64,000 bases of DNA from Actinomycetota bacterium (GTDB lineage Bacteria > Actinomycetota > Thermoleophilia > Solirubrobacterales > 70-9): assembly GCA_018268575.1 (NCBI GenBank), contig JAFDWF010000119.1:1-64000 (forward strand), given 5' to 3'. The notes beneath the pieces were generated by a model. That model searched no databases, had not been told where the DNA came from, and saw only the letters and a list, made by a program, of their open reading frames with translations. How positions within the stretch are numbered: the stretch's first letter is position 1; every line of letters starts with the position of its first letter. The position numbers and the translations under genes were made by a program. This document shows positions 1 to 64,000 of this stretch, in pieces.

Positions 1-70
1 CGGCCGTCACGAAGACGTCGCAATCGTCACGGAGACGTACGATCCACCGTCGGTCCACAAAGGTCAAGGG

Positions 71-120
71 CTCCCTCGTAAACCTGGGCACACCCTGGTG
101 TGCCCAGGTCTACGAGGGAG
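71..120. repeat. 23-bp stem inverted repeat, tetraloop
   Basis: The arms at 71-93 and 98-120 pair over 23 positions with a single mismatch and a CCTG loop, so the RNA or cruciform would be a very stable hairpin. The inner part contains GGGCAC/GTGCCC, the same words found in the hairpins at the tRNA-associated junctions near 26.3, 32.8 and 44.3 kb. There is no U-tract, so it is not a typical rho-independent terminator. Confidence 0.8.
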
Positions 121-263
121 GATCTGAGCGATGAGGAACCGTGACCTTCCGTACCGAGGCGTCACCTTCGGCACGTCTCCGCCACCGGTCGCCGTCCCCG
201 GCGCGCCTCCCTTCACGATCCCCGCCGCTCGCCCGGACCCTCCGCCGTCTCCCCATGTCCCGG

Positions 264-309
264 CCTTTTCGGAGGCGGCCACAGCCTGCCCGGGTCGCCT
301 CCGAAAAGG
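264..309. repeat. 14-bp perfect inverted repeat
   Basis: The arms CCTTTTCGGAGGCG (264-277) and its reverse complement (296-309) are perfect and separated by 18 bp. The function is unknown. It could be a bidirectional terminator for the minus-strand gene ending at 411, or an extragenic palindrome. Confidence 0.75.
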
Positions 310-383
310 TCCCGTCCCTTCCCGTCCCGCCAAGGCGGTCCCGTCCCTTTCGTCCCGCCGACCGCGCCCCTTCCGTCCCGCCG
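308..383. repeat. Imperfect tandem C-rich repeat
   Basis: About two and a half units of roughly 28 bp, each containing GTCCCGTCCCTT followed by CGTCCCGCC, run head to tail. The units differ at several positions and there are no spacers, so this is a short degenerate tandem repeat and not a CRISPR array. Confidence 0.5.
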
Positions 384-410
384 GAGCGCCATCTCAGAAC
401 CACTACCCGC

Positions 411-1319
411 CTAGCCCGGCCACCCCGCGAACGCGGCGACCGGGAGCCCAGGCGTCGGCGGCCGGCAGCGGAAGAGGGCTCCCGACAGGGGTGAGCTCGC
501 CGCGGCCGGCAGGTGGGCGGCGCTCGTCACGTAGAGGTCTTCGAGCGCGGGCCCGGCGAAGGCGCAGCTGGTGACCAGGGGGACGGGGAGGCGGAGTTGG
601 CCCGCGGGACGGCCGTCGGGCCGGAAGCGGCGCAGCGTGCCGGCGCCGAACAGCGCTACCCAGATGCAGCCCTCCGCGTCCACCGCCAGCCCGTCCGGCA
701 CGCCCTCCGAGGGAGGGATCTCGACCAGCGTCCGGCGCGCGCCGAGGCTGCCCGACCCGAGGTCGAACTCGAACTGGTCGATCCGCCGGAGCGCGCTGTC
801 GACGTAGTACATCGTGTCGCCGTCCGGGGACCAGCCGATCCCGTTGGAGACCACCACGCCGCCGAGCAGCCGGCGCACGGAGTCGTCGGGCGAGAGCCGG
901 TAGAGCGCCGCGGTCGGCTCGTCGACTTCCGACATCGACCCCGCCCAGAAGCGCCCCCGCGGGTCGCACTTGCCGTCGTTCATCCGGGTGCGCGGCTGGT
1001 CGGCCTCGATCGCGGCGAGCCGCACCACCCGGCCCGACTGCTCGAGTCGCAGGAACCCGCTGCGGGCGGCGAGCACCATCCCGCCACGGGCGGCGGGCAC
1101 CGCGGCGCCGACCCGCTCGCCGACCGCGGTGGTGACGCAGCGTCCGCTCCGCGGGTCGAGCCGGTGGACGGCCTCGCCGTGGACGTCGACCCAGGTGAGC
1201 CGACCGCCGGCCGCATCCCAGGCCGGGCTCTCCCCGAGTCGACAGCGGGGGACGCCGGGAACGGGCGTCGGCAGGCGCGGAGCCGGCGGTCGGCGGAGTT
1301 TGGGCAGCGACGGTGGCAA
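411..1319 (-). CDS. SMP-30/gluconolactonase family protein
   Basis: The predicted 302-aa six-bladed beta-propeller of the SMP-30/gluconolactonase/LRE family hydrolyses sugar lactones to aldonic acids using a divalent metal. The family's metal and active-site signature is visible: E30 in GES-PAWD, N114-D115 in the NDGKCD segment, N159 in VSNGIGW and D209 in PDGLAVD. The start is a TTG at 1319; a shorter start is possible because the first 25 residues are Pro/Arg-rich and lie before the propeller. It is divergent from the dppD-dppF unit and shares an 80-bp intergenic region with a LacI-type palindrome. This fits sugar lactone processing in the same pathway as the transporter. It could instead act on another lactone. 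Confidence 0.85.
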   Translation of the reverse strand: MPPSLPKLRRPPAPRLPTPVPGVPRCRLGESPAWDAAGGRLTWVDVHGEAVHRLDPRSGRCVTTAVGERVGAAVPAARGGMVLAARSGFLRLEQSGRVVRLAAIEADQPRTRMNDGKCDPRGRFWAGSMSEVDEPTAALYRLSPDDSVRRLLGGVVVSNGIGWSPDGDTMYYVDSALRRIDQFEFDLGSGSLGARRTLVEIPPSEGVPDGLAVDAEGCIWVALFGAGTLRRFRPDGRPAGQLRLPVPLVTSCAFAGPALEDLYVTSAAHLPAAASSPLSGALFRCRPPTPGLPVAAFAGWPG

Positions 1320-1326
1320 GAGTTGC

Positions 1327-1338
1327 GAAACCGATTTC
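1327..1338. promoter_or_regulatory. LacI-type operator (one mismatch)
   Basis: GAAACCGATTTC differs by one base from the perfect palindrome GAAACCGGTTTC found at 5372. It sits between the divergent SMP-30 and dppD starts, 8 bp from the former and 61 bp from the latter. The central-CG palindrome is typical of LacI/GalR operators. It could control both directions. Confidence 0.6.
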
Positions 1339-1399
1339 CTTCAGGGTATATTGCACGTCGTCGCCGCTCTTCGGCGACGCGCCACAGGGATCGCAGACC

Positions 1400-2416
1400 A
1401 TGACCGTCCTCGACGTACGAGAGCTCCGAACCACCTTTCAGACGCGGGAAGGCGCCGCCTGCGCGGTCGACGGCGTCTCCTTCACGCTGGAGCGCGGCCG
1501 GGTCCTCGGCCTGGTCGGGGAGTCGGGCTCCGGCAAGTCGGTCACCAGCCTCTCGCTGATGCGGCTGCTGCCGCGCGGGGTCAGCGTCGAAGGCCAGGCG
1601 CTGTTGAACGGATTCGACCTGGTGACGGCCGACGACGCCGACCTGCGGCGCCTCCGCGGCGATGAGATCGCGATGATCTTCCAGGACCCGACGACGAGCC
1701 TGAACCCGGTCTACACCGTCGGTTGGCAGGTCGAAGAGATGATCCGGCTGCACAACGAGATCCCCCGCGCCCAGGTCCACCAGCGGGCGCGCGACATGCT
1801 CGGCGCGGTCGGGATCGCGCAACCGGCCGCCCGCCTCGACGACTACCCGCACCAGTTCTCGGGCGGCATGCGCCAGCGGGTGATGATCGCGATGGCGCTG
1901 GCCAACAACCCTTCGGTGCTGATCGCCGACGAGCCGACGACGGCGCTCGACGTCACCACCCAGGCCCAGATCCTGGTGCTGCTGCGCCGGCTGCGCGCCG
2001 AGTTCGACTCGGCGATCATGCTGATCACCCACGACCTCGGCGTCGTCGCCGAGATCTGCGACGACGTCGCCGTCATGTACGGCGGCAGGATCGTCGAGCG
2101 CGCGCCCGTCGACGAGATCTTCGAGTCGCCGCGCCATCCCTACACCTGGGGCCTGCTCGACTCGATGCCGAGCCGGGCGACCTCCGGCCGGTTGCGGTCG
2201 ATCCCGGGCACGCCGCCGTCGCTAACTGAGCTGCCCGGCGGCTGCCGCTTCCATCCCCGCTGCCCGGTGGCGATGGAGAAGTGCCGCACCGATGCGCCCG
2301 CGCTGCGGTCCGCCGGCGGAGGCGACGACGGGCACCTCGACGCCTGTCACCTCGCGGCGGAGCAGAAGCGCGCCCGCGGCCAGGGCCTCGCCTCGGCACC
2401 GGCGGCGTCGCGATGA
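1400..2416 (+). CDS. dppD: Oligopeptide/dipeptide-type ABC transporter ATPase (DppD)
   Basis: This 338-aa cytoplasmic ATPase is one of a DppD/DppF pair. The Walker A motif GESGSGKS lies near residue 43, the ABC signature FSGGMRQRV follows, and Walker B is [11 protein letters not shown]. The C-terminal oligopeptide-transporter extension carries the conserved CRFHPRCP cysteine motif. I chose the ATG at 1400 because the ABC fold begins within five residues of it; the open frame extends upstream without conserved sequence. The stop overlaps the next start by 4 bp (ATGA). Given the sugar-acting neighbours, this Dpp-type system more likely imports a glycoside or oligosaccharide than peptides. Confidence 0.93.
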
Positions 2417-3462
2417 CCGAGCCGCTGCTGGTGGTCGAGGACCTGGTCAAGGACTTCCCGGTCCGGCGCGGCGCGGTCTTCGGCCGTCAGGTCGGGACGG
2501 TGCGCGCGGTCGACGGGGTCAGCTTCGACGTGCGACCGGGGGAGACGCTCGGGATCGTCGGCGAATCCGGCTGCGGCAAGTCGACCCTGGCGCGCTGCGT
2601 CATGCGCCTGCTCGACGTCGAGTCGGGTCGGATCGAATTCGCCGGCCGCGACATCACCCACCTCTCCCGCCGGGAGATGCGGGACGTCCGCAGTGACCTG
2701 ATGATGGTCTTCCAGGACCCCTACGAGTCGCTCAACCCGCACATGCGCGTCGGCGACATCATCGCCGAACCGCTGGAGATCTATAAGCGCCGGCCGGAGG
2801 GGGGGATCCGCCACCGGGTCAAGGAGCTGCTCGACCGGGTCGGGCTGCGGCCCGAGCACTACGACCGGTTCCCGCACGAGTTCTCCGGCGGCCAGCGCCA
2901 GCGGATCGGCATCGCCCGCGCGCTCGCGCTGGAGCCGAAGCTGATCGTCTGCGACGAGCCGGTCACCGCGCTCGACGTCTCGGTGCAGGCCCAGATCCTC
3001 AACCTGCTGAGCGATCTCCAGGGCGAGTTCGGGCTCACCTACATCTTCATCGCCCACGACCTCGACGTGGTGCGCCACGTCTCCGACCGCCTCTGCGTGA
3101 TGTACCTCGGTCAGATCAGCGAGCGCGGGCGTTGCGAGGACGTCTACCGCCATCCTCGCCACCCGTATTCGGCCTCGTTGATGGCGGCGGTCCCGATCGC
3201 CGACCCGAAGCTGGCACGGGCCCGCAAGCCGATCGTCCTCGAGGGCGAGATCCCGAGCCCGCTCGACCGGCCGGGCGCCTGCCGCTTCCACCCCCGCTGT
3301 CCGCGCGCGACCGAGATCTGCGCCGCCGAGGATCCCCCCGCCCGCCAGTTCGAGCCCGATCACGAGGCCCACTGCTACTTCCCGGTCGAGCGGTGGCCGC
3401 TCGACGATCCTTCGGAGCTCGCCTCGCGGACCGACCCCGACGCCGCCGTCCAGTCCTCCTGA
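2413..3462 (+). CDS. dppF: Oligopeptide/dipeptide-type ABC transporter ATPase (DppF)
   Basis: This 349-aa protein is the second ATPase of the transporter. It shows Walker A GESGCGKST, signature FSGGQRQRIGIA, Walker B IVCDEPVTALD, and the C-terminal [14 protein letters not shown] motif with several cysteines. It follows dppD with a 4-bp overlap and is followed 4 bp later by the LLM monooxygenase, so the three form one transcription unit. The matching permeases and binding protein are probably those at 5418-9117, although the second set at 46583-48250 and 61941-64000 carries its own ATPase. Confidence 0.93.
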   Translation: MTEPLLVVEDLVKDFPVRRGAVFGRQVGTVRAVDGVSFDVRPGETLGIVGESGCGKSTLARCVMRLLDVESGRIEFAGRDITHLSRREMRDVRSDLMMVFQDPYESLNPHMRVGDIIAEPLEIYKRRPEGGIRHRVKELLDRVGLRPEHYDRFPHEFSGGQRQRIGIARALALEPKLIVCDEPVTALDVSVQAQILNLLSDLQGEFGLTYIFIAHDLDVVRHVSDRLCVMYLGQISERGRCEDVYRHPRHPYSASLMAAVPIADPKLARARKPIVLEGEIPSPLDRPGACRFHPRCPRATEICAAEDPPARQFEPDHEAHCYFPVERWPLDDPSELASRTDPDAAVQSS

Positions 3463-3466
3463 TCGG

Positions 3467-4345
3467 GTGAAGCTCGCCATCCAATTTGCCTCCTTCAGCT
3501 CTCCGGGAGGCGCCGCGAACATCGTCTCGAGCCTCGCCTCCACTGCCCGCGCGGCCGAGGAGGGCGGCGCCGACCAGTTCACCTTGATGGACCACTGGCT
3601 CCAGATCCCGTCGGTCGGGCCGCCCGGCGAGCCGATGCTGGAGGGCTACACGGCGCTCGGCTACATCGCCGCGCAGACCGAGCGGATGCGCCTCGGCCTC
3701 CTGGTGGGCGGGGTCACCTACCGTCACCCCGGCCTGCTGGCGAAGACCGTGACCACGCTCGACGTCCTCTCCGGCGGCCGCGCCCAGCTCGGCCTCGGCG
3801 CCGCCTGGTTCGAGGCGGAGCACGAGGCGCTCGGCGTCCCCTACCCACCTACGCCCGAGCGCTTCGAGCGGCTCGAGGAGGCGATCCAGATCTGCCTGCA
3901 GATGTGGAGCGAGGACGACGGGCCCTACGAGGGCAGGCACTACCGGCTGGCCGAGACGCTCTGCTCGCCGCCGCCGCTGCAGCGCCCCCGCCCGTCGCTG
4001 ATGATCGGGGGCGGGGGAGAGAGGAAGACGCTGCGGCTGGTCGCCCGCTATGCCGACGCCTGCAACCTGGACGGCGAGGACAGCGACGTCGCCGCCCACA
4101 AGCTGGAGGTGCTGAGAGGCCATTGCGAGGCCGAGGGCCGCGACTACGGGGAGATCGAGAAGACGATCTCCTACGGCGCCGACCCGCTTGCGGACGTCGA
4201 GCGCTTCCTCGCCGAGATGGAGGCGATGGCGCGGCTCGGAGTCGACCGGGTCTGGCTGTCGAACCGCGGCGTCGTCGACTCGCCCGCCTGGGTCGAGCAG
4301 GTCTGCGGGCGAACGGTGTCGCGGTTGGCCGAACTGGGCCGGTAG
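3467..4345 (+). CDS. LLM-class F420-dependent oxidoreductase
   Basis: This 292-aa TIM-barrel protein of the bacterial luciferase-like superfamily probably uses coenzyme F420 (or FMN) to oxidise or reduce a small organic substrate. The N-terminal KLAIQF strand, the segment VGGVTYRHPGLLAKTVTTLD and the GGRAQLGLGAAW region are characteristic. It starts with GTG 4 bp after dppF and ends 6 bp before the convergent beta-lactamase-fold gene. Its substrate is not indicated by sequence. Co-transcription with a sugar transporter suggests a sugar or glycoside oxidation step. F420 use supports an actinobacterial host. Confidence 0.82.
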   Translation: MKLAIQFASFSSPGGAANIVSSLASTARAAEEGGADQFTLMDHWLQIPSVGPPGEPMLEGYTALGYIAAQTERMRLGLLVGGVTYRHPGLLAKTVTTLDVLSGGRAQLGLGAAWFEAEHEALGVPYPPTPERFERLEEAIQICLQMWSEDDGPYEGRHYRLAETLCSPPPLQRPRPSLMIGGGGERKTLRLVARYADACNLDGEDSDVAAHKLEVLRGHCEAEGRDYGEIEKTISYGADPLADVERFLAEMEAMARLGVDRVWLSNRGVVDSPAWVEQVCGRTVSRLAELGR

Positions 4346-4351
4346 GGCAGG

Positions 4352-5332
4352 TCAGAGCCGCCGGAACGTGCGCGGGCGATCTTCGGAGGCGCCCACCTCG
4401 CCGCTCGCGATCGCCTCCTCGAGGATGCCCGCCACGGTCATCGCCAGGTCCGCGGGCCGGCAGCGAAGCGGCCGCGAGTAGCCGCCCAGGACCCCTTCGC
4501 AGATCGAGCCGAGCGAGGCGCCCCCGGCCCCGATCGACGCCAGCGTGAGGCGCTCGAGCTCGGCCGCGGCCCGGCGCGAGTCGGCCAGGAACGCGGGCAC
4601 GGCGGCGTCGGTCATCGTCGGCTCGTGGGCGCAGAGAAGGGTGCGGGGCGCCAGCCCCTCGACCCGGGCGACCGTCGCCCGGTAGGCGGTCGGCGAGCAG
4701 AACTGGGGGGCGAACTTCAGCCCGCCGGTCAGGTTCGGGATGCCGAAGCCCATCACCGCGTCGGCCGCGATCAGGATCCGCCGGTCGGCGAGCCAGACGC
4801 CGGTGTGCCCAGGGCTATGGCCCGGCAGCTCGACGATCGTCACCTGCCGATCGTCGCCGAGCGGCAGGGCGGTGTCGGCCTCGAGCAGGCGATCGATCCG
4901 GTAGTCGCCGCCGAGCCGCGAGCGCAAGCGGGCGATCGCCCGTGGGTCGGGCCCGACCCCGTCCTCGGCGTGGGCGAGGTAGCGGTTCTCGATCGTCCGC
5001 GCGGCGCTGCCGAGCTGGGGTCGGTCGCGGACGTGGGCGTGGACCTCGGCCCAGGGCACGGCCGCCAGCAGGGCGCTGGTGCCGCCGCAGTGGTCGCTGT
5101 CGGGGTGGGTCAGGAGCACGAGGAGCCGGCGCTCGGCGGAGAGCCGTCGATGCGCCTCGAGGAACGGCAGCAGCGAGGCCGCCGGGCTTTCGGGAAGGCC
5201 GGTGTCGACGACCAGGGTCGCCGCGGGCGCGAGCAGCACGAACTGGCTGATCCAGCGGTCGTCGTCCAGCTGGCGGAGGCGGTAGAGCCCCTCGCCCACT
5301 GCTTCGACGTTCGGGGGAGAAGATTCGGTCAT
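4352..5332 (-). CDS. Metallo-beta-lactamase-fold hydrolase
   Basis: This 326-aa protein has the metal-binding signature THPDSDHCGG (HxDxDH type) near residue 100, a second histidine cluster in LPGHSPGHTG and an aspartate in IAADAV. This is the glyoxalase II/lactonase-like subgroup. I chose the ATG at 5332 because conserved sequence begins soon after; the upstream extension overlaps the divergent promoter. It is convergent with the LLM gene and divergent from the substrate-binding protein at 5418, sharing the operator at 5372. The likely role is hydrolysis of a lactone or thioester intermediate; the exact substrate is unknown. Confidence 0.8.
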   Translation of the reverse strand: MTESSPPNVEAVGEGLYRLRQLDDDRWISQFVLLAPAATLVVDTGLPESPAASLLPFLEAHRRLSAERRLLVLLTHPDSDHCGGTSALLAAVPWAEVHAHVRDRPQLGSAARTIENRYLAHAEDGVGPDPRAIARLRSRLGGDYRIDRLLEADTALPLGDDRQVTIVELPGHSPGHTGVWLADRRILIAADAVMGFGIPNLTGGLKFAPQFCSPTAYRATVARVEGLAPRTLLCAHEPTMTDAAVPAFLADSRRAAAELERLTLASIGAGGASLGSICEGVLGGYSRPLRCRPADLAMTVAGILEEAIASGEVGASEDRPRTFRRL

Positions 5333-5371
5333 GGCGTTGACAGCCGTAAGGGCGGTTGGTACGTTCGTCAG

Positions 5372-5383
5372 GAAACCGGTTTC
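5372..5383. promoter_or_regulatory. LacI-type operator, perfect palindrome GAAACCGGTTTC
   Basis: This perfect 12-bp palindrome has a central CG pair, between the beta-lactamase-fold gene (minus) and the substrate-binding-protein operon (plus, start 5418). The same sequence recurs with one change at 1327 and 12668. It is the best-conserved copy of a putative LacI-family operator. Confidence 0.7.
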
Positions 5384-5417
5384 TGTCCGGTCCAACCATA
5401 CCCCCTTGGGAGAAGGC

Positions 5418-7103
5418 ATGCGCGAAAAGCTGCGTACACTCATCGGACTCAACAGCCCCGGCCGCCTCTGGCGGGTGGCCGCGGCACTGGCGGTGGGTGT
5501 CGCCGTCGTCCTCTCGGTCAGCGCCTGTGGAAGCAGCTCGCCCACGGCGGCGAGCGGCTCCGAAGGGTCGTCTGAATCGATCCCGAACCCGACCGTGACG
5601 ATCGGTGTCTACCACGAAGACCTCTTCGAATCGATCGACACCAACCTCTGGGACTCCCTGACGTCGGTGGAGATCGGCCGGCTCACCTGCGTGCCGCTGG
5701 TCTGGTACCCGAACGAGAGCGGGAAGGCGGGGGAAGAATTGTCGCCGGGGCTGGCGGAAGAAATGCCGACGGTCTCCAGTGACGGCCTCACCTACACCTT
5801 CAAGATCCGTCCGGGCCTCGAATTCTCCAACGGGAAGCCGCTCACCGCGGAAGACATCAAGTACACCTTCTACCGCATCTACAAAGTCGACCCAGGTGTC
5901 TTCCTGCCGCCGATCGTCGGCTCCCAGGAAGTGATCGAAGGCAAGGCGAACGAAGTGTCCGGCGTCGAAGCCAAGGGCAACACGCTGACCATCCACCTGA
6001 CCGAACGGAACGGTGCCTTCCTGCAGAGCATCTCGCAGGCGTACACCTGCCCGGTTCCGCGCGGTACCACGCTCAAGGTGGACGAAAGCGGCGACCTGCC
6101 CGCCACCGGGCCCTACATGATCAAGTCCTACCAGCCCACCCAGCAGCTGGTCCTGGTGCGCAACCCGCACTTCGACACGGCCCTCGGGCCGAAGGGCGTG
6201 GCCGGGAAATTCATCTTCGACCTGGCCCTCGACCAGACGCAGGCGCTGACGAAAATCAAACTCGGTCAGCTGGCGACCACGATCGAGAGCCTGCCGGCCT
6301 CCGACGCCCTGCTGGCGAGGAACGACCCGACGCTGAAAGGGCACGTCTTCTCCAACGTCACCTCGACCCTGAACTACCTATGGATGAACAACGACGTCGC
6401 TCCGTTCAACAACGTCGACGTGCGCAAGGCGGTCAACTACGCCCTCGACCGCAACCAGCTGGTCAAGGTCAGCGGCGGCAGCAACGCGGTCGAGTCCTGG
6501 GAGGAGATGATCCCGCCACCGCTCGCGGGCAAGTCCAAGGAACTCTACCCGAGTGAACCGGAACTCACCAAGGCGAAGCAGCTGATGAAGGAATCGGGCA
6601 TCTCACTGCCGGTGAGCACGACCCTCTACACCCCGAGCCTCACCAACCTCCCGCTTGTCGCCCAGGTCATCCAGCAGGACCTCGAACCGATCGGGATCAA
6701 GGTCAACGTCCACGTCGCCTCGACCACGGTGACCTCCGCCTACACGTCGGTCCGCTCGCACCACGCTCCGGCCGGCTTCGGCGCCTGGACGCAGGACTAT
6801 CCCGACGGCGGGGACTTCATGCAGCTGGTCGATCCGCGGGAGATCAACAGCGATTCCGACCACTCGCATTTCAACGTCCCGAGCATGATCCCGAAGTTCA
6901 AGGCGGCGGCTGAAACGAGCGGTAAGGAACGTGAAATCGCCTACCAGGAACTTGCCGCGGAAGTCCAGGAAAACTACGCTCCCTGGGCGCCGCTCTTCAT
7001 GCAAGTCTCGACCCAGGCGACTGCCCCTAACGTGACCGGATTCGAATGGCAAGGCGCGGCCAGCATGCCGCTGCTGACCAGCATCGGGCTCACCGAAGAA
7101 TGA
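5418..7103 (+). CDS. ABC transporter substrate-binding lipoprotein (family 5)
   Basis: This 561-aa extracytoplasmic solute-binding protein belongs to the DppA/OppA type (SBP_bac_5). The N-terminus has basic residues, a hydrophobic stretch (about 17-36) and a lipobox VSAC, so it is probably a lipoprotein. The mature part contains the family landmarks ISxGLTYTFKIRPGLEFSNG-like sequence, DVRKAVNYALDR and a late GFGAWTQDYPD segment. The start ATG at 5418 is preceded by a GGAGAAGG ribosome-binding site. It overlaps the permease gene by 4 bp. The neighbouring GH4, PIG-L and cupin genes suggest a glycoside or oligosaccharide ligand. Confidence 0.92.
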   Translation: MREKLRTLIGLNSPGRLWRVAAALAVGVAVVLSVSACGSSSPTAASGSEGSSESIPNPTVTIGVYHEDLFESIDTNLWDSLTSVEIGRLTCVPLVWYPNESGKAGEELSPGLAEEMPTVSSDGLTYTFKIRPGLEFSNGKPLTAEDIKYTFYRIYKVDPGVFLPPIVGSQEVIEGKANEVSGVEAKGNTLTIHLTERNGAFLQSISQAYTCPVPRGTTLKVDESGDLPATGPYMIKSYQPTQQLVLVRNPHFDTALGPKGVAGKFIFDLALDQTQALTKIKLGQLATTIESLPASDALLARNDPTLKGHVFSNVTSTLNYLWMNNDVAPFNNVDVRKAVNYALDRNQLVKVSGGSNAVESWEEMIPPPLAGKSKELYPSEPELTKAKQLMKESGISLPVSTTLYTPSLTNLPLVAQVIQQDLEPIGIKVNVHVASTTVTSAYTSVRSHHAPAGFGAWTQDYPDGGDFMQLVDPREINSDSDHSHFNVPSMIPKFKAAAETSGKEREIAYQELAAEVQENYAPWAPLFMQVSTQATAPNVTGFEWQGAASMPLLTSIGLTEE

Positions 7104-8125
7104 GCCCGGCTCCGGACGCACAGGCGGCCTCCGGAGCCACTCCCGGCCTGGCGGCCGAGGAGTCCGTCGACCTCGCGGTGGGCACCACCGAGGTGCCCGA
7201 GCGCAGTGCCCGGAGCTCAGGGCTCCGGGCACTGGTGCGCCGCAACCGCCTCGTCGCCGGCGCCGGCGCGATGACCCTGCTCCTGTTGGTCCTGGCGGTG
7301 GTCGGCGGACCGATCGCGGCGTCGATCACCGGCCATCCTCCGAACCGTCAGTACGACAACGCGCTGAGCGCGGAAGGGGTTCCGATCGGGGCCTTCGAAC
7401 GTACCTATGACGCCTCCGGCACCGCCCACGACCCGAACGGTGAATTGTTCGTGCTGGGCGCCGACCTGCTCGGGCGCGATCAGCTGGTGCGGGCGCTCTA
7501 CGGGCTTCGCACGTCGTTCACGATCGCGGTCGGCGGCGCGATCCTCGCGATCCTCGCCGGGATCGGGCTGGGCGTCACCGCGGGATACTTCGGCGGCTTC
7601 ACCGACGCGGTGATCTCGCGCGCGATCGAGGCCACGCTGGCCTTCCCGACCCTGCTGCTCGGGGTCGGCCTGGCGCTGGCCCTCGGGCCGGGGCTGCTCA
7701 ACGTCATCCTCGTGATCTCGATCTTCGGCTGGTACTACCCGGCGCGGATCGTCCGCAGCGTCACGATCGGCGTCCGCAACCTCCAGTACATCGAGGCGGC
7801 GACCTCGGTCGGCGCCTCGGTGCCGCGGATCCTTTTCCGCCACGTCCTGCCCCGCCTCTACTCGCCGATGCTGATCGCCGGGACCTCGGTGGTGGCGGCC
7901 AACGTGCTGTTCGAGGCGGGGCTCTCCTACCTGGGCCTGGGCGTGCCGCCACCGACCGCCACCTGGGGCCAGATGCTCTCCGACGCGGTCGGCTCCGGCT
8001 ACTACCAGATCGACCTCTGGCTGGCGATCGTGCCCGGTGTGTGCCTGGTCGTCGTTGTCCTCACCCTGAACCTCCTCGGCGACGGGCTGCGCGACGCACT
8101 CGACCAACGGGACAGCTACCTGTGA
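7100..8125 (+). CDS. dppC: ABC transporter permease (DppC type)
   Basis: This 341-aa inner-membrane permease has about six transmembrane segments, beginning with a hydrophobic helix around residues 60-80 after a long cytoplasmic N-terminus. The ATPase-contact loop with EAATSVGAS followed by RILFRHVLP is the EAA motif. The ATG at 7100 overlaps the SBP stop. The N-terminal 45 residues are acidic/Ala-rich and not conserved in the family. It pairs with the DppB-type permease encoded immediately downstream (GTG start overlapping by 4 bp). Confidence 0.92.
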   Translation: MSPAPDAQAASGATPGLAAEESVDLAVGTTEVPERSARSSGLRALVRRNRLVAGAGAMTLLLLVLAVVGGPIAASITGHPPNRQYDNALSAEGVPIGAFERTYDASGTAHDPNGELFVLGADLLGRDQLVRALYGLRTSFTIAVGGAILAILAGIGLGVTAGYFGGFTDAVISRAIEATLAFPTLLLGVGLALALGPGLLNVILVISIFGWYYPARIVRSVTIGVRNLQYIEAATSVGASVPRILFRHVLPRLYSPMLIAGTSVVAANVLFEAGLSYLGLGVPPPTATWGQMLSDAVGSGYYQIDLWLAIVPGVCLVVVVLTLNLLGDGLRDALDQRDSYL

Positions 8126-9117
8126 AGCGCTACATCGCCAAGCGGATCGGCGCCGGGTTCATCCAGGTGATCCTAGTCTCGACCATCGCCTGGGTCCTGT
8201 TCTTCCTGATCGCCGACGTGACCGGGGCGAGCCCGGCGGCGCGGGTGGCAGGCAAGAACGCCTCGCCGGCCGTGATCCATCAGGTGTCCGAACAGCTGGG
8301 CACCAGCCGGCCGTACATCGTCCAGTACCTCAACTACATGTGGAACCTCCTGCATGGGGACTTCGGCTACTCCTACTTCCAGCACCGCTCGGTGATCTCG
8401 ATCCTGCTTCCCGCCCTTGAGACGACCGCCTCGCTGGTCCTCGTCGCGGTGATCCTCTGGCTGGCGATCTCGATCCCGTTCGGCCTGCTGGCGGGCCTGC
8501 GCGCGGGCGGCGTCACCGACTACAGCATCCGGGTGTTGGTAGTCCTCGGGATCTCGGTACCCGTCTTCCTGCTCGCGCCGATGTTGAACTACCTGTTCGC
8601 CTACCAACCGGCGGTGGGCAAGTTCCTCTTCTTCACCCTGCCCGAACCGGTGACGATATTCCCGGTCGACGGTTACGTCAGCATCACCACCAATCCGGCC
8701 GAATGGCTGCGCCACCTGATCCTGCCGGCGATGTCGATCGCCTGCATCACCGCCGCCCTCTACGTGCGCTACATCCGCGCCCTGACGATGGAGAACCTGG
8801 GGCAGGACTACGTTCGCACCGCCCTCGCCAAGGGGGTCCGACGGCGCCGGCTGATCGGAGCCCACATGTCGAAGAACATGGCGCCGATCGTGGTGACGCT
8901 GATCGGCCTCGACGTCGGCGTAGCCCTGGGCGGGGTCCTCTTCGTCGAGAACGTCTTCGCCCTGCCCGGCCTCGGCTACGTCACCTACCAGGCGATCACC
9001 AACCTCGACTACGCCGTCGCCAGCGGCGCGATCACCTTCGCCGCGATCGTCGCGGTGACGATGAACACCCTGATCGACATCGCGCAGGGAGCACTCGACC
9101 CACGAACGCGGACCTAG
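8122..9117 (+). CDS. dppB: ABC transporter permease (DppB type)
   Basis: This 331-aa membrane protein opens with KRYIAKRIGAGFIQ and a first transmembrane helix typical of DppB. A periplasmic domain follows (VHQVSEQLG-like region and the GDFGYSYF segment), then further helices. The EAA-like loop YVRTALAKGVRRR and the C-terminal GxLFVENVFALPGLG are both DppB landmarks. Translation starts at a GTG overlapping the dppC stop. Its order after dppC is the reverse of the usual dppBC order. Confidence 0.92.
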   Translation: MKRYIAKRIGAGFIQVILVSTIAWVLFFLIADVTGASPAARVAGKNASPAVIHQVSEQLGTSRPYIVQYLNYMWNLLHGDFGYSYFQHRSVISILLPALETTASLVLVAVILWLAISIPFGLLAGLRAGGVTDYSIRVLVVLGISVPVFLLAPMLNYLFAYQPAVGKFLFFTLPEPVTIFPVDGYVSITTNPAEWLRHLILPAMSIACITAALYVRYIRALTMENLGQDYVRTALAKGVRRRRLIGAHMSKNMAPIVVTLIGLDVGVALGGVLFVENVFALPGLGYVTYQAITNLDYAVASGAITFAAIVAVTMNTLIDIAQGALDPRTRT

Positions 9118-9143
9118 TGACCGCGATGAAAGGAGACCACGCA

Positions 9144-9527
9144 GTGGACAACTCGAACGGCTACGAAATTCGTCGGCGCCAGGACACCAAGGTGTTCATC
9201 GACGGGGGTGAGATGGTGTTGCGCTACTTCACCACCGACAAGATCCTCTTCTCGGCCTCGACCTTGGCGCCAGGGCAGTCCTCGGGCTGGGACCCGGGGC
9301 ACGCGGGCGCCCACGAGATCGGCTACTGCGCCGAAGGCCAGATCGTCCTCCAGTTCGGCGAGGGTGCCGAGCGGGAGTTCGTCCAGCTCGATGCCGGCGA
9401 TGCCGTCAAGATCGACGAGGGCGTACCGCACCTGGTGTTCAACCCTGGTCCCGACCAGGCGCGGATGACCTGGTCGATCGCCCCGAGCCTCGGCCGGCCG
9501 CAGTTCGCCGACGTCGAGGAGGCCTAG
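9144..9527 (+). CDS. Cupin-domain protein
   Basis: This 127-aa protein has a single cupin barrel, with the first metal motif around GHAGAHEIGYCAEG and the second around DAGDAVKIDEGVPHLVFNPG. I prefer the GTG at 9144 because a strong AAAGGAG ribosome-binding site lies 8 nt upstream; GTG 9117 and ATG 9126 are alternatives. It sits between the transporter and the GH4 gene. It could be a sugar isomerase or epimerase, or a ligand-sensing cupin. The sequence alone does not decide. Confidence 0.75.
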   Translation: MDNSNGYEIRRRQDTKVFIDGGEMVLRYFTTDKILFSASTLAPGQSSGWDPGHAGAHEIGYCAEGQIVLQFGEGAEREFVQLDAGDAVKIDEGVPHLVFNPGPDQARMTWSIAPSLGRPQFADVEEA

Positions 9528-10919
9528 ATGGCTGCGGCGAGGATCACCATCGTCGGCGCGGGCAGCGCCTCCTTCGGCGTCGACTCGATCGCCGCCGTGC
9601 TCGCCGCGCGGAACCGGCTGCGCGGGTCGCGGCTGGCGCTCGTCGACATCGACGAGGGGGCGCTCGAGTCGATGGCCGAGCTGGCCCGCCGCGCCTCCGT
9701 GGAGCTCGAGGCGGAGCTCGAGATCGAGACCTACACCGATCGCCGCGAGGCGTTGCCCGGGGCCGACTTCGTGATCGTCTCGGTGGAGGTTGACCGCTAT
9801 CCCGCCTGGCGGCGCGATTGGGAAGCGGTCCGCGCCAGCGGCGTCCCCAACGCCTACTCCGAGAACGGCGGCCCGGGTGGGCTCGCCCACTCGCTGCGCA
9901 CCGTCCCGATCGTCGTCGACATCTGCCGCGACGTGGTCGAGCTCGCGCCCGATGCGCTGGTGCTCAACTACACCAACCCGATGAGCCGGGTCTGCCTCGG
10001 GGCGGTGCGCCACACCGGCGCGCGGGTGGTCGGCATGTGTCACCAGATCGGCAACGCCTACTACGAGGTGGGGCGGGTGCTCGGTTGGATCGACGCGCTG
10101 GCCGGCAGTCCGGGGGAGATCGAGCAGGCGGCGACGGTCGCCGAGCGCCTCACGGTCGAGGCCTGCGGGATCAACCACCTGACCTTCATCACGCAGCTCT
10201 GGGATCGCGAGGAGGGAGTGGACCTGTACCCGTCGTTCCGCCGTCGCCTGGCGGAGATGCCGGCCGAGTTCTCACCCCTCTCGCGGCGGGTGGCCGACCA
10301 GTTCGGGCTCTACCCGACGGGAGGCGACCTCCACATCAGCGAGTACTTCGGCTGGGCCGCCGAGGTGACCGAGGTGACGCCGCCGTTCGAGTTCTGGGAT
10401 CGGCGCGGGGAAAAGCGCAGCGGGCGGATCGAGTCGGCGCTCGCCGGGGAGCTGGAGCTCGCCGACCTGTTCGCGCGCGAGAACGAGTTCGAGCTCGACC
10501 GGGCCGTCGACGTCATCACCGCGATCCTCGACGGGACCGATCAGCTGGAGCTGGCGGTGAACGTCGTCAACGGCGGTTGTATCCCGGGGCTGCCGGACTG
10601 GGCCGTGGTCGAGGTCCCGGCCGTGGTCGGCGCCGGCGGCATCCGCCCGCTGCGCATGCCGCAGCTCCCGCGCGGGATCGTGGCGCTGCTGAACCAGCAG
10701 ATCCTGATCCAGGATCTGGTGGTCGAGGCGGCGGTCCAGGGCGATCGCCGGGCGGCGCTGCAGTCGCTGCTGCTCGACCCGGTCACCGGTGAGCGCTTCG
10801 CCGCCAACCAGGCCCTGCTCGACGATCTGGTCCGCGAGCACGGCTCGCTGATGCCGTTCGGCGGCGAGGGCGCCGCGGTCGCGACGGAGTCGGCGCCGGT
10901 CACCGGGGGAGTGCGATGA
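9528..10919 (+). CDS. Family 4 glycoside hydrolase (NAD+/Mn2+-dependent)
   Basis: This 463-aa GH4 enzyme belongs to the alpha-glucosidase/alpha-galactosidase/6-phospho-glycosidase group, which cleaves glycosidic bonds through an NAD+-assisted redox-elimination mechanism and needs Mn2+. The N-terminal Rossmann motif GAGSASFG lies at residues 10-17. NPMSR, MCHQIGN and CGINHLT are the metal/active-site segments that define the family. It starts 1 bp after the cupin stop and overlaps the PIG-L gene by 4 bp. A cytoplasmic enzyme like this fits intact glycoside import by the adjacent transporter. Substrate anomer and phosphorylation cannot be read from sequence. Confidence 0.9.
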   Translation: MAAARITIVGAGSASFGVDSIAAVLAARNRLRGSRLALVDIDEGALESMAELARRASVELEAELEIETYTDRREALPGADFVIVSVEVDRYPAWRRDWEAVRASGVPNAYSENGGPGGLAHSLRTVPIVVDICRDVVELAPDALVLNYTNPMSRVCLGAVRHTGARVVGMCHQIGNAYYEVGRVLGWIDALAGSPGEIEQAATVAERLTVEACGINHLTFITQLWDREEGVDLYPSFRRRLAEMPAEFSPLSRRVADQFGLYPTGGDLHISEYFGWAAEVTEVTPPFEFWDRRGEKRSGRIESALAGELELADLFARENEFELDRAVDVITAILDGTDQLELAVNVVNGGCIPGLPDWAVVEVPAVVGAGGIRPLRMPQLPRGIVALLNQQILIQDLVVEAAVQGDRRAALQSLLLDPVTGERFAANQALLDDLVREHGSLMPFGGEGAAVATESAPVTGGVR

Positions 10920-11599
10920 AAGTCCTCGGCCTCGGTGCCCATCCCGACGACCTGGAGGTGTTCTGCGGCGGCACCCTGGCGCTGTTCGCCGCCCGCGGCG
11001 ACGAGGTGGTGATGTGCCACGCGTCGATCGGCAATCTCGGCACCCCAGGCGGCGATCCCGCCGAGCTGGGCGACCAGCGCACCCGCGAGGCGAGGCGCGC
11101 GGCCGAACGCGCGGGGGCCGAGCACGCGACGCTCGGATGGCGGGACGGCACGATTCGCGCCGAGGACTCCGAGCAGCGCGAGGCGCTCGAGGAATTCATC
11201 CGCCAGTGCGCGCCGGACCTGGTCATCACCCACCCCGAGGCCGACTATCACCCCGATCACCGCGGGCTCTCGCGGCTCGTGCTCGACGCGACCCACCGGG
11301 CCGCCAACCCGGTCCGCAAGTCGTCCTACCCGCCGCTCCGCGAGCACATCCCGATCATCTACACGGAATCGGAGACGGGCCTCGAGTTCGAACCGACCGA
11401 ATGGGTCGACATCGGCCCGGTCCTCGAGGTGAAGCGGGACATGGTCGCCGCTCACGCCAGTCAGCTCGAGCCGCTGGAGATCGAACAGCACCGCGCGACG
11501 GAGCTCTTCCGGGGGATGCAGTGCGGGGTCGCCCGGGCGGAGGCCTTCCGGCCGTGCATGCGCTGGCTGCGGGTGCGGACCCGCCGGTTGCTGCCTTGA
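10916..11599 (+). CDS. PIG-L family N-acetylglucosaminyl-type deacetylase
   Basis: This 227-aa zinc-dependent LmbE/PIG-L deacetylase has the metal-binding AHPDDLE signature at residues 8-14 and the second HPDH motif near residue 111. Family members remove acetyl groups from GlcNAc-type sugars (MshB, BshB, PIG-L). Overlap with GH4 by 4 bp places it last in the SBP-permease-cupin-GH4 operon. The combination suggests that the transported compound contains an N-acetylated amino sugar. A mycothiol-type role is less likely in this operon. Confidence 0.87.
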   Translation: MKVLGLGAHPDDLEVFCGGTLALFAARGDEVVMCHASIGNLGTPGGDPAELGDQRTREARRAAERAGAEHATLGWRDGTIRAEDSEQREALEEFIRQCAPDLVITHPEADYHPDHRGLSRLVLDATHRAANPVRKSSYPPLREHIPIIYTESETGLEFEPTEWVDIGPVLEVKRDMVAAHASQLEPLEIEQHRATELFRGMQCGVARAEAFRPCMRWLRVRTRRLLP

Positions 11600-11667
11600 G
11601 CGGAGAGCCCCTCGTGAGCGGCGACCAGCGGTAGGGCCGAGCGGGGCGTCCGGCGGGCGCCCCCGCC

Positions 11668-11976
11668 TCAGCCGAGGGCGCGCACCCCGGCGGTCGTCGC
11701 CGCGGCGAGCGCGATGACGACGACCAAGCGCGCCCGCAGGGCCACCGCGACGAGGGCGGCGGCGAGCCCGGCGAGCCGTGCGTCGAGGACCAGGTGCCGG
11801 CCGCTGGTGACGGTCTCGACGACGACCAGCGAGGCGAGTAGCGGAACCGGGAGGCAGGCGAAGACGGCGACGAGGCGGGAAGGCAGCTCGCGGTCGCCGA
11901 GCAGGACCGTCCCCGCGCCGCGGAAGAGGGCGGTGAGGGCCGCGACCAGGGCGATCACGATCCAGGTCGTCGTCAT
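11668..11976 (-). CDS. azlD: Branched-chain amino acid exporter small subunit (AzlD)
   Basis: This 102-aa integral membrane protein has about four hydrophobic segments and the AzlD-like arrangement TALFRGAGTVLL followed by LPSRLVAVFACLPVPLLASLV. AzlD pairs with AzlC to form a branched-chain amino acid efflux complex. The ATG at 11976 overlaps the azlC stop by 4 bp. It is convergent with the PIG-L gene. Confidence 0.85.
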   Translation of the reverse strand: MTTTWIVIALVAALTALFRGAGTVLLGDRELPSRLVAVFACLPVPLLASLVVVETVTSGRHLVLDARLAGLAAALVAVALRARLVVVIALAAATTAGVRALG

Positions 11977-12665
11977 CCGGGCTCGCCGGGCGCGGCTCGC
12001 CACCGCGGCCGGCTGGCGAGGGCGAGCAGCGCCGTCGCGGCGCCCGCGACGATCGGGATTCCCGGTGGCGCCACCGGCACCAGCGCCAGGGTGAGCAGGG
12101 CGGCAAGCGCCGCGAGCGACGCGGGCCGCGGGCCGGAGCCGGCCCGGCGATCGCGAACCTGGTCGGCGAGCAGGGCGAGGAAGAAGGCCGGGAAGACGGC
12201 GTCGAGCCCGAGTGTGTCCGGGTTGACGAGGCGCGGCCCGACCAAGGCTCCGGCGACGGCGCCGAGGACCCAGGCGACGTACTGGACCGCGCCGCTCGCC
12301 AGCAGGGTCCGGCGGTCGAACGTGCCGTCGAGGCGGGCCGCCGCGACCCACGAGGCGTCGGTGAGTGCCTGCGCCTCGACAAAGCGGCTGAGCCGGCCGC
12401 CCGACAGCGCCGGGGCGACGCTGACGCCCATCGGCAGGAAGCGCAGGTTCAGAAAGGAGGCGGCGGCGACGGCCGCGGTGGCGCTGCCGCCGACGGAGAG
12501 GATCGCCAACGCGCCGAGCTGACCCGAGCCGCTGAACGCGAGGACGGAGAAGACGATCGGTTCGACCGCGTCCCACCCGGCTGCCCGCGCGAGGACGCTG
12601 AAGCTGAAGGCGAGCGGTCCGAGAACGGCGGCCGCGGGCAATCCCTGCTTCAACTCGTCGGTCAT
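11973..12665 (-). CDS. azlC: Branched-chain amino acid exporter large subunit (AzlC)
   Basis: This 230-aa membrane permease has the AzlC signature GLPAAAVLGPLAFSFSVLA, the FSGSGQ-like segment and the FLNLRFLPMGVSVAP motif. I chose the ATG at 12665; an upstream in-frame ATG at 12683 would place the operator-like palindrome at 12668-12679 inside the gene. A LacI-type operator immediately upstream implies co-regulation with the sugar genes, which is unexpected for an amino acid exporter. The true substrate may therefore be related to the operon's compound. Confidence 0.85.
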   Translation of the reverse strand: MTDELKQGLPAAAVLGPLAFSFSVLARAAGWDAVEPIVFSVLAFSGSGQLGALAILSVGGSATAAVAAASFLNLRFLPMGVSVAPALSGGRLSRFVEAQALTDASWVAAARLDGTFDRRTLLASGAVQYVAWVLGAVAGALVGPRLVNPDTLGLDAVFPAFFLALLADQVRDRRAGSGPRPASLAALAALLTLALVPVAPPGIPIVAGAATALLALASRPRWRAAPGEPG

Positions 12666-12667
12666 AA

Positions 12668-12679
12668 GAAACCGGTTTA
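12668..12679. promoter_or_regulatory. LacI-type operator abutting azlC
   Basis: GAAACCGGTTTA keeps the ten-base core AAACCGGTTT of the palindrome at 5372. It lies 2 bp upstream of the chosen azlC start, where a bound repressor would block initiation. Confidence 0.6.
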
Positions 12680-12711
12680 TCACACCGAGCGCAGCCCGGC
12701 CCGACGGAGGG

Positions 12712-13746
12712 CTACGCCGCTCGAGCGAGGCCGATCGAGGGTCGCTCGATCAGGCGCCCGGGGAGCACGATCTCGCGCACCGGCGCGCCCGGCTCGGCGA
12801 TCCGCCGCACGAGCAGCTCCGCCGCGCCGGCACCGAGCCGATAGGTCGGCTGGGCGACCGCCGCGATCCCCGGCGGGATCAGCTCGCTGGCGGCGAAATC
12901 GTCGAAGCAGGCGATCGCGAGGTCGTCGGGGATTCGCCGGCCGCTGGCGAAGATCGCCCGCAGGGCTCCCATCGCCATCAGGTTGTTGGCGACGAAGACG
13001 GCGCCCGGCGGTCGCGCCGAGGCGAGCAGCGCGGCGGTCGCGTCGTGGCCCGACGCCTCCCGCATGTCGCCGTGGACGACGAGCTCGGGATCGACGGCGA
13101 TGCCGTGCTCGCGGAGCGCGCGTTCGTAGCCGTCCCGCCGGTCCGCCATCGAGCTGATCGCCTCCGGCCCGCCGATCAAGGCGATCCGCCGGCGCCCGGC
13201 GGCGATCAGGGCGCCGACGGCTTCGGCCGCGCCGCGCGCGCCATCGCAGGCGACCGTGTCGAAGCCGGCGTCGATGCGGCGATCCAGGGCGACGACGGGG
13301 ATCCGCGCGCGAACCGCCTGCTCGAGGCCCTCGCTGGTCGTCCCGGTCGAGGCGAGGACGATCCCGGCGACTCCCTCGGCGACGAGCTCGAGCAGTCGCC
13401 GGGACTCGACCGCGGGGATCTCGTCGGTGTCGGCGATGATCACCGAGTGGTCGGCGGCGCGGGCGCCGTCCTCGAAGCCGCGGGCCACCGCGGTGAAGAA
13501 GGGGTTGCCGATGTCGCTGACCACCAGGGCGAAGATCTGCGCCGATCGCCGGCGCAGGTTGCGGGCCAGGCGATCGGGGACGTAGCCGATTTCCTCGACC
13601 GCCCGGAGGACCCGATCGCGGGTCTCGCCGCGAACCGAGGAGGCAGGGCCGGAGAGGGCCCTGGACACGGTCGCGGTGGAGACGCCCGCCCGCCGCGCCA
13701 CGTCACTCATCGTGGCCTTCTCGATTGGTCGCGTAATCGGCTCCAC
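12712..13746 (-). CDS. LacI-family transcriptional regulator
   Basis: This repressor of about 344 aa has an N-terminal LacI helix-turn-helix, TMSDVARRAGVSTATVSRALSG, followed by the hinge and a periplasmic-binding-like sugar-sensing domain (AFVVSDIGNPFFT-like strand, IVLASTGT, IACFDDF). I take the GTG at 13746, which gives the usual short N-terminal tail before the HTH; ATG 13710 is an alternative. The palindrome at 13755 lies 9 bp upstream, between this gene and the divergent GH172 gene, so autoregulation and control of GH172 are likely. The effector is probably a sugar. Confidence 0.9.
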   Translation of the reverse strand: MEPITRPIEKATMSDVARRAGVSTATVSRALSGPASSVRGETRDRVLRAVEEIGYVPDRLARNLRRRSAQIFALVVSDIGNPFFTAVARGFEDGARAADHSVIIADTDEIPAVESRRLLELVAEGVAGIVLASTGTTSEGLEQAVRARIPVVALDRRIDAGFDTVACDGARGAAEAVGALIAAGRRRIALIGGPEAISSMADRRDGYERALREHGIAVDPELVVHGDMREASGHDATAALLASARPPGAVFVANNLMAMGALRAIFASGRRIPDDLAIACFDDFAASELIPPGIAAVAQPTYRLGAGAAELLVRRIAEPGAPVREIVLPGRLIERPSIGLARAA

Positions 13747-13754
13747 AGGCGAAT

Positions 13755-13766
13755 GTAATCGATTAC
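13755..13766. promoter_or_regulatory. LacI operator, perfect palindrome GTAATCGATTAC
   Basis: This perfect 12-bp palindrome with central CG lies in the 31-bp gap between the lacI gene and GH172. Its sequence differs from the GAAACCGGTTTC family, so a distinct regulator, most simply the adjacent LacI protein, should bind it. Confidence 0.72.
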
Positions 13767-13777
13767 GATACTGATCG

Positions 13778-14926
13778 ATGGCGAGCTCGGCGGTAAACGG
13801 GGACACCCGCGGCTACGGAGGCCACGGCAGCAGCCTCCGCGACCTGCCGCGGCTGCGCACGGCGCGTCGTGGCCGCGAGTCGAGTTGGGACCGCTCCGGC
13901 GGCAACCGCGATCATCTCGTCCTCGAGCCGGGGTCCCGCGTCACCCTCTGCGACCTGCGCGGCGCGGGCTGCGTCACCCACATCTGGGTCACCCTCGCGC
14001 CCCTGGCCCGGCGCGGGCCGACCAACCGCGAGCGCGAGGAGATGCTGCGCCGGGTGGTGCTGCGGATGACCTGGGACGATGCCGAGGGACCGAGCGTGCT
14101 GACGCCGATCGGTGACTTCTTCGGCGTCGGCCACGGGCGCGCCACGAACTTCTCCTCCTTGCCCTTGCAGATGAGCCCGCAGGACGGCCGCGGCTTCAAC
14201 TGCTTCTTTCCGATGCCCTTCGCCTCGGCGGCCCGGATCGAGGTCGAGAGCGAGATGGTCGACGAGGACCTGAGCTTCTACTACTACGTCGACTACGAGC
14301 GCTACGACCGCCTCGAGGACGGGCTCGGCCGCTTCCACTCCGGCTGGAACCGGGAGAATCCGACCGCCGGGGTGGGACCAGGCGACGAGGACAACGAGGA
14401 GTTCCTCTACGGCGGCGTGAACCTGGACGGGGCGGCCAACTACGTGATCCTCGAGGCCGCGGGCCGCGGCCATTACGTCGGCTGCGTCCTCAACCTCCTC
14501 AGCTTGCGCAGCGGTGACCAGTTCGACTGGTACGGCGAGGGCGACGACATGATCTTCATCGACGGCGAGAGCTTCCCGCCCTCGCTGCACGGGACGGGCA
14601 CCGAGGACTACTTCAACACGGCCTGGTGCCCGACCCAGACCTACTCGGCGCCTTACCACGGCATCACCCTCGCGGGCGGCGAGAACTGGAGCGAACCGAT
14701 CTCCCTGTACCGGTTCCACGTCGAGGACCCGGTGATGTTCGAGCGCTCGATCCGGGTCACGATCGAGCACGGACACGCCAACAAGCGCAGCGACGACGTC
14801 TCCTCGGTTGCCTACTGGTACCAGAGCCTCCCGCACCTGCCGCTCACCCTCGCGCCGGTCGAGGAGCGCCTGCCACGACAGCCCCCGGATCAACCGGTCG
14901 CGGCCCAGGCCCCGCCGAACCTGTAA
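13778..14926 (+). CDS. DUF2961 / GH172-family glycoside hydrolase
   Basis: This 382-aa protein has the DUF2961 fold, now classed as glycoside hydrolase family 172 (alpha-fructofuranosidases, difructose-anhydride synthases, some arabinanases). Visible landmarks are GCVTHIWVT, IGDFFGVGHG, FNCFFPMPF, LHGTGTEDYFN and the late ENWSEPISLYRFH segment. The conserved acidic residues of FFGVGHG and GTGTEDYFN are the likely catalytic region. No signal peptide is evident, so it is probably cytoplasmic and acts on imported glycoside. It is divergent from the LacI gene and shares its operator. Confidence 0.88.
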   Translation: MASSAVNGDTRGYGGHGSSLRDLPRLRTARRGRESSWDRSGGNRDHLVLEPGSRVTLCDLRGAGCVTHIWVTLAPLARRGPTNREREEMLRRVVLRMTWDDAEGPSVLTPIGDFFGVGHGRATNFSSLPLQMSPQDGRGFNCFFPMPFASAARIEVESEMVDEDLSFYYYVDYERYDRLEDGLGRFHSGWNRENPTAGVGPGDEDNEEFLYGGVNLDGAANYVILEAAGRGHYVGCVLNLLSLRSGDQFDWYGEGDDMIFIDGESFPPSLHGTGTEDYFNTAWCPTQTYSAPYHGITLAGGENWSEPISLYRFHVEDPVMFERSIRVTIEHGHANKRSDDVSSVAYWYQSLPHLPLTLAPVEERLPRQPPDQPVAAQAPPNL

Positions 14927-15377
14927 CCCTGCCTTTCGCCACCCTCGAAGTAGAGGGCGAAGCCGCGGCTCTGCCGGGCGGCTTCGTCGACGTCGATCAG
15001 GAGCGGCTTGCTCTCGTCGTCGATCGTGATCGTCACCGGCGGGCGTCTGCCGCTTGAGGTCCTATCGCTTTCGACTTCGATACCCGTCGGGGGCATCGCG
15101 ACGCGAGATTCTCGCCCTCGTTCAGTCTCCCGTCGGCACCTGCCTCGCCCCCGCTCCACAATCCATAGATGGGCCCCGCGAGATCACGAAGCCGCGGTCC
15201 CTTGCAAAGGCCGGTCCCATGCGTAAGCCAACGCGACGGACGATCGTTCTGCCGCTCGGATCCCCTAAGCGACAGCACCCCCCGCGCGTCGCAGCCCATC
15301 CACCCCTATCCACGGCTAGACTGGTGATCCGATTATCGGCGATTCCCAGGTCTTTTCCCCTGGAAATCCTCGCATAC
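14927..15377. other. Intergenic region before tRNA-Ala
   Basis: About 450 bp without a confident gene. A minus-strand frame at 14890-15096 encodes a short peptide with a natural-looking composition (PVTITIDDESKPLLIDVDEA) but overlaps the GH172 3' end and shows no ribosome-binding site, so I leave it uncalled. The last 30 bp contain a copy of TCTTTTCCCCTGGAAAT that recurs just after the tRNA. Confidence 0.5.
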
Positions 15378-15450
15378 GGGGCTATAGCTCAGCTGGCAGA
15401 GCGCCTGGATCGCACCCAGGAGGTCGGCGGTTCGAATCCGCCTAGCTCCA
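15378..15450 (+). tRNA. tRNA-Ala (anticodon CGC)
   Basis: This is a complete cloverleaf. The acceptor GGGGCTA pairs with TAGCTCC (one G-U). The D-arm is GCTC/GAGC with an 8-nt loop, and the anticodon arm CCTGG/CCAGG has loop ATCGCAC, so the anticodon is CGC (15411-15413) and reads GCG alanine codons. The variable loop is AGGTC, and the T-arm GGCGG/CCGCC has loop TTCGAAT. The discriminator is A and CCA is not fully encoded. The 3' half of this gene is the attachment site duplicated at 26454, 32939 and 44443. Confidence 0.95.
15406..15450 (+). repeat. Attachment core copy A (3' end of tRNA-Ala)
   Basis: The 45-nt 3' part of the tRNA, from the anticodon stem through the discriminator base, is present in direct orientation at three sites downstream. 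It is the left boundary (attL/attB) of the whole island. Integration within the T-arm side of a tRNA by a tyrosine recombinase reconstitutes the gene, which is why the tRNA here is intact. Confidence 0.85.
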
Positions 15451-15457
15451 CTCTTTT

Positions 15458-15482
15458 CTCCCTGGAAATGGGAGCTTTTTTT
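15458..15482 (+). terminator. Rho-independent terminator of tRNA-Ala
   Basis: The hairpin CTCCC-(7-nt loop)-GGGAG is followed by C and seven T residues, 8 bp after the tRNA end. This is a textbook intrinsic terminator. It lies inside the integrated element side of the junction. Confidence 0.8.
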
Positions 15483-15514
15483 CTTCTTCCTGGTTGGTTT
15501 CGAAGGCAACCATC

Positions 15515-15547
15515 GGGCACACAGTGCCTGAAGGCCTAAAAGTGCCC
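15515..15547. repeat. GGGCAC/GTGCCC inverted repeat at module I left end
   Basis: GGGCAC at 15515-15520 and GTGCCC at 15542-15547 frame a further GTGCC, giving alternative hairpins. The same words appear at the equivalent places of the other three junctions. They are a probable recombinase accessory site between the tRNA core and the integrase gene. Confidence 0.5.
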
Positions 15548-15627
15548 AAAGTCACCAAATCGCGGGCCTTGCTGGCAGGAAATCCCGGCACCCTCCCAAA
15601 GCGCATACCCCTCATTTGCAGGACTTT

Positions 15628-17064
15628 TCAGAGCTGAGGTGACCGAGCTCCTGGACGCTGTCCAGGGGCTCGTCGGTTCGAACTGCCGACCACTAATTCC
15701 GCGCCACAGGCGGCATTGCGGTGACTCTCCTCGGCTCCGATGGCTGCCTCGCCAGCACCTTGATCGCCCTCGGTCAGGGCACGTAGCCGCTCGCGCTCCC
15801 CGGCGTCCCGGCTCATCGAGTGGGCGTAGGCGCGGAGGGTGAAGGCAGGGTCGGTGTGGCCGAGTTGCCGCATCACCGAAACCGGGTCCTCACCGAACGC
15901 GAAGAGGAGCGAGGTGAAGGTATGGCGGAGCGAGTGCGGGGTGATCCCCGGCGGCAACGAAGCCTGGCGGCGGGTCTCGAGCAACTCCTCGGCGCGGGCC
16001 AGGACCGGCCGGAGGACCCGCAGGCGGATGTTGTCCTTAGTCCGTGGTCCGCCCCTGCTCGTCGTGAAGACCAGCTCGCGCGTGCCAGGACGGCCACGGC
16101 GATCGCGGTGGAGGAGAAGGCGGCCCCGCAGGGCCGGGAGCATGCTGACCTCCCGGATCCCCGCCGGCGTCTTCGAGTGCCGGACGTGGATCATCGAGGT
16201 CACGAAGTCGAGGTCTCCCCAGCGGAGGGCGGCGAGCTCATGTACACGCAGGCCCGAAAAGATCAACGTGGCGACGACGGGAAGGCGGTCGTCGATCAGC
16301 CAGCCGGGGTCGGCGTCGAGCCCGGCGGCCGCGTCGAGCACCGCGGCGATCTGCCCCGCCGACTCAAGATGCGGTGGCGGTGATCTCTCGACCTTGATCC
16401 GACGGCGCTTTCCCGCCGCCGGGTTGTCGTCGATCCACCCGTATTCGACGGCGAAGGAGAGGAGCCAGCGGAGCACCTCGATGGTCTTGTTGATCGAGCC
16501 GGCCGAGAGCGGTCGAAGCGGTCGCCCCACCGCGTCGGTGAGCGGCCTGCCTTCGGCAAGGCGACGGCGGCGGTCATCGGACTCCTCGAGCTTGTGGAGT
16601 CGGTAGGCGTCGACGGCCCAGACGTCGATCTTCGTCAGCGGCCGGTCCGCGAAGAAGGGGAGCAGATGTCCGAGTGCCCAGTCCCAGTATCCGGAGGTCG
16701 CGGGCCTGACTTCGCCTCGACGCTCCTTGACCTGCGACCTGGCGAACGACCCAAAGGGCGCGGCGTCCTCGCCGCGACCACGATCACCGACCGCCGCCAT
16801 ATGCCGCAGCGCCGGCGGCACCCAGGTACCGCGCTCGACTTCCGCGCGGATCACCTCCATCTCTTCCTCGCCGCGCCTCCGGGTCCAGCCCTCCTCCGGC
16901 GTGCCGAGCGTCAGATATCGCCGCCTGCCGTAGGCGCGAAACCTAAGGGCGAACACCTTCGAACGGCCGTACGGCCGTTCGAGGACGTTGTTCTCGCACC
17001 TTTCTCCCAAAGGTCGGCACCTCCCCGTCGACCGCCACTTCGGCGGTGAATTTAGTAAGACCAA
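15628..17064 (-). CDS. Tyrosine recombinase/integrase of the island
   Basis: This site-specific recombinase has about 478 aa. An N-terminal AP2/arm-binding-like segment (RFRAYGRRRYLTLG) and a SAM-like core-binding domain (GSINKTIEVLRWLLSFAVEYGWIDDNP region) precede the catalytic domain. Catalytic residues visible are Arg in SGLRVHELAALRW, His-x-x-Arg in HSLRHTF, His in QLGHTDPA and the nucleophile Tyr in LRAYAHSM. The start is uncertain: TTG 17064, or TTG 17010 at a likelier domain boundary. It points at the tRNA-Ala it presumably recognises and is the only integrase in the window. It must therefore serve module I, and possibly the other modules in trans. Confidence 0.9.
   Translation of the reverse strand: MVLLNSPPKWRSTGRCRPLGERCENNVLERPYGRSKVFALRFRAYGRRRYLTLGTPEEGWTRRRGEEEMEVIRAEVERGTWVPPALRHMAAVGDRGRGEDAAPFGSFARSQVKERRGEVRPATSGYWDWALGHLLPFFADRPLTKIDVWAVDAYRLHKLEESDDRRRRLAEGRPLTDAVGRPLRPLSAGSINKTIEVLRWLLSFAVEYGWIDDNPAAGKRRRIKVERSPPPHLESAGQIAAVLDAAAGLDADPGWLIDDRLPVVATLIFSGLRVHELAALRWGDLDFVTSMIHVRHSKTPAGIREVSMLPALRGRLLLHRDRRGRPGTRELVFTTSRGGPRTKDNIRLRVLRPVLARAEELLETRRQASLPPGITPHSLRHTFTSLLFAFGEDPVSVMRQLGHTDPAFTLRAYAHSMSRDAGERERLRALTEGDQGAGEAAIGAEESHRNAACGAELVVGSSNRRAPGQRPGARSPQL
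15650..15666. repeat. Short perfect hairpin CCTGGAC-GCT-GTCCAGG
   Basis: A 7-bp stem with a 3-nt loop inside the last codons of the integrase gene. It resembles a tRNA anticodon-arm hairpin and lies near a GTTCGAAC T-loop-like word, so it may be an old tRNA-like remnant or part of the attachment region. Confidence 0.4.
16959..16982. repeat. 24-bp perfect palindrome in integrase 5' end
   Basis: TCGAACGGCCGT followed directly by its reverse complement, centred on GTAC, lies within the first codons of the integrase frame. It might be an autoregulatory or recombination site. Translation through it is unbroken. Confidence 0.6.
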
Positions 17065-17103
17065 TACGCTTTAGGCCAAATGGTATACGGCCAGTACGCT
17101 CTG
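17061..17103. promoter_or_regulatory. 30-bp-spaced direct repeats in int/xre divergent promoter
   Basis: CCAATACGCT (17061) and CCAGTACGCT (17091) are direct repeats exactly 30 bp apart, close to three helical turns, in the short region shared by the integrase and the XRE gene. They are candidate operators for the XRE protein. The second copy lies inside the proposed xre 5' coding region, so its true start may be further downstream. Confidence 0.45.
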
Positions 17104-17382
17104 GTCCAGTTGGATGGAAGCCGCAACCCTCCTCGGGTGGCCGTACCGATCTACGAGGACCCCGACCGCGCGAGCAAAGCCTTCGGCCGGCGGGTTCGTG
17201 AGTTGCGCGCCAGGGAAGGCCTCTCGCAGGACGGCCTGGCCCACACCTCAGGGATCCACCTGACGAGCATCGGCCGGATCGAGCGCGGCGGTCGCGAGCC
17301 GCGGCTGACGACGATCCAGAAACTCGCCAAGGGCCTCGGCGTCGAACCCGGCGAGCTCGTCGACGCGCTAGAAGACAGCTAG
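17080..17382 (+). CDS. XRE-family helix-turn-helix regulator
   Basis: This protein of about 100 aa contains a Cro/CI-type HTH: FGRRVRELRAREGLSQDGLA, then the recognition helix region IHLTSIGRIERGGREP, and the closing TTIQKLAKGLGVEPGEL. The first 30 residues precede the domain and may be untranslated. It is divergent from the integrase and 513 bp upstream of the restriction operon, a usual position for a control protein of a mobile defence module. It may repress int and/or the hsd operon. Confidence 0.85.
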   Translation: MVYGQYALVQLDGSRNPPRVAVPIYEDPDRASKAFGRRVRELRAREGLSQDGLAHTSGIHLTSIGRIERGGREPRLTTIQKLAKGLGVEPGELVDALEDS

Positions 17383-17895
17383 CTGTAGCTATTCATCAGG
17401 TTGTTCCAGCTCGCCGAGCGGAACTGCGGGCAACCCGACACCCCTGCTGGCGCCTCCCGGGGCAGCCAGCGACGCAGGCCAAGCGCGGCGTCGGGCGAGT
17501 CCGCCTGGGATCTCCAGATGGCAGTCCAGCATCTCGATCTCGGCCGGCGCGTCGATGCGCGTGACTTTATCTCCGCCAGCCGACCCGGAACGCCCGGGAA
17601 GCGATCGGCACGGATCCCGGATTCGAGATCCGGCGGTTGACCGGTGCCGAGGTGGAGGTCGGGTCCGCAACCGGGTTCCCCAGAATCGCTGCGAGCCCCG
17701 GTCGTCCGGATGCGATAGCTCTCCCGCGCTAGCAAGGTGGACCCACCAACGGTCAGAGGAACAAGGCCGGCGATCCTCTTCTGCCCCGCTGCCCCGGCCC
17801 GCGGACCTCGGAAGTCGCTGCCATTCCTCCCTATATCCGCGTTTGGCGCGCCGCAGAGATTTCTCGCCGTACGCTACTTGTAGCCTCACGGGCAA
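17383..17895. other. Intergenic region upstream of hsdM
   Basis: 513 bp with no recognisable gene. Both strands have open frames but their translations are Arg/Pro/Ser-rich without motifs. It must hold the promoter of the hsdM operon. I could not pick a convincing -35/-10 pair. Confidence 0.5.
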
Positions 17896-19320
17896 GTGAC
17901 CGAGGCTCTGACGACAATCCCAATCGAGGCGTCCGAAACGGGCGAACGAGCCGACGAGGCCGATCTGGACGTTGTCGGAAGCCTTTGGAGCGCCTGCCAC
18001 GTGCTGAGAGACGACGGACTGAGCTCTTACGACTACATGCTGGAGCTTAGCTACCTCCTTTTCCTAAAATTGCTTAACGAGGCGGGCCGTGAGGGAGAGT
18101 TGCCAGCGGGATGCCGGTGGTCCGATCTCTTCGACGGGCGTCCAGGCCTTCTTGGCCGCTACAAGGCGGCCCTGGAGCGTCTCAGCAGGAGCACTCAGGG
18201 CCGCGTGGCGACCATCTTCAGCGGCGCTCACACGCGGATCCGGAACGAGGCAGCACTCAATCATGTGATCAAGAGACTCCGCCGCCATGCCTGGTTCAGA
18301 GACAGCCAAGAGCGGCTCGGAGACGCCTACGAGGGTCTCTTGGAGAGGGCGGCAGCTGAGAGAAAGAGCGGCGCCGGGCAATACTTCACTCCCAGGCCTC
18401 TTGTCGAATCAATAGTGGCGCTGACGAAGCCTGCCGACAAAGAGATACTGCTGGACCCCGCATGCGGAACCGGAGGATTTCTCGTATCGGCCGCAGCCTC
18501 TCCCGAGGTTGGCGCAAGGATCATCATCAATCACATTGGCGTGGAGCTAGTCCCGGACGTCGCTCGCCTGGCCCTGATGAACCTTGCGGTGCATGGCCTC
18601 GAGGGCGATGTCCTTGTAGGTGACAGCCTCTACGACTCGAGGCTGGATATCCCACCGGCCGATCTAATTCTCTCTAATCCACCGTTTGGGACCCGCGGCA
18701 TGCCGGAAATGCGATTCAGCACCCGAGTACCAATCCCCACTCGCAATAAGCAACTGGCTTTTCTCCAACTGATCGTGAATCAACTGCGTCCTGGCGGGCG
18801 TGCGGCGGTCGTTCTTCCCGATAACGTGTTGTTCGAAGGCGGTGTCGCAGAGGCAGTGCGGACTCAGCTGGTCGACGCCTGTTATCTTCACACGATTCTT
18901 CGCCTGCCCGCAGGTCTTTTTTACGCCACTGGCGTTCGGACCAATGTTCTGTTCTTCACGAGGCGGCCGACTGGCTCTATCCCGTCCCAGACCGAGCGAC
19001 TCTGGATCTTCGATGCACGTACTGCGATGCCTACGTTCGGCAAACGGCAACGACTCACGCGGAACACCTTCGAGGAGTTTGAGGACGCTTTCGGCGACGA
19101 TCCCTACGGCCTCGCACAAAGGGCAGATCAGGGTCCAGGAGGAAGATTTCGTTCCTTTTCTCTCGCTGACCTACGCGCGGAAGGCCTCAACTTAGACGTC
19201 ACTTGGCTAGCCGAGAAATCGGGGACCTTGAGCTCCCATCGCCTCGCAAGCGAAATGGAGGTGTCGCTGAGTTCCGCCCTTGAGGCACTCGCTGAGCTCG
19301 AGGTAGAAATCGGGCGGTGA
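17896..19320 (+). CDS. hsdM: Type I restriction-modification methyltransferase subunit (HsdM-like)
   Basis: This 474-aa N6-adenine DNA methyltransferase has an N-terminal HsdM helical domain (ELSYLLFLKLLNEAG, then DAYEGLLERAAAERKSGAGQYFTPRPLV). The SAM motif I DPACGTGGF is at 187-195 and the catalytic NPPF at 261-264. Together with HsdS it should methylate a bipartite site. Start GTG 17896. Its stop overlaps hsdS (GTGA). It is the first gene of a four-gene operon that has no hsdR. Codon use is less GC-extreme than in the flanking metabolic operons, consistent with transfer. Confidence 0.93.
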   Translation: MTEALTTIPIEASETGERADEADLDVVGSLWSACHVLRDDGLSSYDYMLELSYLLFLKLLNEAGREGELPAGCRWSDLFDGRPGLLGRYKAALERLSRSTQGRVATIFSGAHTRIRNEAALNHVIKRLRRHAWFRDSQERLGDAYEGLLERAAAERKSGAGQYFTPRPLVESIVALTKPADKEILLDPACGTGGFLVSAAASPEVGARIIINHIGVELVPDVARLALMNLAVHGLEGDVLVGDSLYDSRLDIPPADLILSNPPFGTRGMPEMRFSTRVPIPTRNKQLAFLQLIVNQLRPGGRAAVVLPDNVLFEGGVAEAVRTQLVDACYLHTILRLPAGLFYATGVRTNVLFFTRRPTGSIPSQTERLWIFDARTAMPTFGKRQRLTRNTFEEFEDAFGDDPYGLAQRADQGPGGRFRSFSLADLRAEGLNLDVTWLAEKSGTLSSHRLASEMEVSLSSALEALAELEVEIGR

Positions 19321-20897
19321 CTCCCCAGATCGGCCTTGAACGGTCTCGCGGCCTCGCCTGTCCGCTCCCGGCAGGGTGGATCGAAGTCTCCTTGGCCGAA
19401 CTGGGAGCCGACCTCCGCCAAGGTTTCTCGAGCGGCAAACACAACAGCAGAGGGGCGGGCGTACTGCACGTGCGCCCGATGAACATCACGCCCCTTGGAG
19501 AAATAGATACTGGCGATGCCCGCTATCTGCAGCAGCCCGAAAACGATGTCCGATTGCAGATGGACGATATCGTTTTCAACAACACGAATAGTGTTCGTTG
19601 GGTAGGCAAGACGTCGGTTTGGACCGACGGGCCTGCCGCGTTTTCGAACCACATCACCCGTATCCGGTTGCCGAAGGCAATCAACCCTGAGTTTGTTGCA
19701 AAGCAATTGCAACTGCTCTGTCTTATCGGCTATTTCAGCGCCCATTGCAGAAAGCACGTCAATCAGGCAAGTATCTCCTTGACGTTCCTGAAGCACCAGG
19801 TTCCGATTCGCATTCCGCAAGTTGGAATCCAGGACTTGTTGCTCCACGAACTTGCCTCGATGGAGCAGAGGCGTAGGACCATCGTTGCGTCACTAGAGGA
19901 GTCAACGGCGGCGAGACACACCTTGCAAAGCGCGGTGCTGGAGGAGGCATTCGAGCCGGGCGATGCCGATACCTCGGCCCTGTCAGACCTTGTCGAGCAA
20001 CCACTTCACTACGGAATCGTTCAGACCGGCGAGGATACGGCGGCGGGAGTCCCTACTGTCCGGGCCGGGGACCTTAGCCACGGCCCACCAGATCCAACCC
20101 AACTTAAGCGAGTCACGCCAGCAATAGAGCGCAAATATGTAAAGACTCGCCTGACTGGCGGAGAGGTGCTGCTTTCCATTCGCGGAACGGTTGGATATGT
20201 GGCAGTCGCGGGCGAGGACCTCAAGGGCGCAAATGTAAGCCGAGAGGTCTGCGTCATCCGGCCTGGATCTGCAACCGACCCCAGATACCTGGCTTTGTAT
20301 CTCTCAAGTCCTGGTGGCCAGCAGGATCTGCAGTCTCGCGTGCGGGGGGTCGCTCAACAGGGGATAAGCCTCCGCGAGTTGGCGACGATCCGGGTCCCGG
20401 TGAGGGCCGAGCAGGAGCAGCGAGAGCTTGTTGCGCATCTAGAAGGGCAGCTCAAACGCCTGGGTGACTTGGCTCTCCATATCTCTGATGCGCTTGATCG
20501 AGCGGAAGCTATGCATAGAGTTCTTCTTGAAAATGTCTTCTGTGGATTACTCGAGACGACTGACGCGGACTCGCGAGACGACCCGGAGAGCGCTTCAGAG
20601 CTGATTGCTCGCGCGCGCGAGGAAGCAGCACAGGCGCCCCGTCCATTGCCGAAGCCGAAAAAAATGAAGGAGACGAAACAACCTCTCGAAGGCTCGGAGG
20701 ATGTCTCCAACCTGGTTGCCACGTTGGAGCTCGTGGGGGAAGCGATGACGCCCGCCGCGCTTCTCGACGGCAGTGACTTGCCGAACGACGATGTCGAGCG
20801 GTTCTACCGTGCAATCGTCGATGCCATAGGGGGTCGCCGGATTTCCGAAGCGCAGCCCGATTCGACCACCGTTCTTTTGCAGCTGGTGTCGCGATGA
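19317..20897 (+). CDS. hsdS: Type I specificity subunit (HsdS-like) with C-terminal extension
   Basis: This 526-aa specificity subunit has two target-recognition domains. TRD1 begins PLPAGWIEVSLAELGADL with LHVRPMNI. TRD2 contains LSIRGTVGYVAVAGEDLKGANVSREVCVI. Each is followed by a helical spacer (LLHELASMEQRRRTIVASLEE and EQEQRELVAHLEGQLKRL). After about residue 415 there is an unusual tail: a Pro/Lys linker (PRPLPKPKKMK) and about 65 residues resembling a small helical domain. This is about 100 aa longer than typical HsdS and may contact the downstream ATPase. It overlaps hsdM and the ATPase gene by 4 bp each. Confidence 0.92.
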   Translation: MTPQIGLERSRGLACPLPAGWIEVSLAELGADLRQGFSSGKHNSRGAGVLHVRPMNITPLGEIDTGDARYLQQPENDVRLQMDDIVFNNTNSVRWVGKTSVWTDGPAAFSNHITRIRLPKAINPEFVAKQLQLLCLIGYFSAHCRKHVNQASISLTFLKHQVPIRIPQVGIQDLLLHELASMEQRRRTIVASLEESTAARHTLQSAVLEEAFEPGDADTSALSDLVEQPLHYGIVQTGEDTAAGVPTVRAGDLSHGPPDPTQLKRVTPAIERKYVKTRLTGGEVLLSIRGTVGYVAVAGEDLKGANVSREVCVIRPGSATDPRYLALYLSSPGGQQDLQSRVRGVAQQGISLRELATIRVPVRAEQEQRELVAHLEGQLKRLGDLALHISDALDRAEAMHRVLLENVFCGLLETTDADSRDDPESASELIARAREEAAQAPRPLPKPKKMKETKQPLEGSEDVSNLVATLELVGEAMTPAALLDGSDLPNDDVERFYRAIVDAIGGRRISEAQPDSTTVLLQLVSR

Positions 20898-22447
20898 GAC
20901 TCGAGCGGCTTCACCTACCCGACTTTAAGAACCTGAAGGATTTAAGCGTCGATTTCGCCGAGGACGAGGACATATCCGTCCTCGTGGGTAGAAATGGCGC
21001 CGGAAAGTCGAATGTCCTAGAGGCCCTGACGGAGATCTTCCGTGACCTCGACTTAGGTCGTAGTCCTGAATTCGCATACCAACTTTCCTATGTTTGCCGG
21101 GGGCAGCGGATAGAGATCGACACCGATCCAGCCAGGCGCACTCGACGGACGCGAGTCCTCGTCGATGGTAGCTCTGTGCCAGCTAAGGATCTCACCGGGG
21201 GAGACCCCGGGGAACGGGTTCTATTGCCGAGCTTTGTCTTCGGCTATTACTCCGGGCCAACCGCAAGACTCGAAACGCACTTTAGAGATCATCAGAGGCG
21301 CTTTTCGAGATCTCTTCGCTCCGGTGAAGATGCAAGTCGGCGATTGTTCTATGCACGGCCTGTTCACAGCCAGTTCGCACTTTTATCGTTTTTCCTTCAC
21401 AGGAATGAGGAGATGCTCCGCTTCTTGCGTGAGGAGCTGTGGATAGAGGACCTTGAGTCGGTGCTGTTCGTGATGCGCCAGCCGAGCTGGTCTAGCGACG
21501 CTGGAGACGAGCGGTTCTGGAATGCCCAGGGTACGGTCCGCAGTCTCCTTTCGTCACTGTACGCGCTGGCCGTTGCGCCCATGCGAAGAGTCCAACACGT
21601 CCCTGCCGAGTTGGGCAGCGGGTCGAATCTCGAGCATCTCTACCTATTCCTGGAGTCTCCTTCGAAACTGAATGAACTCGCCGACGCCTACGCTGATGAG
21701 CGGAGCTTTTTCAAAGCCTTGGAGAGCACCTATATCTCCGAGCTCCTTCGGGAGGTACGGATCCGTGTTCGCGCTCGTCACGTCAGTGGTGCGATCACCT
21801 TCCGCGAGATGAGCGAGGGAGAGCAACAGCTCCTCATGGTTCTCGGACTACTTCGCTTCACGCGTGAGGACGAGGCACTCTTTCTCTTGGACGAGCCAGA
21901 TACCCACCTGAATCCAGCATGGAGCCAGAAGTATTTGAGGCTACTGCGCGACGTCGGTGGGATGGGAGGCGCCAGTCACGTCGTTCTCGCGACCCACGAC
22001 CCACTGGTCGTGTCTTCTCTGACTAAAGAGCAGGTGCAAATACTCTCTCGTGACGAACAAGGCCAGATCTCCGCAAGCCAGCCCCGCGAGGATCCCCGCG
22101 GCATGGGTGTAGCTGGATTGCTGACCTCGGATGTCTACGGTCTTCGATCGCAGCTAGACAGCTACACGCTCGAACTTCTGGACGAACAGCGTCGGTTGGC
22201 GGCGCGCAGTCAGCTGAGCAAGCAGGAGCGCGAGTCCTTGCGCCACCTCACCACGGCGGTCGATGGGCTCGGCTTCGGCCGGGCAACTCGTGATCCCGAC
22301 TACGAGCAATTCCTCATCGCAATGGCTAGCTGGCGGGATCAGAGGGGACTTACCGGCAGCACCCTTACGCCGGAACAAAAGCTTCGAGAGGAAGAGGCCG
22401 CTGCCGCAATCGTTGCCGCGATACGAAAGGAGTCGACGGCTAGGTGA
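20894..22447 (+). CDS. AAA/ABC-type ATPase of a restriction-associated (Septu PtuA-like) pair
   Basis: This 517-aa SMC/RecF-like ATPase begins with FKNLKDLSVDF. Walker A GRNGAGKS is at residues 32-39, the signature-like MSEGEQQLLMV follows, and Walker B LFLLDEPDTHLNP lies near 329-341 with the switch histidine in LATHDPLV. The architecture matches PtuA/RloA-type and 'restriction system-associated AAA' ATPases that partner an HNH nuclease. It overlaps hsdS and the HNH gene by 4 bp, so all four are translationally coupled. I infer that it senses or translocates DNA and licenses the HNH nuclease in place of HsdR. Confidence 0.88.
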   Translation: MRLERLHLPDFKNLKDLSVDFAEDEDISVLVGRNGAGKSNVLEALTEIFRDLDLGRSPEFAYQLSYVCRGQRIEIDTDPARRTRRTRVLVDGSSVPAKDLTGGDPGERVLLPSFVFGYYSGPTARLETHFRDHQRRFSRSLRSGEDASRRLFYARPVHSQFALLSFFLHRNEEMLRFLREELWIEDLESVLFVMRQPSWSSDAGDERFWNAQGTVRSLLSSLYALAVAPMRRVQHVPAELGSGSNLEHLYLFLESPSKLNELADAYADERSFFKALESTYISELLREVRIRVRARHVSGAITFREMSEGEQQLLMVLGLLRFTREDEALFLLDEPDTHLNPAWSQKYLRLLRDVGGMGGASHVVLATHDPLVVSSLTKEQVQILSRDEQGQISASQPREDPRGMGVAGLLTSDVYGLRSQLDSYTLELLDEQRRLAARSQLSKQERESLRHLTTAVDGLGFGRATRDPDYEQFLIAMASWRDQRGLTGSTLTPEQKLREEEAAAAIVAAIRKESTAR

Positions 22448-23289
22448 GATATATCGACCTCGATCTCGTCCTTCAAGAACTCCCAGAAGGATGGAGTAGC
22501 GAAGCCACAGCGGCGTTTGCGGAGATCCAGGCGATAAGTGATCCGTCCGAGCGGTCTGTAGCGATAAACAAGCATCGGGCGGTGTGGGCGAACCTTAAGG
22601 CTCATTTGATGCATGCCTCATTCGGGAAGTGCTGGTACTGCGAGGCAAACGAGAAGCGTTCTCCTGGGGCAGTCGATCATTTTCGCCCGAAGGATGGGGT
22701 AGAAGAGGACGAAGACCATGGTGGCTACTGGTGGCTAGCGTTCGATCCGTCAAACTTTCGTTTTTCTTGCTATTTCTGCAATACCTTTGGTTCGAAAACG
22801 CGGAGTGTTCCAGGAGGCAAGCGGACCCATTTCCCCCTCGTTGACGAAGGGGCCAGAATTTCGAGCCCCGAGGCGGACCTTGATGAGGAGCGGGCTTTAC
22901 TCCTCGACCCCGTCGTCCCGAGCGATCCTGGGCTCTTGTGGTTTGACCTAGACGGTCGAGCTGCGCCCATGCCCGATCTAGATCCGAACGGTCTTTCCTA
23001 CCTCCGTGCGGCTAAGTCCGTCGAGATTTACAACTTAAACGAGGCCCGGGTCAAGGACGCGCGCATGGAGTTGTCCACCGCAGTCTCCGAAGCTGTGGCG
23101 GAAGCTGACGGTTATTGGAAGAAGGTCGAGACCAAAGACCCTACGGCTCACACCGCATTTGAAAAAACGGTCAGGAGACTACGGCGGCTTGTCGACCGTG
23201 AAGCCGAGTTCAGCGCCGCAGCCCGAGCCGCTCTCATGGGGCTTCGTGGTCAGAGCGTAGTGCCGGACATTGTCCTCCGGGACCTCTAG
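22444..23289 (+). CDS. HNH nuclease, PtuB-like
   Basis: This 281-aa protein has a zinc-ribbon HNH core: C63-x2-C66 in CWYCE, H79 in VDHFRPK, and C109-x2-C112 in CYFCN after the YWWLAFDPSNFRF segment. These are the features of the HNH family paired with AAA ATPases in Septu and in type I-associated cassettes. The C-terminal half is helical (IYNLNEARVKDAR, then a basic region around KTVRRLRRLVDRE). The GTG start overlaps the ATPase stop (GTGA). It is the likely DNA-cleaving effector of the hsdM-hsdS-ATPase-HNH operon. Confidence 0.88.
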   Translation: MRYIDLDLVLQELPEGWSSEATAAFAEIQAISDPSERSVAINKHRAVWANLKAHLMHASFGKCWYCEANEKRSPGAVDHFRPKDGVEEDEDHGGYWWLAFDPSNFRFSCYFCNTFGSKTRSVPGGKRTHFPLVDEGARISSPEADLDEERALLLDPVVPSDPGLLWFDLDGRAAPMPDLDPNGLSYLRAAKSVEIYNLNEARVKDARMELSTAVSEAVAEADGYWKKVETKDPTAHTAFEKTVRRLRRLVDREAEFSAAARAALMGLRGQSVVPDIVLRDL

Positions 23290-23406
23290 CGGCATCTTGA
23301 AGACCCGTCTGTTTAGCCTCACGCGGTGACGGCATTCAGTCTTGCTATTGGTACAGGTTCCTCCAAGAGGTGACGCACCCTGTGTCTAGCTTTTGCGACG
23401 TTTGGC

Positions 23407-24407
23407 TCACGTGACGCCCATCGCCAGCAACGCTTCCTCGAACTGCTGCCGCGTGATGCTGCAGTAACCACCTTGCATGCTCTGGCCGGTCAGGCCGAAA
23501 TCCTCAAGCTTGGCGCCAGCCTCGATTGGCACTTCGCCGACCGTCTCGACCAGCGTCCGGTATGGCCACTGGTCCGCCGCCTCGGGATCGCCGTGCGCAG
23601 CTATCCACTCCGGTGCGAATTCCGAGGGCTCGGTGACCACGACAACCGCCGGGCAGATCGCCGGACCTCCGCCTTTGGCGCCAAGGTAGAGGACGATCAA
23701 GTCGCCGACCGCGTACGACGCTTCCCGCCAGTCGCTGATCCAACCGCGTTTCCACCAGGTGGAGTCGTCGTGACGCTGATAGTTGGACTTGACCCAGTAG
23801 CCGCGGCCATGTGCGGTCAGTTCGTCCTCGGCAAGAATGCTCTCGAGACTCGCCGATAGACCGACCCTGATCGGCGAGCCGTACCCGCCAGGTTTGCCCA
23901 ACGGTGGATGCACCCGCGGCAGCGCCGCATATTCAGCGATGAGGCCAGCGTGAATCGGTCCGCGTCGTCCCACCACGCTGCGAAGTATTCGGCGGCGGTC
24001 GCAATCTGAGCGGCGTCGAGCGTCACGCCGAGCTCGACGTTCGCATAGCTCTTGCCCCCTAGCCCCGCGTTGGTGAGGTTGCCGGAACCGACCAGCCCCC
24101 AGCTGGAGTCGATCAGGCTGAGCTTCGCGTGCAGGTTGGGCACGCTGCTGAGCTCGAAGCCGGCGTCGAGAAGAGCGTCGAGACCCGCCGGATCGAGGAC
24201 ACGCGTCTGGACACTGCCCGGAACCAGCGCAGTCAGCAGACGTCGCTCGACGGCCGAGGATTCCGTCACCGCGGCGACGATCTCTTCGGCCACCGGCCTG
24301 CTCAGAAACGGACTGGCGAGCCAGACTCGCTCGACCGCCTGGCGAACCTGCGCCAGCAGCTCGGTGCGCGCATAGGTGACCAGCTCGCCAACCTCTCCCG
24401 TTGCCAT
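23407..24407 (-). pseudogene. PLD-family nuclease-like gene, frameshifted
   Basis: Two overlapping minus-strand frames make one protein. The 5' part (start ATG 24407) carries a phospholipase D/HKD-type motif, HAKLSLIDSSWGLVGSGNLTNAG, preceded by ARTELLAQVRQAVERVWLASPF. The 3' part continues from about 23945 in another frame with LIAEYAALPRVHPPLG and an EVE/PUA-like region (GYWVKSNYQRHDDSTWW, then DLIVLYLGA and CPAVVVVT). Neither part is complete without the other, so a frameshift of one or two bases lies around 23935-23955. PLD domains act as nucleases in several defence systems. The gene is inactive as read, unless the shift is a sequencing error. Confidence 0.7.
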
Positions 24408-24518
24408 CCCATCCAGAATCTAAACATCTGCTCGTTCGGGGATCGCAAGAGAACGCCGATTACAGCAGCGCGACACCGGCAAGCCGCCATGAGACAAAGC
24501 CCAAGCCCAGATACGGTG

Positions 24519-24849
24519 TGGCGGGGATCAAGCTGGCCGTGAGCAGTTTCGATGTGACTGCGTCTGCGACTCTCGTTCGGGAGAGGGATCCGGCGCTTGT
24601 CGTCTCGAAACCACCGGTTATCGGCGTCTCTATTTTCCGTGATGGCGGCGAGGCGAAAGAGATCGACCAACAAAGACGAATACCGACGCCGCGATCGCGG
24701 AGGCCAAGATGCTCATCGCTGCGAAGCTTGTCGCGGAGTGGCGCGATGCCGGAGTGCCCTTCGACCAGAAGCCAAATCGACGAGGTTCCGTTTTGCTAGG
24801 ACGAGAACGGGAGGTGATCCTCGCGCTTGGGCTGGCCCGGCCGCCGTGA
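24519..24849 (+). pseudogene. Small hypothetical gene split over two frames
   Basis: From about 24519 one frame reads naturally (KLAVSSFDVTASATLV, then KPPVIGVSIFRDGGEAKEID). Near 24672 the sense shifts to another frame (TNTDAAIAEAKMLIAAKLVAEW, then GVPFDQKPNRRGSVLLG), ending at 24849. Joined they would give about 110 aa. I do not recognise the family. This is weak evidence resting on the protein-like composition of both halves. Confidence 0.3.
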
Positions 24850-24915
24850 GGCAGGAGCACCCGAATCCCGGCGGCGTCCGGCGGTGGGGCGGTCCGCCGC
24901 CGGGCGGGATGCCAC

Positions 24916-25011
24916 TCAGAGCCAGCCGTTTTGGCGGCCCGTGCGGACCAGCGAGACGAGGCCGACCGCGGCCACGCCGAGCTGGAAGAGCCACTTCAGC
25001 TGCGGATCCAT
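24916..25011 (-). CDS. 31-aa single-pass membrane peptide
   Basis: A tiny ORF starting ATG 25011 is preceded by an excellent ribosome-binding site (AAAGGAGAAATCGT). It encodes MDPQLKWLFQLGVAAVG, then LVSLVRTGRQNGWL. Residues 8-23 form one hydrophobic segment flanked by polar and basic ends, so it should be a small membrane protein. It lies between the frameshifted small gene and the MerR-like gene in module I. Such peptides act as toxins or membrane effectors in some modules. No homology can be claimed. Confidence 0.5.
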   Translation of the reverse strand: MDPQLKWLFQLGVAAVGLVSLVRTGRQNGWL

Positions 25012-25184
25012 ACGATTTCTCCTTTCTGTGTTGGGGGCCATCTTCGAATCATTGAAGCACCTGGAGTGACGGCAATTCGGCTTTTGTATGGCTTTCTAAG
25101 GCTGCAAAGCCAACTTGTTAGATGTAGGCGCGCCTGATGGGAGGAGCATCAAATCTGCGAGTTATCTGCTGTTAGATTGGGAGG

Positions 25185-26192
25185 ATGAAGGGAGCTTTGG
25201 ATCGCCCTGACAACGCCGCCCTGATTGCCGTCGCGGCGGAGGCCGGCTACACCGTCAGCACTCGCACGCTCGAGCCCTGGCGCTACCGCGGCCTCCTGCC
25301 ACGGCCCGAGCGCCGACCCGGCACGAGGGCCCTCTGGCTCTACCCGGCCGGGACCGAGCGCCGCCTCCTGAGGTTGTTGCACTGGCGCGAGCGGACCCGC
25401 AGCCACGATCAGATCCTGGTGGCGTTGTGGGTCGAGGGTCACCCGATCGAGCCGGAGCTGGTGCGCATGGCACTCGAGCGGTTCATGCAGCAGTGGACCG
25501 CGATGATCGAACTCGAGACGGCCGCCACCGAGACCGAAGGAAAGGCAGAGGTAGTTGACAGGCTGGCGCGCCAGCTAGCGAGGATGCGCGGTAAGGGTGC
25601 GCTGCCTCGTGTGGCGCGGATGCGTTTGGCCGATCGCGAAGCGGCATGCGGCTACATGGTGGCCAGCGTGCTCGGGATCGAGGAGGAGGTGCGTCGGCGT
25701 GAGGCCGACCTTCCCCACCTGGAGCGGATGCTCGGGATGCGAAGCGGCCACGACGGCGGCCTCGCGGCGACGATGGGTCTGGGCGGAAGCCGTGGTGAGC
25801 CGGTGCCACTGCTACCGAGCGTCGGACAGATCCGCGAGGCGATCACCGAGGCTAGTGCGGTCGAGCTCGAATTTGTGCGCCGGGTCGTCGGGGTCCTCGT
25901 GGTCCTGGTGCCGCTGGCCCTGCCGATGCTGCTCGGTGACCAGCCAGCGAAGGCCGCGCATCTCATCGACGTTGCCCGGGAACTCTTCTCTGACCCGCCC
26001 CCGGCCGCCTTCTCCTTCGTCGCTGCCATATTCCTCGCACTGCTGCACGTCAAAGAACCGGCGCTCGAGGAGCTGGAGGCTCACCTCGGCGCTCTGGAGC
26101 CGGGCAACCTCGCCCGCGAGCTGCGGATGTTCGCGACGTCGCCTGGGTCGGCTGCAGCGTGCTCGTCCGCAGCTCTACCTCGACCCAGCTAG
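25185..26192 (+). CDS. MerR-like HTH protein of unknown function
   Basis: This 335-aa protein's N-terminus (VAAEAGYTVSTRTLEPWRYRGLLPRPERRPG) resembles a MerR-type winged helix with the typical WRYRGLLP wing. A middle region has helical repeats (MALERFMQQWTAMIELE, DRLARQLARM). The C-terminal part has a hydrophobic stretch, VVGVLVVLVPLALPMLLG, around residues 228-245. ATG 25185 follows GGGAGGATG. It is alone on its strand at the right end of module I, just before the attachment repeat. It may be a transcriptional regulator with a membrane-proximal or helical sensor; no specific role is evident. Confidence 0.6.
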   Translation: MKGALDRPDNAALIAVAAEAGYTVSTRTLEPWRYRGLLPRPERRPGTRALWLYPAGTERRLLRLLHWRERTRSHDQILVALWVEGHPIEPELVRMALERFMQQWTAMIELETAATETEGKAEVVDRLARQLARMRGKGALPRVARMRLADREAACGYMVASVLGIEEEVRRREADLPHLERMLGMRSGHDGGLAATMGLGGSRGEPVPLLPSVGQIREAITEASAVELEFVRRVVGVLVVLVPLALPMLLGDQPAKAAHLIDVARELFSDPPPAAFSFVAAIFLALLHVKEPALEELEAHLGALEPGNLARELRMFATSPGSAAACSSAALPRPS

Positions 26193-26299
26193 AGATGGCC
26201 AATGACGGCGCCGATGCCGTCGCGACGTTGGCACATCAAGGGAGTGGGCGCGCGGAGAGTTGCCGCAGCCAGTAATTCGAACCGCGATCCGGCCGTATT

Positions 26300-26323
26300 G
26301 GGCACTAATGGCGATTCGTGCCC
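26300..26323. repeat. GGGCAC-n12-GTGCCC inverted repeat (copy B)
   Basis: Six-base arms separated by 12 bp, preceded by TT and followed by GAA. The same arrangement with the same spacing is at 32800-32823 and 44298-44321, so it is a conserved part of the module right end. Confidence 0.7.
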
Positions 26324-26453
26324 GAATCCGCGCATATCCACGTGTATATCGACGTACATCCGCCGGAATATCGCCCGGTTCGGCGCACAACACGGTTTGG
26401 TTTTTACCTGCAAATCGCCGGTCAGAGAAACCGGACCGCGCTGACCGCGCCCT

Positions 26454-26498
26454 TGGATCGCACCCAGGAGGTCGGCGGTTCGAATCCGCCTAGCTCCA
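26454..26498 (+). repeat. Attachment core copy B (45 nt of tRNA-Ala 3' end)
   Basis: Identical to 15406-15450 of the tRNA gene and followed by TCGCCTCGAAGGCCCTGCAAACG. There is no acceptor 5' strand or D-arm, so it is not a functional tRNA gene. It marks the right end of module I and the left end of module II. Confidence 0.88.
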
Positions 26499-26571
26499 TC
26501 GCCTCGAAGGCCCTGCAAACGAGCGGTATCGGATTCCGGGGAGGCATTCGAACCGGCCGCGAAATCCCCCT

Positions 26572-26597
26572 CGTTTCAGGCACTAGTGCCTGAAACG
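26572..26597. repeat. 26-bp perfect palindrome (copy B)
   Basis: CGTTTCAGGCACT joined to its exact reverse complement, centred on CTAG. It lies 74 bp after the core. A 26-bp perfect palindrome with the same GGCACTAGTGCC centre but different outer arms is at 33060-33085, and a longer near-palindrome is at 44551-44590. Confidence 0.8.
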
Positions 26598-26715
26598 CAT
26601 CGGATATGCGGGAATATGCGCCGATTCTGGGCGATTTACGACTTGACCGCGGGCCAGTTCAGCGGCCCGAATAGCGAGTGCAACACCTCGTAACTCCGGT
26701 GCTACACTCGATTCC

Positions 26716-26970
26716 ATGCCGACCACCAAACCGCGCTATACGGTCACCGACACCGGCGACCTGAGAGATCAGCTCGATCAGGCTCAGCGACGCTGGCCCG
26801 AGATCCGTGATCGCAGGGAGCTCCTGCTGAAGCTGGCGGCGGCGGGGCGCAATGCGATCGAGGCGGAAGAGACCGATCGAACCCGCGCGGTGGAAGAAAC
26901 CGCCGGGGCCCTCAGCGGTGTCTACGAGCCTGGCGAACTGGAGCGGCTGCGCGAAGACTGGCCCGAGTGA
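26716..26970 (+). CDS. vapB: VapB-like antitoxin
   Basis: This 84-aa protein is encoded directly upstream of the PIN toxin with a 4-bp overlap (GTGA). It begins TTKPRYTVTDTGDLRDQLDQAQRRWPE. The N-terminal half is a probable DNA-binding/dimerisation region and the acidic C-terminus (GVYEPGELERLREDWPE) is the probable toxin-neutralising tail. The assignment rests mainly on size, acidity and pairing with VapC. It is the first gene of module II. Confidence 0.8.
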   Translation: MPTTKPRYTVTDTGDLRDQLDQAQRRWPEIRDRRELLLKLAAAGRNAIEAEETDRTRAVEETAGALSGVYEPGELERLREDWPE

Positions 26971-27350
26971 TCGTCCTCGACGCCAGCGTCCTGATCGCCC
27001 ACCTCGACGAGCGGGATGCCCATCACGAGCGAGCGACTCGCTTGCTCGCGGATACCGGCGCCGAACCTTTGGGCGTCAGCACAATCACCCTGGCCGAGAC
27101 GCTGGTCGCACCGGCCAGGACAGGTCGTCTGGCGGACGCAACCTCGGCCCTCGTTCATTTGGGAGTTATTGAGCTGCCGCCCGGAATGGATGCAGCGACA
27201 CGCCTCGCTCAACTTCGGAGCGATACTGGACGCAAGCTTCCCGATTGCTGCGTCTTACTTGCCGCTCAAGCAAACGGCGGCGTGATCGGCAGCTTCGATT
27301 CCGCCCTAATCGGTGCAGCCACCGATCTGGGGCTGGCGACGATCGGCTGA
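26967..27350 (+). CDS. vapC: VapC-like PIN-domain toxin
   Basis: This 127-aa PIN-domain ribonuclease toxin has the first catalytic Asp at residue 5 (IVLDASVLI), a conserved Glu in TLAETLVAPA, and later acidic residues in LPDCCVLLAA and GSFDSALIG. These give the four-acid metal site of VapC toxins, which cleave tRNA or rRNA. The GTG start overlaps vapB. The unit appears intact and would help stabilise module II. Confidence 0.88.
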   Translation: MIVLDASVLIAHLDERDAHHERATRLLADTGAEPLGVSTITLAETLVAPARTGRLADATSALVHLGVIELPPGMDAATRLAQLRSDTGRKLPDCCVLLAAQANGGVIGSFDSALIGAATDLGLATIG

Positions 27351-27420
27351 GATCAACGCCCGATCCACAAGCGGATCCGCGGGACCCATTTGGGCCGCCA
27401 ACCTAGGCCAGAGGGCGGCG

Positions 27421-29937
27421 TTAAACGCTGAGCGCTGCTTGAAGGGTCGACACGAAGTCTTCCAAGGCTCCCTCCCGCAGGGGCGCGAAAAAATCGTCGT
27501 AGTCACGTGGCGACAGGAAGTGAAACTGATATCTCCGCTTCTTCCGGTCCTCCCGTAGAAGCTCGTTCAGTTTGAGGAAATAGGCCTCGGCGAAAGCCAG
27601 CTTGCCGACGTTGATATCGGAGGTGTCGTCATCTGCCTTGGTCTCGACCGCGATGACCTCATCGGCGCCTTCACGCCGGAGAAAAAAGTCTGGATTAAAC
27701 TGGCCGCGCTTCGACCGCCCATCGCCGCCCGGTTGATAGCCATATTCGAGAGAAAAGAAGCCCACATCCGGCGCCTTGATCCATGCTTTCAGCGCAGCAG
27801 CATTCTCGGAGTCAAGTAGCCGCTCCACGAAAAGAAGCTCAGGAAGATGTGAGGTCGCGACTACATTGACAGGTGATTTGAACAAAAAGCTGTTATCAAC
27901 GCGACGGAGAAACGTCGGGACCTCAATAGCTCGCGCCTTCTTCAGCGCTGCCGCATCGTCCAGCGTGCCAAGCTTGGGTGAGAGTTCGTCGTAGAAGATT
28001 CCGACGTGTGAAGTCAGACCGCTGATGCGAACGCGAACGGGACCCATTGCGGAAGTACTCGTCCTCACTACACCATCGGGCTCTTGAGACCACTCGGCCC
28101 CAGCTCGCAACGTCTTCTGACGAAGCGAGCCGAACGCGCTCATTATGAGCTGGCGATTCTCTTGGCTAACCTCTTCGCCACTGAGCTTGAGGCGTTTCAA
28201 CGCGGACACGATGAGTCGCTCAACCCGTTTCTTTGGGTACGCGTCCGCCAAATCTCCGTTGGTCGTCTGATCATGTAGCAGCATTCGGCGCCGGACATCG
28301 GCGACGACCTCGGCCGTGGGGTAGTAGGTCTCGCGAACCAGGGTAGTCAGGACTACTCTCTGCTCAGAATCCGAAACCGAGACGAACTCCGTACTCTCGG
28401 GAGCGTCACGCTGCGGCCTGAGATTTAGGTTTTTGATCTCTCTCGGCTTCTCAACTGCCCTCGCCTCGATACCAGTGGGCACTTCCTTGTAGGCGAGCCG
28501 ATGCAGATCGAAATGTCTTATTGGCCGCCCGTCGCTCGGTCTTTGGGCGACGGTGGTCTCTTGGTCTAGCACCTCGGCTACCAACTCCTCAACTTCTGGA
28601 GCCCAGCGCTGGTGATTGAAAACGTAAACGCGGGGTTCAGCCTTGATTCCCTCAGGACGACGAAGGCCTCGACCGAGCACCTGAGCCACCAGTAGCTTGC
28701 TATTGAACGCTCGCTTCTCATGCGGGTAGATCTGGAAGACATTTTTGACATCCCATCCCTCACTGAGCATCGAAACGGAGATGATCCACTCGGCCGGATT
28801 CGAGGCATCATCAACCGTCGTCAGCCGGCCAAGGTTCGCTTCGTGTCGGGAGGAAGAGCTGACGACCAGTACTCGACTCTCGGCAGTGTCTCGATCGCCG
28901 TTCAGCTGACGCGCCAAAAAGTCCACGAGGTCTTCCCCCAACTCTTCCGCGGCCTTGATGCTTTTCGTAACCGCAATCGTCAAGGGCTTTAACGGCCGAT
29001 AGGTCTTGCGATTCGCCTCATGTTGAGCTAGGAGCTTCTGAAATCTAGCGTCGTCCGTATTGGACTCGTCTTTGGCCACATAAAAGACATCCTTGACCCA
29101 CCGGTCGTTGATCGCATCCCGGATGCTGTAACGGAAGATGACGTCGGCAAAGTACTCGTCCCCCACATAGCAAGTGCCAGACAAACCCACGTGGTAACGA
29201 AAGTCATAGGCCGGACTTGCGATGAACTCGCGCCATTTTTTTAGTTTTGCGTCGCTAGGCGAATAGATGTGATGGGCCTCGTCCGAAATGACCAACGTCC
29301 GCCGACCCTGCCCTTCGAAGCTGTCGGCGATCGATGAACCCGTGGCCTCATACACGGCATGAATGTTCTCAATGCAGATTTGCCCCTCTTTCACCGTCCC
29401 CGTCGCATCTACTCGCTCAGGGAGCCGGGTACCCTTCGTGTCCGGAAGGAGCGCGGTCAGGTCCGAGTCCGCCAAGAGGGCGTCAAATTTCTCCATCAGA
29501 CCAGCCTCGATAGTCCGCGATGGACAGAGGATGAGTACCCGACTGACAAGCCCCTCGTTGAGCATGATCCGGGCAAGACAGAACATCACGTAGCTCTTGC
29601 CGGTTCCGGTCGCGAGATCGAGACTACAAGCAAGCTTGTCAGGGAATGGCAGCTTCTCAAGCAGCTTGCCGAGGGTGCCATAGCGGCGCTCAAGAGCCGG
29701 AGCCGAGGCGAACGCCTCGTCCGCTAGTTCCTTGATGTTGTCGTAACGGCCGCTCGCGAGGAATTGCAGGGCAGTCCTGATCGCCTGTCTCGAATATTCG
29801 CGACCAGCCACCACAGCGTCAATGAAGTCCTCGTACGAACTAGGATCGAACATCGCGGGATCGACGCTCCCCGACACCGGCAACACAAGATCGTCGACCG
29901 CAAATCGGTCGACCGATAGGGCTGCTTTAGGGCTCAT
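27421..29937 (-). CDS. res: Type III-like restriction subunit (Res)
   Basis: This 838-aa SF2 translocase/nuclease has Walker A ATGTGKS at 109-115 and DEAH at 219-222. Later helicase motifs are SMLSEGWDVKNV and QVLGRGLRRPEG. The C-terminal PD-(D/E)xK nuclease is visible as FNPDFF followed by VIAVETKAD. The order helicase then nuclease, and pairing with a beta-class Mod gene through a 4-bp overlap (ATGA at 29934-29937), identify a type III-like system and not HsdR, whose nuclease is N-terminal. The gene looks intact, but its Mod partner is frameshifted. A Res subunit without Mod is usually inactive and harmless. Confidence 0.9.
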   Translation of the reverse strand: MSPKAALSVDRFAVDDLVLPVSGSVDPAMFDPSSYEDFIDAVVAGREYSRQAIRTALQFLASGRYDNIKELADEAFASAPALERRYGTLGKLLEKLPFPDKLACSLDLATGTGKSYVMFCLARIMLNEGLVSRVLILCPSRTIEAGLMEKFDALLADSDLTALLPDTKGTRLPERVDATGTVKEGQICIENIHAVYEATGSSIADSFEGQGRRTLVISDEAHHIYSPSDAKLKKWREFIASPAYDFRYHVGLSGTCYVGDEYFADVIFRYSIRDAINDRWVKDVFYVAKDESNTDDARFQKLLAQHEANRKTYRPLKPLTIAVTKSIKAAEELGEDLVDFLARQLNGDRDTAESRVLVVSSSSRHEANLGRLTTVDDASNPAEWIISVSMLSEGWDVKNVFQIYPHEKRAFNSKLLVAQVLGRGLRRPEGIKAEPRVYVFNHQRWAPEVEELVAEVLDQETTVAQRPSDGRPIRHFDLHRLAYKEVPTGIEARAVEKPREIKNLNLRPQRDAPESTEFVSVSDSEQRVVLTTLVRETYYPTAEVVADVRRRMLLHDQTTNGDLADAYPKKRVERLIVSALKRLKLSGEEVSQENRQLIMSAFGSLRQKTLRAGAEWSQEPDGVVRTSTSAMGPVRVRISGLTSHVGIFYDELSPKLGTLDDAAALKKARAIEVPTFLRRVDNSFLFKSPVNVVATSHLPELLFVERLLDSENAAALKAWIKAPDVGFFSLEYGYQPGGDGRSKRGQFNPDFFLRREGADEVIAVETKADDDTSDINVGKLAFAEAYFLKLNELLREDRKKRRYQFHFLSPRDYDDFFAPLREGALEDFVSTLQAALSV

Positions 29938-32008
29938 CTGCTCGTCGCCGCCTTGGGCTTCCTGGCAGACCGGGATTTGAGTTTCCCTGGGAACACAGTC
30001 TCGCGGAACTCATTGCCATGGGTGTCCATGAAGATCACCAGAATCCGCTCGCCGCACTCTTCAAGAGGTAGCGAGAATCCCCAACCAGATTTTTCAAGTT
30101 CATCGCCGAAGAAGTGGTCGGACACTCGAAAGACGTCCCCGTCATAGTCTTGGTCGACGAGGACCATGGCTAGATCGAGTCGCCCGTGCTCCGGCAAATC
30201 AGGAAAATCATCAGGATCGAGCCCTCCGCGCATGAATTTGGACACCGACCCGACTAGCTCTCTTTTCTTCCGCCGATAGGTGACATCCACCTCGGGTGGC
30301 TGGACGAAGTCGAACCCGAACGTGTCCATCGGGTCGTTGATCATCTCCTTTGAGAATGGCTGGTCCAGGAGTTTGAATCGACGACCATGGAGTGCCTCGA
30401 TCACCGAGTATGGGACTCGCAGAACGAAGAAGGTAATTCTGTCGACCACGACGACATCCTCAAACAATCCGGGGTCGCACGCCGTGACTGGTGCCACCAC
30501 GTACACAGCCCCGGAAACCTTGCCCCGAAGGCGCCCAGCGAGTGAATCGAGATAGCCCCTTCCCATCTCGGCGTCGGTATCCTTGAATGGAAAGAAGTGA
30601 ACGGGGCCACCTTTTCGGGTTCCCGCCATCTGGATTTGGCCGACTTGGCGAGGTTCCTCTCGGCATCCGAAGAGCTCAAGGCAGAATTTCTGGAAGCCCT
30701 CGACGGGCATGCCCTCGACGAGATCGTTGTCGTACAAACCAGCGGCGCAGAACTCAAAGCCCTCTCCAATTCCGGTCTCGTCATCCGACAAGGCCAGCAG
30801 ACGGCGTTGAGCCACGTACGCGGCGAGCTTCCCGCAATCCACCGGCGCCCCACGCGCTGAGACACGACGGCCGTCGTCCCCGACCCCGAGAAACAATCGA
30901 GCACGAGATCGCCTGGATTGGATGACGCCTCGACAATGCGCTCGAGAAGCGCCTCCGGCTTCTGAGTGGGATAGTCAGTTCGCTCCGCGCTCGAGTATCC
31001 ACGAAGCATGGGGATGTCGCTCCATATGTCCTGGAGGGCTACGCCAGCGCTTTCGTCCAAGTAGCGTTTGAGATAGGGGACGGTCCCAGCGCGGTCCTGG
31101 CAAACGAGGCCATCGGCGATTAGTCCCTTCATCCGCTCTTCTGAGTACCGCCAGTAGCGGGTGATTCCGAAGATCTCGTAGCGCGGATTACCCTTAGCGG
31201 CGCCTCCGGGGCCCGTGATGTCCGCTTTGTTGTAGCGTCGGCCAGTCCCGTCCTCGATGTGGCGATACCACTTGTCTGCGGTCGATTCGGGCAAGGGAAG
31301 GTGTTGAGGGTGAAACAGAGTTTTCTCGCTTTTCGCATAGCGCAGAATTACGTCGTGGATACGGCCGAAATCAGTTCCACCCTGTCCTCGAGCGTCACTG
31401 TGAGCGTCCGCCCGCTTCCAGACAATTTCGTTACGAAAATTTCCCTCACCCAGCAGTTCGTCGAGAACCACCTTCATGTAATGAACCTTCTTAGTGTCAA
31501 GATGCAAGTAGAGAGTTCCGTCGTCCGCCAGCAGCTCGCAGATAAAGACCAGTCGCTTTCGGAGGAACTCGACGAAGGCGGCGCCGTCAATCTTGTCGCG
31601 GTAGGCGCGTTGATTTCGCGACCCTCGAAACTCGCGAAGCGTCGCAAACGGCGGATCGAGGTAGGCGAGACGAACACCCTCGGTGCCATCAGCGTTGAGG
31701 AGCTCGCCGCGACTCCTCATCTCCAGCAAGGTCTTCAGCACTTGGAGGTTGTCGCCGAAGACCAGCTTGTTGCTCCAGTCCGACCCAGCGACGCCGAATT
31801 GTTTCAGTGGCTGCAGCGGGACAGCCATGGTATCCGAGAGGATACGGCTCCTCGATGCCTTCGCGGCGTATTCGAGCTCGTACTCTTTTGCTTGGCGAAA
31901 AAGCTTCGCCCGCAGACCGTCGTCTAGGTATTCGCCTCGTCCCAGGCGCTCCGCGAGGGCATCGATCTGGTCTTTCGTCAAAGACACCGGTTTGTTTGAG
32001 TCCGCCAT
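29934..32008 (-). pseudogene. mod: Type III-like DNA methyltransferase (Mod), frameshifted
   Basis: The start at ATG 32008 gives an intact N-terminal part with methyltransferase motif IV DPPF (in AYLDPPFATL), QKPEALLERIVE and motif I DCFSGSGTT, reading to about 30835 as GRRWIA. The protein then continues only in another frame (VDCGKLAAYVAQRRLLALSD) to the stop at 29934. In this family the sequence normally runs GRRWI-x-x-D without a break. The missing bases are explained by loss of one copy of a 10-bp repeat, TGGATTGCGG. As read, Mod is split near two thirds of its length and would lack its C-terminal third. Confidence 0.85.
30832..30841 (-). repeat. Single 10-bp unit at the Mod frameshift
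   Basis: TGGATTGCGG on the minus strand occurs once here. Two tandem copies would encode W-I-A-V-D-C-G and restore the full Mod frame exactly. This is a probable slipped-strand deletion scar or a phase-variable site. Confidence 0.55.
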
Positions 32009-32236
32009 GCCGGACACCCTAACGGCGATGCTTCAGCGTTTCCCGATGACCAAAGCCAGCTCGTCCTCACCCGTCACCTTCGCCTACCTGGGACCCTGAT
32101 GTGCGACCGGGACGGCGCCGGGCCGACAAGGTCAGGACCCGCCGATGGGGAGCAAGCCGAGGTCGGCGGTCCGGGCGGCCCCAATCCGGATAGCGAGCGT
32201 GTCCACGCGGCGCGGGCCGAACGTAGAATGCGAGCC

Positions 32237-32440
32237 ATGACCGCGAAGGAGAAGCTGCTCGAGCGGGTGATGACCCTCTCGGAGGCCGAGGCGGACGAAG
32301 CGCTGCGCCTGCTCGATGCGCGTCGGGACGAGGCCGAGGACGAGTGGGGCAACCTGTCGAAGGTGCATGAGGTCGCGTTCGGCGATTCGATGCGACGGTT
32401 GTCAGAGTCCGAGCGCGCCGCCGGCCACGAGCCCTGGTGA
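32237..32440 (+). CDS. MazE-like small antitoxin
   Basis: This 67-aa acidic helical protein (TAKEKLLERVMTLSEAEADEALRLLDARRDE, then a polar tail ending SERAAGHEPW) is encoded just before mazF with a 4-bp overlap. It has no clear AbrB domain, so it is an antitoxin by position and composition. ATG 32237 is chosen over an upstream ATG at 32228 because conserved-looking sequence starts here. Confidence 0.65.
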   Translation: MTAKEKLLERVMTLSEAEADEALRLLDARRDEAEDEWGNLSKVHEVAFGDSMRRLSESERAAGHEPW

Positions 32441-32747
32441 GGCGCGGAGAGGTCTTCTGGGCCGAGCACCCCGAGTGGGGACGTCGTCCGGCCGTGGTGA
32501 TGACCCGCGACGAGGCGATCGGTGCTCTCAACAAGGTTCTCGTCTTCCTGGCGACCACCACGATCCGCGATCTGCCGACCGAGGTCCGGCTCGGGCCCGA
32601 GGACGGGATGCCGCGGGAGTGCGTCCTCAATCTCGACCATGTGGACACCGTGGCCAAGGGCTCATCCGTGACGGCATCACCACCCTGAGCGCGGAGAAGC
32701 TGCACGCCGTGTGCCGCGCCCTCGATGTCACCACCGGTTGCAGTTGA
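32437..32747 (+). pseudogene. MazF/PemK toxin, frameshifted
   Basis: The GTG at 32437 opens a MazF-type endoribonuclease: RRGEVFWAEHPEWGRRPAVVM, VLVFLATTTIRDLPTEV and ECVLNLDHVDTVAKG. At about 32660 one base seems to be missing, and the family's C-terminal segment continues in the next frame as LIRDGITTLSAEKLHAVCRAL, ending at 32747. As read, translation runs out at 32688 after SSVTASPP and lacks the last helix. This probably inactivates the toxin. Confidence 0.8.
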
Positions 32748-32799
32748 GGCTTCGGTCAGTTTTCTCGGCAAGTAGTTCGAACCGAACCTTGCCCGGCTT

Positions 32800-32823
32800 G
32801 GGCACTAATGGCTGCCAGTGCCC
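32800..32823. repeat. GGGCAC-n12-GTGCCC inverted repeat (copy C)
   Basis: Same arms and 12-bp spacing as at 26300-26323, with GGGCACTAATGGC shared base for base. Confidence 0.7.
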
Positions 32824-32831
32824 GAATCGCC

Positions 32832-32860
32832 GCATATCCGCGTGCATATCCGCGCATATC
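32832..32860. repeat. Three GCATATC iterons
   Basis: GCATATC occurs at 32832-32838, 32844-32850 and 32854-32860 in direct orientation. Degenerate versions are at the same place in junctions B and D. They resemble arm-type integrase or excisionase binding sites. Confidence 0.6.
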
Positions 32861-32938
32861 GGGCCTCAGTCGCCAGCGGCAGGAGGCCGGAAGACCGCTC
32901 TAGAATGCGGATTGTGGCGGTGAGGACACCGCTCGCGA

Positions 32939-32986
32939 GCCTGGATCGCACCCAGGAGGTCGGCGGTTCGAATCCGCCTAGCTCCA
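32939..32986 (+). repeat. Attachment core copy C (48 nt of tRNA-Ala 3' end)
   Basis: Identical to 15403-15450 of the tRNA gene, the longest of the three copies. It is not a complete tRNA. It separates modules II and III. Confidence 0.88.
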
Positions 32987-33059
32987 TCAACTCGAAGGCC
33001 CTGCAAACGGGCACAATCATCCCCGACGCGCTCGTTTTAACCACCCCACCGGTAGCGCC

Positions 33060-33085
33060 GTTCTTGGGCACTAGTGCCCAAGAAC
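33060..33085. repeat. 26-bp perfect palindrome (copy C)
   Basis: GTTCTTGGGCACT joined to its exact reverse complement, again centred on CTAG and 73 bp after the core. The outer arms differ from copy B while the central GGCACTAGTGCC is kept. This argues for a binding-site palindrome that evolves by compensated change. Confidence 0.8.
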
Positions 33086-33164
33086 TTGCCGACGTGCGGT
33101 GATGAGTGCCGACCACCCTGAACGCTTAAGAGCCCGTGGCGACCTTTCCCCCTCAGTCAACGAC

Positions 33165-33842
33165 CTAACTCTCGGCGCTCTGCTGCCACCCCAGTTGCTG
33201 CTCAACGAGCCTGCCAGCACGGTCGAGAACTTCATCGGCATCAAGTCGATTGGTGTCGATCTCCACCGCTTCCGGCGGGGAGGGGGGCAGCAGAGCCTCA
33301 TCATCGCTCCAACTCGCAGGCAGACCGGCCGCTAAGAGTTGTCCTAGCTTGCGTCGACGTCTGACGCTCCCCTCCGCCGTGAGCCGGATCACCAACGGCA
33401 CGCCGGGAACGGTCCTCGTGGCCACGTCGCGCCCCGAAATCCCCGCGCTCCGGCCCCGAACGTGCTCGCGAACAAGAGCGTGAACCCACTCCATTCCTAT
33501 CTCGCTACGGGAGACGGCGGCGACATTGGCGCCAATACGTGGGCCAAGACTCTCAACGCTGAGACGCTGGCCCTCCAACGCGACCTCGATTGCCGCAAGC
33601 CCAGGTTCGTCGCAGACCTGCCAGCGAAATACCCCCCGACGCTCCAACCGCGTAAGCTCCGATACCGCATCCGGAATGGTGATTCCGGATGCGGCGACTC
33701 GCCAAGCAAGCGCTCTTACCAGCACCCCAACCTCGATTACATCGCAGGCATAGCGGTGGGCAAAGCCCCGAAGGAGAGTGGTCTTGCCGCTACCGCTCGC
33801 TCCCTCGATGGCGACCACGGAGGAGAAACCGCTCGCTGGCAT
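33165..33842 (-). CDS. Cytidylate-kinase-like P-loop nucleotide kinase
   Basis: This 225-aa P-loop kinase has Walker A GASGSGKT at 14-21 and the segment GRDVATRTVPGVPLVIRLTAE followed by SVRRRRKLGQL. This matches the conserved D-G-R-D-(I/V) substrate/lid region of (d)CMP kinases. It probably phosphorylates a nucleoside monophosphate or analogue. It is not the housekeeping enzyme, given its island location and divergent middle. Its ATG at 33842 is only 47 bp from the divergent deoxyribosyltransferase-like gene. First gene of module III. Confidence 0.75.
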   Translation of the reverse strand: MPASGFSSVVAIEGASGSGKTTLLRGFAHRYACDVIEVGVLVRALAWRVAASGITIPDAVSELTRLERRGVFRWQVCDEPGLAAIEVALEGQRLSVESLGPRIGANVAAVSRSEIGMEWVHALVREHVRGRSAGISGRDVATRTVPGVPLVIRLTAEGSVRRRRKLGQLLAAGLPASWSDDEALLPPSPPEAVEIDTNRLDADEVLDRAGRLVEQQLGWQQSAES

Positions 33843-33889
33843 TAGCCGAATTCTGACCTCTCGACCAGAGCCTTGCGATGATCGCGTTC

Positions 33890-34318
33890 ATGAGGCGTTC
33901 CCGCATATATCTGTCAGCCCGGTCAGGGCGTCGTGCCGAACTCCTCGCTGCCGCCACGGATTGCGATCGCGCTGGCTTCGATGTCGTGTGTTCGTGGTTG
34001 GACGCAAAGCCGGTCGACCTGGATGACGCCGACGCCGCGGCCACAGTGGCCATCAGCGACCTGGAGGAGCTGTCAGGCGCGGCAGCTCTGGTCTGTTTCG
34101 TTGAGGCGACCGGAGCCCAGAGTCAAGGGCGGGGTGGGCGCCACGTCGAGTTGGGATACGCACTCGCGTGCGGCATACCGATCGTTCTGGTCGGCGATCC
34201 AGAGCACGTCTTCCATCGACACCCAGCGGTCCACCGGGCAGCGAGTTGGGATGACGCTCTTGACTACCTGGGCACTCTGCTCGGGACGTCAGCCATCCCG
34301 CGAGGGGAAGCCTCGTAG
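33890..34318 (+). CDS. Nucleoside 2-deoxyribosyltransferase-like protein
   Basis: This 142-aa protein begins RRSRIYLSARSGRRAELL. Its putative catalytic segment is GRGGRHVELGYALACGIPIVLVGD with E87 as candidate nucleophile. This is the layout of small NDT/DUF4406-type proteins that cleave or transfer the base of deoxynucleosides, including signalling-nucleotide relatives. ATG 33890 is preferred to 33878 because the first strand starts there. It is divergent from the kinase gene across a very short shared promoter and convergent with the 427-aa membrane gene's operon. Confidence 0.72.
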   Translation: MRRSRIYLSARSGRRAELLAAATDCDRAGFDVVCSWLDAKPVDLDDADAAATVAISDLEELSGAAALVCFVEATGAQSQGRGGRHVELGYALACGIPIVLVGDPEHVFHRHPAVHRAASWDDALDYLGTLLGTSAIPRGEAS

Positions 34319-34512
34319 GCCTTCCTGGGCGCGCAGTTCTCTCCGCTAATCAAGCGTTGAAGTTCGCCCCTGTCGTTACGGCTGACAGCGCGCATCAGGC
34401 GCCGGGTTCGCCAACGGCGGATTGGCCGCGGCCAACCTGCGGCGAATTCACCGCGCCGCCACAAAGCAAGGTCCCGTGCCACCCGAGCAGGTTCTGCATT
34501 GATCGGGATCAT
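34264..34512 (-). CDS. Possible small basic protein
   Basis: An 82-codon frame (ARVARDLALWRRGEFAAGW, RRLMRAVSRNDRGELQRLISGE) starts 34 bp downstream of the 427-aa gene on the same strand and overlaps the 3' end of the NDT-like gene. Composition is protein-like, but no ribosome-binding site is seen and no family is recognised. Confidence 0.28.
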   Translation of the reverse strand: MIPINAEPARVARDLALWRRGEFAAGWPRPIRRWRTRRLMRAVSRNDRGELQRLISGENCAPRKAYEASPRGMADVPSRVPR

Positions 34513-34546
34513 GGGAGGAACATAGGTACTCGCGCGGACGTCACTC

Positions 34547-35830
34547 TCACCGACGGACCACATAGGGAGCGATGAATGCAGAGAGAACCGCCCCGAGGAT
34601 GACTGAGACGGCCGAGCCAATCCAGCCGCCGAAGAAGACACCGAGCACGATGATCGCGATGAGGAGCGGAACGCCTATGACGCCGCTGCCAAGCACAATC
34701 CGACTCGCGGGACGGAGGGTTGCTGGGTTCCGGCGGTAGGCCCGATGGAAGGCAAAGAGGACACGGATCGCCCACATCTGGTCCACGGTTCCGAGCATCC
34801 CACGCTGGACACGGAAGCCCTCCGGGTTACTGGAGTGACGGTTCTCGGTCTCGATCTGATCAACGATTCGACCAACCACCTCAAGGGCGAAGCCACGAAT
34901 CTCTCGCGGACGTTCATCGGCTTCGAGAAAAAGGAGCGCAGTCAACATCTCTGGGCTGAGAAAGACGTAGTCGTTGACCTCGCCGCGCGAATAAGGATTG
35001 AAGTAGGGCCGATCGATCGCCGGGCAGGACTCACCGCCGTGCCGGCTTACCAATTCGGCCCGCACCGCTGCGGCGGCCTCGGATACGTTCGCGGTTCGAC
35101 GAGTCTGCGGCGCACTCTCGAGCGCGAGACAGCCAAGGGCCAGGACATCGCCGCCGAGAAGGCGCGCCCGGCGCCGCAGCTGCGTGGCTAGCCAATCCCA
35201 CGCCCCCTCGACCGCATTGTTCTGCTGGGCAACGGGGAAACGGCGCAGTGAGCGCAAACCGAACGCGGTGACGAGGAGGCGGTCCTGCCGGCTCGGGTCC
35301 CCGACCGTGCCACGAGTGCTCCAGCCCTCGTTCCCACTGAGCGAGAGCGAAAGGAGGTGGTCGACCAACTCCGGCTGCGTTCCTTGGACGCGCTCCTCAA
35401 CCTCGTCGAGACGACAGGCATCGATCATGAACGCAAGCTTTAACGGGTCTTGGAAGTCCTCCTGCTTGGGAGTGCTCGCGTCGTCCGCGGGCGGCGATTC
35501 GGGCAACGCCTCCGTGACGCCGCGAACCGGGGAACTTTGGTAAACGGATCGTTCCTCGCCGTCCCAGTGGTGGGCGATTGCGAATACCTGCAAAGCGGCC
35601 GACGTTCCGAAATGACCCCACTGCTCTTCGGAGTGGTGACCGCTGTCGAGGAACTGTCCCCAAGCAACGGACCCTCGGAGCTCCGCAGGGCGTACAAACT
35701 GGTCCTCAAGGAGGTCGCAGACGGGCGCCAGGCACTCGCCTGCGCGGCCATCCAATTCCTCGATTCGAGCCTTGCGCCAAGTCCAGCTGTCCCCGACAGC
35801 CATACGCCAGCGTGCAACCAGATTGGTCAT
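34547..35830 (-). CDS. Helical (toroid-like) protein with C-terminal two-TM hairpin
   Basis: I do not recognise this 427-aa protein with confidence. The first ~340 residues are helical with repeated patterns (EQWGHFGTSAALQVFAIAHHW, QDRLLVTAFGLRSLRRF, VNDYVFLSPEMLTALLFLE) that recall an alpha/alpha-toroid such as terpene-cyclase-like domains. The last 60 residues form two transmembrane helices (VLGSGVIGVPLLIAIIVLG and GSAVSVILGAVLSAFIAP) with a short basic tail, the layout of a membrane-acting effector. It starts 10 bp after the HIT-like gene on the same strand, so the two are co-expressed. Association with nucleotide-processing enzymes suggests ligand-gated membrane action; this is inference. 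Confidence 0.6.
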   Translation of the reverse strand: MTNLVARWRMAVGDSWTWRKARIEELDGRAGECLAPVCDLLEDQFVRPAELRGSVAWGQFLDSGHHSEEQWGHFGTSAALQVFAIAHHWDGEERSVYQSSPVRGVTEALPESPPADDASTPKQEDFQDPLKLAFMIDACRLDEVEERVQGTQPELVDHLLSLSLSGNEGWSTRGTVGDPSRQDRLLVTAFGLRSLRRFPVAQQNNAVEGAWDWLATQLRRRARLLGGDVLALGCLALESAPQTRRTANVSEAAAAVRAELVSRHGGESCPAIDRPYFNPYSRGEVNDYVFLSPEMLTALLFLEADERPREIRGFALEVVGRIVDQIETENRHSSNPEGFRVQRGMLGTVDQMWAIRVLFAFHRAYRRNPATLRPASRIVLGSGVIGVPLLIAIIVLGVFFGGWIGSAVSVILGAVLSAFIAPYVVRR

Positions 35831-35839
35831 CGTCCAACC

Positions 35840-36547
35840 TCAGGCGACGGCGGTGAGCCCGAGGGCGGCCTGAGCAGCGTGTATTTGCTGAAAGCCCGGC
35901 GTCGAACGCCAATCAGCGAGCTCTGGCTCGCCGCGCAGAAGAGCAGCGAAGCCGCGCAGAAACTGACGCGGGAGCGGTCCACTCACTCGACCCAATTGGC
36001 AGCCGTCGCGATCCTCAACGTATAGGTACTGGCGCACGTCTGCGCCATGCTCGCGCACCGTCCAAAAGTCTGGGTAGCGCTCGCGCCGCAGGCCCGGGGC
36101 CAACTCAGCAAGGTCCATCCGCACAAGACCTGGGAAGACCAGGCGATGAGCATGGAGGCAGTGAGGCTCGTGGCGACGTACCGATGGCGCCACGCACGGG
36201 GCAACCCTGCCGTGCTCTGCAACCACGGTGGGGCCGTAAACCTCGCTCAGATGTCCACGCACGCGCTCGGTAAATGCGACCAGGTCGGCGCTCTCAGCAT
36301 CACCGAGGTCGAGCATGCTCGGCAGGTGATCCCGTGCGGCGATCAGCGTGAAGCCCTCACCAATAGGGCCAACACCGAGCACCGCCCGAAAGTACGCGGA
36401 CTCAGCCCACGTGTACTCTGGCTCCGGGTCACAGAGAAAGCAGTGGCTCTTGTTTTCGCTGCTTATGGGAGGTTTTTCCTTCACGCCGTCGGATTCGCTT
36501 CGGTATCGCTTTGTCCTGCGTGGCTGAAGTAGATTCGATTGTGCCAC
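35840..36547 (-). CDS. HIT-like protein with incomplete histidine triad
   Basis: This protein of about 235 aa has a zinc-type CFLCDPEP near the N-terminus, TLIAARDHLPSMLDLGDAE (the typical HIT 'H.PS..dL' region), VVAEHGRVAPCV, and the active-site strand HCLHAHRLVFPG. In HIT hydrolases the motif is H-x-H-x-H-x-x-P. Here, aligning on the Pro, the first two His are kept and the third is Leu. It should bind or hydrolyse a nucleotide-like phosphoramidate or ester. The start is uncertain (GTG 36547 or GTG 36484). It forms an operon with the 427-aa membrane protein. Confidence 0.72.
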   Translation of the reverse strand: MAQSNLLQPRRTKRYRSESDGVKEKPPISSENKSHCFLCDPEPEYTWAESAYFRAVLGVGPIGEGFTLIAARDHLPSMLDLGDAESADLVAFTERVRGHLSEVYGPTVVAEHGRVAPCVAPSVRRHEPHCLHAHRLVFPGLVRMDLAELAPGLRRERYPDFWTVREHGADVRQYLYVEDRDGCQLGRVSGPLPRQFLRGFAALLRGEPELADWRSTPGFQQIHAAQAALGLTAVA

Positions 36548-36762
36548 GAACCCCTCGGCGGATCTGGCGCCGCAGACTGGTTTTCAGGAATCCCATAGCT
36601 CAAGCGGCACCGCATGACCGCGCGACGAATCGCCAGATCCCACCAACGCATCCCTGCGGAGGTGTCCTCGGGGAGTATGTGAACCGGGGGTCCAGGCGCT
36701 GGCAAATCGACGTTCTCGCCGAGTCCCGGCTGACGCCCGATGCCCTAAGGGACCAGTAAGGC

Positions 36763-37752
36763 CTAGCCGATGACTATCCGCTCGTCAGGCAACGGAGGTA
36801 ACGTCGCCGGGAATGGCGGCCCGCCAGGACAGCGGAAGAGCTGGGACCACCAGGTTGCGATCGAGGCTCGGTTGATCGCCTCCGCATGACTGGTGTCGAG
36901 ATTGCGGATCGTCTCGCGTCCAGCGCGCGGGGTCTGCATCATCAAAAGACAAAGCGAGGGTGCGAGCGGAACGGAGAGGCTGTCGGCGCTCGCAGGTCCG
37001 ATGCCGAGAAACTGGTTCTCCGGCCGCGGCAACCGGTCGAGGAGGATCGGCTCGTCGCTGGTGAATAGGACATGGTCCTCGAAGGGCAGAAGATGCCACT
37101 CGGCCTCGCGGAAGGGAACCGCGGCCTCCGGCGCCGCCTGCAGCATCGTCCGCAGTTGGATTGCACGGTGCAACACGAAGCGACCCTCGTCGAGTTCGGT
37201 CGCGAGGGTGTCTCGTTGACTCTTGTCGAGGTGGCTGAAGTCCGGTATCGGAACCCCCGGTCCAGCGCTTTCTTCAATCAGCCGGTCGCGCTTCTGCTCG
37301 ATGGGATCGGGTTTCTTCGGAGCACCATCGTGCTGTGTTTCGTCGATCTCGGCGTTCTCAAGGCCGAATCTGATCAGCATCTTCTGCAGCTTGTCCGCGA
37401 GCTCAGAACCGCTGGCACGACTCGAGCGACCTCGGACCCACTGCAGGCCGAGCCAAGTTGAGAAGGCGTCCTTCTGCTCGGGCGCAAGAGGGAATTCGAG
37501 GTTCCTTAAGGCTTTATGGACGGCTGCTCCTTCAGCGTCGATCTTCGCTAGGCCTTCCTCGACCGAGGAGTCCTTCTCCCCGTCGGGACCCTCGAAGGAA
37601 TAGAAGTCCTTCTCGACCGCGAGCGCGGTGGTTCCGGTCCTGAGCTCGGGCCTATCGGATCTGTCCCGCATGGCGACGATGCCCTGGGCGTCGGCCCAGG
37701 CCCGCAGGTAGAACTGCGGGAGAACGTGATGACGTACGGGTCTTTGTGACAT
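36763..37752 (-). CDS. DUF4238 protein
   Basis: This 329-aa protein has the DUF4238 N-terminal signature HHVLPQFYLRAWAD and the downstream VEKDFYSF and VEEGLAKIDAEGA segments. The central part is helical, and a late strand pair HLLPFEDHVLFTSDEPI is typical of the family. DUF4238 proteins are common in mobile elements and defence regions, but no biochemical role is established to my knowledge. It stands alone on the minus strand between the nucleotide-enzyme cluster and the type II system. Confidence 0.8.
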   Translation of the reverse strand: MSQRPVRHHVLPQFYLRAWADAQGIVAMRDRSDRPELRTGTTALAVEKDFYSFEGPDGEKDSSVEEGLAKIDAEGAAVHKALRNLEFPLAPEQKDAFSTWLGLQWVRGRSSRASGSELADKLQKMLIRFGLENAEIDETQHDGAPKKPDPIEQKRDRLIEESAGPGVPIPDFSHLDKSQRDTLATELDEGRFVLHRAIQLRTMLQAAPEAAVPFREAEWHLLPFEDHVLFTSDEPILLDRLPRPENQFLGIGPASADSLSVPLAPSLCLLMMQTPRAGRETIRNLDTSHAEAINRASIATWWSQLFRCPGGPPFPATLPPLPDERIVIG

Positions 37753-37940
37753 CGCTTGTGCCTGGACTCAGCCCCCGCCAAGGATCACTCGCACACCGTG
37801 ACCATAGCGGCGACATTGGGCTGGCGGTGAATTTGGTCGGGTCAGGGGACAGCAGGTGCCCAACTCTCCTCACCCTGCGGAGATGGTTACCACCGGACAG
37901 GCGGCTAGGAATCGAAGTCGCAGTGACGAACTGAACGGCA

Positions 37941-38861
37941 ATGCCGGAGGTCACCGCAGAGAGCTTGAGGTCCGCCGCGGAGCAACTCCTTGAACTCGCC
38001 GACGACGTCGAGGAATCGATCGGTGCCCGCGAGGATCTTGACGCCGTCATCGCCGACCTTCGGATTGCCGCAGTGCGGGGGTTTGGTCCGAAGCCCCGCG
38101 CCCGCAGGGGTGAGAGCGGGAAGGACAAGGTTCTAGCTCATCTCATGGCGCACATCGGAGAGTGGGTCCACCGTGAGGAGCTTGCGGCCATCAGCGGGAT
38201 TGAAGAATGGGCACGCCGGAAACGAGAGTGGTCGAGGGAGGAGGGCTACGACATCGAGGAGCGCGGAGGTTTCTACAGACTCAACAACTTCGATCCTGAC
38301 GAGTCTGTCGCGCGAGCCTGGCGGATACCAAACGAAATTCGACGGCGGTCGGGCAGCGGTGAGTCTCGAATCCTTGCCCTCCTCCAAGCTTACGAGGGCA
38401 AGGTCGTAGACAACGAGAAACTGAGGTACGTAGCCCACATACCGTCGGCACCGCGTCGCACTCGAGAGCTACGCGACGAGGATGGCTGGCCCATCGAAAC
38501 TCACGTTGATGATCCGAAATTGAAGCCTGGTCAGTATCGCCTCGCATCATCAGATCCGAGCGACCGACGAGACATACGGCAGCGGCTGTATCCAGAAGGA
38601 CTGCGGGAGAGGATCTTCCAAAGGGACGAATACACCTGCCAAATGTGCGGGCGCAACCGGGAGCGTGCCGAACAGGCAGGAGACAGTCGCTTCTATCTCG
38701 AGATTCACCACCTGAACGCCGTAGCTGACCAACTTGACGGTCTCTCCGCCGACGAGTTGAACGACGAGTCGAATCTGGTGACCTACTGCCACAGGGATCA
38801 CCTACAGGAGACCCGTCGCCTCCACGAACGACTGAGAGAACAGCGGCGGCCGAGGTCTTAA
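37941..38861 (+). CDS. HNH restriction endonuclease of a type II-like system
   Basis: This 306-aa protein has an HNH nuclease at its C-terminus: GLRERIFQRDEYTCQMCGR (C-x2-C), then FYLEIHHLNA with the catalytic His pair, SNLVTYCHRDH closing the zinc/HNH core. Residues ~55-200 contain two winged-helix-like segments (KDKVLAHLMAHIGEWVHREEL and ESRILALLQAYEGKVVDNEKL), plausibly for DNA reading. It is convergent with a C5-cytosine methyltransferase, overlapping by 4 bp at the 3' ends, so I take the two as a restriction-modification pair. ATG 37941. Confidence 0.85.
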   Translation: MPEVTAESLRSAAEQLLELADDVEESIGAREDLDAVIADLRIAAVRGFGPKPRARRGESGKDKVLAHLMAHIGEWVHREELAAISGIEEWARRKREWSREEGYDIEERGGFYRLNNFDPDESVARAWRIPNEIRRRSGSGESRILALLQAYEGKVVDNEKLRYVAHIPSAPRRTRELRDEDGWPIETHVDDPKLKPGQYRLASSDPSDRRDIRQRLYPEGLRERIFQRDEYTCQMCGRNRERAEQAGDSRFYLEIHHLNAVADQLDGLSADELNDESNLVTYCHRDHLQETRRLHERLREQRRPRS

Positions 38862-39943
38862 GCGGCCAGAGCGAGAGACCCGCGTTGCTGCCCGACCTCA
38901 TCCATTCTGCTCAGGGCATCAGCGATGCTGTTCGCGATGGTGCGAGCAAGCTGCGGCGGAACAGCATTGCCGATCTGCTTGGCCACCGAGGTCATGCTCT
39001 GCTCCTCTGGACCGAGAAATTCGAAACTGTCCGGGAAGGTCATGCATCGCGCGGCCTCTCGCAGGGTGATCGGCCTGTGCTCGCTCGGATGGAGATATCT
39101 CCCCTTCTCGGGCTTGTAGAACTCCGTCCGGATCGTGAAGGCCGGACGATCCCACCAGAGACGACCGAAGACGTCGGTTGAACCGCTTTTCTTCCGTAGC
39201 CAACAGTCGGGAGTGATGTCCGGACGCCTCTCAGCCAGCTCGAACCGACCCTCGCCCTCATTGGGAATAGTTTCGTATCGCTCCACACTGACTGGACGAG
39301 GGTTGCGCGCGTTGTGCCAGTTACGCCCATTCGGCTTTTTCGGGAGACCTCGAACCGCGTCCCGAAACGTCCGCCAGGGGTTCCCTCCGCTCTGCGCCTT
39401 GCCGGGAGGGAAGAACGTTCCGCTCGGCATCACGGGCTGCTGGCCCATCAGTCCGATCACGATGGCTCGCCTTCTGGTTTGCGGAACGCCGAAGTCCGCA
39501 GCGTTCAGAACATCGGCTGAGATCTCGTATCCAAGCTTGGTGGCCGCCCGCTCGAATTGACTGAACTCGGCAGACCGGAGCAACTCGGGAACGTTCTCCA
39601 TGACGAAGGCCGACGGCGCAGCCTCTTCCAGCGCCCGTAGGTACTCCCGCCACAAAGACCTCCGCTCGAATCCGACGCCCTTCATGTTCAACGGCGAAAA
39701 GCCCTGGCAAGGGGGGCCACCAATCAGGACGTCAGCGGAAGGAAATGAGGGGACCTCCTCAATTCGACTAGGGGTCCCATCAGGCTGCCGGGCGATGCCG
39801 GGACCGAAATTCTTTGTCCAGGTCGCGGCGGCATCGGGGTCCGACTCGACCGCCAAGAGGGATCGGAATCGCCCGTCTTGCTCGAATCCGAGCGTCATTC
39901 CTCCGCAGCCCGCGAAGAGGTCGATGAGCGTGTAATCCGCCAT
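38858..39943 (-). CDS. dcm: DNA (cytosine-5) methyltransferase
   Basis: This 361-aa C5 methyltransferase has motif I DLFAGCGGM near residue 6, catalytic motif IV GGPPCQGFS with the nucleophilic Cys, motif VI VMENVPELL, motif VIII QTRRRAIVIG, and motifs IX-X near the C-terminus (QIGNAVPPQLA). I chose ATG 39943 because motif I starts 5 residues later; the open frame upstream runs into the HerA gene's 3' end region. It protects the host from the convergent HNH nuclease. The target recognition region (about residues 190-300) is compact, consistent with a short site. Confidence 0.93.
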   Translation of the reverse strand: MADYTLIDLFAGCGGMTLGFEQDGRFRSLLAVESDPDAAATWTKNFGPGIARQPDGTPSRIEEVPSFPSADVLIGGPPCQGFSPLNMKGVGFERRSLWREYLRALEEAAPSAFVMENVPELLRSAEFSQFERAATKLGYEISADVLNAADFGVPQTRRRAIVIGLMGQQPVMPSGTFFPPGKAQSGGNPWRTFRDAVRGLPKKPNGRNWHNARNPRPVSVERYETIPNEGEGRFELAERRPDITPDCWLRKKSGSTDVFGRLWWDRPAFTIRTEFYKPEKGRYLHPSEHRPITLREAARCMTFPDSFEFLGPEEQSMTSVAKQIGNAVPPQLARTIANSIADALSRMDEVGQQRGSLALAA

Positions 39944-39995
39944 TCGAGCGAAGCTACAGGTCGTTTCGGCGGGAAGCCGGATAGGAGGATCGGGC

Positions 39996-41678
39996 CTAGT
40001 CCTGAGTCGGGCTAGCCTGCCATCCGGCCCGGTAATTTGGTCCTTCGGATTCGGGTTTGCGTAGCGGCGCTGCAATCCGCACGGAAATCGGGACCGGAAA
40101 GTCGACCCCCACCAAGACGGCCTCGCCAGGGGTCAGACCGGGAAGTAGCTGGGTGGCAGACCGATCCAGCTCGCTTGACGCTTCCTCTATGTATTTCCGG
40201 TCTCGTCCGTGGCCGAGCCGATGCACCAAGAGCATCCCCGCTTGGCTCAAAACACCCGACGGCAGATCCCCCGGACGCTGGGTCGCCATGCAGACGGTCA
40301 AGCCGTACTTCCTCCCCTCCTTGGCAATGGCTTCGAAGTGCTCAAGGCGAGTCGTGATGATCTCGTCGCCTATCACGCGCCCGAAGAATTGTTGTGCCTC
40401 GTCCACCGCGACCACGAGGGGATTCGGCCTGAATTTGCCCGACCGCGCAAGGGAGAGAAGATGACGGCCGATCGCATTGACCGTGATCTCGCGCATGTAG
40501 TGCACGAAAGGCAGGTCCTTCAGCGAGATACACAGGACGTTCTTCTCGGCATCTGCAAGGAAGGAATCAATGGCACCGATCACTGACGCTCTCTCCGTGA
40601 ACGGCGACACGATCTCAATGATCTCCGGAGTCTGAATCAGGTCTTGAATGCGGGTGATAAGGGAGACGCAGTAGCCGAGGCCGTTTAGTTCAGGGCCACC
40701 GAAAAGTGCGTCGTTGTATCTGTCGTGCGCCCAGATGCACTCGCATTCGATTTGCTCACCGAGCAGCCGAAGATTGAATTTGGAACCGGCGCGCTCGACA
40801 GCATCTGCGTGCTCGGTTTGAAGATCGTAAAAGTCGCTGCGACGCTTGTCGGCTTTATGGATGAGGCCTCTCTCGTCCACCAACGGATGATCTGCACCAA
40901 TCAACTCAGCGAGCCGAAGGCTTCTGATCGCTTCTCTCAGCTTTGGCAGTTGAGATCCTGCACTGGGGCGAAGAAACGCAGTTAAGTCCGCCTCGTCCAT
41001 GTCGGTGTGCGGCAGGGACAGCTCCGTCGAACTAACGGAGACATGAGTCGTTGAACCGCCCAACGTGTGGAACTCACCAGTGGCATCAACGATGATCAGG
41101 TTCCCACCGATGCCTTGAATCCCCTCGGCTAGGTGGGCGACCGTCCAGCTCTTTCCGGACCCGGTCGCTCCCAGAACCGCGAGATGCCGACCGAACAGGC
41201 GTGACGGATCTATCTCCACCGACACCTGATCATCGTTAGCGAGGGTTCCAATCGACAAGCGCGGCCCCCCGTCTTCGGCCGCTTCGCTGATCAGGGCCTC
41301 CAACACGTCAGGTGGGGCCGAGTAGACGGGATCGCCCAGCCGCGGGTACTTCTCAATTCCGCGGATGTGCGTCCCATCAAGCCGCAGCGTCGCAAGGAGC
41401 TGAACCGCGCCAAGTGGGGCGATGGGCGTGGCCGGATCAATTCCATCGGCCACTCTCTTTCGTTCGTTGGCCGAAACCCAGACCTCTCTGATTCGACCGA
41501 CGATCCCAAAGCCGCCCACGTCGATAACGACGAACTCCGCGACCTCCCCACGAGGGACTCGCTGGCCCAGGTGCATCTGTGGTCGGGCGGCCGCTCGCGG
41601 AAGGGTGACCTCGGCCCCCTCCGCGTCTACTCGGTAAACCGATCCGATCTGGCGGTCCGTCGCAAATGGATGGAGCAT
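39996..41678 (-). CDS. HerA-type ATPase of a SIR2-HerA system
   Basis: This 560-aa FtsK/HerA-superfamily ATPase has an N-terminal HAS-barrel-like region (IGSVYRVDAEGAEVTL), Walker A GATGSGKS at 170-177, Walker B VAVDEAQQFFGR, and a late sensor region EHFEAIAKEGRKYGLTVCMATQRPGDLP with the arginine finger typical of HerA. HerA forms hexameric DNA-translocating rings. It directly follows the SIR2-like gene on the same strand (0-bp gap), the organisation of the known SIR2-HerA (Nezha-type) anti-phage systems in which the ring assembles with the NADase. Confidence 0.9.
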   Translation of the reverse strand: MLHPFATDRQIGSVYRVDAEGAEVTLPRAAARPQMHLGQRVPRGEVAEFVVIDVGGFGIVGRIREVWVSANERKRVADGIDPATPIAPLGAVQLLATLRLDGTHIRGIEKYPRLGDPVYSAPPDVLEALISEAAEDGGPRLSIGTLANDDQVSVEIDPSRLFGRHLAVLGATGSGKSWTVAHLAEGIQGIGGNLIIVDATGEFHTLGGSTTHVSVSSTELSLPHTDMDEADLTAFLRPSAGSQLPKLREAIRSLRLAELIGADHPLVDERGLIHKADKRRSDFYDLQTEHADAVERAGSKFNLRLLGEQIECECIWAHDRYNDALFGGPELNGLGYCVSLITRIQDLIQTPEIIEIVSPFTERASVIGAIDSFLADAEKNVLCISLKDLPFVHYMREITVNAIGRHLLSLARSGKFRPNPLVVAVDEAQQFFGRVIGDEIITTRLEHFEAIAKEGRKYGLTVCMATQRPGDLPSGVLSQAGMLLVHRLGHGRDRKYIEEASSELDRSATQLLPGLTPGEAVLVGVDFPVPISVRIAAPLRKPESEGPNYRAGWQASPTQD

Positions 41679-42863
41679 CTAAGACCCAAACATCGCTGAT
41701 TCTTCGATGCGTTGGTCATGAAGCTCACGCTCGTCCAGGGGCGCCGTGTCGGGAAGAATTTCCGTGAACTGCTTGAAGGTTCCGTTGATAAGAGCGAGTC
41801 GCCGATCACCCTGAGAAATCAGATCTGACCAGGCTGAGAGATAGCGATTGTCGCTCCCTTCCAGATCCGGCGACACCAGAACGACTCGAAGCCCGACGTT
41901 GGACTTGACCGCTTGGTGGATGGGCTGGATGACGTGCTCGTCCTTGAGACCCGAACCGATGATGAATAGTGCGGTGTCGCGCCCACGTAGAGCCATCTGA
42001 AAGCGGGCCATGAACTCGAGATAGGGCGGCGCAAACGAGAGCTGAAACTTGTTCTGCCTGGGATAGATCAACGCCGGATTTTTTGGTTTGTCGAGAACCC
42101 TGCGAACGACCGAACCGTCTCGCTGCCAGTCGACAGAGCCATGAAGCTTTAAGAACTGGGCGACGTTCGGCTCGAGGACCATCCCTTCGCCCGAAACCCG
42201 CCGCACTAGATCGATGTCAAGTGCGCTGCCATCGAAATGGTGCGGCGCTCTCATCTGGAAACCGTCGATCAAGAAAAACCGGGTGTCGGCCGCAGCGCGC
42301 TCGAATGCCAGGTCGTAGTTGGTGGTGTAGATCTCCGCCCGCGGAAGCCGGGTGCTGCGCCTTGCCATCCGCCTCAGAAATCGGCCGTGAGTCGCAAGGT
42401 CCGAGTCACCGGTTACGAAGCTACAAAGCTCGAGGATTCGATCCTCTGCGGCTTTGACGAACTTACGCAAGGTCGCGTCATTTCTTAGATCAAGCGCCGA
42501 TTGGCACCTTGAAAGAAGAAGCTCGATGTCTTCTTTCTCAGAAGCCTCCGGACTCAGGTTGGCCGCCGCGTCAAAACCGTCGAGGGCCTCCGCCTGCTCC
42601 CAGAGAGCTGCCATCGCCACCGCGTCTTTGATTTCCAGCGAGGTCCCCAGTCCGGCGAGAACAACGAGGCGCTCCGCCGCGAGACAAGACAGAAGTCGCT
42701 CACCGAGATTCGTATTGGCGTCCTGGGCCGACTTGCGAGCCTCCTCGGGATCGCCCTCGCTGGCCTCGATGGCTTGCCACGAAGACGACCCAGCAACCCG
42801 TACGGACGGAGGCGAGTCCGTTTCCTCCGTCTCCGTCACCACATCCTCTGAGTGATCCTCCAT
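41679..42863 (-). CDS. SIR2-like NADase of a SIR2-HerA system
   Basis: This 394-aa protein has the SIR2-like fold. The nucleotide-binding loop AGLGTS at 70-75 replaces the usual GAGxS, TTNYD at 180-184 and the catalytic-His segment KLHGSVDW (His241) follow, and a later strand FIIGSGLKDEHVI completes the domain. The first 50 residues are acidic and variable. In SIR2-HerA defence the SIR2 subunit depletes NAD+ or cleaves nucleic acid upon infection, and the HerA partner regulates it. ATG 42863; the 3' end abuts herA. Confidence 0.9.
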   Translation of the reverse strand: MEDHSEDVVTETEETDSPPSVRVAGSSSWQAIEASEGDPEEARKSAQDANTNLGERLLSCLAAERLVVLAGLGTSLEIKDAVAMAALWEQAEALDGFDAAANLSPEASEKEDIELLLSRCQSALDLRNDATLRKFVKAAEDRILELCSFVTGDSDLATHGRFLRRMARRSTRLPRAEIYTTNYDLAFERAAADTRFFLIDGFQMRAPHHFDGSALDIDLVRRVSGEGMVLEPNVAQFLKLHGSVDWQRDGSVVRRVLDKPKNPALIYPRQNKFQLSFAPPYLEFMARFQMALRGRDTALFIIGSGLKDEHVIQPIHQAVKSNVGLRVVLVSPDLEGSDNRYLSAWSDLISQGDRRLALINGTFKQFTEILPDTAPLDERELHDQRIEESAMFGS

Positions 42864-43034
42864 CGGACGGGAACCCTAACGTTTTGTCGATTACTCCGCT
42901 CGTGTCGTCCTTATCTTCCCCGTTCGAAACCAATGGCTAGACAGGCCCCCTCGCGCAAAGAACGGAAAGGTCGTGCGACACCGATCAGACGTGGCTTCCG
43001 AGTCCTAGCCGTCGTTTCAGTGCTGATTCCGGCT

Positions 43035-43982
43035 TCAGCTGAATTGCTCCGGCGGCCAGCGCACAGAAGAGGCGGCTAGCGGAGCTTCCTCGTGGAGTAA
43101 AACTGGCTCAAATAGCCGGAGGACCTCGCCGACAGCACACAGGAACAAGGGCACGACCGCCAGGACACTCTTGACGATGAAGTCCACGTCAAGTGACACC
43201 TGAAGCGGCAGACATCGCTTGAGATCCCGGCCAGTCGGCATCCACGACTCGGGCAGGGGCGTCACGAAGTTCCATGCTCCGATCCATTCGTCGTTCTCTA
43301 TCGGGCCACCGTTCATCTCGCTTGGGTGCTGAACGAAGGTGGCGGGCCACGGCGGGGGATCGGGACTGAGGCCCTGAAAGAACTCCACACCCGCCCAGAG
43401 CGGATGGACGACGCGATGCTTGCCGATGTTGTCAAGATCCGACAACTGCTTGAGGACTCCTGGGAGGGTCGAAAGAACGGCCTCATCGTCGAAGTCGCGG
43501 CCCCAGACACCCGTGTGCCCTTGTGCGCCCCACACCGACGGATTGCTGGCGTTATACGGCTGCAATTCCTCGATGCGCCCGAGAAAGCCGCCGAACCTGA
43601 TCGCCTTTCGCGCTTTGGAGACTCCCTTCGCTCCCAGAAAGTGCTCGGGCTTGGAAGTGATGGGAAACTGAAGCCAGTCGATTTCCTTCGCATCCGTGCC
43701 AGATGCGATCCCGTACAACTGCGCCATCAGGCAATCGAGAGCAGCCCGAGCATTATGGATGCAATCCCCAAGGATCAACGCCCAATCTGGATCGGGGGGT
43801 GAGAGGTCGTGTACGTGAAACTCGTAACGGCCGGCCTCGGCATCAGCCTTCACCGAAATTGAATATGGCTTGGTTTCCTCGAACTCGCGCAGGGCAGGAG
43901 CCAGGGTGTCGTAGTGACGGCGCGCCCACCGCAGCTTCTCCCATGCGTCGCCAAGTCCGTTAGGGCCGTTCCCATCTCGCAT
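43035..43982 (-). CDS. Hypothetical protein with HEPN-like helical segment
   Basis: This 315-aa protein shows no assigned domain. The segment WALILGDCIHNARAALDCLMAQL (from residue ~66) is the 'GD.lHNlRsALDhl' pattern seen in many actinobacterial hypothetical proteins and looks HEPN-like. It is preceded by a coiled RWARRHYDTLAPALREFEE. A hydrophobic helix, VDFIVKSVLAVVPLFLCAVGEVL, lies near residue 270. It is located upstream of SIR2-HerA on the same strand, at the right end of module III, with 171 bp between them. HEPN proteins are often RNases, but no catalytic R-x4-6-H can be pointed to here. Confidence 0.55.
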   Translation of the reverse strand: MRDGNGPNGLGDAWEKLRWARRHYDTLAPALREFEETKPYSISVKADAEAGRYEFHVHDLSPPDPDWALILGDCIHNARAALDCLMAQLYGIASGTDAKEIDWLQFPITSKPEHFLGAKGVSKARKAIRFGGFLGRIEELQPYNASNPSVWGAQGHTGVWGRDFDDEAVLSTLPGVLKQLSDLDNIGKHRVVHPLWAGVEFFQGLSPDPPPWPATFVQHPSEMNGGPIENDEWIGAWNFVTPLPESWMPTGRDLKRCLPLQVSLDVDFIVKSVLAVVPLFLCAVGEVLRLFEPVLLHEEAPLAASSVRWPPEQFS

Positions 43983-44232
43983 CTACATCAGGGAGCCTAG
44001 GCAAGGGGTCGATTGCCCGTCGTCGGGATGAAGTCGCTCCCAGGCTCCCCTTCCTTGACCACGCGTCTGAGCGATCAGAGAGGAGCTTCGCGAGTTTCGG
44101 GTTCGGACTCGCCTCCCGGTCCATGATCGCGACCAGTTCGTCCCAGGCATCCGAGGACAGCCGGAAGCCGGTGCGATCGGCGAGCAGGCGCTCGGCACGC
44201 TCGTTCGGTGTCTCATCATCGGTGCGCGTCAT
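43960..44232 (-). pseudogene. 5'-truncated DUF1778/TacA-type antitoxin remnant
   Basis: The 90-codon frame contains AERLLADRTGFRLSSDAWDELVAIMDREASPNPKLAKLL. This matches the C-terminal half of DUF1778 antitoxins (the ADRxxFxLxxxxWxxF...LDxPxxxxPxLxxLL pattern). The N-terminal ribbon-helix-helix DNA-binding half is missing, and no GNAT toxin gene is nearby. After the conserved region the frame runs on into the 5' end of the hypothetical gene at 43982, overlapping it by 23 bp. It is probably a relic of a TacAT-type module cut at the island end. Confidence 0.55.
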
Positions 44233-44297
44233 ACGGCCAATGTAAACGCGTTGCGAGAGATTGACCGGTTCGTGGTTTGAACCGCCCCCGACAAATT

Positions 44298-44321
44298 GGG
44301 CACTAACGCGTTTGAGTGCCC
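44298..44321. repeat. GGGCAC-n12-GTGCCC inverted repeat (copy D)
   Basis: Third copy of the module right-end inverted repeat, with the same 12-bp spacing but a different spacer sequence, which supports selection on the arms. Confidence 0.7.
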
Positions 44322-44442
44322 AAATCCCCACATATCGGCCCATATCCACGCCTATCCGCGTTCCCGCGAGTGCTCCGGAGATGGGCCACAAACCGCATCA
44401 AAAAGCCAAATTCCAGGGGCAGGACGGCCACAGCCACCTTGT

Positions 44443-44484
44443 ATCGCACCCAGGAGGTCGGCGGTTCGAATCCGCCTAGCTCCA
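44443..44484 (+). repeat. Attachment core copy D (42 nt of tRNA-Ala 3' end)
   Basis: Identical to 15409-15450 of the tRNA gene. It is the rightmost copy and so the right boundary of the recognisable composite island (about 29 kb from the intact tRNA). Confidence 0.88.
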
Positions 44485-44550
44485 TCGCCTCGAAAGCCCT
44501 GCAAACGGGCCACTTCGGATTCCGGGGAGCCATTCGAACCGGCCACTAAA

Positions 44551-44590
44551 TCCCCCTCGTTTCAGGCACTCGTGCCTGAAACGAGGGGGA
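44551..44590. repeat. 40-bp near-perfect palindrome (copy D)
   Basis: Two perfect 19-bp arms flank a TC centre. The inner arms TTTCAGGCAC are identical to copy B. Position relative to the core (67 bp) also matches the other copies. Confidence 0.8.
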
Positions 44591-44873
44591 TATGCGGGGA
44601 ATATGCGCCGATTCCGACGGATTACGTCTGGCATAGGCGGCGCTACGGTCGGCGCGTTGGAACGTCGCCCGATCCTCGACAGGCCGGAGGTTGACGGACG
44701 ACGCAAGGGCGAAGTCAGGCGGCCCGACGGGGTGGTCGTGCTCCCCGTACTCCACGATCGGATCGGACAAGTTGAGTCGTCGGGGGCCCGCCGCGTTCTT
44801 CGGTTGGACCCTCCCCAGACATGCTGTTACATAGCCAGAACCAGGGCCGATCCGAGTAGCTACCCTTCACCGC

Positions 44874-46480
44874 TTGGCAATCCGACCGCAACAGATCGTC
44901 GTGGCCGGGGAGACCCAGCGCGCCGCAGCAATCGACGACACCGCGAGGGTGCGGGTCGTCGCCGGTCCGGGGACCGGCAAGTCGTTCACGATCGAGCAGC
45001 GGGTCTGCTGGCTCCTCGAGCAGGAGGTCGAGACCGGCGCGATCGCGGCGGTTTCCTTCACCCGAGCCTCGGCTCTGGACCTGCAGACGCGGGTGCATGC
45101 CGCCTGCGCGGCTGCCGGGCAAGACGGCGCCGATATCCGCGTCACGACCCTGCATTCACTGGCGCTGCGAAGCCTGCGCAAACGCGGGGTGCTCGGAGGC
45201 TATCCGGTCGATCCGGTCGTACTCGACCGGTGGGAGCTAGAGAACCTTTTCGACGATGAGTTCGGCCATCTTGCCGGGATCGGCGTCACCCGTCGGCGCG
45301 AGATCCGCGAGGACCACGAGGCCTTCTGGAGCACCGGCTCCCACGAGCCCCGCCCCTCTCCCAGGACCCGCCGGATCCTCCGATTACGAAAGAGGAGCGA
45401 ATCCGCTTCACGAACTTTCATGGGCCTCGGACCCAGTTCTACGCCTGCGTCCTGCCTGGCGAGTTGGTCCAGCGTTGCGTGGAGATGATGGACGCGGGCA
45501 CCCTCGACCCGGCCGGGCTGCTCGGCATCGAGCAACTGATCGTCGACGAGTTCCAGGACCTGAATCCGATGGACCTTCGCTTCGTCTACGGGATCGAGGC
45601 CCAGGGCGTCGGCCTCTTCATCGCAGGGGACGATGACCAGAGCCTTTACTCCTTCCGCTACGCGACCCCGACCGGGATTCAGGAGTTCACGAACCGCTTC
45701 GATCCCGTCGGTGACCACGTCTTGCGGGACTGCTTCCGCTGCACTCCGAAGGTGCTTCGCGCCGCGGAGACCCTGATCGCGGCCAACGCTGCGCCGGGGC
45801 GGATCGCCAAGAACCATGTCTCTCTCTACGCCGAGGCCGACCCGCCACTCGAGGCGACTTCGGCTGCTGGAGCTTTGACGACGGCGCCGAAGAGGCCGAG
45901 GCGATCGCTCTGTCCTGCAAGCGTCTGATCGACGCCGGTCTGCCGGCGCGGGAGATCATGGTCCTTCTCAGCAACCAGCGGGCGCTCTGGTGGGCACTCC
46001 GTGAGGCATTCGCCTTCCACGGGGTGCCGGTCGAGCCGCCTCGGGCCTCGCCGTTCAAGGACACCGAACTCGGACGCGCACTCTTCACCCTGCTCCGCTT
46101 GGTCAACGACGAGCCCGACTACGTGGCGATGCGCACGTTGCTAAAGTTGCGCCGCGGAGTCGGGGTCGCGACCGCGGCCGGCATCGCCGACGTCGCTATA
46201 GCCGAGAACCTCAACTACCGCGACCTCTTCTACGAGGCGCTGCCCGACGTCTTCAGCAAACGGCAGAAGGCTGCGCTGGACTCGGCGCGGGCCATCTGCG
46301 CGGAGCTACTCGAGTGGTCGGGAGAGGAGACGCTTGCCGATTGCGGCGAGGAGATCGGCGGGATGATCGAGACGATCCTCGGCCAAGCCCCGGACGGGGA
46401 CTGGCGCGAGGGAGATCATCGCCGCGCGCTCTGGCCGTGCCGGAGAGCCGCTGCGGAATGGCTCAGCGGCCATACATCCA
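44874..46480 (+). pseudogene. UvrD/Rep-like superfamily I helicase, frameshifted and truncated
   Basis: Three consecutive frames together read as one helicase. From TTG 44874: Walker A AGPGTGKS, motif Ia SFTRASALDLQTRV and TTLHSLALRSLRKRG. After a shift near 45347, IRFTNFHGPRTQFYACVLPG, motif II LIVDEFQDLNP and motif III GDDDQSLYSFRYA. After a second shift near 45850, GCWSFDDGAEEAEAIA, REIMVLLSNQRALWW and RTLLKLRRGVGV, fading out by about 46440-46480. The C-terminal motifs V-VI are missing. It lies just beyond attachment copy D and next to the divergent metabolic region, consistent with a decayed fourth module. Confidence 0.85.
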
Positions 46481-46582
46481 CATTGGGCAGCCGATTAGAA
46501 AAGCGCTTTCGAGGTATCTCAGCCGAGTCCAAACCAGGTTTCAGGACCAAAGAGGTTGCACAGGCTCGCGAACGGCTGAAGG

Positions 46583-48250
46583 CTACTTTCCGCTCAGGTC
46601 GGCTGCCCAGTGTTGGTAGGCCCAGGTCGGGATCACCGAGAGGCCGCCGAGGTCGTTGGACAGCGCGGTCAACTGTTTGATCCAGTAGAGGATCGACCAG
46701 GGCTGGTCGGCGACGATCTGGGACTGGATTTCGGTGAGCACCTTGGCCCTCGCCTTGCCGTCCATCATCCGGCTCTGCCGCTCGAGCAGCTTGTCGACCT
46801 GGGGGTTCTTGTATTCGGTGAAGTCGGAGATGGCGTTGGTCGAGAGGAAGGGGATGATCAGGTCGGAGGACGGGTCGGGCGTGTCCGAGCCCCAGTCCCA
46901 GCAGGCGATGCTCCACTGGCGCGGCGGCTTTTCGGGGAAGAGGAGGGCGATGAGTTCGTCGCCGCCGACTTTTTCGATGCTCAGGTTCAGGCCCAGTTCT
47001 TCGCCCTTGCTCTGGACCTCGGTCGCCTGGGCGACCTGCTCGGTAGAGGAGGCGATGATGTTGCCGGCGGCGCCTTTGGCCCCCGCTTCCTTGATCAGCT
47101 GCCGAGCTTTGTCGAGGTTCTGGGTGGTGAAATCCGGGAGCTGTTCGTAGGCGGCTTCGAACGACGGTTTCGCGAACTGCCACTGGTTGCTCATCACCGG
47201 GCTGTTCCACAGCTCCCCTTCGCCCGCGAAGGTCGACTGCAGGAGGCCGTTCTTGTCGATCGCCAGGCTGATCGCCTGCCGCACCCGCGGGTCGTCGAAC
47301 GGCGGCTTGCCGCAGTTGAAGCCGGCGATCCTGATGTTGACGGATTCGCTCGCCAGCACCTGGACCTTGCCGACCAGCGGCGTCACCTGCTGGCCGTTGA
47401 GCTGGAACGTGCCCTGGATCGATTCGCTGAGAATCCCGGTGGCGAGCGTCTCCGCGTCGGGGATCACGCGGAAGACGAGGTTCTTCACCTTGAGCGGCTT
47501 GCTCTTGTCCCAGTAGCCGTCGTAACGGCTCATGTTCACGGCCTGGCCGCGCTGCCAGGAGACGAACTTGTAGGGACCTGTCCCCAGCGGTAGGGCCGAC
47601 GGAGAGCCGATCGTGGATCCGCTCGCGGCGAGCTTTTCGATGTTCTTCTGTGAGACCACCATCCCGACCGGCAGGCAGGGGATGTACTTCCACATCGCGT
47701 TCGGTTCTTTCAGCTTTACGATCAGCTGGTTGTTGCCGTTCGTGGTGACCGCAGCGACCGAGGAGACGAATTCGGCGAGGGCGGATTCGTTGCGGGGGTC
47801 GACGTGGCGGTTGACGCTGTAGGCGACGTCCTCGACGGTCATCGGCGAGCCGTCCTGGAAGGTGACGTCGGAGCGGATGTCGTAGATGTAGGTCGTCGGA
47901 TCGGCCTGTTCCCACGATTCCGCGATCATCGGGCTGATCCCGTTCTGCTCGTTCAGCTGCAGGATCGTGTCGTAGCACTGGTACATCGGCTGGACGGACT
48001 GGTAATCGTTGGGCCCGATCGGATCGAGGCCGGCGGGGTCGGCGACGATCCCCCAGTTGACCGTGTCGACGGCTTTGCCGCCGCCCTTGGAGGCGCTCGT
48101 CGCGGTCGAGGCCGAATTAGAGCCGCCGCCGGTGCTGCTGCCGCAGCCGGCCAGCACCAGGGCGCCAAGCCCGCCTGCGACCAGCACCTCGCGTCGGGTC
48201 GCGCCTGCGGCGTGCGGGGCGGCCAACCGCCCAAGTCTGTCGAGCCTCAT
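46583..48250 (-). CDS. ABC transporter substrate-binding lipoprotein (family 5), Tat-type signal
   Basis: This 555-aa SBP_bac_5 protein has a signal region TRREVLVAGGLGALVLAGC that combines a twin-arginine motif with a lipobox (LAGC), then a Gly/Ser/Thr-rich linker. The mature protein shows WEQADPTTYIYDIRSDVTFQDG, DPRVRQAISLAIDK and a closing domain with NPQVDKLLERQSRM. ATG 48250. It is transcribed away from the catabolic operon starting near 48.4 kb. Its permeases are most likely those at 61941-63748 at the far end of that operon. Confidence 0.92.
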   Translation of the reverse strand: MRLDRLGRLAAPHAAGATRREVLVAGGLGALVLAGCGSSTGGGSNSASTATSASKGGGKAVDTVNWGIVADPAGLDPIGPNDYQSVQPMYQCYDTILQLNEQNGISPMIAESWEQADPTTYIYDIRSDVTFQDGSPMTVEDVAYSVNRHVDPRNESALAEFVSSVAAVTTNGNNQLIVKLKEPNAMWKYIPCLPVGMVVSQKNIEKLAASGSTIGSPSALPLGTGPYKFVSWQRGQAVNMSRYDGYWDKSKPLKVKNLVFRVIPDAETLATGILSESIQGTFQLNGQQVTPLVGKVQVLASESVNIRIAGFNCGKPPFDDPRVRQAISLAIDKNGLLQSTFAGEGELWNSPVMSNQWQFAKPSFEAAYEQLPDFTTQNLDKARQLIKEAGAKGAAGNIIASSTEQVAQATEVQSKGEELGLNLSIEKVGGDELIALLFPEKPPRQWSIACWDWGSDTPDPSSDLIIPFLSTNAISDFTEYKNPQVDKLLERQSRMMDGKARAKVLTEIQSQIVADQPWSILYWIKQLTALSNDLGGLSVIPTWAYQHWAADLSGK

Positions 48251-48303
48251 CTGCCAGTCCTCTCGGTACGGGATTTGAGTTGTGGACCGCGGGGGCGATC
48301 TGG

Positions 48304-48427
48304 GGTCACTATAACGATCAAGCTATACCTGGGTCAAATCGAATTTATGAGTTTTGGCTTCAAACAGGGAAATAGAGCGGTATATGGCTCGAGTTGTCAT
48401 GGGCCATGCTTTATCGATATAGTCACC
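48304..48427. promoter_or_regulatory. Inverted 13-bp pair flanking divergent promoter
   Basis: GGTCACTATAACG (48304-48316) and, inverted, GGTGACTATATCG (48415-48427) match at 11 of 13 positions, 98 bp apart, between the SBP gene and the operon to the right. Each contains a TATA(A/T)-like -10 word. They may be divergent promoters, or the two halves of a regulator-binding system. The right copy also contains ATCGAT, the centre of the operator at 13755. Confidence 0.45.
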
Positions 48428-50745
48428 CAGCAGTGAGAGATCACGCCGACAACCGAGCGCTGGACGTGGCCGAGGTCGACCGGCCCGGCCTTCGGCAAGC
48501 CGAGGCCGGCCGGCCTCGCGAACTCGCGCTCGGCTACTCGAGCCCCTTCGTCGCCCATCCCGGCGAATCGGTCCAGATCCACGTTGCCGCCGAGGCCCCG
48601 AGCTTCGAGGCCTCGGCGGTCCGGCTCGATACCGACGAGAGCCACCCTGGGCTTGAGCGGTTGTGGCCGCCGCGCAGGTGCGACGGCGAACCGTCACAGT
48701 CGACCTTCGGCTCCTCGCTGGAAGTCGGCCCCGCGAGGGCGTTCGGGGAGCCTTCCTCGTTCACGGTGTCCTTCTGGCTGTTGCCGACGCTGGCGACCGC
48801 GGTGCCGCAGGTGATCGCCGGCACGCTGACCGCGGACGGGCGCCGGGGCTGGCAGGTGGTGGTCGACCGCGACGGAGGTCTCGGCCTGCGCATCGCCGTC
48901 GCCGGGGTAGGGGTGGCAGAGCGTTTCGCGGAGCTGCCGTTGCCCCTCTCGGAGTGGAGCCATGGCGTGGTGGTCTGCGACGCCGACCGCGGTCGGGTCG
49001 GGTTCTTCCAGGGCTCGCGCTCGTCGACGGTGAGGTCGGTCTGGCGTGAGTTGGCACATGGTGAGTGGTCGTCCGGTGATCTGCTCGTGTTCGGCGCGCC
49101 GCACGGGCGCGGCAGGCGGGTCGAGCGGGACGGCAACGGCTGTCTGAACGGCAAGCTCGCCGAGCCCACCGTGTTCGCCGCCGCCATCGACCAGCAAGCG
49201 GTCGAGCGGCTTCGCGCGGCCGGGCCGGCGGCGGTCGATGCGCCGCTGGTCTGCCGGCTCGACCTCGCCGACGCGGTCGGGTCGGCCGAGTTCCGTGATC
49301 GCTCTCCCTATCACCACCCTGTCCGCGTTCGCAACGCCCCCACCGCCGGCGTCACCGGCCCGCGCTGGAGCGGTCGCGACTCGAGCTTCGTCCATGACCG
49401 CGAGGGTCACGCAGCGCTCCATTTCCACGACGACGACCTCGAGGACGCCGGCTGGGAGGTGGCCTTCGAGCTCGATATCCCGGCCGATCTCCCGAGCGGC
49501 GTCTACGCCGCTCGCCTGGAGACCGACGGGCACGTCGACCGGGTCCCGTTCATCGTCACGCCGCCTGGCGCCGAGCGAGGAGAGGGGATCGCCGTGCTGC
49601 TGCCGACGCTCACCTATCTCGCCTACGCGAACGAGCACGAGATCCTCTCCAACCCGCCCAGCTTCAAGGCGTTTACCGGCCGCGAGGCTGAGGAGGCGAA
49701 GCTGACCTGGCGCGACGCCTTCGTGGTCGAGGAGGGATACCTCAGCCTCTACGACGTACACCGCGACGGCTCTTCGGTCTGCTGCGCGTCCTCGCGTCGG
49801 CCGCTCCTCAACATGCGTCCGGACTACGTCTGGCCACTGATCGGCGGGCCGCACTGCCTGGGGATGGACCTCATGCTGCTCCGCTGGCTGCGTCGGGCGG
49901 GATTCCCGTACGACGTGCTCGCCGATCAAGATCTCGACCGCGACGGAGTCCTCGCGCTCGAGCCCTACCGGGTCGTGCTGACCGGAGCCCACCCCGAGTA
50001 CTGGACGGCGAAGATGCTCGACGGGCTGCAGGCCTACCTCGACCGCGGTGGCAGGCTGCTCTACCTCGGCGGCAACGGGCTCTGCTGGGTGACCGGGATC
50101 GATCCCGAGCGGCCGCACCTGGTCGAGGTGCGCCGCGGCCAGGCGGGCAGCCGCCCCTCGAGCTCGGCTCCCGGCGAGTCGTGGCTGACGACGACCGGCG
50201 AGGAGGGCGGGCTGTGGCGGCACCGCGGCCGCGGCTCCCACGGCCTGGTCGGGGTCGGGACGACGGCGATGGGCGCCGGTCGCGGCCGGCCCTACAAGCG
50301 CCGGCCGGCCAGCTACGAGGCGCCCTACGCGTGGGTCTTCGACGGCGTCGAAGGGGACGAGATCGGCGCCGAGGGCGGCGTCCTCGGCGGCGTCGCCGGC
50401 TACGAGTTCGATCGCGCCGATCCCGCCCTGGGGACGCCCGCCGAGGCGACCGTGATCGCCACCGCGAGCGGCTTCGCGGCGCCCTACTGTCCGCTGATCG
50501 AGGACTTCACCGGCTCCAGTCCGGAGCTTGCCGACGCCGGCAACCCGCTCGTCCGCGCCGACATGGTGATCTCGATCAGGGAGAACGGCGGCGGCGCCTT
50601 CGCCGCCGGGTCGGCGGCCTGGTGCGGCAGCCTGCTCGACGACGAGGGCGGGCCGACGGACGTCGCCACGGTCACCGGCAACGTCTTGAAGCGCTTCCTC
50701 GAGACGCCACGCGGCGCCGATCCGCTCGTGTGGGGGAGGGGCTAG
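48406..50745 (+). CDS. N,N-dimethylformamidase large-subunit-like protein
   Basis: This protein of about 779 aa has an N-terminal jelly-roll/concanavalin-like part (SSFTVSFWLLPTL, LVFGAPHGRG) and a C-terminal DMFase beta-subunit domain. The latter includes EGIAVLLPTLTYLAYANE, YDVLADQDLDRDGV, VVLTGAHPEYWTAKMLDGLQAYLDRGGRLLYLGGNG. DMFase uses a mononuclear iron held by Tyr and Glu to hydrolyse amides, and HPEYW contains the expected metal-site residues. The start could be TTG 48394, ATG 48406 or GTG 48433. It heads the operon with HyuA/HyuB, suggesting hydrolysis of an amide bond in the imported compound. Confidence 0.82.
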   Translation: MLYRYSHPAVRDHADNRALDVAEVDRPGLRQAEAGRPRELALGYSSPFVAHPGESVQIHVAAEAPSFEASAVRLDTDESHPGLERLWPPRRCDGEPSQSTFGSSLEVGPARAFGEPSSFTVSFWLLPTLATAVPQVIAGTLTADGRRGWQVVVDRDGGLGLRIAVAGVGVAERFAELPLPLSEWSHGVVVCDADRGRVGFFQGSRSSTVRSVWRELAHGEWSSGDLLVFGAPHGRGRRVERDGNGCLNGKLAEPTVFAAAIDQQAVERLRAAGPAAVDAPLVCRLDLADAVGSAEFRDRSPYHHPVRVRNAPTAGVTGPRWSGRDSSFVHDREGHAALHFHDDDLEDAGWEVAFELDIPADLPSGVYAARLETDGHVDRVPFIVTPPGAERGEGIAVLLPTLTYLAYANEHEILSNPPSFKAFTGREAEEAKLTWRDAFVVEEGYLSLYDVHRDGSSVCCASSRRPLLNMRPDYVWPLIGGPHCLGMDLMLLRWLRRAGFPYDVLADQDLDRDGVLALEPYRVVLTGAHPEYWTAKMLDGLQAYLDRGGRLLYLGGNGLCWVTGIDPERPHLVEVRRGQAGSRPSSSAPGESWLTTTGEEGGLWRHRGRGSHGLVGVGTTAMGAGRGRPYKRRPASYEAPYAWVFDGVEGDEIGAEGGVLGGVAGYEFDRADPALGTPAEATVIATASGFAAPYCPLIEDFTGSSPELADAGNPLVRADMVISIRENGGGAFAAGSAAWCGSLLDDEGGPTDVATVTGNVLKRFLETPRGADPLVWGRG

Positions 50746-50750
50746 ACATC

Positions 50751-52766
50751 ATGGGAGCTCGGCTCGGCATCGACACCGGCGGCACCTTCTGCGACTTCGT
50801 CCTGCTCGACGAGGAGGGGCAGATCCGTCGCGCCAAGGTCCCCTCGACGCCCTCGGACCCCTCCCGCGCGATCCGCGCCGGGCTCGACCAGCTCGGCCTC
50901 TCGCGGGCGCCGGCGCAGGCGACGGTCGGAACCACGATCGCCACCAACGCTGTGATCGAGCGCCGCGGGCCGCGCGTCCTCTATGTCGGCAACGAGGGCT
51001 TCACCGACGTCCCCTTCATCGGACGGCTCGACAAGGAACGTCTCTACGACCTCCACTGGCGCAAGCCGCGACCCCTGGTGAACCGGCGCGACTGCGTCGG
51101 CGTGGCCGGCCGGATCGACCACCACGGCGACGAGCTCGAGGAGGTCGGCAGCGCCGACCTCGCGCGGCTGGAGCGGTCGCTGCGGGAGCTCGGCGGCGCC
51201 GGCGAGGAGGTCGTGGTGGCGGTCTGCCTGCTCTTCTCCTACCTGAGCCCCGACCACGAGCGCCTGACGGCGGCGGCGGTCGAGGCCGCCTTGCCCGACG
51301 CCGCGATCTCGGTCTCGCACGAGGTCTCGCCGGTCTGGCGCGAGTACGAGCGCGCCAGCACGACGATCGCCGACGCCTTCGTCAAGCCGGTCGTCGGCGA
51401 TTACGTCGAGCGGGTGGGGCGCGAGCTCGGGGTCGAGCACTGGAACCTGCTCGCTTCCAACGGCGGCTTCCTGCGTGCCGCCGCCGCCGCGGCCGGCCCG
51501 GCGCAGCTACTCCTCTCCGGGCTTGCCGGCGGGGTCAGCGGCGCCCGCTACTTCGCCGCCGCCGCGGGCTTCGACTCGGCCTTCACGCTCGACATGGGCG
51601 GCACGAGCTGCGACATCGGGCTGATCGAGGACGGGGTCGAGCGCTACGCGCCGGAGTTCGACGTCGCCTTCGGGATCCCGGCGACGATCCCCTGCGTCTC
51701 GGTGCAGACGATCGGCGCCGGTGGCGGCTCGATCGCCTGGATCGACCGCGGCGGCCTGCTCCGGGTCGGGCCGCGCAGCGCCGGCGCCGAACCGGGCCCG
51801 ATCGCCTACGGCCGTGGCGGCAGCGAGCCGACGATCACCGATGCGCAGCTGGTGCTCGGCCGACTCAGTCCCGAGTACTTCCTCGGCGGCCGGATGGAGC
51901 TCGACCGCGAGGCGGCGCTCGCCGCCTACGCCGCGCTCGGCGAGGCGCTGGAGCTCGATGCCCACCAGGCCGCGCTGGCGGCGCTGATGATCGCCGACGA
52001 GGAGATGGCCAACGCGATCCGCCTCGTCGCTGTCGAGTATGGGCTCGACGCCCGCGAGTTCGCGCTCGTCGCCGCCGGCGGCGCCGGCCCGCTCCACGCC
52101 CGCTCGGTGGCCGCCCGCCTCGGGATCGAGACGATCCTGATTCCGCCGGCGCCCGGCCTCTGCTCGGCCTTCGGGGCGCTGATCGCGCCGCCCCGCGTCG
52201 ACCGGATCCAGACCTACTTCGCGAACTCCGAGAGCCTCGACCCGGTCGAGTTGATGGGCGCGATCGGGCGCCTCGCCGAGGACGCTCTCGCCGAGCTCGG
52301 CCGCAGCGTCGAACTGGCCGAGCCGGTGCTCGAGTGCTTCGCGTCGCTGCGCTACGCCGGCCAGAACTTCGAGCTCGAGGTCGAGGTCCCCGGCGCCGGC
52401 GACGGCTCCTGGGAGCAGCTACTGGAGAGCTTCGCGGCTGAGCACGAGCGGCAGTACGGGTTCGACCTCCCCGGCGAACCGGTCGAGGTCGTCAATCTGC
52501 GGGCCACCGCCCGCCAGGAGCAGGAGCCGCTGGCGCTTACCGATGCGCCCGGCGAGGCGGCGCCGGCCCGCTCCAGGTCCGTCTGGCTCGGCGGCGACGG
52601 ACCGAGCGAGGTCGCCGTCCGGCGCCGCTCCGAGCTCGCTGCCGGCGAGCGGGTGGAGGGCCCGGTGATCATCGAGGAGGACGACTCGACCACGGTCGCC
52701 TTCGCCGGCGACTCGATCGTCGTCGACCCCAGCGGAGTTCTCGTCCTGAGGATGGCCGAGCGATGA
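50751..52766 (+). CDS. hyuA: Hydantoinase/oxoprolinase A-type subunit (HyuA)
   Basis: This 671-aa ATP-dependent hydantoinase/5-oxoprolinase/acetone-carboxylase-type alpha subunit has N-terminal GIDTGGTFCDF (residues 6-15), GTTIATNAVIERRG, and the second actin-like phosphate-binding region DMGGTSCDIGL with QTIGAGGGSIAW. These use ATP to activate the amide or carbonyl of the substrate. It begins 5 bp after the DMFase-like gene and overlaps hyuB (ATGA). With HyuB it should open a lactam, hydantoin-like or oxoproline-like ring. Confidence 0.92.
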   Translation: MGARLGIDTGGTFCDFVLLDEEGQIRRAKVPSTPSDPSRAIRAGLDQLGLSRAPAQATVGTTIATNAVIERRGPRVLYVGNEGFTDVPFIGRLDKERLYDLHWRKPRPLVNRRDCVGVAGRIDHHGDELEEVGSADLARLERSLRELGGAGEEVVVAVCLLFSYLSPDHERLTAAAVEAALPDAAISVSHEVSPVWREYERASTTIADAFVKPVVGDYVERVGRELGVEHWNLLASNGGFLRAAAAAAGPAQLLLSGLAGGVSGARYFAAAAGFDSAFTLDMGGTSCDIGLIEDGVERYAPEFDVAFGIPATIPCVSVQTIGAGGGSIAWIDRGGLLRVGPRSAGAEPGPIAYGRGGSEPTITDAQLVLGRLSPEYFLGGRMELDREAALAAYAALGEALELDAHQAALAALMIADEEMANAIRLVAVEYGLDAREFALVAAGGAGPLHARSVAARLGIETILIPPAPGLCSAFGALIAPPRVDRIQTYFANSESLDPVELMGAIGRLAEDALAELGRSVELAEPVLECFASLRYAGQNFELEVEVPGAGDGSWEQLLESFAAEHERQYGFDLPGEPVEVVNLRATARQEQEPLALTDAPGEAAPARSRSVWLGGDGPSEVAVRRRSELAAGERVEGPVIIEEDDSTTVAFAGDSIVVDPSGVLVLRMAER

Positions 52767-54496
52767 GCGAGCGCCTCGAGCTGGACACGGTCGGCCTCCA
52801 CGTCCTCCACAACGCCCTCGCCAACATCGCCGCCGAGATGGCGCTGGTGATGATGAAGACCTCCTACTCGACGATCTTCAACGAGGGCCTCGACTTCTCC
52901 ACGGTCCTGCTCGACGCGCGCGGCAACCTGATCGCGGAGAAGAACTTCACCCCGTCGATGATGGGGGCGATCCCGAACACGGTCGCCTGGACCCTGGAGG
53001 AGTTCGGCGAGGAGTTCTTCGGCCCGGGTGACGTCGTGGTCCATAACGACCCCTACCGGGGCCAGTGCCATCTCCCGGAGCACATGATGATGAAGCCGAT
53101 CTTCCGCGACGGCGAGCTGATCGCCTTCTCAGGGGCGATCGGCCACGTCGCCGAGGTCGGCGGCAAGGCGCCCGGCAGCTTCGCCGCCGACGCCACCGAC
53201 GTCTACCAGGAGGGGCTGCGGCTGCCCCCGGTGAAGCTGCTGGAAGGCGGCGAGCACGTCGAGCAGGTGTGGCGGATCGTGCTCGCCAACCACCGCACCC
53301 CGACCAACACCTGGGGTGACTTCCACGCGATGATCGGCGCCCTCAACGTCGGTGAGCGGCGGCTGCTGGAGCTGGTGGGCCGCTACGGCACCGCCACCGT
53401 GACCGAGGGGGCGAGCCGCCTGATCGACTATTCCGAGAAGCGCCTGCGAGCGGAGATCGCGGACCTACCGGACGGCGCCTACGCGGCGGAGATGAGCGTC
53501 GAGGACGACGGCGTCAGCGCTGCTCCGTTCACGGTCCGGGCCGAGGTCGTGGTCCGGGGCGACGAGGTGATCGCCGATTTCACCGGGTCCAGCCCGCAGG
53601 TGCGGGGGCCGATGAACTGCACCTTCGTCGTCGCCCTCTCGGCGATCTACAACGCCGTCTTCTGCGTCACCGACCCCGACGCGCTGATCCCCCGCAACTC
53701 CGGCTGCTACCGGCCGGTGCGGATCATCGCCCCGGCCGGCAGCGTGGTCAACGTCGTCCACCCCGGGCCCTCGGTCGGCGGCAACACGGACCTGCAGCCG
53801 AAGCTGATCGACCTGCTGCTGGCGGCGCTCTCGCAGGCGGTGCCGGAGCGGGTCGCGGCCTCCAGCGGCGGCTCCAGCTCGAACCTGCTCTTCGGCGGCA
53901 CCCACCCCGAGACCGGGCGCTACTACTCGAATTACCACTTCGACGGGATGGGGGCCGGAGGCACCGCGCTGAAGGACGGCAACGACGCCGAGGTGACGCG
54001 TCACTCCAACTGCCGCAACACGCCGGTCGAGGTCTTCGAGCATCGCTATCCGCTGCTCACCCTCGACTACGGGATGGTCACCGACTCGGGCGGTGCGGGT
54101 CGCCACCGCGGCGGTTTGGCCACCACCAGGACCCTGCGCGTCCTCGCCCCCGAGATCACCTTCAGCGCCCTCTTCGACCGCTCCCGGATCGCCCCGACCG
54201 GCCTCTTCGACGGTCTTCCCGGCAAGGGCTCCGAGCTGCTCGTGCGCCGCGCCGGCGAGGCCGAGTTCAAGACCTTCCAGGAGGCCTTCGGCGTCGCCTC
54301 GCCGACCAAGTTCACGAACGTCGTCCTCCACCGCGGCGACGAGGTGCGGTACCGGACCCCCGGTGGCGGCGGCTTCGGCGATCCGCGGGAGCGCGACCCG
54401 GAGGCGCTGCGCGCCGATCTCGAGGACGCTTACATCAGCGCCGCAGCGGCCGAGCATGACTATCGCGGCGTCGATCCCGAAGCGGGGACCCGGTGA
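52763..54496 (+). CDS. hyuB: Hydantoinase/oxoprolinase B-type subunit (HyuB)
   Basis: This 577-aa beta subunit has DFSTVLLDARGNLIAEKNFTPSMMGAIP, VVHNDPYRGQCHLPEHMMMKPIF, TGSSPQVRGPMNCTF and the C-terminal TDSGGAGRHRGGLATTRTLRVL and GGGGFGDPRERDPEALR signatures of HyuB/AcxA-type subunits. It completes the ATP-dependent hydrolase with HyuA. Its stop overlaps the next small gene (GTGA). Confidence 0.92.
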   Translation: MSERLELDTVGLHVLHNALANIAAEMALVMMKTSYSTIFNEGLDFSTVLLDARGNLIAEKNFTPSMMGAIPNTVAWTLEEFGEEFFGPGDVVVHNDPYRGQCHLPEHMMMKPIFRDGELIAFSGAIGHVAEVGGKAPGSFAADATDVYQEGLRLPPVKLLEGGEHVEQVWRIVLANHRTPTNTWGDFHAMIGALNVGERRLLELVGRYGTATVTEGASRLIDYSEKRLRAEIADLPDGAYAAEMSVEDDGVSAAPFTVRAEVVVRGDEVIADFTGSSPQVRGPMNCTFVVALSAIYNAVFCVTDPDALIPRNSGCYRPVRIIAPAGSVVNVVHPGPSVGGNTDLQPKLIDLLLAALSQAVPERVAASSGGSSSNLLFGGTHPETGRYYSNYHFDGMGAGGTALKDGNDAEVTRHSNCRNTPVEVFEHRYPLLTLDYGMVTDSGGAGRHRGGLATTRTLRVLAPEITFSALFDRSRIAPTGLFDGLPGKGSELLVRRAGEAEFKTFQEAFGVASPTKFTNVVLHRGDEVRYRTPGGGGFGDPRERDPEALRADLEDAYISAAAAEHDYRGVDPEAGTR

Positions 54497-54699
54497 GTGG
54501 GAACTGGCAGCCCTTCGAGCGTAGCTGGCACGACACCGAGGTCGTCAACTGCGACGTCTGCGGTCGGCTGATCCCGACCCGCGCCTGGGTGTTCGACGGC
54601 GGCGAGGGGCAGCTGCGGGCCTGCTCGCCGGAGTGCGAGGAGCTCTACTTCTCCTACGTCGTGCCGCGCCACGGCGAGACTCCCGGGGGACGGCGATGA
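54493..54699 (+). CDS. Small zinc-ribbon protein (acetone carboxylase gamma-like)
   Basis: This 68-aa protein has two cysteine pairs, C-D-V-C and a later C-S-P-E-C, in NCDVCGRLIPTRAWVF followed by LRACSPECEELYFSY, giving a treble-clef or zinc-ribbon. It is translated from GTG overlapping the hyuB stop and overlaps the enolase start by 4 bp. By position it resembles the small third subunit (AcxC/ApcC type) found with HyuAB-like carboxylases. Direct homology is not certain. Confidence 0.65.
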   Translation: MSGNWQPFERSWHDTEVVNCDVCGRLIPTRAWVFDGGEGQLRACSPECEELYFSYVVPRHGETPGGRR

Positions 54700-55829
54700 T
54701 CGTCACCGCGGTCGAGGCGATCCAGCTGCGCCAGCCCGCCTCGCTCGACGCCTCGATCGCCGACGGCAGCCAGGATGCCCTGCTGGTGCGCGTCCACACC
54801 GACGCCGGCATCACCGGGATCGGCGAGGTCGACTCGCTCCCCCATGTGGTCAAGGCGGTGATCGAGGCGCCGGCGTCGCACGCGAACGCGACCGGGCTCG
54901 GGGCGCTGTTGGTCGGACTCGATCCGCTCGACCTCGAGACGGCGTGGCACCGGCTCTACGCCGGCTCGATCTACTACGGCCGCCGCGGTGCCGTCGTCCA
55001 CGCGCTCAGCGGGATCGAGATCGCGCTCTGGGACATCGCCGGCAAGGCCGCCGGCAAGCCGATCCACCAACTGCTCGGGCCGGTCCGGCGCGACCGCGTC
55101 AAGGCCTACGCCAGCACCCTGATGCCGGCGACCCCCGCGCAGGCGGCGAGCGTCGTCGAGGAGCAGCTCGGCGCCGGCTTCGGCGCGGTCAAGCTCGGCT
55201 GGGGGCCGTTCGGGCGCGACGCCGACCTCGACGTCGCCCTGGTCGAGGCGGCGCGGGCCGCCAGTGGGCCGGACTTCGACCTGATGCTCGACATCGGCAT
55301 GGGCTGGAGCGACGCCGAGGAGGCGATCGCCCGGGTCCGGCGGATGGAGGAGGCGCGGCCCTACTGGATCGAGGAGCCCTTCTTCCCGGATCAGTACGGG
55401 CTCTACGCGCGCCTCGCCGAAGCCGTCGGGACGCCGATCGCCGCGGGCGAGGAGGAGTCGACCCTGCTCGACTTCGAACGGCTGATCGACGCCGGCGGGG
55501 TCGGCGTCGTCCAGCCCGACGTCACCCGCGCCGGCGGCATCCGCGAGTGCCTGCGGATCGCCGCGAAAGCCCGCGAGCGCGGCCGCCGCTGCGTCCTCCA
55601 CTCCTGGAGCACCGGGATCATCAAGGCCGCCAGCCTGCACGTGCTGGCGGCGATGGAGGAGGTCGAGTACTTCGAGGATTGCGTCCAGACGACCGAGCTG
55701 AACGAGCGGCTCGTCACCGATCGCTTCCCGCTCGAGGACGGCTGCGTGCGGGTGCCGACCGGGCCGGGCCTGGGCATCGAGCTGGACGAGGAGGTCTTGG
55801 AGGAGTGCCGAGTGAAGGAGGATCGATGA
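54696..55829 (+). CDS. Enolase-superfamily sugar-acid dehydratase (mandelate racemase subgroup)
   Basis: This 377-aa enzyme has metal ligands D199, E226 and E252 (in LMLDIGMGW, IEEPFFPD and AGEEES), catalytic Lys166 in VKLGWG, and a His302/Asp275 dyad (HSWSTGI and QPDVTRAG). This is the mandelate-racemase layout for abstracting an alpha-proton from a carboxylate. In a context with KDG kinase and KDPG aldolase it most likely dehydrates an aldonate or aldarate to a 2-keto-3-deoxy acid. ATG 54696 overlaps the upstream gene; the open frame extends further upstream without conserved sequence. Confidence 0.88.
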   Translation: MIVTAVEAIQLRQPASLDASIADGSQDALLVRVHTDAGITGIGEVDSLPHVVKAVIEAPASHANATGLGALLVGLDPLDLETAWHRLYAGSIYYGRRGAVVHALSGIEIALWDIAGKAAGKPIHQLLGPVRRDRVKAYASTLMPATPAQAASVVEEQLGAGFGAVKLGWGPFGRDADLDVALVEAARAASGPDFDLMLDIGMGWSDAEEAIARVRRMEEARPYWIEEPFFPDQYGLYARLAEAVGTPIAAGEEESTLLDFERLIDAGGVGVVQPDVTRAGGIRECLRIAAKARERGRRCVLHSWSTGIIKAASLHVLAAMEEVEYFEDCVQTTELNERLVTDRFPLEDGCVRVPTGPGLGIELDEEVLEECRVKEDR

Positions 55830-56617
55830 GTGAAGGAAGCAACCGGGCTGGTCGCCTGGCGGGCAAGGCGGGGGTGGTGACGGGCGCCGCCGCCGGGTTG
55901 GGCCGCGCGGTCCTGCTCGAGGCCTGCGCCGAGGGCGCCGCCGTGGTCGCCTTCGACCGCGACGCCGAGGCGGGCGAGGCCGCCGTCGCCGAGGTGCGCG
56001 CGGCGGGCGGGACGGCCGTCTTCCAGGCCGGCGACGTCTCCCGTGAGGCCGATTGCGCCGCCGCGGTCAAGCGCAGCGTCGCCGAGTTCGGCGCCTGCGA
56101 CATCCTCGACAACAACGCCGGCGTGGCGATCGAGCTCTCGATCGAGGAGACCAGCGAGGAGCAGATCGACGGGATCCTCGCGGTCAATCTCAAGGGTGCC
56201 TTCTTTGCCTGCAAGCACGCGGTCCGGGCGATGCGCGAGGGCGGCGGCGGCGCGATCGTCAACACCGGGTCGATCGTCAGCGTCGTCGGCGACCCGGTGC
56301 TGCCGGTCTACGGGACGACCAAGACGGGGCTGCTGGGGCTGACCCGCTCGATCGCCGTCGACTACGCCGAGGACGGCATCCGCTGCAACGCGATCTGCCC
56401 CGGCGACATGTTGACGCCGATGCTGCAGCGCACCTTCGACAGCGCCCCCGACCCGGCGGCAAAACGGGCCGAGATGGAGAGCTTCTATCCGCTCAAGCGG
56501 ATCGCCGACCCGCGCGAGGCGGCGACCGCGGTCGTCTTCCTGCTCTCCGAGGACGCCTCCTTCGTCACCGGCGCCTCGCTCGTCGTCGACGGCGGGCTGA
56601 CGGCCAAGTGCTATTGA
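55826..56617 (+). CDS. Short-chain dehydrogenase/reductase
   Basis: This 263-aa classical SDR has the cofactor motif TGAAAGLG at 19-26, structural NNAG at 96-99, catalytic Ser149, Tyr162 and Lys166 (YGTTK), and a C-terminal FVTGASLVVDGGLTAK. Asp in VAFDRDAE after beta-2 suggests NAD+ preference. It overlaps the dehydratase gene. It probably oxidises a hydroxyl of the sugar acid, or of a 2-keto-3-deoxy intermediate. Confidence 0.9.
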   Translation: MSEGSNRAGRLAGKAGVVTGAAAGLGRAVLLEACAEGAAVVAFDRDAEAGEAAVAEVRAAGGTAVFQAGDVSREADCAAAVKRSVAEFGACDILDNNAGVAIELSIEETSEEQIDGILAVNLKGAFFACKHAVRAMREGGGGAIVNTGSIVSVVGDPVLPVYGTTKTGLLGLTRSIAVDYAEDGIRCNAICPGDMLTPMLQRTFDSAPDPAAKRAEMESFYPLKRIADPREAATAVVFLLSEDASFVTGASLVVDGGLTAKCY

Positions 56618-56618
56618 G

Positions 56619-57581
56619 ATGACGCCGCGGGTGGTCACTCTGGGAGAAGCGATGCTGCGGCTCTCTCCGCCCGCTCACGGGCGCCTGCGCTCTGCCTCCC
56701 AGCTCGACCTCCACGTCGCCGGCGCCGAGGCCAACGTCGCCGTCGCGCTCGCCGCGCTCGGGGTCGAGGCGGCGTTCGTCAGCGCCCTGCCGGCGACCCC
56801 GCTGGGGGACCGCGCCGCGGCCGACCTGGCGGCCGCCGGGGTCGACCTCGGCTTCCTCGACCGCCCGGCGGCCGGCCGCATCGGCCTCTTCTTCGTCGAG
56901 TTCGGGGCCGGTGCCCGACCGACGACGGTCTGGTACGACCGCTCGGGCTCGGCCTTCGCCCAGATGGAGCGCTACGACCCGGCGGCGCTCGACGGCGCTC
57001 GGCTCGCGGTCACCTCGGGGATCACCCTGGCGATCTCCGCCGCCGCCCGGCGCCTGGCCGAGGCTTTCGTCGCCGCTGCCCGCGAGCGCGGCGTCGAGGT
57101 CTGCGTCGACGTCAACTTCCGCGCGCGGCTCTCCTCCCCCGAACAGGCGCGCGAGCGCCTCGAGCCGATCCTGCGGCAGGCGCAGATCGTCGTCTGCTCG
57201 CGCCGCGACGCCAAGCTGGTCTTCGGGATCGCCGCCGCCGAGCGGGAGCTCGTCGCCGTGCAGCTCCGTGACCGCTTCGCCCCCGAGGCGGCGATCCTGG
57301 TGGTCACCGACGGGGTGAACGGCTGCGTCGGGCTCGCCGATGGGACCGCTTGCGCGCAGGCGGCGATCAAGACCGACCCGGTCGACCGGATCGGGGCCGG
57401 CGACGCCTTCCTCGCCGGCCTGCTCTGGGGCCGCCTCAGGGGCGAGCCGCTCCCCGCGGCACTGCGCTTCGCCGCCGCCCTGGGAGCGCTGAAGTGCACG
57501 GTCGAGGGGGACCAGGCGCTGTTCACGCCCGCCGAGGTCGAAGCGGCCGCGGCGGGCGAGCGGGCGGTGCTGGTCCGGTGA
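56619..57581 (+). CDS. kdgK: PfkB-family sugar kinase, 2-keto-3-deoxygluconate kinase-like
   Basis: This 320-aa ribokinase/PfkB protein begins VVTLGEAMLRLSPP, and AGAEANVAVALAALG is the first PfkB signature. The anion hole and catalytic base lie in RIGAGDAFLAGLLWG (Asp262). Placement directly before KDPG aldolase strongly favours KDG to KDPG phosphorylation. It is 1 bp after the SDR and overlaps the aldolase (GTGA). Confidence 0.88.
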   Translation: MTPRVVTLGEAMLRLSPPAHGRLRSASQLDLHVAGAEANVAVALAALGVEAAFVSALPATPLGDRAAADLAAAGVDLGFLDRPAAGRIGLFFVEFGAGARPTTVWYDRSGSAFAQMERYDPAALDGARLAVTSGITLAISAAARRLAEAFVAAARERGVEVCVDVNFRARLSSPEQARERLEPILRQAQIVVCSRRDAKLVFGIAAAERELVAVQLRDRFAPEAAILVVTDGVNGCVGLADGTACAQAAIKTDPVDRIGAGDAFLAGLLWGRLRGEPLPAALRFAAALGALKCTVEGDQALFTPAEVEAAAAGERAVLVR

Positions 57582-58216
57582 GCGCGGCGGCAACCGCGGC
57601 GGCGATCGAGCGCTCTCGGCTGATCGCGATCCTGCGGTCCGAATCGGCCGACGAGGGCCTGCGCGCCGCCGCGGCATTGGTCGCGGGCGGGGTCGAGGCG
57701 CTCGAGTTCAGCCTTGCCTCGCCGGCTGCTCTCGCGGCGCTGCAGATGGCGGTGGCGGAGCTCGGCAGCGTCGCCTCGCTCGGCGCTGGGACGGTGCTCA
57801 CCTCCGACGCCGCGCGCGCCGCGGTCGAGGCGGGAGCCGAGTTCCTCGTCTCGCCCAACGTCGACCCGTCGGTCGGCGCGGCAGCGCTCGAGCTCGACGT
57901 CCTCCACCTTCCCGGCGCGCTCACCCCGACCGAGGTCGCCGCCGCGCTCACCGGCGGCGCCCCGTTGGTCAAGCTCTTCCCCGCCGTCCGGCTGGGGCCG
58001 GGCTACGTGCGCGACCTGCTCGCTCCCTTCCCCGACCTGAAGCTGGTGCCGACAGGCGGCATCGACGCCGGCAACGCGGCCGCTTTCCTCTCCGCGGGGG
58101 CCGCCGCGGTCGCGGTCGGCGGCGCGCTCACCGCCGGCGACGCCGCGCCCGCCGCGGTCACCCGGCGGGCGCGCGATCTTGTCACCTCAATCCAAGCAGT
58201 CAGGAGAACGACGTGA
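57578..58216 (+). CDS. eda: KDPG (2-keto-3-deoxy-6-phosphogluconate) aldolase
   Basis: This 212-aa class I aldolase has RLIAILRSES with the conserved Arg, GGVEALEFSLASP with the Glu, GAGTVLTSDAA, VSPNVDPSV, the Schiff-base lysine K132 in APLVKLFPA, and PTGGIDAGN for phosphate binding. It cleaves KDPG to pyruvate and glyceraldehyde-3-phosphate. The GTG start overlaps the kinase stop, and its stop overlaps the next gene. Confidence 0.92.
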   Translation: MSAAATAAAIERSRLIAILRSESADEGLRAAAALVAGGVEALEFSLASPAALAALQMAVAELGSVASLGAGTVLTSDAARAAVEAGAEFLVSPNVDPSVGAAALELDVLHLPGALTPTEVAAALTGGAPLVKLFPAVRLGPGYVRDLLAPFPDLKLVPTGGIDAGNAAAFLSAGAAAVAVGGALTAGDAAPAAVTRRARDLVTSIQAVRRTT

Positions 58217-59130
58217 GACAGACCATAGGCGGGGTCCTCCCGGTCATCCCGACTCCGTTCCGGGACGGAGAGTTCGATCCGGAGAGCTTCCAGCGGCTTC
58301 TCGACCACATGCTCGACGACGTCGACGGCTATACCTTGCTGGGCAGCACCGGCGAGGCGCCCTCCTTGACCGTCGCCGAGCGGCTGGCGGTCGCCGAGGC
58401 GGCGATCGCGATGACCCCGGCCGGGAAGAAGGTTGTCGTCGGCGTCACCAGCACCTCGATCGCCGACACCGTCGAGCTGGCCCGCCACGCCGAGGCCCAC
58501 GGTGCCGCCGCGGTTCTCTGTGCCGCTCCGTTCTACTTCGAGAACACGCCCACCGGCCTACTCGCCTTCATGCGCGAGCTCGACGCGGCGATCGGGATCG
58601 AGCTTGTCCTCTACGACAATCCGGCGGCGACGAAGACGAAGATCGCCGCCGCCGACGTCGTCGCCTGGGCGACCGTGCTGGAGAACCTCTCGACCGTGAA
58701 GCTCACCGACCACGACCTCGACAAGGTGGCGATCTGGCACCAGGCCGGCCTCCGCGTCATCGGCGGCGACGACCCGATCCTCTTCGAGTACCTCGACGCC
58801 GGCGTCGACGGCACGATGATGATCGCGCCGGCGGTCTTCCCGGCCGCCTTCCGCGAGGTCTGGCAACGGGTCGGGCGCGGCGATCGCGAGGGTGCGTTCG
58901 ACGTCTTCTCGCGGGAGATCCTCCCGTTCGTCCACGTCTTCGGGATCGGCCGGGAGATCGCCACGACGAAGGCCCTGCTGGCCGACGTCGGGATCTTCGC
59001 CTCGGGTGAGACGAGGGCGCCGCTGGAGCCCGTCTCGACGCACCGGCGGGAGATCCTCAGGTACGCCTTCGACGCCGCGAACGGGGAGACCGAGCGACGG
59101 CTCGCGACCGCGGCAGGGGGCACCGTTTGA
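58213..59130 (+). CDS. DHDPS/NAL-family aldolase or dehydratase
   Basis: This 305-aa TIM-barrel enzyme of the dihydrodipicolinate synthase/N-acetylneuraminate lyase family has LLGSTGEAPSLT (residues 43-53), Tyr134 in LVLYDNP and Schiff-base Lys163 in STVKLTDHD. In a sugar-acid operon it is more likely a 2-keto-3-deoxy-sugar-acid aldolase or a 5-dehydro-4-deoxyglucarate dehydratase-like enzyme than a lysine-biosynthesis enzyme. The GTG start overlaps eda. Confidence 0.85.
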   Translation: MRQTIGGVLPVIPTPFRDGEFDPESFQRLLDHMLDDVDGYTLLGSTGEAPSLTVAERLAVAEAAIAMTPAGKKVVVGVTSTSIADTVELARHAEAHGAAAVLCAAPFYFENTPTGLLAFMRELDAAIGIELVLYDNPAATKTKIAAADVVAWATVLENLSTVKLTDHDLDKVAIWHQAGLRVIGGDDPILFEYLDAGVDGTMMIAPAVFPAAFREVWQRVGRGDREGAFDVFSREILPFVHVFGIGREIATTKALLADVGIFASGETRAPLEPVSTHRREILRYAFDAANGETERRLATAAGGTV

Positions 59131-60167
59131 GTCGTGCAGCCGATCCGAAGCGGCACAAGGCGACGATGCGCGACGTCGCCGAGCGCGCCGGCGTCTCGGT
59201 GCAGACGGTCTCCAACCTGGTCAACGGCCGCGAGCATGAGATGACCCTGGAGACCCGCGAGCGGGTCACCCAGGCGATGATCGTGCTCGACTACCGCCCC
59301 AACGCGACCGCGCGGGGACTGCGCTCCCAGCGCACCCGAGCGCTCGGCTTCCTCGTCCTCGACGACGACGCGAAGTTCCTCGCCGACCCGATGACCGACA
59401 TGATCATGGCGGGAGCCGGCGACGTCGCGCGGGAGAACGGCTATGGGATGCTGATCCAGTCCGAGCGCTTCAACGGGGCGGACGACCACCTGCTGCGGCC
59501 GCTGCGCGAAAGCCGTGTCGACGGGGTGCTCCTCTACCTCTCCGGCGAACCGAACATGCGCGCGGCGTTGATCCGCAGGGTGGTGGAGATGGGCTACCCG
59601 GGCGTGATCTTCGGCGAGTCGCCCGATGCTCAGCTGGCCTCGGTCACCGCCGCGAACTACGAAGGCGCGTTTCAGCTTGCCAGCCATCTGCTCGAGAAGG
59701 GGCACCGCCGGATCGCCTTCGCCGCGGCCCGCACCTCCTGGCCGCAGATCGAGGACCGCTACAGCGGCTACCGCGCGGCGCTGCAGCAGGCGGGGATCGA
59801 GCCGGCGCGCGAGCTGCAGCTCTTCCGCGGTCGCTGGGACGCCGCCGCCGGCGTCGAGCTCGCCGAGGCACTGCTCGACCTGCGCGAGCCTCCGACCGCG
59901 ATCATGGCCGCCAACGACCTGCTCGCCCTCGGGGTGATGCACGCCGCCCGGGCCCGCGGGCTGCAGGTGCCCGGCGACCTGGCGATCAGCGGCTTCAACG
60001 ACTTCGCCTTCTCCGCCTTCGTCGAGCCGTCGCTGACCACGGTCTCGCTGCCGGTCTACGACATGGGCCGGGCCGCCGCGATGGCACTCGTCGACCGTCT
60101 CGAGGGCTCCGAGGCAGTCGCGTCGCAGCAGTTCGAGGTCGAGGTGCTGCTGAGGGGCTCGACCTGA
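59127..60167 (+). CDS. LacI-family transcriptional regulator (operon-encoded)
   Basis: This 346-aa regulator has the HTH TMRDVAERAGVSVQTVSNLVNG starting at residue 13, hinge YRPNATARGLRS, and an effector-binding domain (LGFLVLDDD, VDGVLLYLSG, ISGFNDFAFSAF). Translation starts at TTG overlapping the aldolase stop. Unlike the regulator at 12712 it has no private operator beside it. It is therefore a candidate binder of the GAAACCGGTTTC sites or of the 48.3-kb promoter elements. Confidence 0.9.
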   Translation: MSRAADPKRHKATMRDVAERAGVSVQTVSNLVNGREHEMTLETRERVTQAMIVLDYRPNATARGLRSQRTRALGFLVLDDDAKFLADPMTDMIMAGAGDVARENGYGMLIQSERFNGADDHLLRPLRESRVDGVLLYLSGEPNMRAALIRRVVEMGYPGVIFGESPDAQLASVTAANYEGAFQLASHLLEKGHRRIAFAAARTSWPQIEDRYSGYRAALQQAGIEPARELQLFRGRWDAAAGVELAEALLDLREPPTAIMAANDLLALGVMHAARARGLQVPGDLAISGFNDFAFSAFVEPSLTTVSLPVYDMGRAAAMALVDRLEGSEAVASQQFEVEVLLRGST

Positions 60168-61906
60168 TGGCGGCCGGCCAGGGCAGGGGCGGAGCGCCCC
60201 AGGCGGTGATCGTCGGCGCCGGCCACAACGGGCTCGTCGCCGCCAACTACCTGGCCGATGCCGGCCTCGCCGTGACCGTGCTTGAGCGCCGCGAGATCGT
60301 CGGCGGCGCCTGCGTCACCGAGGAGGTGATCCCCGGCTTCCGCGCCTCCAGCTGCGCCTTCGTCGCCGGGCCCGGGCTCGAGCGGCGCATCCTCCGCGAC
60401 CTCGAGCTGCACCGCTACGGGCTGGAGCTGTACCAGTGCGACCCGCTGGCGGCGAGCATCGACCGCAACGGCCGGGCCTTCCTCATCCACCGCCGGATCG
60501 ACCGCACGCTGGCGGCGATCGAAGCGCGGTTCGGCCGCGACGAAGCGGCGCGCTTCGTCCGCTTCGGAGCGCGCCTGCAGCGGGTCGCCAACGCCGTCCG
60601 GCCGGCGCTCCTCGCCGATCCCCCGAGCTACGCCGAACTGCGCGAAGCGTTCGTGCGCCGCGGTGACGGCGCCCTGTTCGAGGCCTTCTTCAGCGGCTCC
60701 GTCGCCGACCTGCTTGACGCCCATCTGGAGGCCGAGGAGCTGAAGGGGTTCTTCACCTTCCTCGCCCTTACCTCCGTCTACGGCGGCCCCTCCAGCCCGG
60801 GGACCGCCTATGTCTATACCCACCATGCCTGGGGAGAGTTCGAAGGCCGCTTCGGCGAGTTCGGCTACGCCCGCGGCGGGATGGGGGCGATCAGCGAGGC
60901 GTTGGCCGCGCGGGCCCGCGCGCGGGGGGTCGAGATCCGCACCGACGCCGCGGTCGCCGCGATCACGGTCGCGGCGGGGCGGGTGACCGGGGTCAGGCTG
61001 GAGAACGGCGAGGAGCTGCCCGCCGCGATCGTCCTCTCCAACGCCGACCCGAAACGCACATTCCTCGATCTGGTCCCGGCGGCGGAGCTCGACCCCGGGT
61101 TCCTCGACCGGGTCCGCGACCTCGACTTCAGGGGCACGATGGCCCGCGTCCATATCGCCGTCGATCGGCTGCCGCAGTTCGCCGGCTTCCCGCCGGGCGA
61201 GCAGGGGCCGCATCGCGCGCTGACGATCCTCGGTGCCGACAGCGATGCCTCCGAGCGAGCGTTCGCGGCGCAGCAGCGTGGCGAGATGATCGACGACCCA
61301 CCGCTGGAGATGACGATCCAGAGCGTCCACGACGACTCGCTGGCGCCGCCCGGGCAGCACATCATCACCGCCGGCATCCAGCAGTTGCCCTTCGAGCTCG
61401 CCTCGGGGTCGTGGGAGCAGGCCGGCGAGCGGCTCGTCGGGCAGGCGGTCGCGACGATCTCCGATTACGCCCCCGGCTTCGAGGCCTCGGTCCTCGGGGC
61501 GCGGGCGATCACGCCGCTCGACCTCGAGCGGGACTACGCGCTCACCGCCGGCAACATCTTCCACGGGGCGATGGTTCCTGGGCAGCTGTTTCGCGATCGC
61601 CCGCTGGCCGGGTTCGGCAGCTACCGATCGCCGATCGCCGGGCTCTACATGTGCGGCGCCGGTGCCCATCCCGGCGGCGGGGTGACCGGGGCGCCCGGTC
61701 ACAACTGCGCTCGCGCGGTGCTTGCCGATCGGGGGCTCCCCTTCGCCGGGGCGACCGCGCGCTGGGACGCCGGCCGCCGCCGCGGGCGCGTCCACGACGG
61801 CCTCGGCCGCCTGCTCGAGCGCCCGAGCATGCAGCGGCCGGTCCTGGCGCTGGCCCGCAGTCGTTGGCTGCGGCCGCTCGCCGATCGCGTGAGGTCGAGC
61901 TCGTGA
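60167..61906 (+). CDS. FAD-dependent oxidoreductase, phytoene-desaturase/PYROXD2-like
   Basis: This 579-aa amine-oxidase-fold flavoprotein has the dinucleotide motif VGAGHNGLVAANYL at 16-29, LERREIVGGACVTEE at the FAD ribose-binding acid, GYARGGMGAISEALA, and the C-terminal GLYMCGAGAHPGGGVTGAPGHNCA that closes the FAD site. The close resemblance to phytoene dehydrogenase-related proteins does not imply carotenoid synthesis, since no other carotenoid gene is present. It is translationally coupled to the LacI gene and probably oxidises an operon intermediate. Confidence 0.85.
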   Translation: MAAGQGRGGAPQAVIVGAGHNGLVAANYLADAGLAVTVLERREIVGGACVTEEVIPGFRASSCAFVAGPGLERRILRDLELHRYGLELYQCDPLAASIDRNGRAFLIHRRIDRTLAAIEARFGRDEAARFVRFGARLQRVANAVRPALLADPPSYAELREAFVRRGDGALFEAFFSGSVADLLDAHLEAEELKGFFTFLALTSVYGGPSSPGTAYVYTHHAWGEFEGRFGEFGYARGGMGAISEALAARARARGVEIRTDAAVAAITVAAGRVTGVRLENGEELPAAIVLSNADPKRTFLDLVPAAELDPGFLDRVRDLDFRGTMARVHIAVDRLPQFAGFPPGEQGPHRALTILGADSDASERAFAAQQRGEMIDDPPLEMTIQSVHDDSLAPPGQHIITAGIQQLPFELASGSWEQAGERLVGQAVATISDYAPGFEASVLGARAITPLDLERDYALTAGNIFHGAMVPGQLFRDRPLAGFGSYRSPIAGLYMCGAGAHPGGGVTGAPGHNCARAVLADRGLPFAGATARWDAGRRRGRVHDGLGRLLERPSMQRPVLALARSRWLRPLADRVRSSS

Positions 61907-61940
61907 GGGGCGAGGCCGCGGGGCGAGCGAAGGGGAGACG

Positions 61941-62894
61941 ATGCTCGAGCTGACGATCAAGCGGGTGCTGCTGATGCCGTTGTTGCTCCTGGCCGCCTCC
62001 TTCGTGATCTTCTCGATGGTCTACCTCGCGCCCGGCAGCCCCGAGGCGACCCTGCTCGGCGGCCGCCACGTGAGCGCCGAGGCCTATGAACAGGTGCGCG
62101 AGAAGTACCACCTGAACGACCCCTTCTTCGAGCAGTACGCCAACTGGCTCGGGCGCTTCGCGAGCGGCGACTTCGGCGACTCGATCACGAAGAAGGACAC
62201 CGTCGCCAACGTGGTCGGGCCGTTGATCGTCCCGACCCTGGAGTTGACGCTGCTGGCCAGCCTGCTGATCGTCGTCGGCGGCGTCGCCTTAGGCATGGTG
62301 AGCGCCCTGCGGGCGGGCGGCCCGCTCGACCTCGGGATCTCGCTGACGGTGCTGGTCGCCGCCGCCGTCTCGCCGGCGATCATGGGGCTGGTCCTGATTT
62401 CGGTCTTCGCGATCGAACTCGGCTGGCTGCCGGCGCTGGGTCTCGGCGAAGGCGGGTTCGACCGATTCGAACACCTGATCCTGCCCGCCGTCGCCCTCGC
62501 CGCTTCGGCGGTCGCCTTGGTCGGGCGGACGACCCGGACCTCGATGATCCGCGCCCTCAACCAGGAGTTCGTCGAAACCGCCCGCAGCCGCGGGCTGTCG
62601 AGCCGGTCGGTGCTGTTCAAGCACGCCTTCCGGCACGCTCTGATCCCGGTGGTGACGATCTCCGGGCTGGTCGCCGGATACCTGCTCTCGGGCGCGGTGA
62701 TCGTCGAATACGCCTTCGGGCTGAACGGGCTCGGCAGCCTGTTGGTCGAATCGGTCCAGAGCAAGGACTTCGCCGTGGTCCAGGCGATCGCGCTGTTCCT
62801 CGTCTTCGCCTTCCTGGTCATCAACCTGGTCGTCGATCTCCTCTACGCGCTGATCGATCCCCGCGTGCGCCTGCAGGCGCGGAGGGCGAGGTGA
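61941..62894 (+). CDS. dppB: ABC transporter permease (DppB type)
   Basis: This 317-aa membrane protein starts with IKRVLLMPLLLLAASFVIF and the DppB periplasmic segment YLAPGSPEATLL. Then come GRFASGDFGDSI, the EAA loop VETARSRGLSSRSVLFKHAFRHALIPVV, and VEYAFGLNGLGSLLVESV. ATG 61941 is preceded by GGGGAG. A 34-bp gap separates it from the oxidoreductase, the largest gap in the operon. It overlaps dppC by 4 bp. Probable partner of the SBP at 46583-48250. Confidence 0.92.
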   Translation: MLELTIKRVLLMPLLLLAASFVIFSMVYLAPGSPEATLLGGRHVSAEAYEQVREKYHLNDPFFEQYANWLGRFASGDFGDSITKKDTVANVVGPLIVPTLELTLLASLLIVVGGVALGMVSALRAGGPLDLGISLTVLVAAAVSPAIMGLVLISVFAIELGWLPALGLGEGGFDRFEHLILPAVALAASAVALVGRTTRTSMIRALNQEFVETARSRGLSSRSVLFKHAFRHALIPVVTISGLVAGYLLSGAVIVEYAFGLNGLGSLLVESVQSKDFAVVQAIALFLVFAFLVINLVVDLLYALIDPRVRLQARRAR

Positions 62895-63748
62895 CCGCCT
62901 GGGTCGTCGAGAGGTTGCCGTCGCTGCGCGGCGGCTCGCGCCTGCTCGGCGGGCAGACGGTGGCGCTCCTCGCCGCGGTGATCCTCGGGGCGATGGCCCT
63001 GGCGGCGATCTTCGCGCCGCTCTTCGCTCCCTACGACCCCAACCAGGGCAACCTGATCGAAGCCTTGGCGGGGCCGTCGGGGAGCCACCTGCTCGGCACC
63101 GACGGCTCCGGTCGCGACATCCTCTCGCGGCTGATCTACGGCGCCCGGCCGAGCCTTGGTGGGCCCGCCGTAGTGGTGGTGATCTCGACCCTGGTCGGGG
63201 GGTCGCTCGGCTTGCTCGGCGGCTTCCTCGGCGGCTTCCTCGACGGGGCGCTCGGCCGTCTCTGGGACCTGATGCTCGCTTTCCCCAGCCTTCTGCTCGC
63301 GATCGTGATCGTCGCCACCTTCGGTCGCGGCCTGGTCCCCGCGGTGCTCGCGATCTCGGTTACCTACATCCCCTTGATGGCGAGAGTGGTCAGGGGCCTG
63401 GTGGTCTCCGAGCGCCACAAGCAGTACATCGCCGCCTGCCGCCTGCAGGGCTTCGGCACCTTCCGTCTCGTTTTCCTCCACCTGCTGCCGAACATCTCCG
63501 GGCCGCTGATCGCCCAGCTCACCCTCAACTTCGGCTACGCGCTGCTCGACCTCGTCGCCCTCTCCTTCATCGGGCTCGGGGTGCGCCCGCCGACCGCCGA
63601 TTGGGGGTCGATGCTCGCGGACGGGAAATCGACGATCCTGACCACCGCGAACCCGGTGATCTGGCCCTCGATCGCGATCATCCTCGCCGTCATCTGCGTC
63701 AACCTCGTCGGCCAGGCCCTCTCCGACCGGATCCAGAGGAGCCTCTAG
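62891..63748 (+). CDS. dppC: ABC transporter permease (DppC type)
   Basis: This 285-aa permease has an N-terminal helix AVILGAMALAAIFAPLFAPYDPN, LGTDGSGRDILSRLIYGARPSL, LWDLMLAFPSLLLAIVIV, and the EAA loop QYIAACRLQGFGTFRLVFLHLLPN, all standard for DppC. The GTG start overlaps dppB. Its stop overlaps the start of the ATPase gene by one base. Confidence 0.92.
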   Translation: MTAWVVERLPSLRGGSRLLGGQTVALLAAVILGAMALAAIFAPLFAPYDPNQGNLIEALAGPSGSHLLGTDGSGRDILSRLIYGARPSLGGPAVVVVISTLVGGSLGLLGGFLGGFLDGALGRLWDLMLAFPSLLLAIVIVATFGRGLVPAVLAISVTYIPLMARVVRGLVVSERHKQYIAACRLQGFGTFRLVFLHLLPNISGPLIAQLTLNFGYALLDLVALSFIGLGVRPPTADWGSMLADGKSTILTTANPVIWPSIAIILAVICVNLVGQALSDRIQRSL

Positions 63749-64000
63749 TGGCGGCGATGCTCAGCGTCGACCGGCTCTCGGTGCGGCTCCCGCACGGCGA
63801 CGGCATGGCCGCCGTGGTCGACGGGATCTCCTTCGAGGTCGGCCGCGGCGAGTTCGTCGGGCTGGTCGGCGAGTCCGGCTCGGGCAAGTCGATAACGGCC
63901 CGCTCGCTGATCCGCCTGCTCCCCCAGGGGGCCGAGCAGGAGGGCTCGGTGAAGCTCGACGAGATCGAGGTCCTCGACCTCTCCAGGCGCGAGCTGCGCA
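63748..64000 (+). CDS. dppD: ABC transporter ATPase (DppD type), 5' part only
   Basis: Cut by the window end after 84 codons. GTG 63748 or ATG 63757 starts a protein reading [38 protein letters not shown] (Walker A), then ARSLIRLLPQGAEQEG. It is the first ATPase of the second transporter; a DppF partner presumably follows outside the window. Confidence 0.9.
   Translation, partial: MAAMLSVDRLSVRLPHGDGMAAVVDGISFEVGRGEFVGLVGESGSGKSITARSLIRLLPQGAEQEGSVKLDEIEVLDLSRRELR

What the first reader, a model, noticed from the sequence alone, without database searches (positions are those of the whole stretch)
44485..46582. Likely fourth, decayed module beyond the last core
Sequence right of copy D (palindrome, iterons, GATTCCGGGGAG and CATTCGAACCGGCC words) matches the left end of module II at copy B. 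A module left end outside the last core implies that another element once lay there. What remains is a UvrD-like helicase with two frameshifts and a lost C-terminus, ending at the metabolic region.
Basis: inference. Interest (0 to 1): 0.5.

Follow-up and report, generated by a model that had tools for sequence, protein, structure and literature searches.

The report
Broken cassette in a tRNA-site array
The DNA after the fourth copy of a tRNA-gene fragment looks like the stump of one more inserted cassette, whose helicase gene is broken and cut short here but intact in a sister genome; it shows how cassettes stacked beside a tRNA gene decay, and is otherwise an ordinary island remnant.

Summary
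The 130 bp right of core D match the left end of module II (88%), with palindrome, words and iterons at the same spacing. The helicase has two frame changes and stops matching after residue 512 of 671. That module also carries PD-lambda-2-like defence genes and a MazF-like toxin, and ends in another core. The rest of it was not found in this genome. The break is sharp: at 46411|46412 the helicase joins the tail of an xdhC gene, of which no other copy was found here.

Corrections: no core lies near 46.5 kb, and D is not the last core. Beyond the window the same contig has two more degraded right ends with cores, at 65.77 and 71.91 kb. The 'metabolic region' (46.6-65.6 kb) is one 19-kb catabolic cluster between D and the next core; whether it was cargo of module IV or came later is open. 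Kind: a decayed element in a tandem tRNA-site accretion.

The parts
15378..15451 (+). tRNA-Ala (CGC) gene, integration target; its 3' part 15407-15450 is core A
   Evidence: ARAGORN, Rfam tRNA, core scan
15628..17064 (-). tyrosine recombinase, 478 aa, in module I; only PF00589 hit on this contig
   Evidence: conserved R, K, HxLR, H, Y positions in the alignment
26455..26498 (+). core B, with the left-end arm of module II to its right
32943..32986 (+). core C
44279..44440 (+). right-end arm of module III: GAACCG-N-TTGGGCAC and inverted repeat at -144 from the core
44441..44484 (+). core D (one substitution against A-C)
44485..44614 (+). left-end arm of module IV: CCCTGCAAACGGG 44497-44509, GATTCCGGGGAG 44518, CATTCGAACCGGCC 44531, palindrome 44562-44579, ATATGCG iterons 44590 and 44601
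44874..46411 (+). UvrD-like helicase pseudogene: residues 1-512 of 671 in three frames, C-terminus missing
46412..46498 (+). tail of an xdhC (XdhC/CoxI family) gene fused to the helicase remnant; homology is clear to about 46480
46583..64000 (.). catabolic cluster (SBP_bac_5, DMFA2-like, hydantoinase A and B, SDR, DHDPS-like, LacI, amine oxidase, peptide ABC permeases and ATPases); continues to contig position 65578, followed by degraded right end and core E at contig 65747-65810

Best explanation
[quoted passage not shown] Modules are framed by copies of a 44-nt core and carry arms: a right-end arm (AACCG-N-TTGGGCAC, inverted repeat near -144) and a left-end arm (CCCTGCAAACGGG, palindrome near +80, iterons). 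Inferred working: the intact-looking tyrosine recombinase beside the tRNA copy acts on the cores, with the arms as accessory protein sites, so that modules enter and leave singly or in groups. Module IV carried a UvrD-like helicase and, judging from its intact sister in G007, a PD-lambda-2-like abortive-infection set. It then decayed: a rearrangement inside the helicase gene joined codon 512 to the tail of an xdhC gene, and the rest of the module is gone. The frame changes look recent, since substitutions against the intact copy are still concentrated at third codon positions. A degraded right end and core (E) lies 19 kb on, behind a catabolic cluster, and another (F) at 71.9 kb. Shown: arms, core, homology to an intact module, frame changes in this assembly, breakpoint, no match to the remainder. 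Inferred: recombinase action, role of the arms, order of events. A guess of about one half: that E is the former right end of module IV.
For: Arm and core identity to B with controls. G007: 93% nt identity over window 44433-46411, intact 671-aa frame, core at the far end, PADLOC hits PD-Lambda-2_B and _C, PemK/MazF-like toxin and a sub-threshold HigB-like hit. Rest of that module in G000: besides the 121-nt overlap only a 34-nt 88% match. xdhC: the match begins at 46411 or 46412 in 5 of 7 xdhC loci compared; the tail is the only XdhC match of G000 at E <= 0.001. Substitutions in the helicase 7, 3, 25 at codon positions 1, 2, 3. Sequence-free palindrome count right of 41 cores: 12 of 16 palindromes lie at offsets 76-80, D's among them; left of cores an inverted repeat lies at -148 to -142 in 17 of 41, D's among them. 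Right-end motif: five places on the 86-kb contig, all + strand, at B, C, D, E and F; 3 in the window against 0.01 expected.
Against: No core directly follows the stump. E is 19 kb away, keeps 37 core bases before a MITE-like insert, and has lost nearly all of its right-end arm. Arm features are not general: 29 of 41 cores have no palindrome at +76 to +80 and 24 of 41 no inverted repeat near -145, and the strict right-end motif was found in none of the stretches of other genomes (2 hits in 1.50 Mb counted on both strands, both G000's own). Only one intact sister module was found. G000 is in 226 contigs, 87% complete, so the breakpoint and frame changes rest on one assembly. No excision or integration data. 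Serine recombinases and relaxases were not searched for.
Confidence: 0.87

Rival explanations
1. Assembly chimera: module IV is intact in the organism, and the contig wrongly joins its helicase to an unrelated chromosomal stretch at 46411|46412.
For: G000 is a fragmented, 87% complete assembly; the join is abrupt and within two genes.
Against: The missing module half is not found elsewhere in the assembly, nor is the rest of xdhC, although both could lie in the missing 13%. Another right end (E), in array orientation, lies on the far side of the joined stretch. The two frame changes are independent signs of decay.
Confidence: 0.07
2. Module IV is a 21.3-kb module from D to E whose real cargo is the 19-kb catabolic cluster; the helicase stub is only its eroded left part.
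For: The cluster is tightly bounded by module remains: 171 bp after the helicase stub and about 170 bp before the right-end stub at E. The 46412-49600 stretch has no match over 186 nt in the 11 other genomes of the genus and their best DMFA2-like relatives are at most 46% identical, while the cluster is colinear at 75-77% nt identity in G036 of another genus. Dehalococcoides ssrA islands carry catabolic genes in the same kind of arrangement (PMC3146451, passages).
Against: GC3 of the cluster is 0.907, like the left chromosomal flank (0.908) and unlike modules I-III (0.68-0.70). An xdhC tail separates it from the helicase stub. G011 also has cores about 33 and 38 kb beyond a well-preserved one in DNA of high GC3, so lone cores in chromosome-like DNA occur without an evident module.
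Confidence: 0.3
3. There never was a module IV: the left-end arm and helicase right of D are ancestral or were copied there by recombination between arms.
For: Arms B and D are 88% alike, so exchange between them is possible in principle.
Against: In G007 arm, helicase and a closing core occur together. The match of D's flank to G007 runs on through the helicase, far beyond the stretch shared with B. The helicase was found in 2 of 12 genus genomes only.
Confidence: 0.04

Closest known systems
CIME / tandem accretion of integrative elements (review PMC5704250, passages seen; Pavlovic 2004 only as cited there)
   Same: Tandem elements at one gene's 3' end, most of them decayed, keeping att sites but lacking an integrase, next to an element that has one.
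   Different: Here no conjugation or mobilisation genes were identified (not specifically searched), and module IV has lost its own right site. Excision was not tested.
Dehalococcoides ssrA genomic islands (PMC3146451, passages seen)
   Same: Series of direct repeats of an RNA gene's end within 100 kb downstream, islands with and without integration genes, catabolic cargo, some parts described there as possibly fixed by deletion and amelioration.
   Different: Target is tmRNA and the recombinase there is of the CcrB type; here tRNA-Ala and a tyrosine recombinase.
PAISt of Streptomyces turgidiscabies (PMC4057263, outline and abstract seen)
   Same: Actinobacterial island excising in modules between internal and flanking repeats by a tyrosine recombinase; relatives fixed by erosion of recombinase and sites.
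   Different: 8-bp palindromic site at the 3' end of bacA, not a tRNA core with arms; excision shown there, only inferred here.
PD-lambda-2 (PMC9519451, passages seen)
   Same: G007's sister module has a HigA-peptidase-like gene (PD-Lambda-2_B), a PD-Lambda-2_C-like gene and a small HigB-like gene next to B.
   Different: The first component is only a sub-threshold Pfam hit; the set is absent from the window's stump; a UvrD-like helicase is added.
UvrD/PcrA/Rep helicases and GajB models
   Same: The intact protein scores with DNA helicase II, PcrA, Rep and GajB models.
   Different: Far below the NCBIfam cut-offs (180.5 bits against 965 for PRK11773); no GajA among the proteins scanned.

Membership tests
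Module of this tRNA-Ala array | core at the left boundary with left-end arm (palindrome near +80, CCCTGCAAACGGG, iterons) | tested here: met
Module of this tRNA-Ala array | right-end arm and core closing the module | tested here: inconclusive
   none near 46.5 kb; degraded right end E at contig 65747-65810 may be it
Module of this tRNA-Ala array | intact counterpart between two cores in another genome | tested here: met
   G007:C7 78158 to 85635
CIME (cis-mobilizable element) | no integrase gene of its own | tested here: met
   only PF00589 hit on the contig is at 15817-16266; serine recombinases not searched
CIME (cis-mobilizable element) | retains attL and attR | tested here: inconclusive
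   left site present, right site doubtful (E)
CIME (cis-mobilizable element) | lost transfer genes; derives from an ICE or IME; can be mobilised in cis | not tested
   no relaxase search; mobilisation needs an experiment
PD-lambda-2 defence system (G007 module) | components B and C | tested here: met
   PADLOC E 2.2e-36 and 2.9e-32; not present in the window stump
PD-lambda-2 defence system (G007 module) | HigB-like component A | tested here: inconclusive
   Pfam HigB-like E 0.0027, 18.6 bits against cut-off 27; PADLOC not run on it
Gabija | GajA next to GajB | tested here: inconclusive
   4 proteins of the G007 module scanned with PADLOC, no GajA; smaller ORFs not scanned
Integron | integron integrase IntI | tested here: not met
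   TIGR02249 47.7 bits against cut-off 265; XerC model 56.2 against 335

The most novel reading that the evidence does not exclude
The array works like a slow integron for defence modules: one tRNA-proximal tyrosine recombinase serves many cassettes without a recombinase of their own that share standard att arms (inverted repeat near -144, palindrome near +80), are exchanged between species, and can also carry large catabolic clusters such as the 19-kb one between D and E.
Probability: 0.22. Interest if true: 0.6.

Novelty: new member of a known kind. Interest (0 to 1): 0.33.

Why it matters
It extends the array beyond what the window shows: five module right ends on the contig, not three. It gives one clear case of module decay with an intact sister copy and a sharp breakpoint. 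And it warns that the neighbouring catabolic genes lie between cores and may belong to the island's history, not to its ancestral flank. It makes a simple test possible: which pairs of cores still recombine.

Tried and rejected
A core near 46.5 kb: none on either strand of the contig with up to 14 substitutions in 44. The metabolic region as plain ancestral right flank: 46412-49600 has no match longer than 186 nt in the 11 other genus genomes; the cluster is colinear in G036 of another genus, where 40 kb around it hold no tRNA. The remainder of the G007 module elsewhere in G000: not found. Filing the helicase as Gabija GajB: not done. The palindrome columns used a lax pattern with a high background (78% and 39% of random 200-mers), so they were replaced by the sequence-free count. 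The strict right-end motif as a marker across genomes failed: no hit in the fetched stretches of other genomes. Paper searches: Solirubrobacterales with genomic island, tRNA and integrase, none; defence island, tRNA gene, integrase-less, attachment site, cassette, four papers seen as a listing only; cis-mobilizable and accretion, 13 papers of which three were opened. No structure prediction was run.

Full report
Setting. The window is contig C21:1-64000 of an unnamed draft genome, 4.30 Mb in 226 contigs, 87% complete. A tRNA-Ala(CGC) gene lies at 15378-15451. Copies of its last 44 nt lie at 15407 (A), 26455 (B), 32943 (C) and 44441 (D, one substitution), all on the + strand. A tyrosine recombinase gene lies next to A (15628-17064, minus), and its R, K, H-x-L-R, H and Y positions are conserved in an alignment with three recombinases from other arrays (that these are the catalytic residues is recalled).

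The observation. Right of D the sequence matches the right flank of B: 103 of 130 positions without gaps, against at most 52 for random 130-mers of the contig; 88% and E 3.9e-40 by BLAST. In a count that uses no sequence motif, 16 palindromes of 16 bp (at most one of eight pairs broken) were found within 200 bp right of 41 cores from this and other genomes; 12 of them, D's included, begin at offsets 76-80. Left of cores, an inverted repeat at -148 to -142 was found in 17 of 41, D's included, among 134 such repeats in all. So D has a right-end arm on its left and a left-end arm on its right, as a core between two modules should.

The helicase. Pieces of 44874-46411 match PF00580. Against the intact 671-aa G007 protein the window keeps residues 1-163, 159-329 and 322-512 in three frames at 97, 96 and 95% identity, with length changes of 2 and 1 bases near 45356 and 45853. 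Nothing after residue 512 remains. The 35 substitutions in the aligned helicase stretch fall 7, 3 and 25 on codon positions 1, 2 and 3, so both copies were under selection for most of the time since they parted. The frame changes are therefore recent, or errors of the assembly.

The intact sister. G007:C7 has the same core and left arm, then the intact helicase; identity to the window is 93% from 44433 to 46411 and ends there. A scan of 84,980 named genomes returned a 100% match on a contig of the same length, JAFDWB010000016.1, Actinomycetota MAG SZAS-10, so G007 is very likely that MAG. The module runs from core 78158 to core 85635. It also encodes a HigA-like protein that PADLOC calls PD-Lambda-2_B, a PD-Lambda-2_C-like protein, an sce7726-family protein, a PemK/MazF-like toxin and a sub-threshold HigB-like protein. 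It has no PF00589 hit; the only one on that contig is at 32318-32857. In G000 the rest of this module gives only the overlap at the breakpoint and one 34-nt match. More distant relatives of the helicase occur in Solirubrobacter phytolaccae (62%) and in MAGs labelled Betaproteobacteria, Acidobacteria and Planctomycetota (51-58%), so it is a travelling gene; in the genus held here only 2 of 12 genomes have a close copy.

The breakpoint. At 46411|46412 the helicase match stops and a match to the end of xdhC begins: 79% over 68 nt to G003, starting at 46411 or 46412 in 5 of 7 xdhC loci compared. The G003 gene is XdhC by Pfam. G000 has no other XdhC match at E <= 0.001, so its xdhC seems to survive only as this tail. 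A further 84 bp of unknown origin follow before the first metabolic gene ends at 46583.

Beyond the window. The same contig continues to 85983. AACCG-N(8-16)-TTGGGCAC, which marks the right ends at B, C and D, occurs five times on the contig: at 26280, 32780, 44280, 65748 and 71821, all + strand; in the window 3 against 0.01 expected. The last two precede further cores. At E (core bases 65774-65810) the arm is cut down so that the core follows almost at once (4 nt to the probe used, against 143 at D), and the core is interrupted at CTAG by a MITE-like insert of about 140 bp with at least 12 other places in G000 in a list that was cut short. At F (71908-71951) the core has 9 of 44 positions changed. 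The strict motif was not found in the fetched stretches of other genomes, so it describes this array, not the whole genus.

The metabolic region. 46590-65490 is colinear with one stretch of G036 (another genus) at 77% and 75% nt identity, where no tRNA was found in 40 kb around it. Its left 3.2 kb have no match over 186 nt in the 11 other genus genomes, and DMFA2-like relatives in 4 of those 11 reach at most 46% identity. Its GC3 (0.907) equals that of the left flank (0.908), while modules I-III are at 0.68-0.70. It is thus accessory by distribution but native in composition. I cannot decide between cargo of module IV, a later insertion, and chromosome brought next to the stump by the deletion. 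G011:C2 has a comparable picture: two lone cores about 33 and 38 kb beyond a well-preserved one, in DNA of mostly high GC3, one of them with the same MITE-like insert at the same place (96% over 56 nt).

How it probably works. Recombination between cores by the tRNA-proximal recombinase, with arm-bound proteins setting direction, would let whole modules or runs of modules leave and enter; this is inferred from anatomy. Signs of exchange: the last 835 bp of module II match the right end of G007's helicase module at 86%, and the first 560 bp of module II match G008 at 82%. The stump still has a good left site (D), so modules I-III could leave as one circle by A x D; the stump itself has no good right partner, which is what fixes it in place.

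Comparison and verdict. The closest published pictures are CIMEs and accretion (PMC5704250), the ssrA islands of Dehalococcoides (PMC3146451) and the modular PAISt (PMC4057263); passages or abstracts only were seen. The finding is a decayed member of a known kind. It is well supported and mildly interesting; the wider idea of an integron-like defence array deserves more but is not shown here.

Noticed in passing
contig C21:65747-65950 (L035:5747-5950), beyond the window: Degraded module right end plus 37 core bases, interrupted at CTAG by a MITE-like insert of about 140 bp that has at least 12 other places in G000; G011:C2:6278-6333 has the same core-insert junction at 96% over 56 nt.
   Followed up: partly
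contig C21:70061-71951 (L035:10061-11951), beyond the window: Module-like block before core F: an inverted relative (83%) of the PIN toxin-antitoxin pair of module II and a GNAT protein; 70982-71878 is 86% identical to the stretch before a core in G006:C90.
   Followed up: partly
32155-32986: Right end of module II is 86% identical over 835 bp to the right end of G007's helicase module and 78% to a stretch before a core in G011:C2: ends are shared between otherwise different modules.
   Followed up: no
1-15450: 1051-14877 matches G007:C25 at 87-92%, but the tRNA with 205 bp of upstream flank matches G007:C7: a break in synteny between about 14.9 and 15.25 kb, left of the array.
   Followed up: no
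38858-42863: Module III carries a SIR2 plus HerA pair (PADLOC) beside a cytosine methylase: probable SIR2-HerA-type defence.
   Followed up: no
L045, L042, L037, L048 (other genomes of the genus): Other arrays at the same tRNA also show one PF00589 hit between the tRNA or first core and the next core: G002:C6:153492, G003:C146:13504, G007:C7:32318, G007:C55:59809; the G006:C90 array showed none.
   Followed up: partly
L118:9941-16515: The Solirubrobacter phytolaccae helicase relative lies about 4.5 kb from a tRNA-His gene, next to a Schlafen AlbA-domain protein.
   Followed up: no
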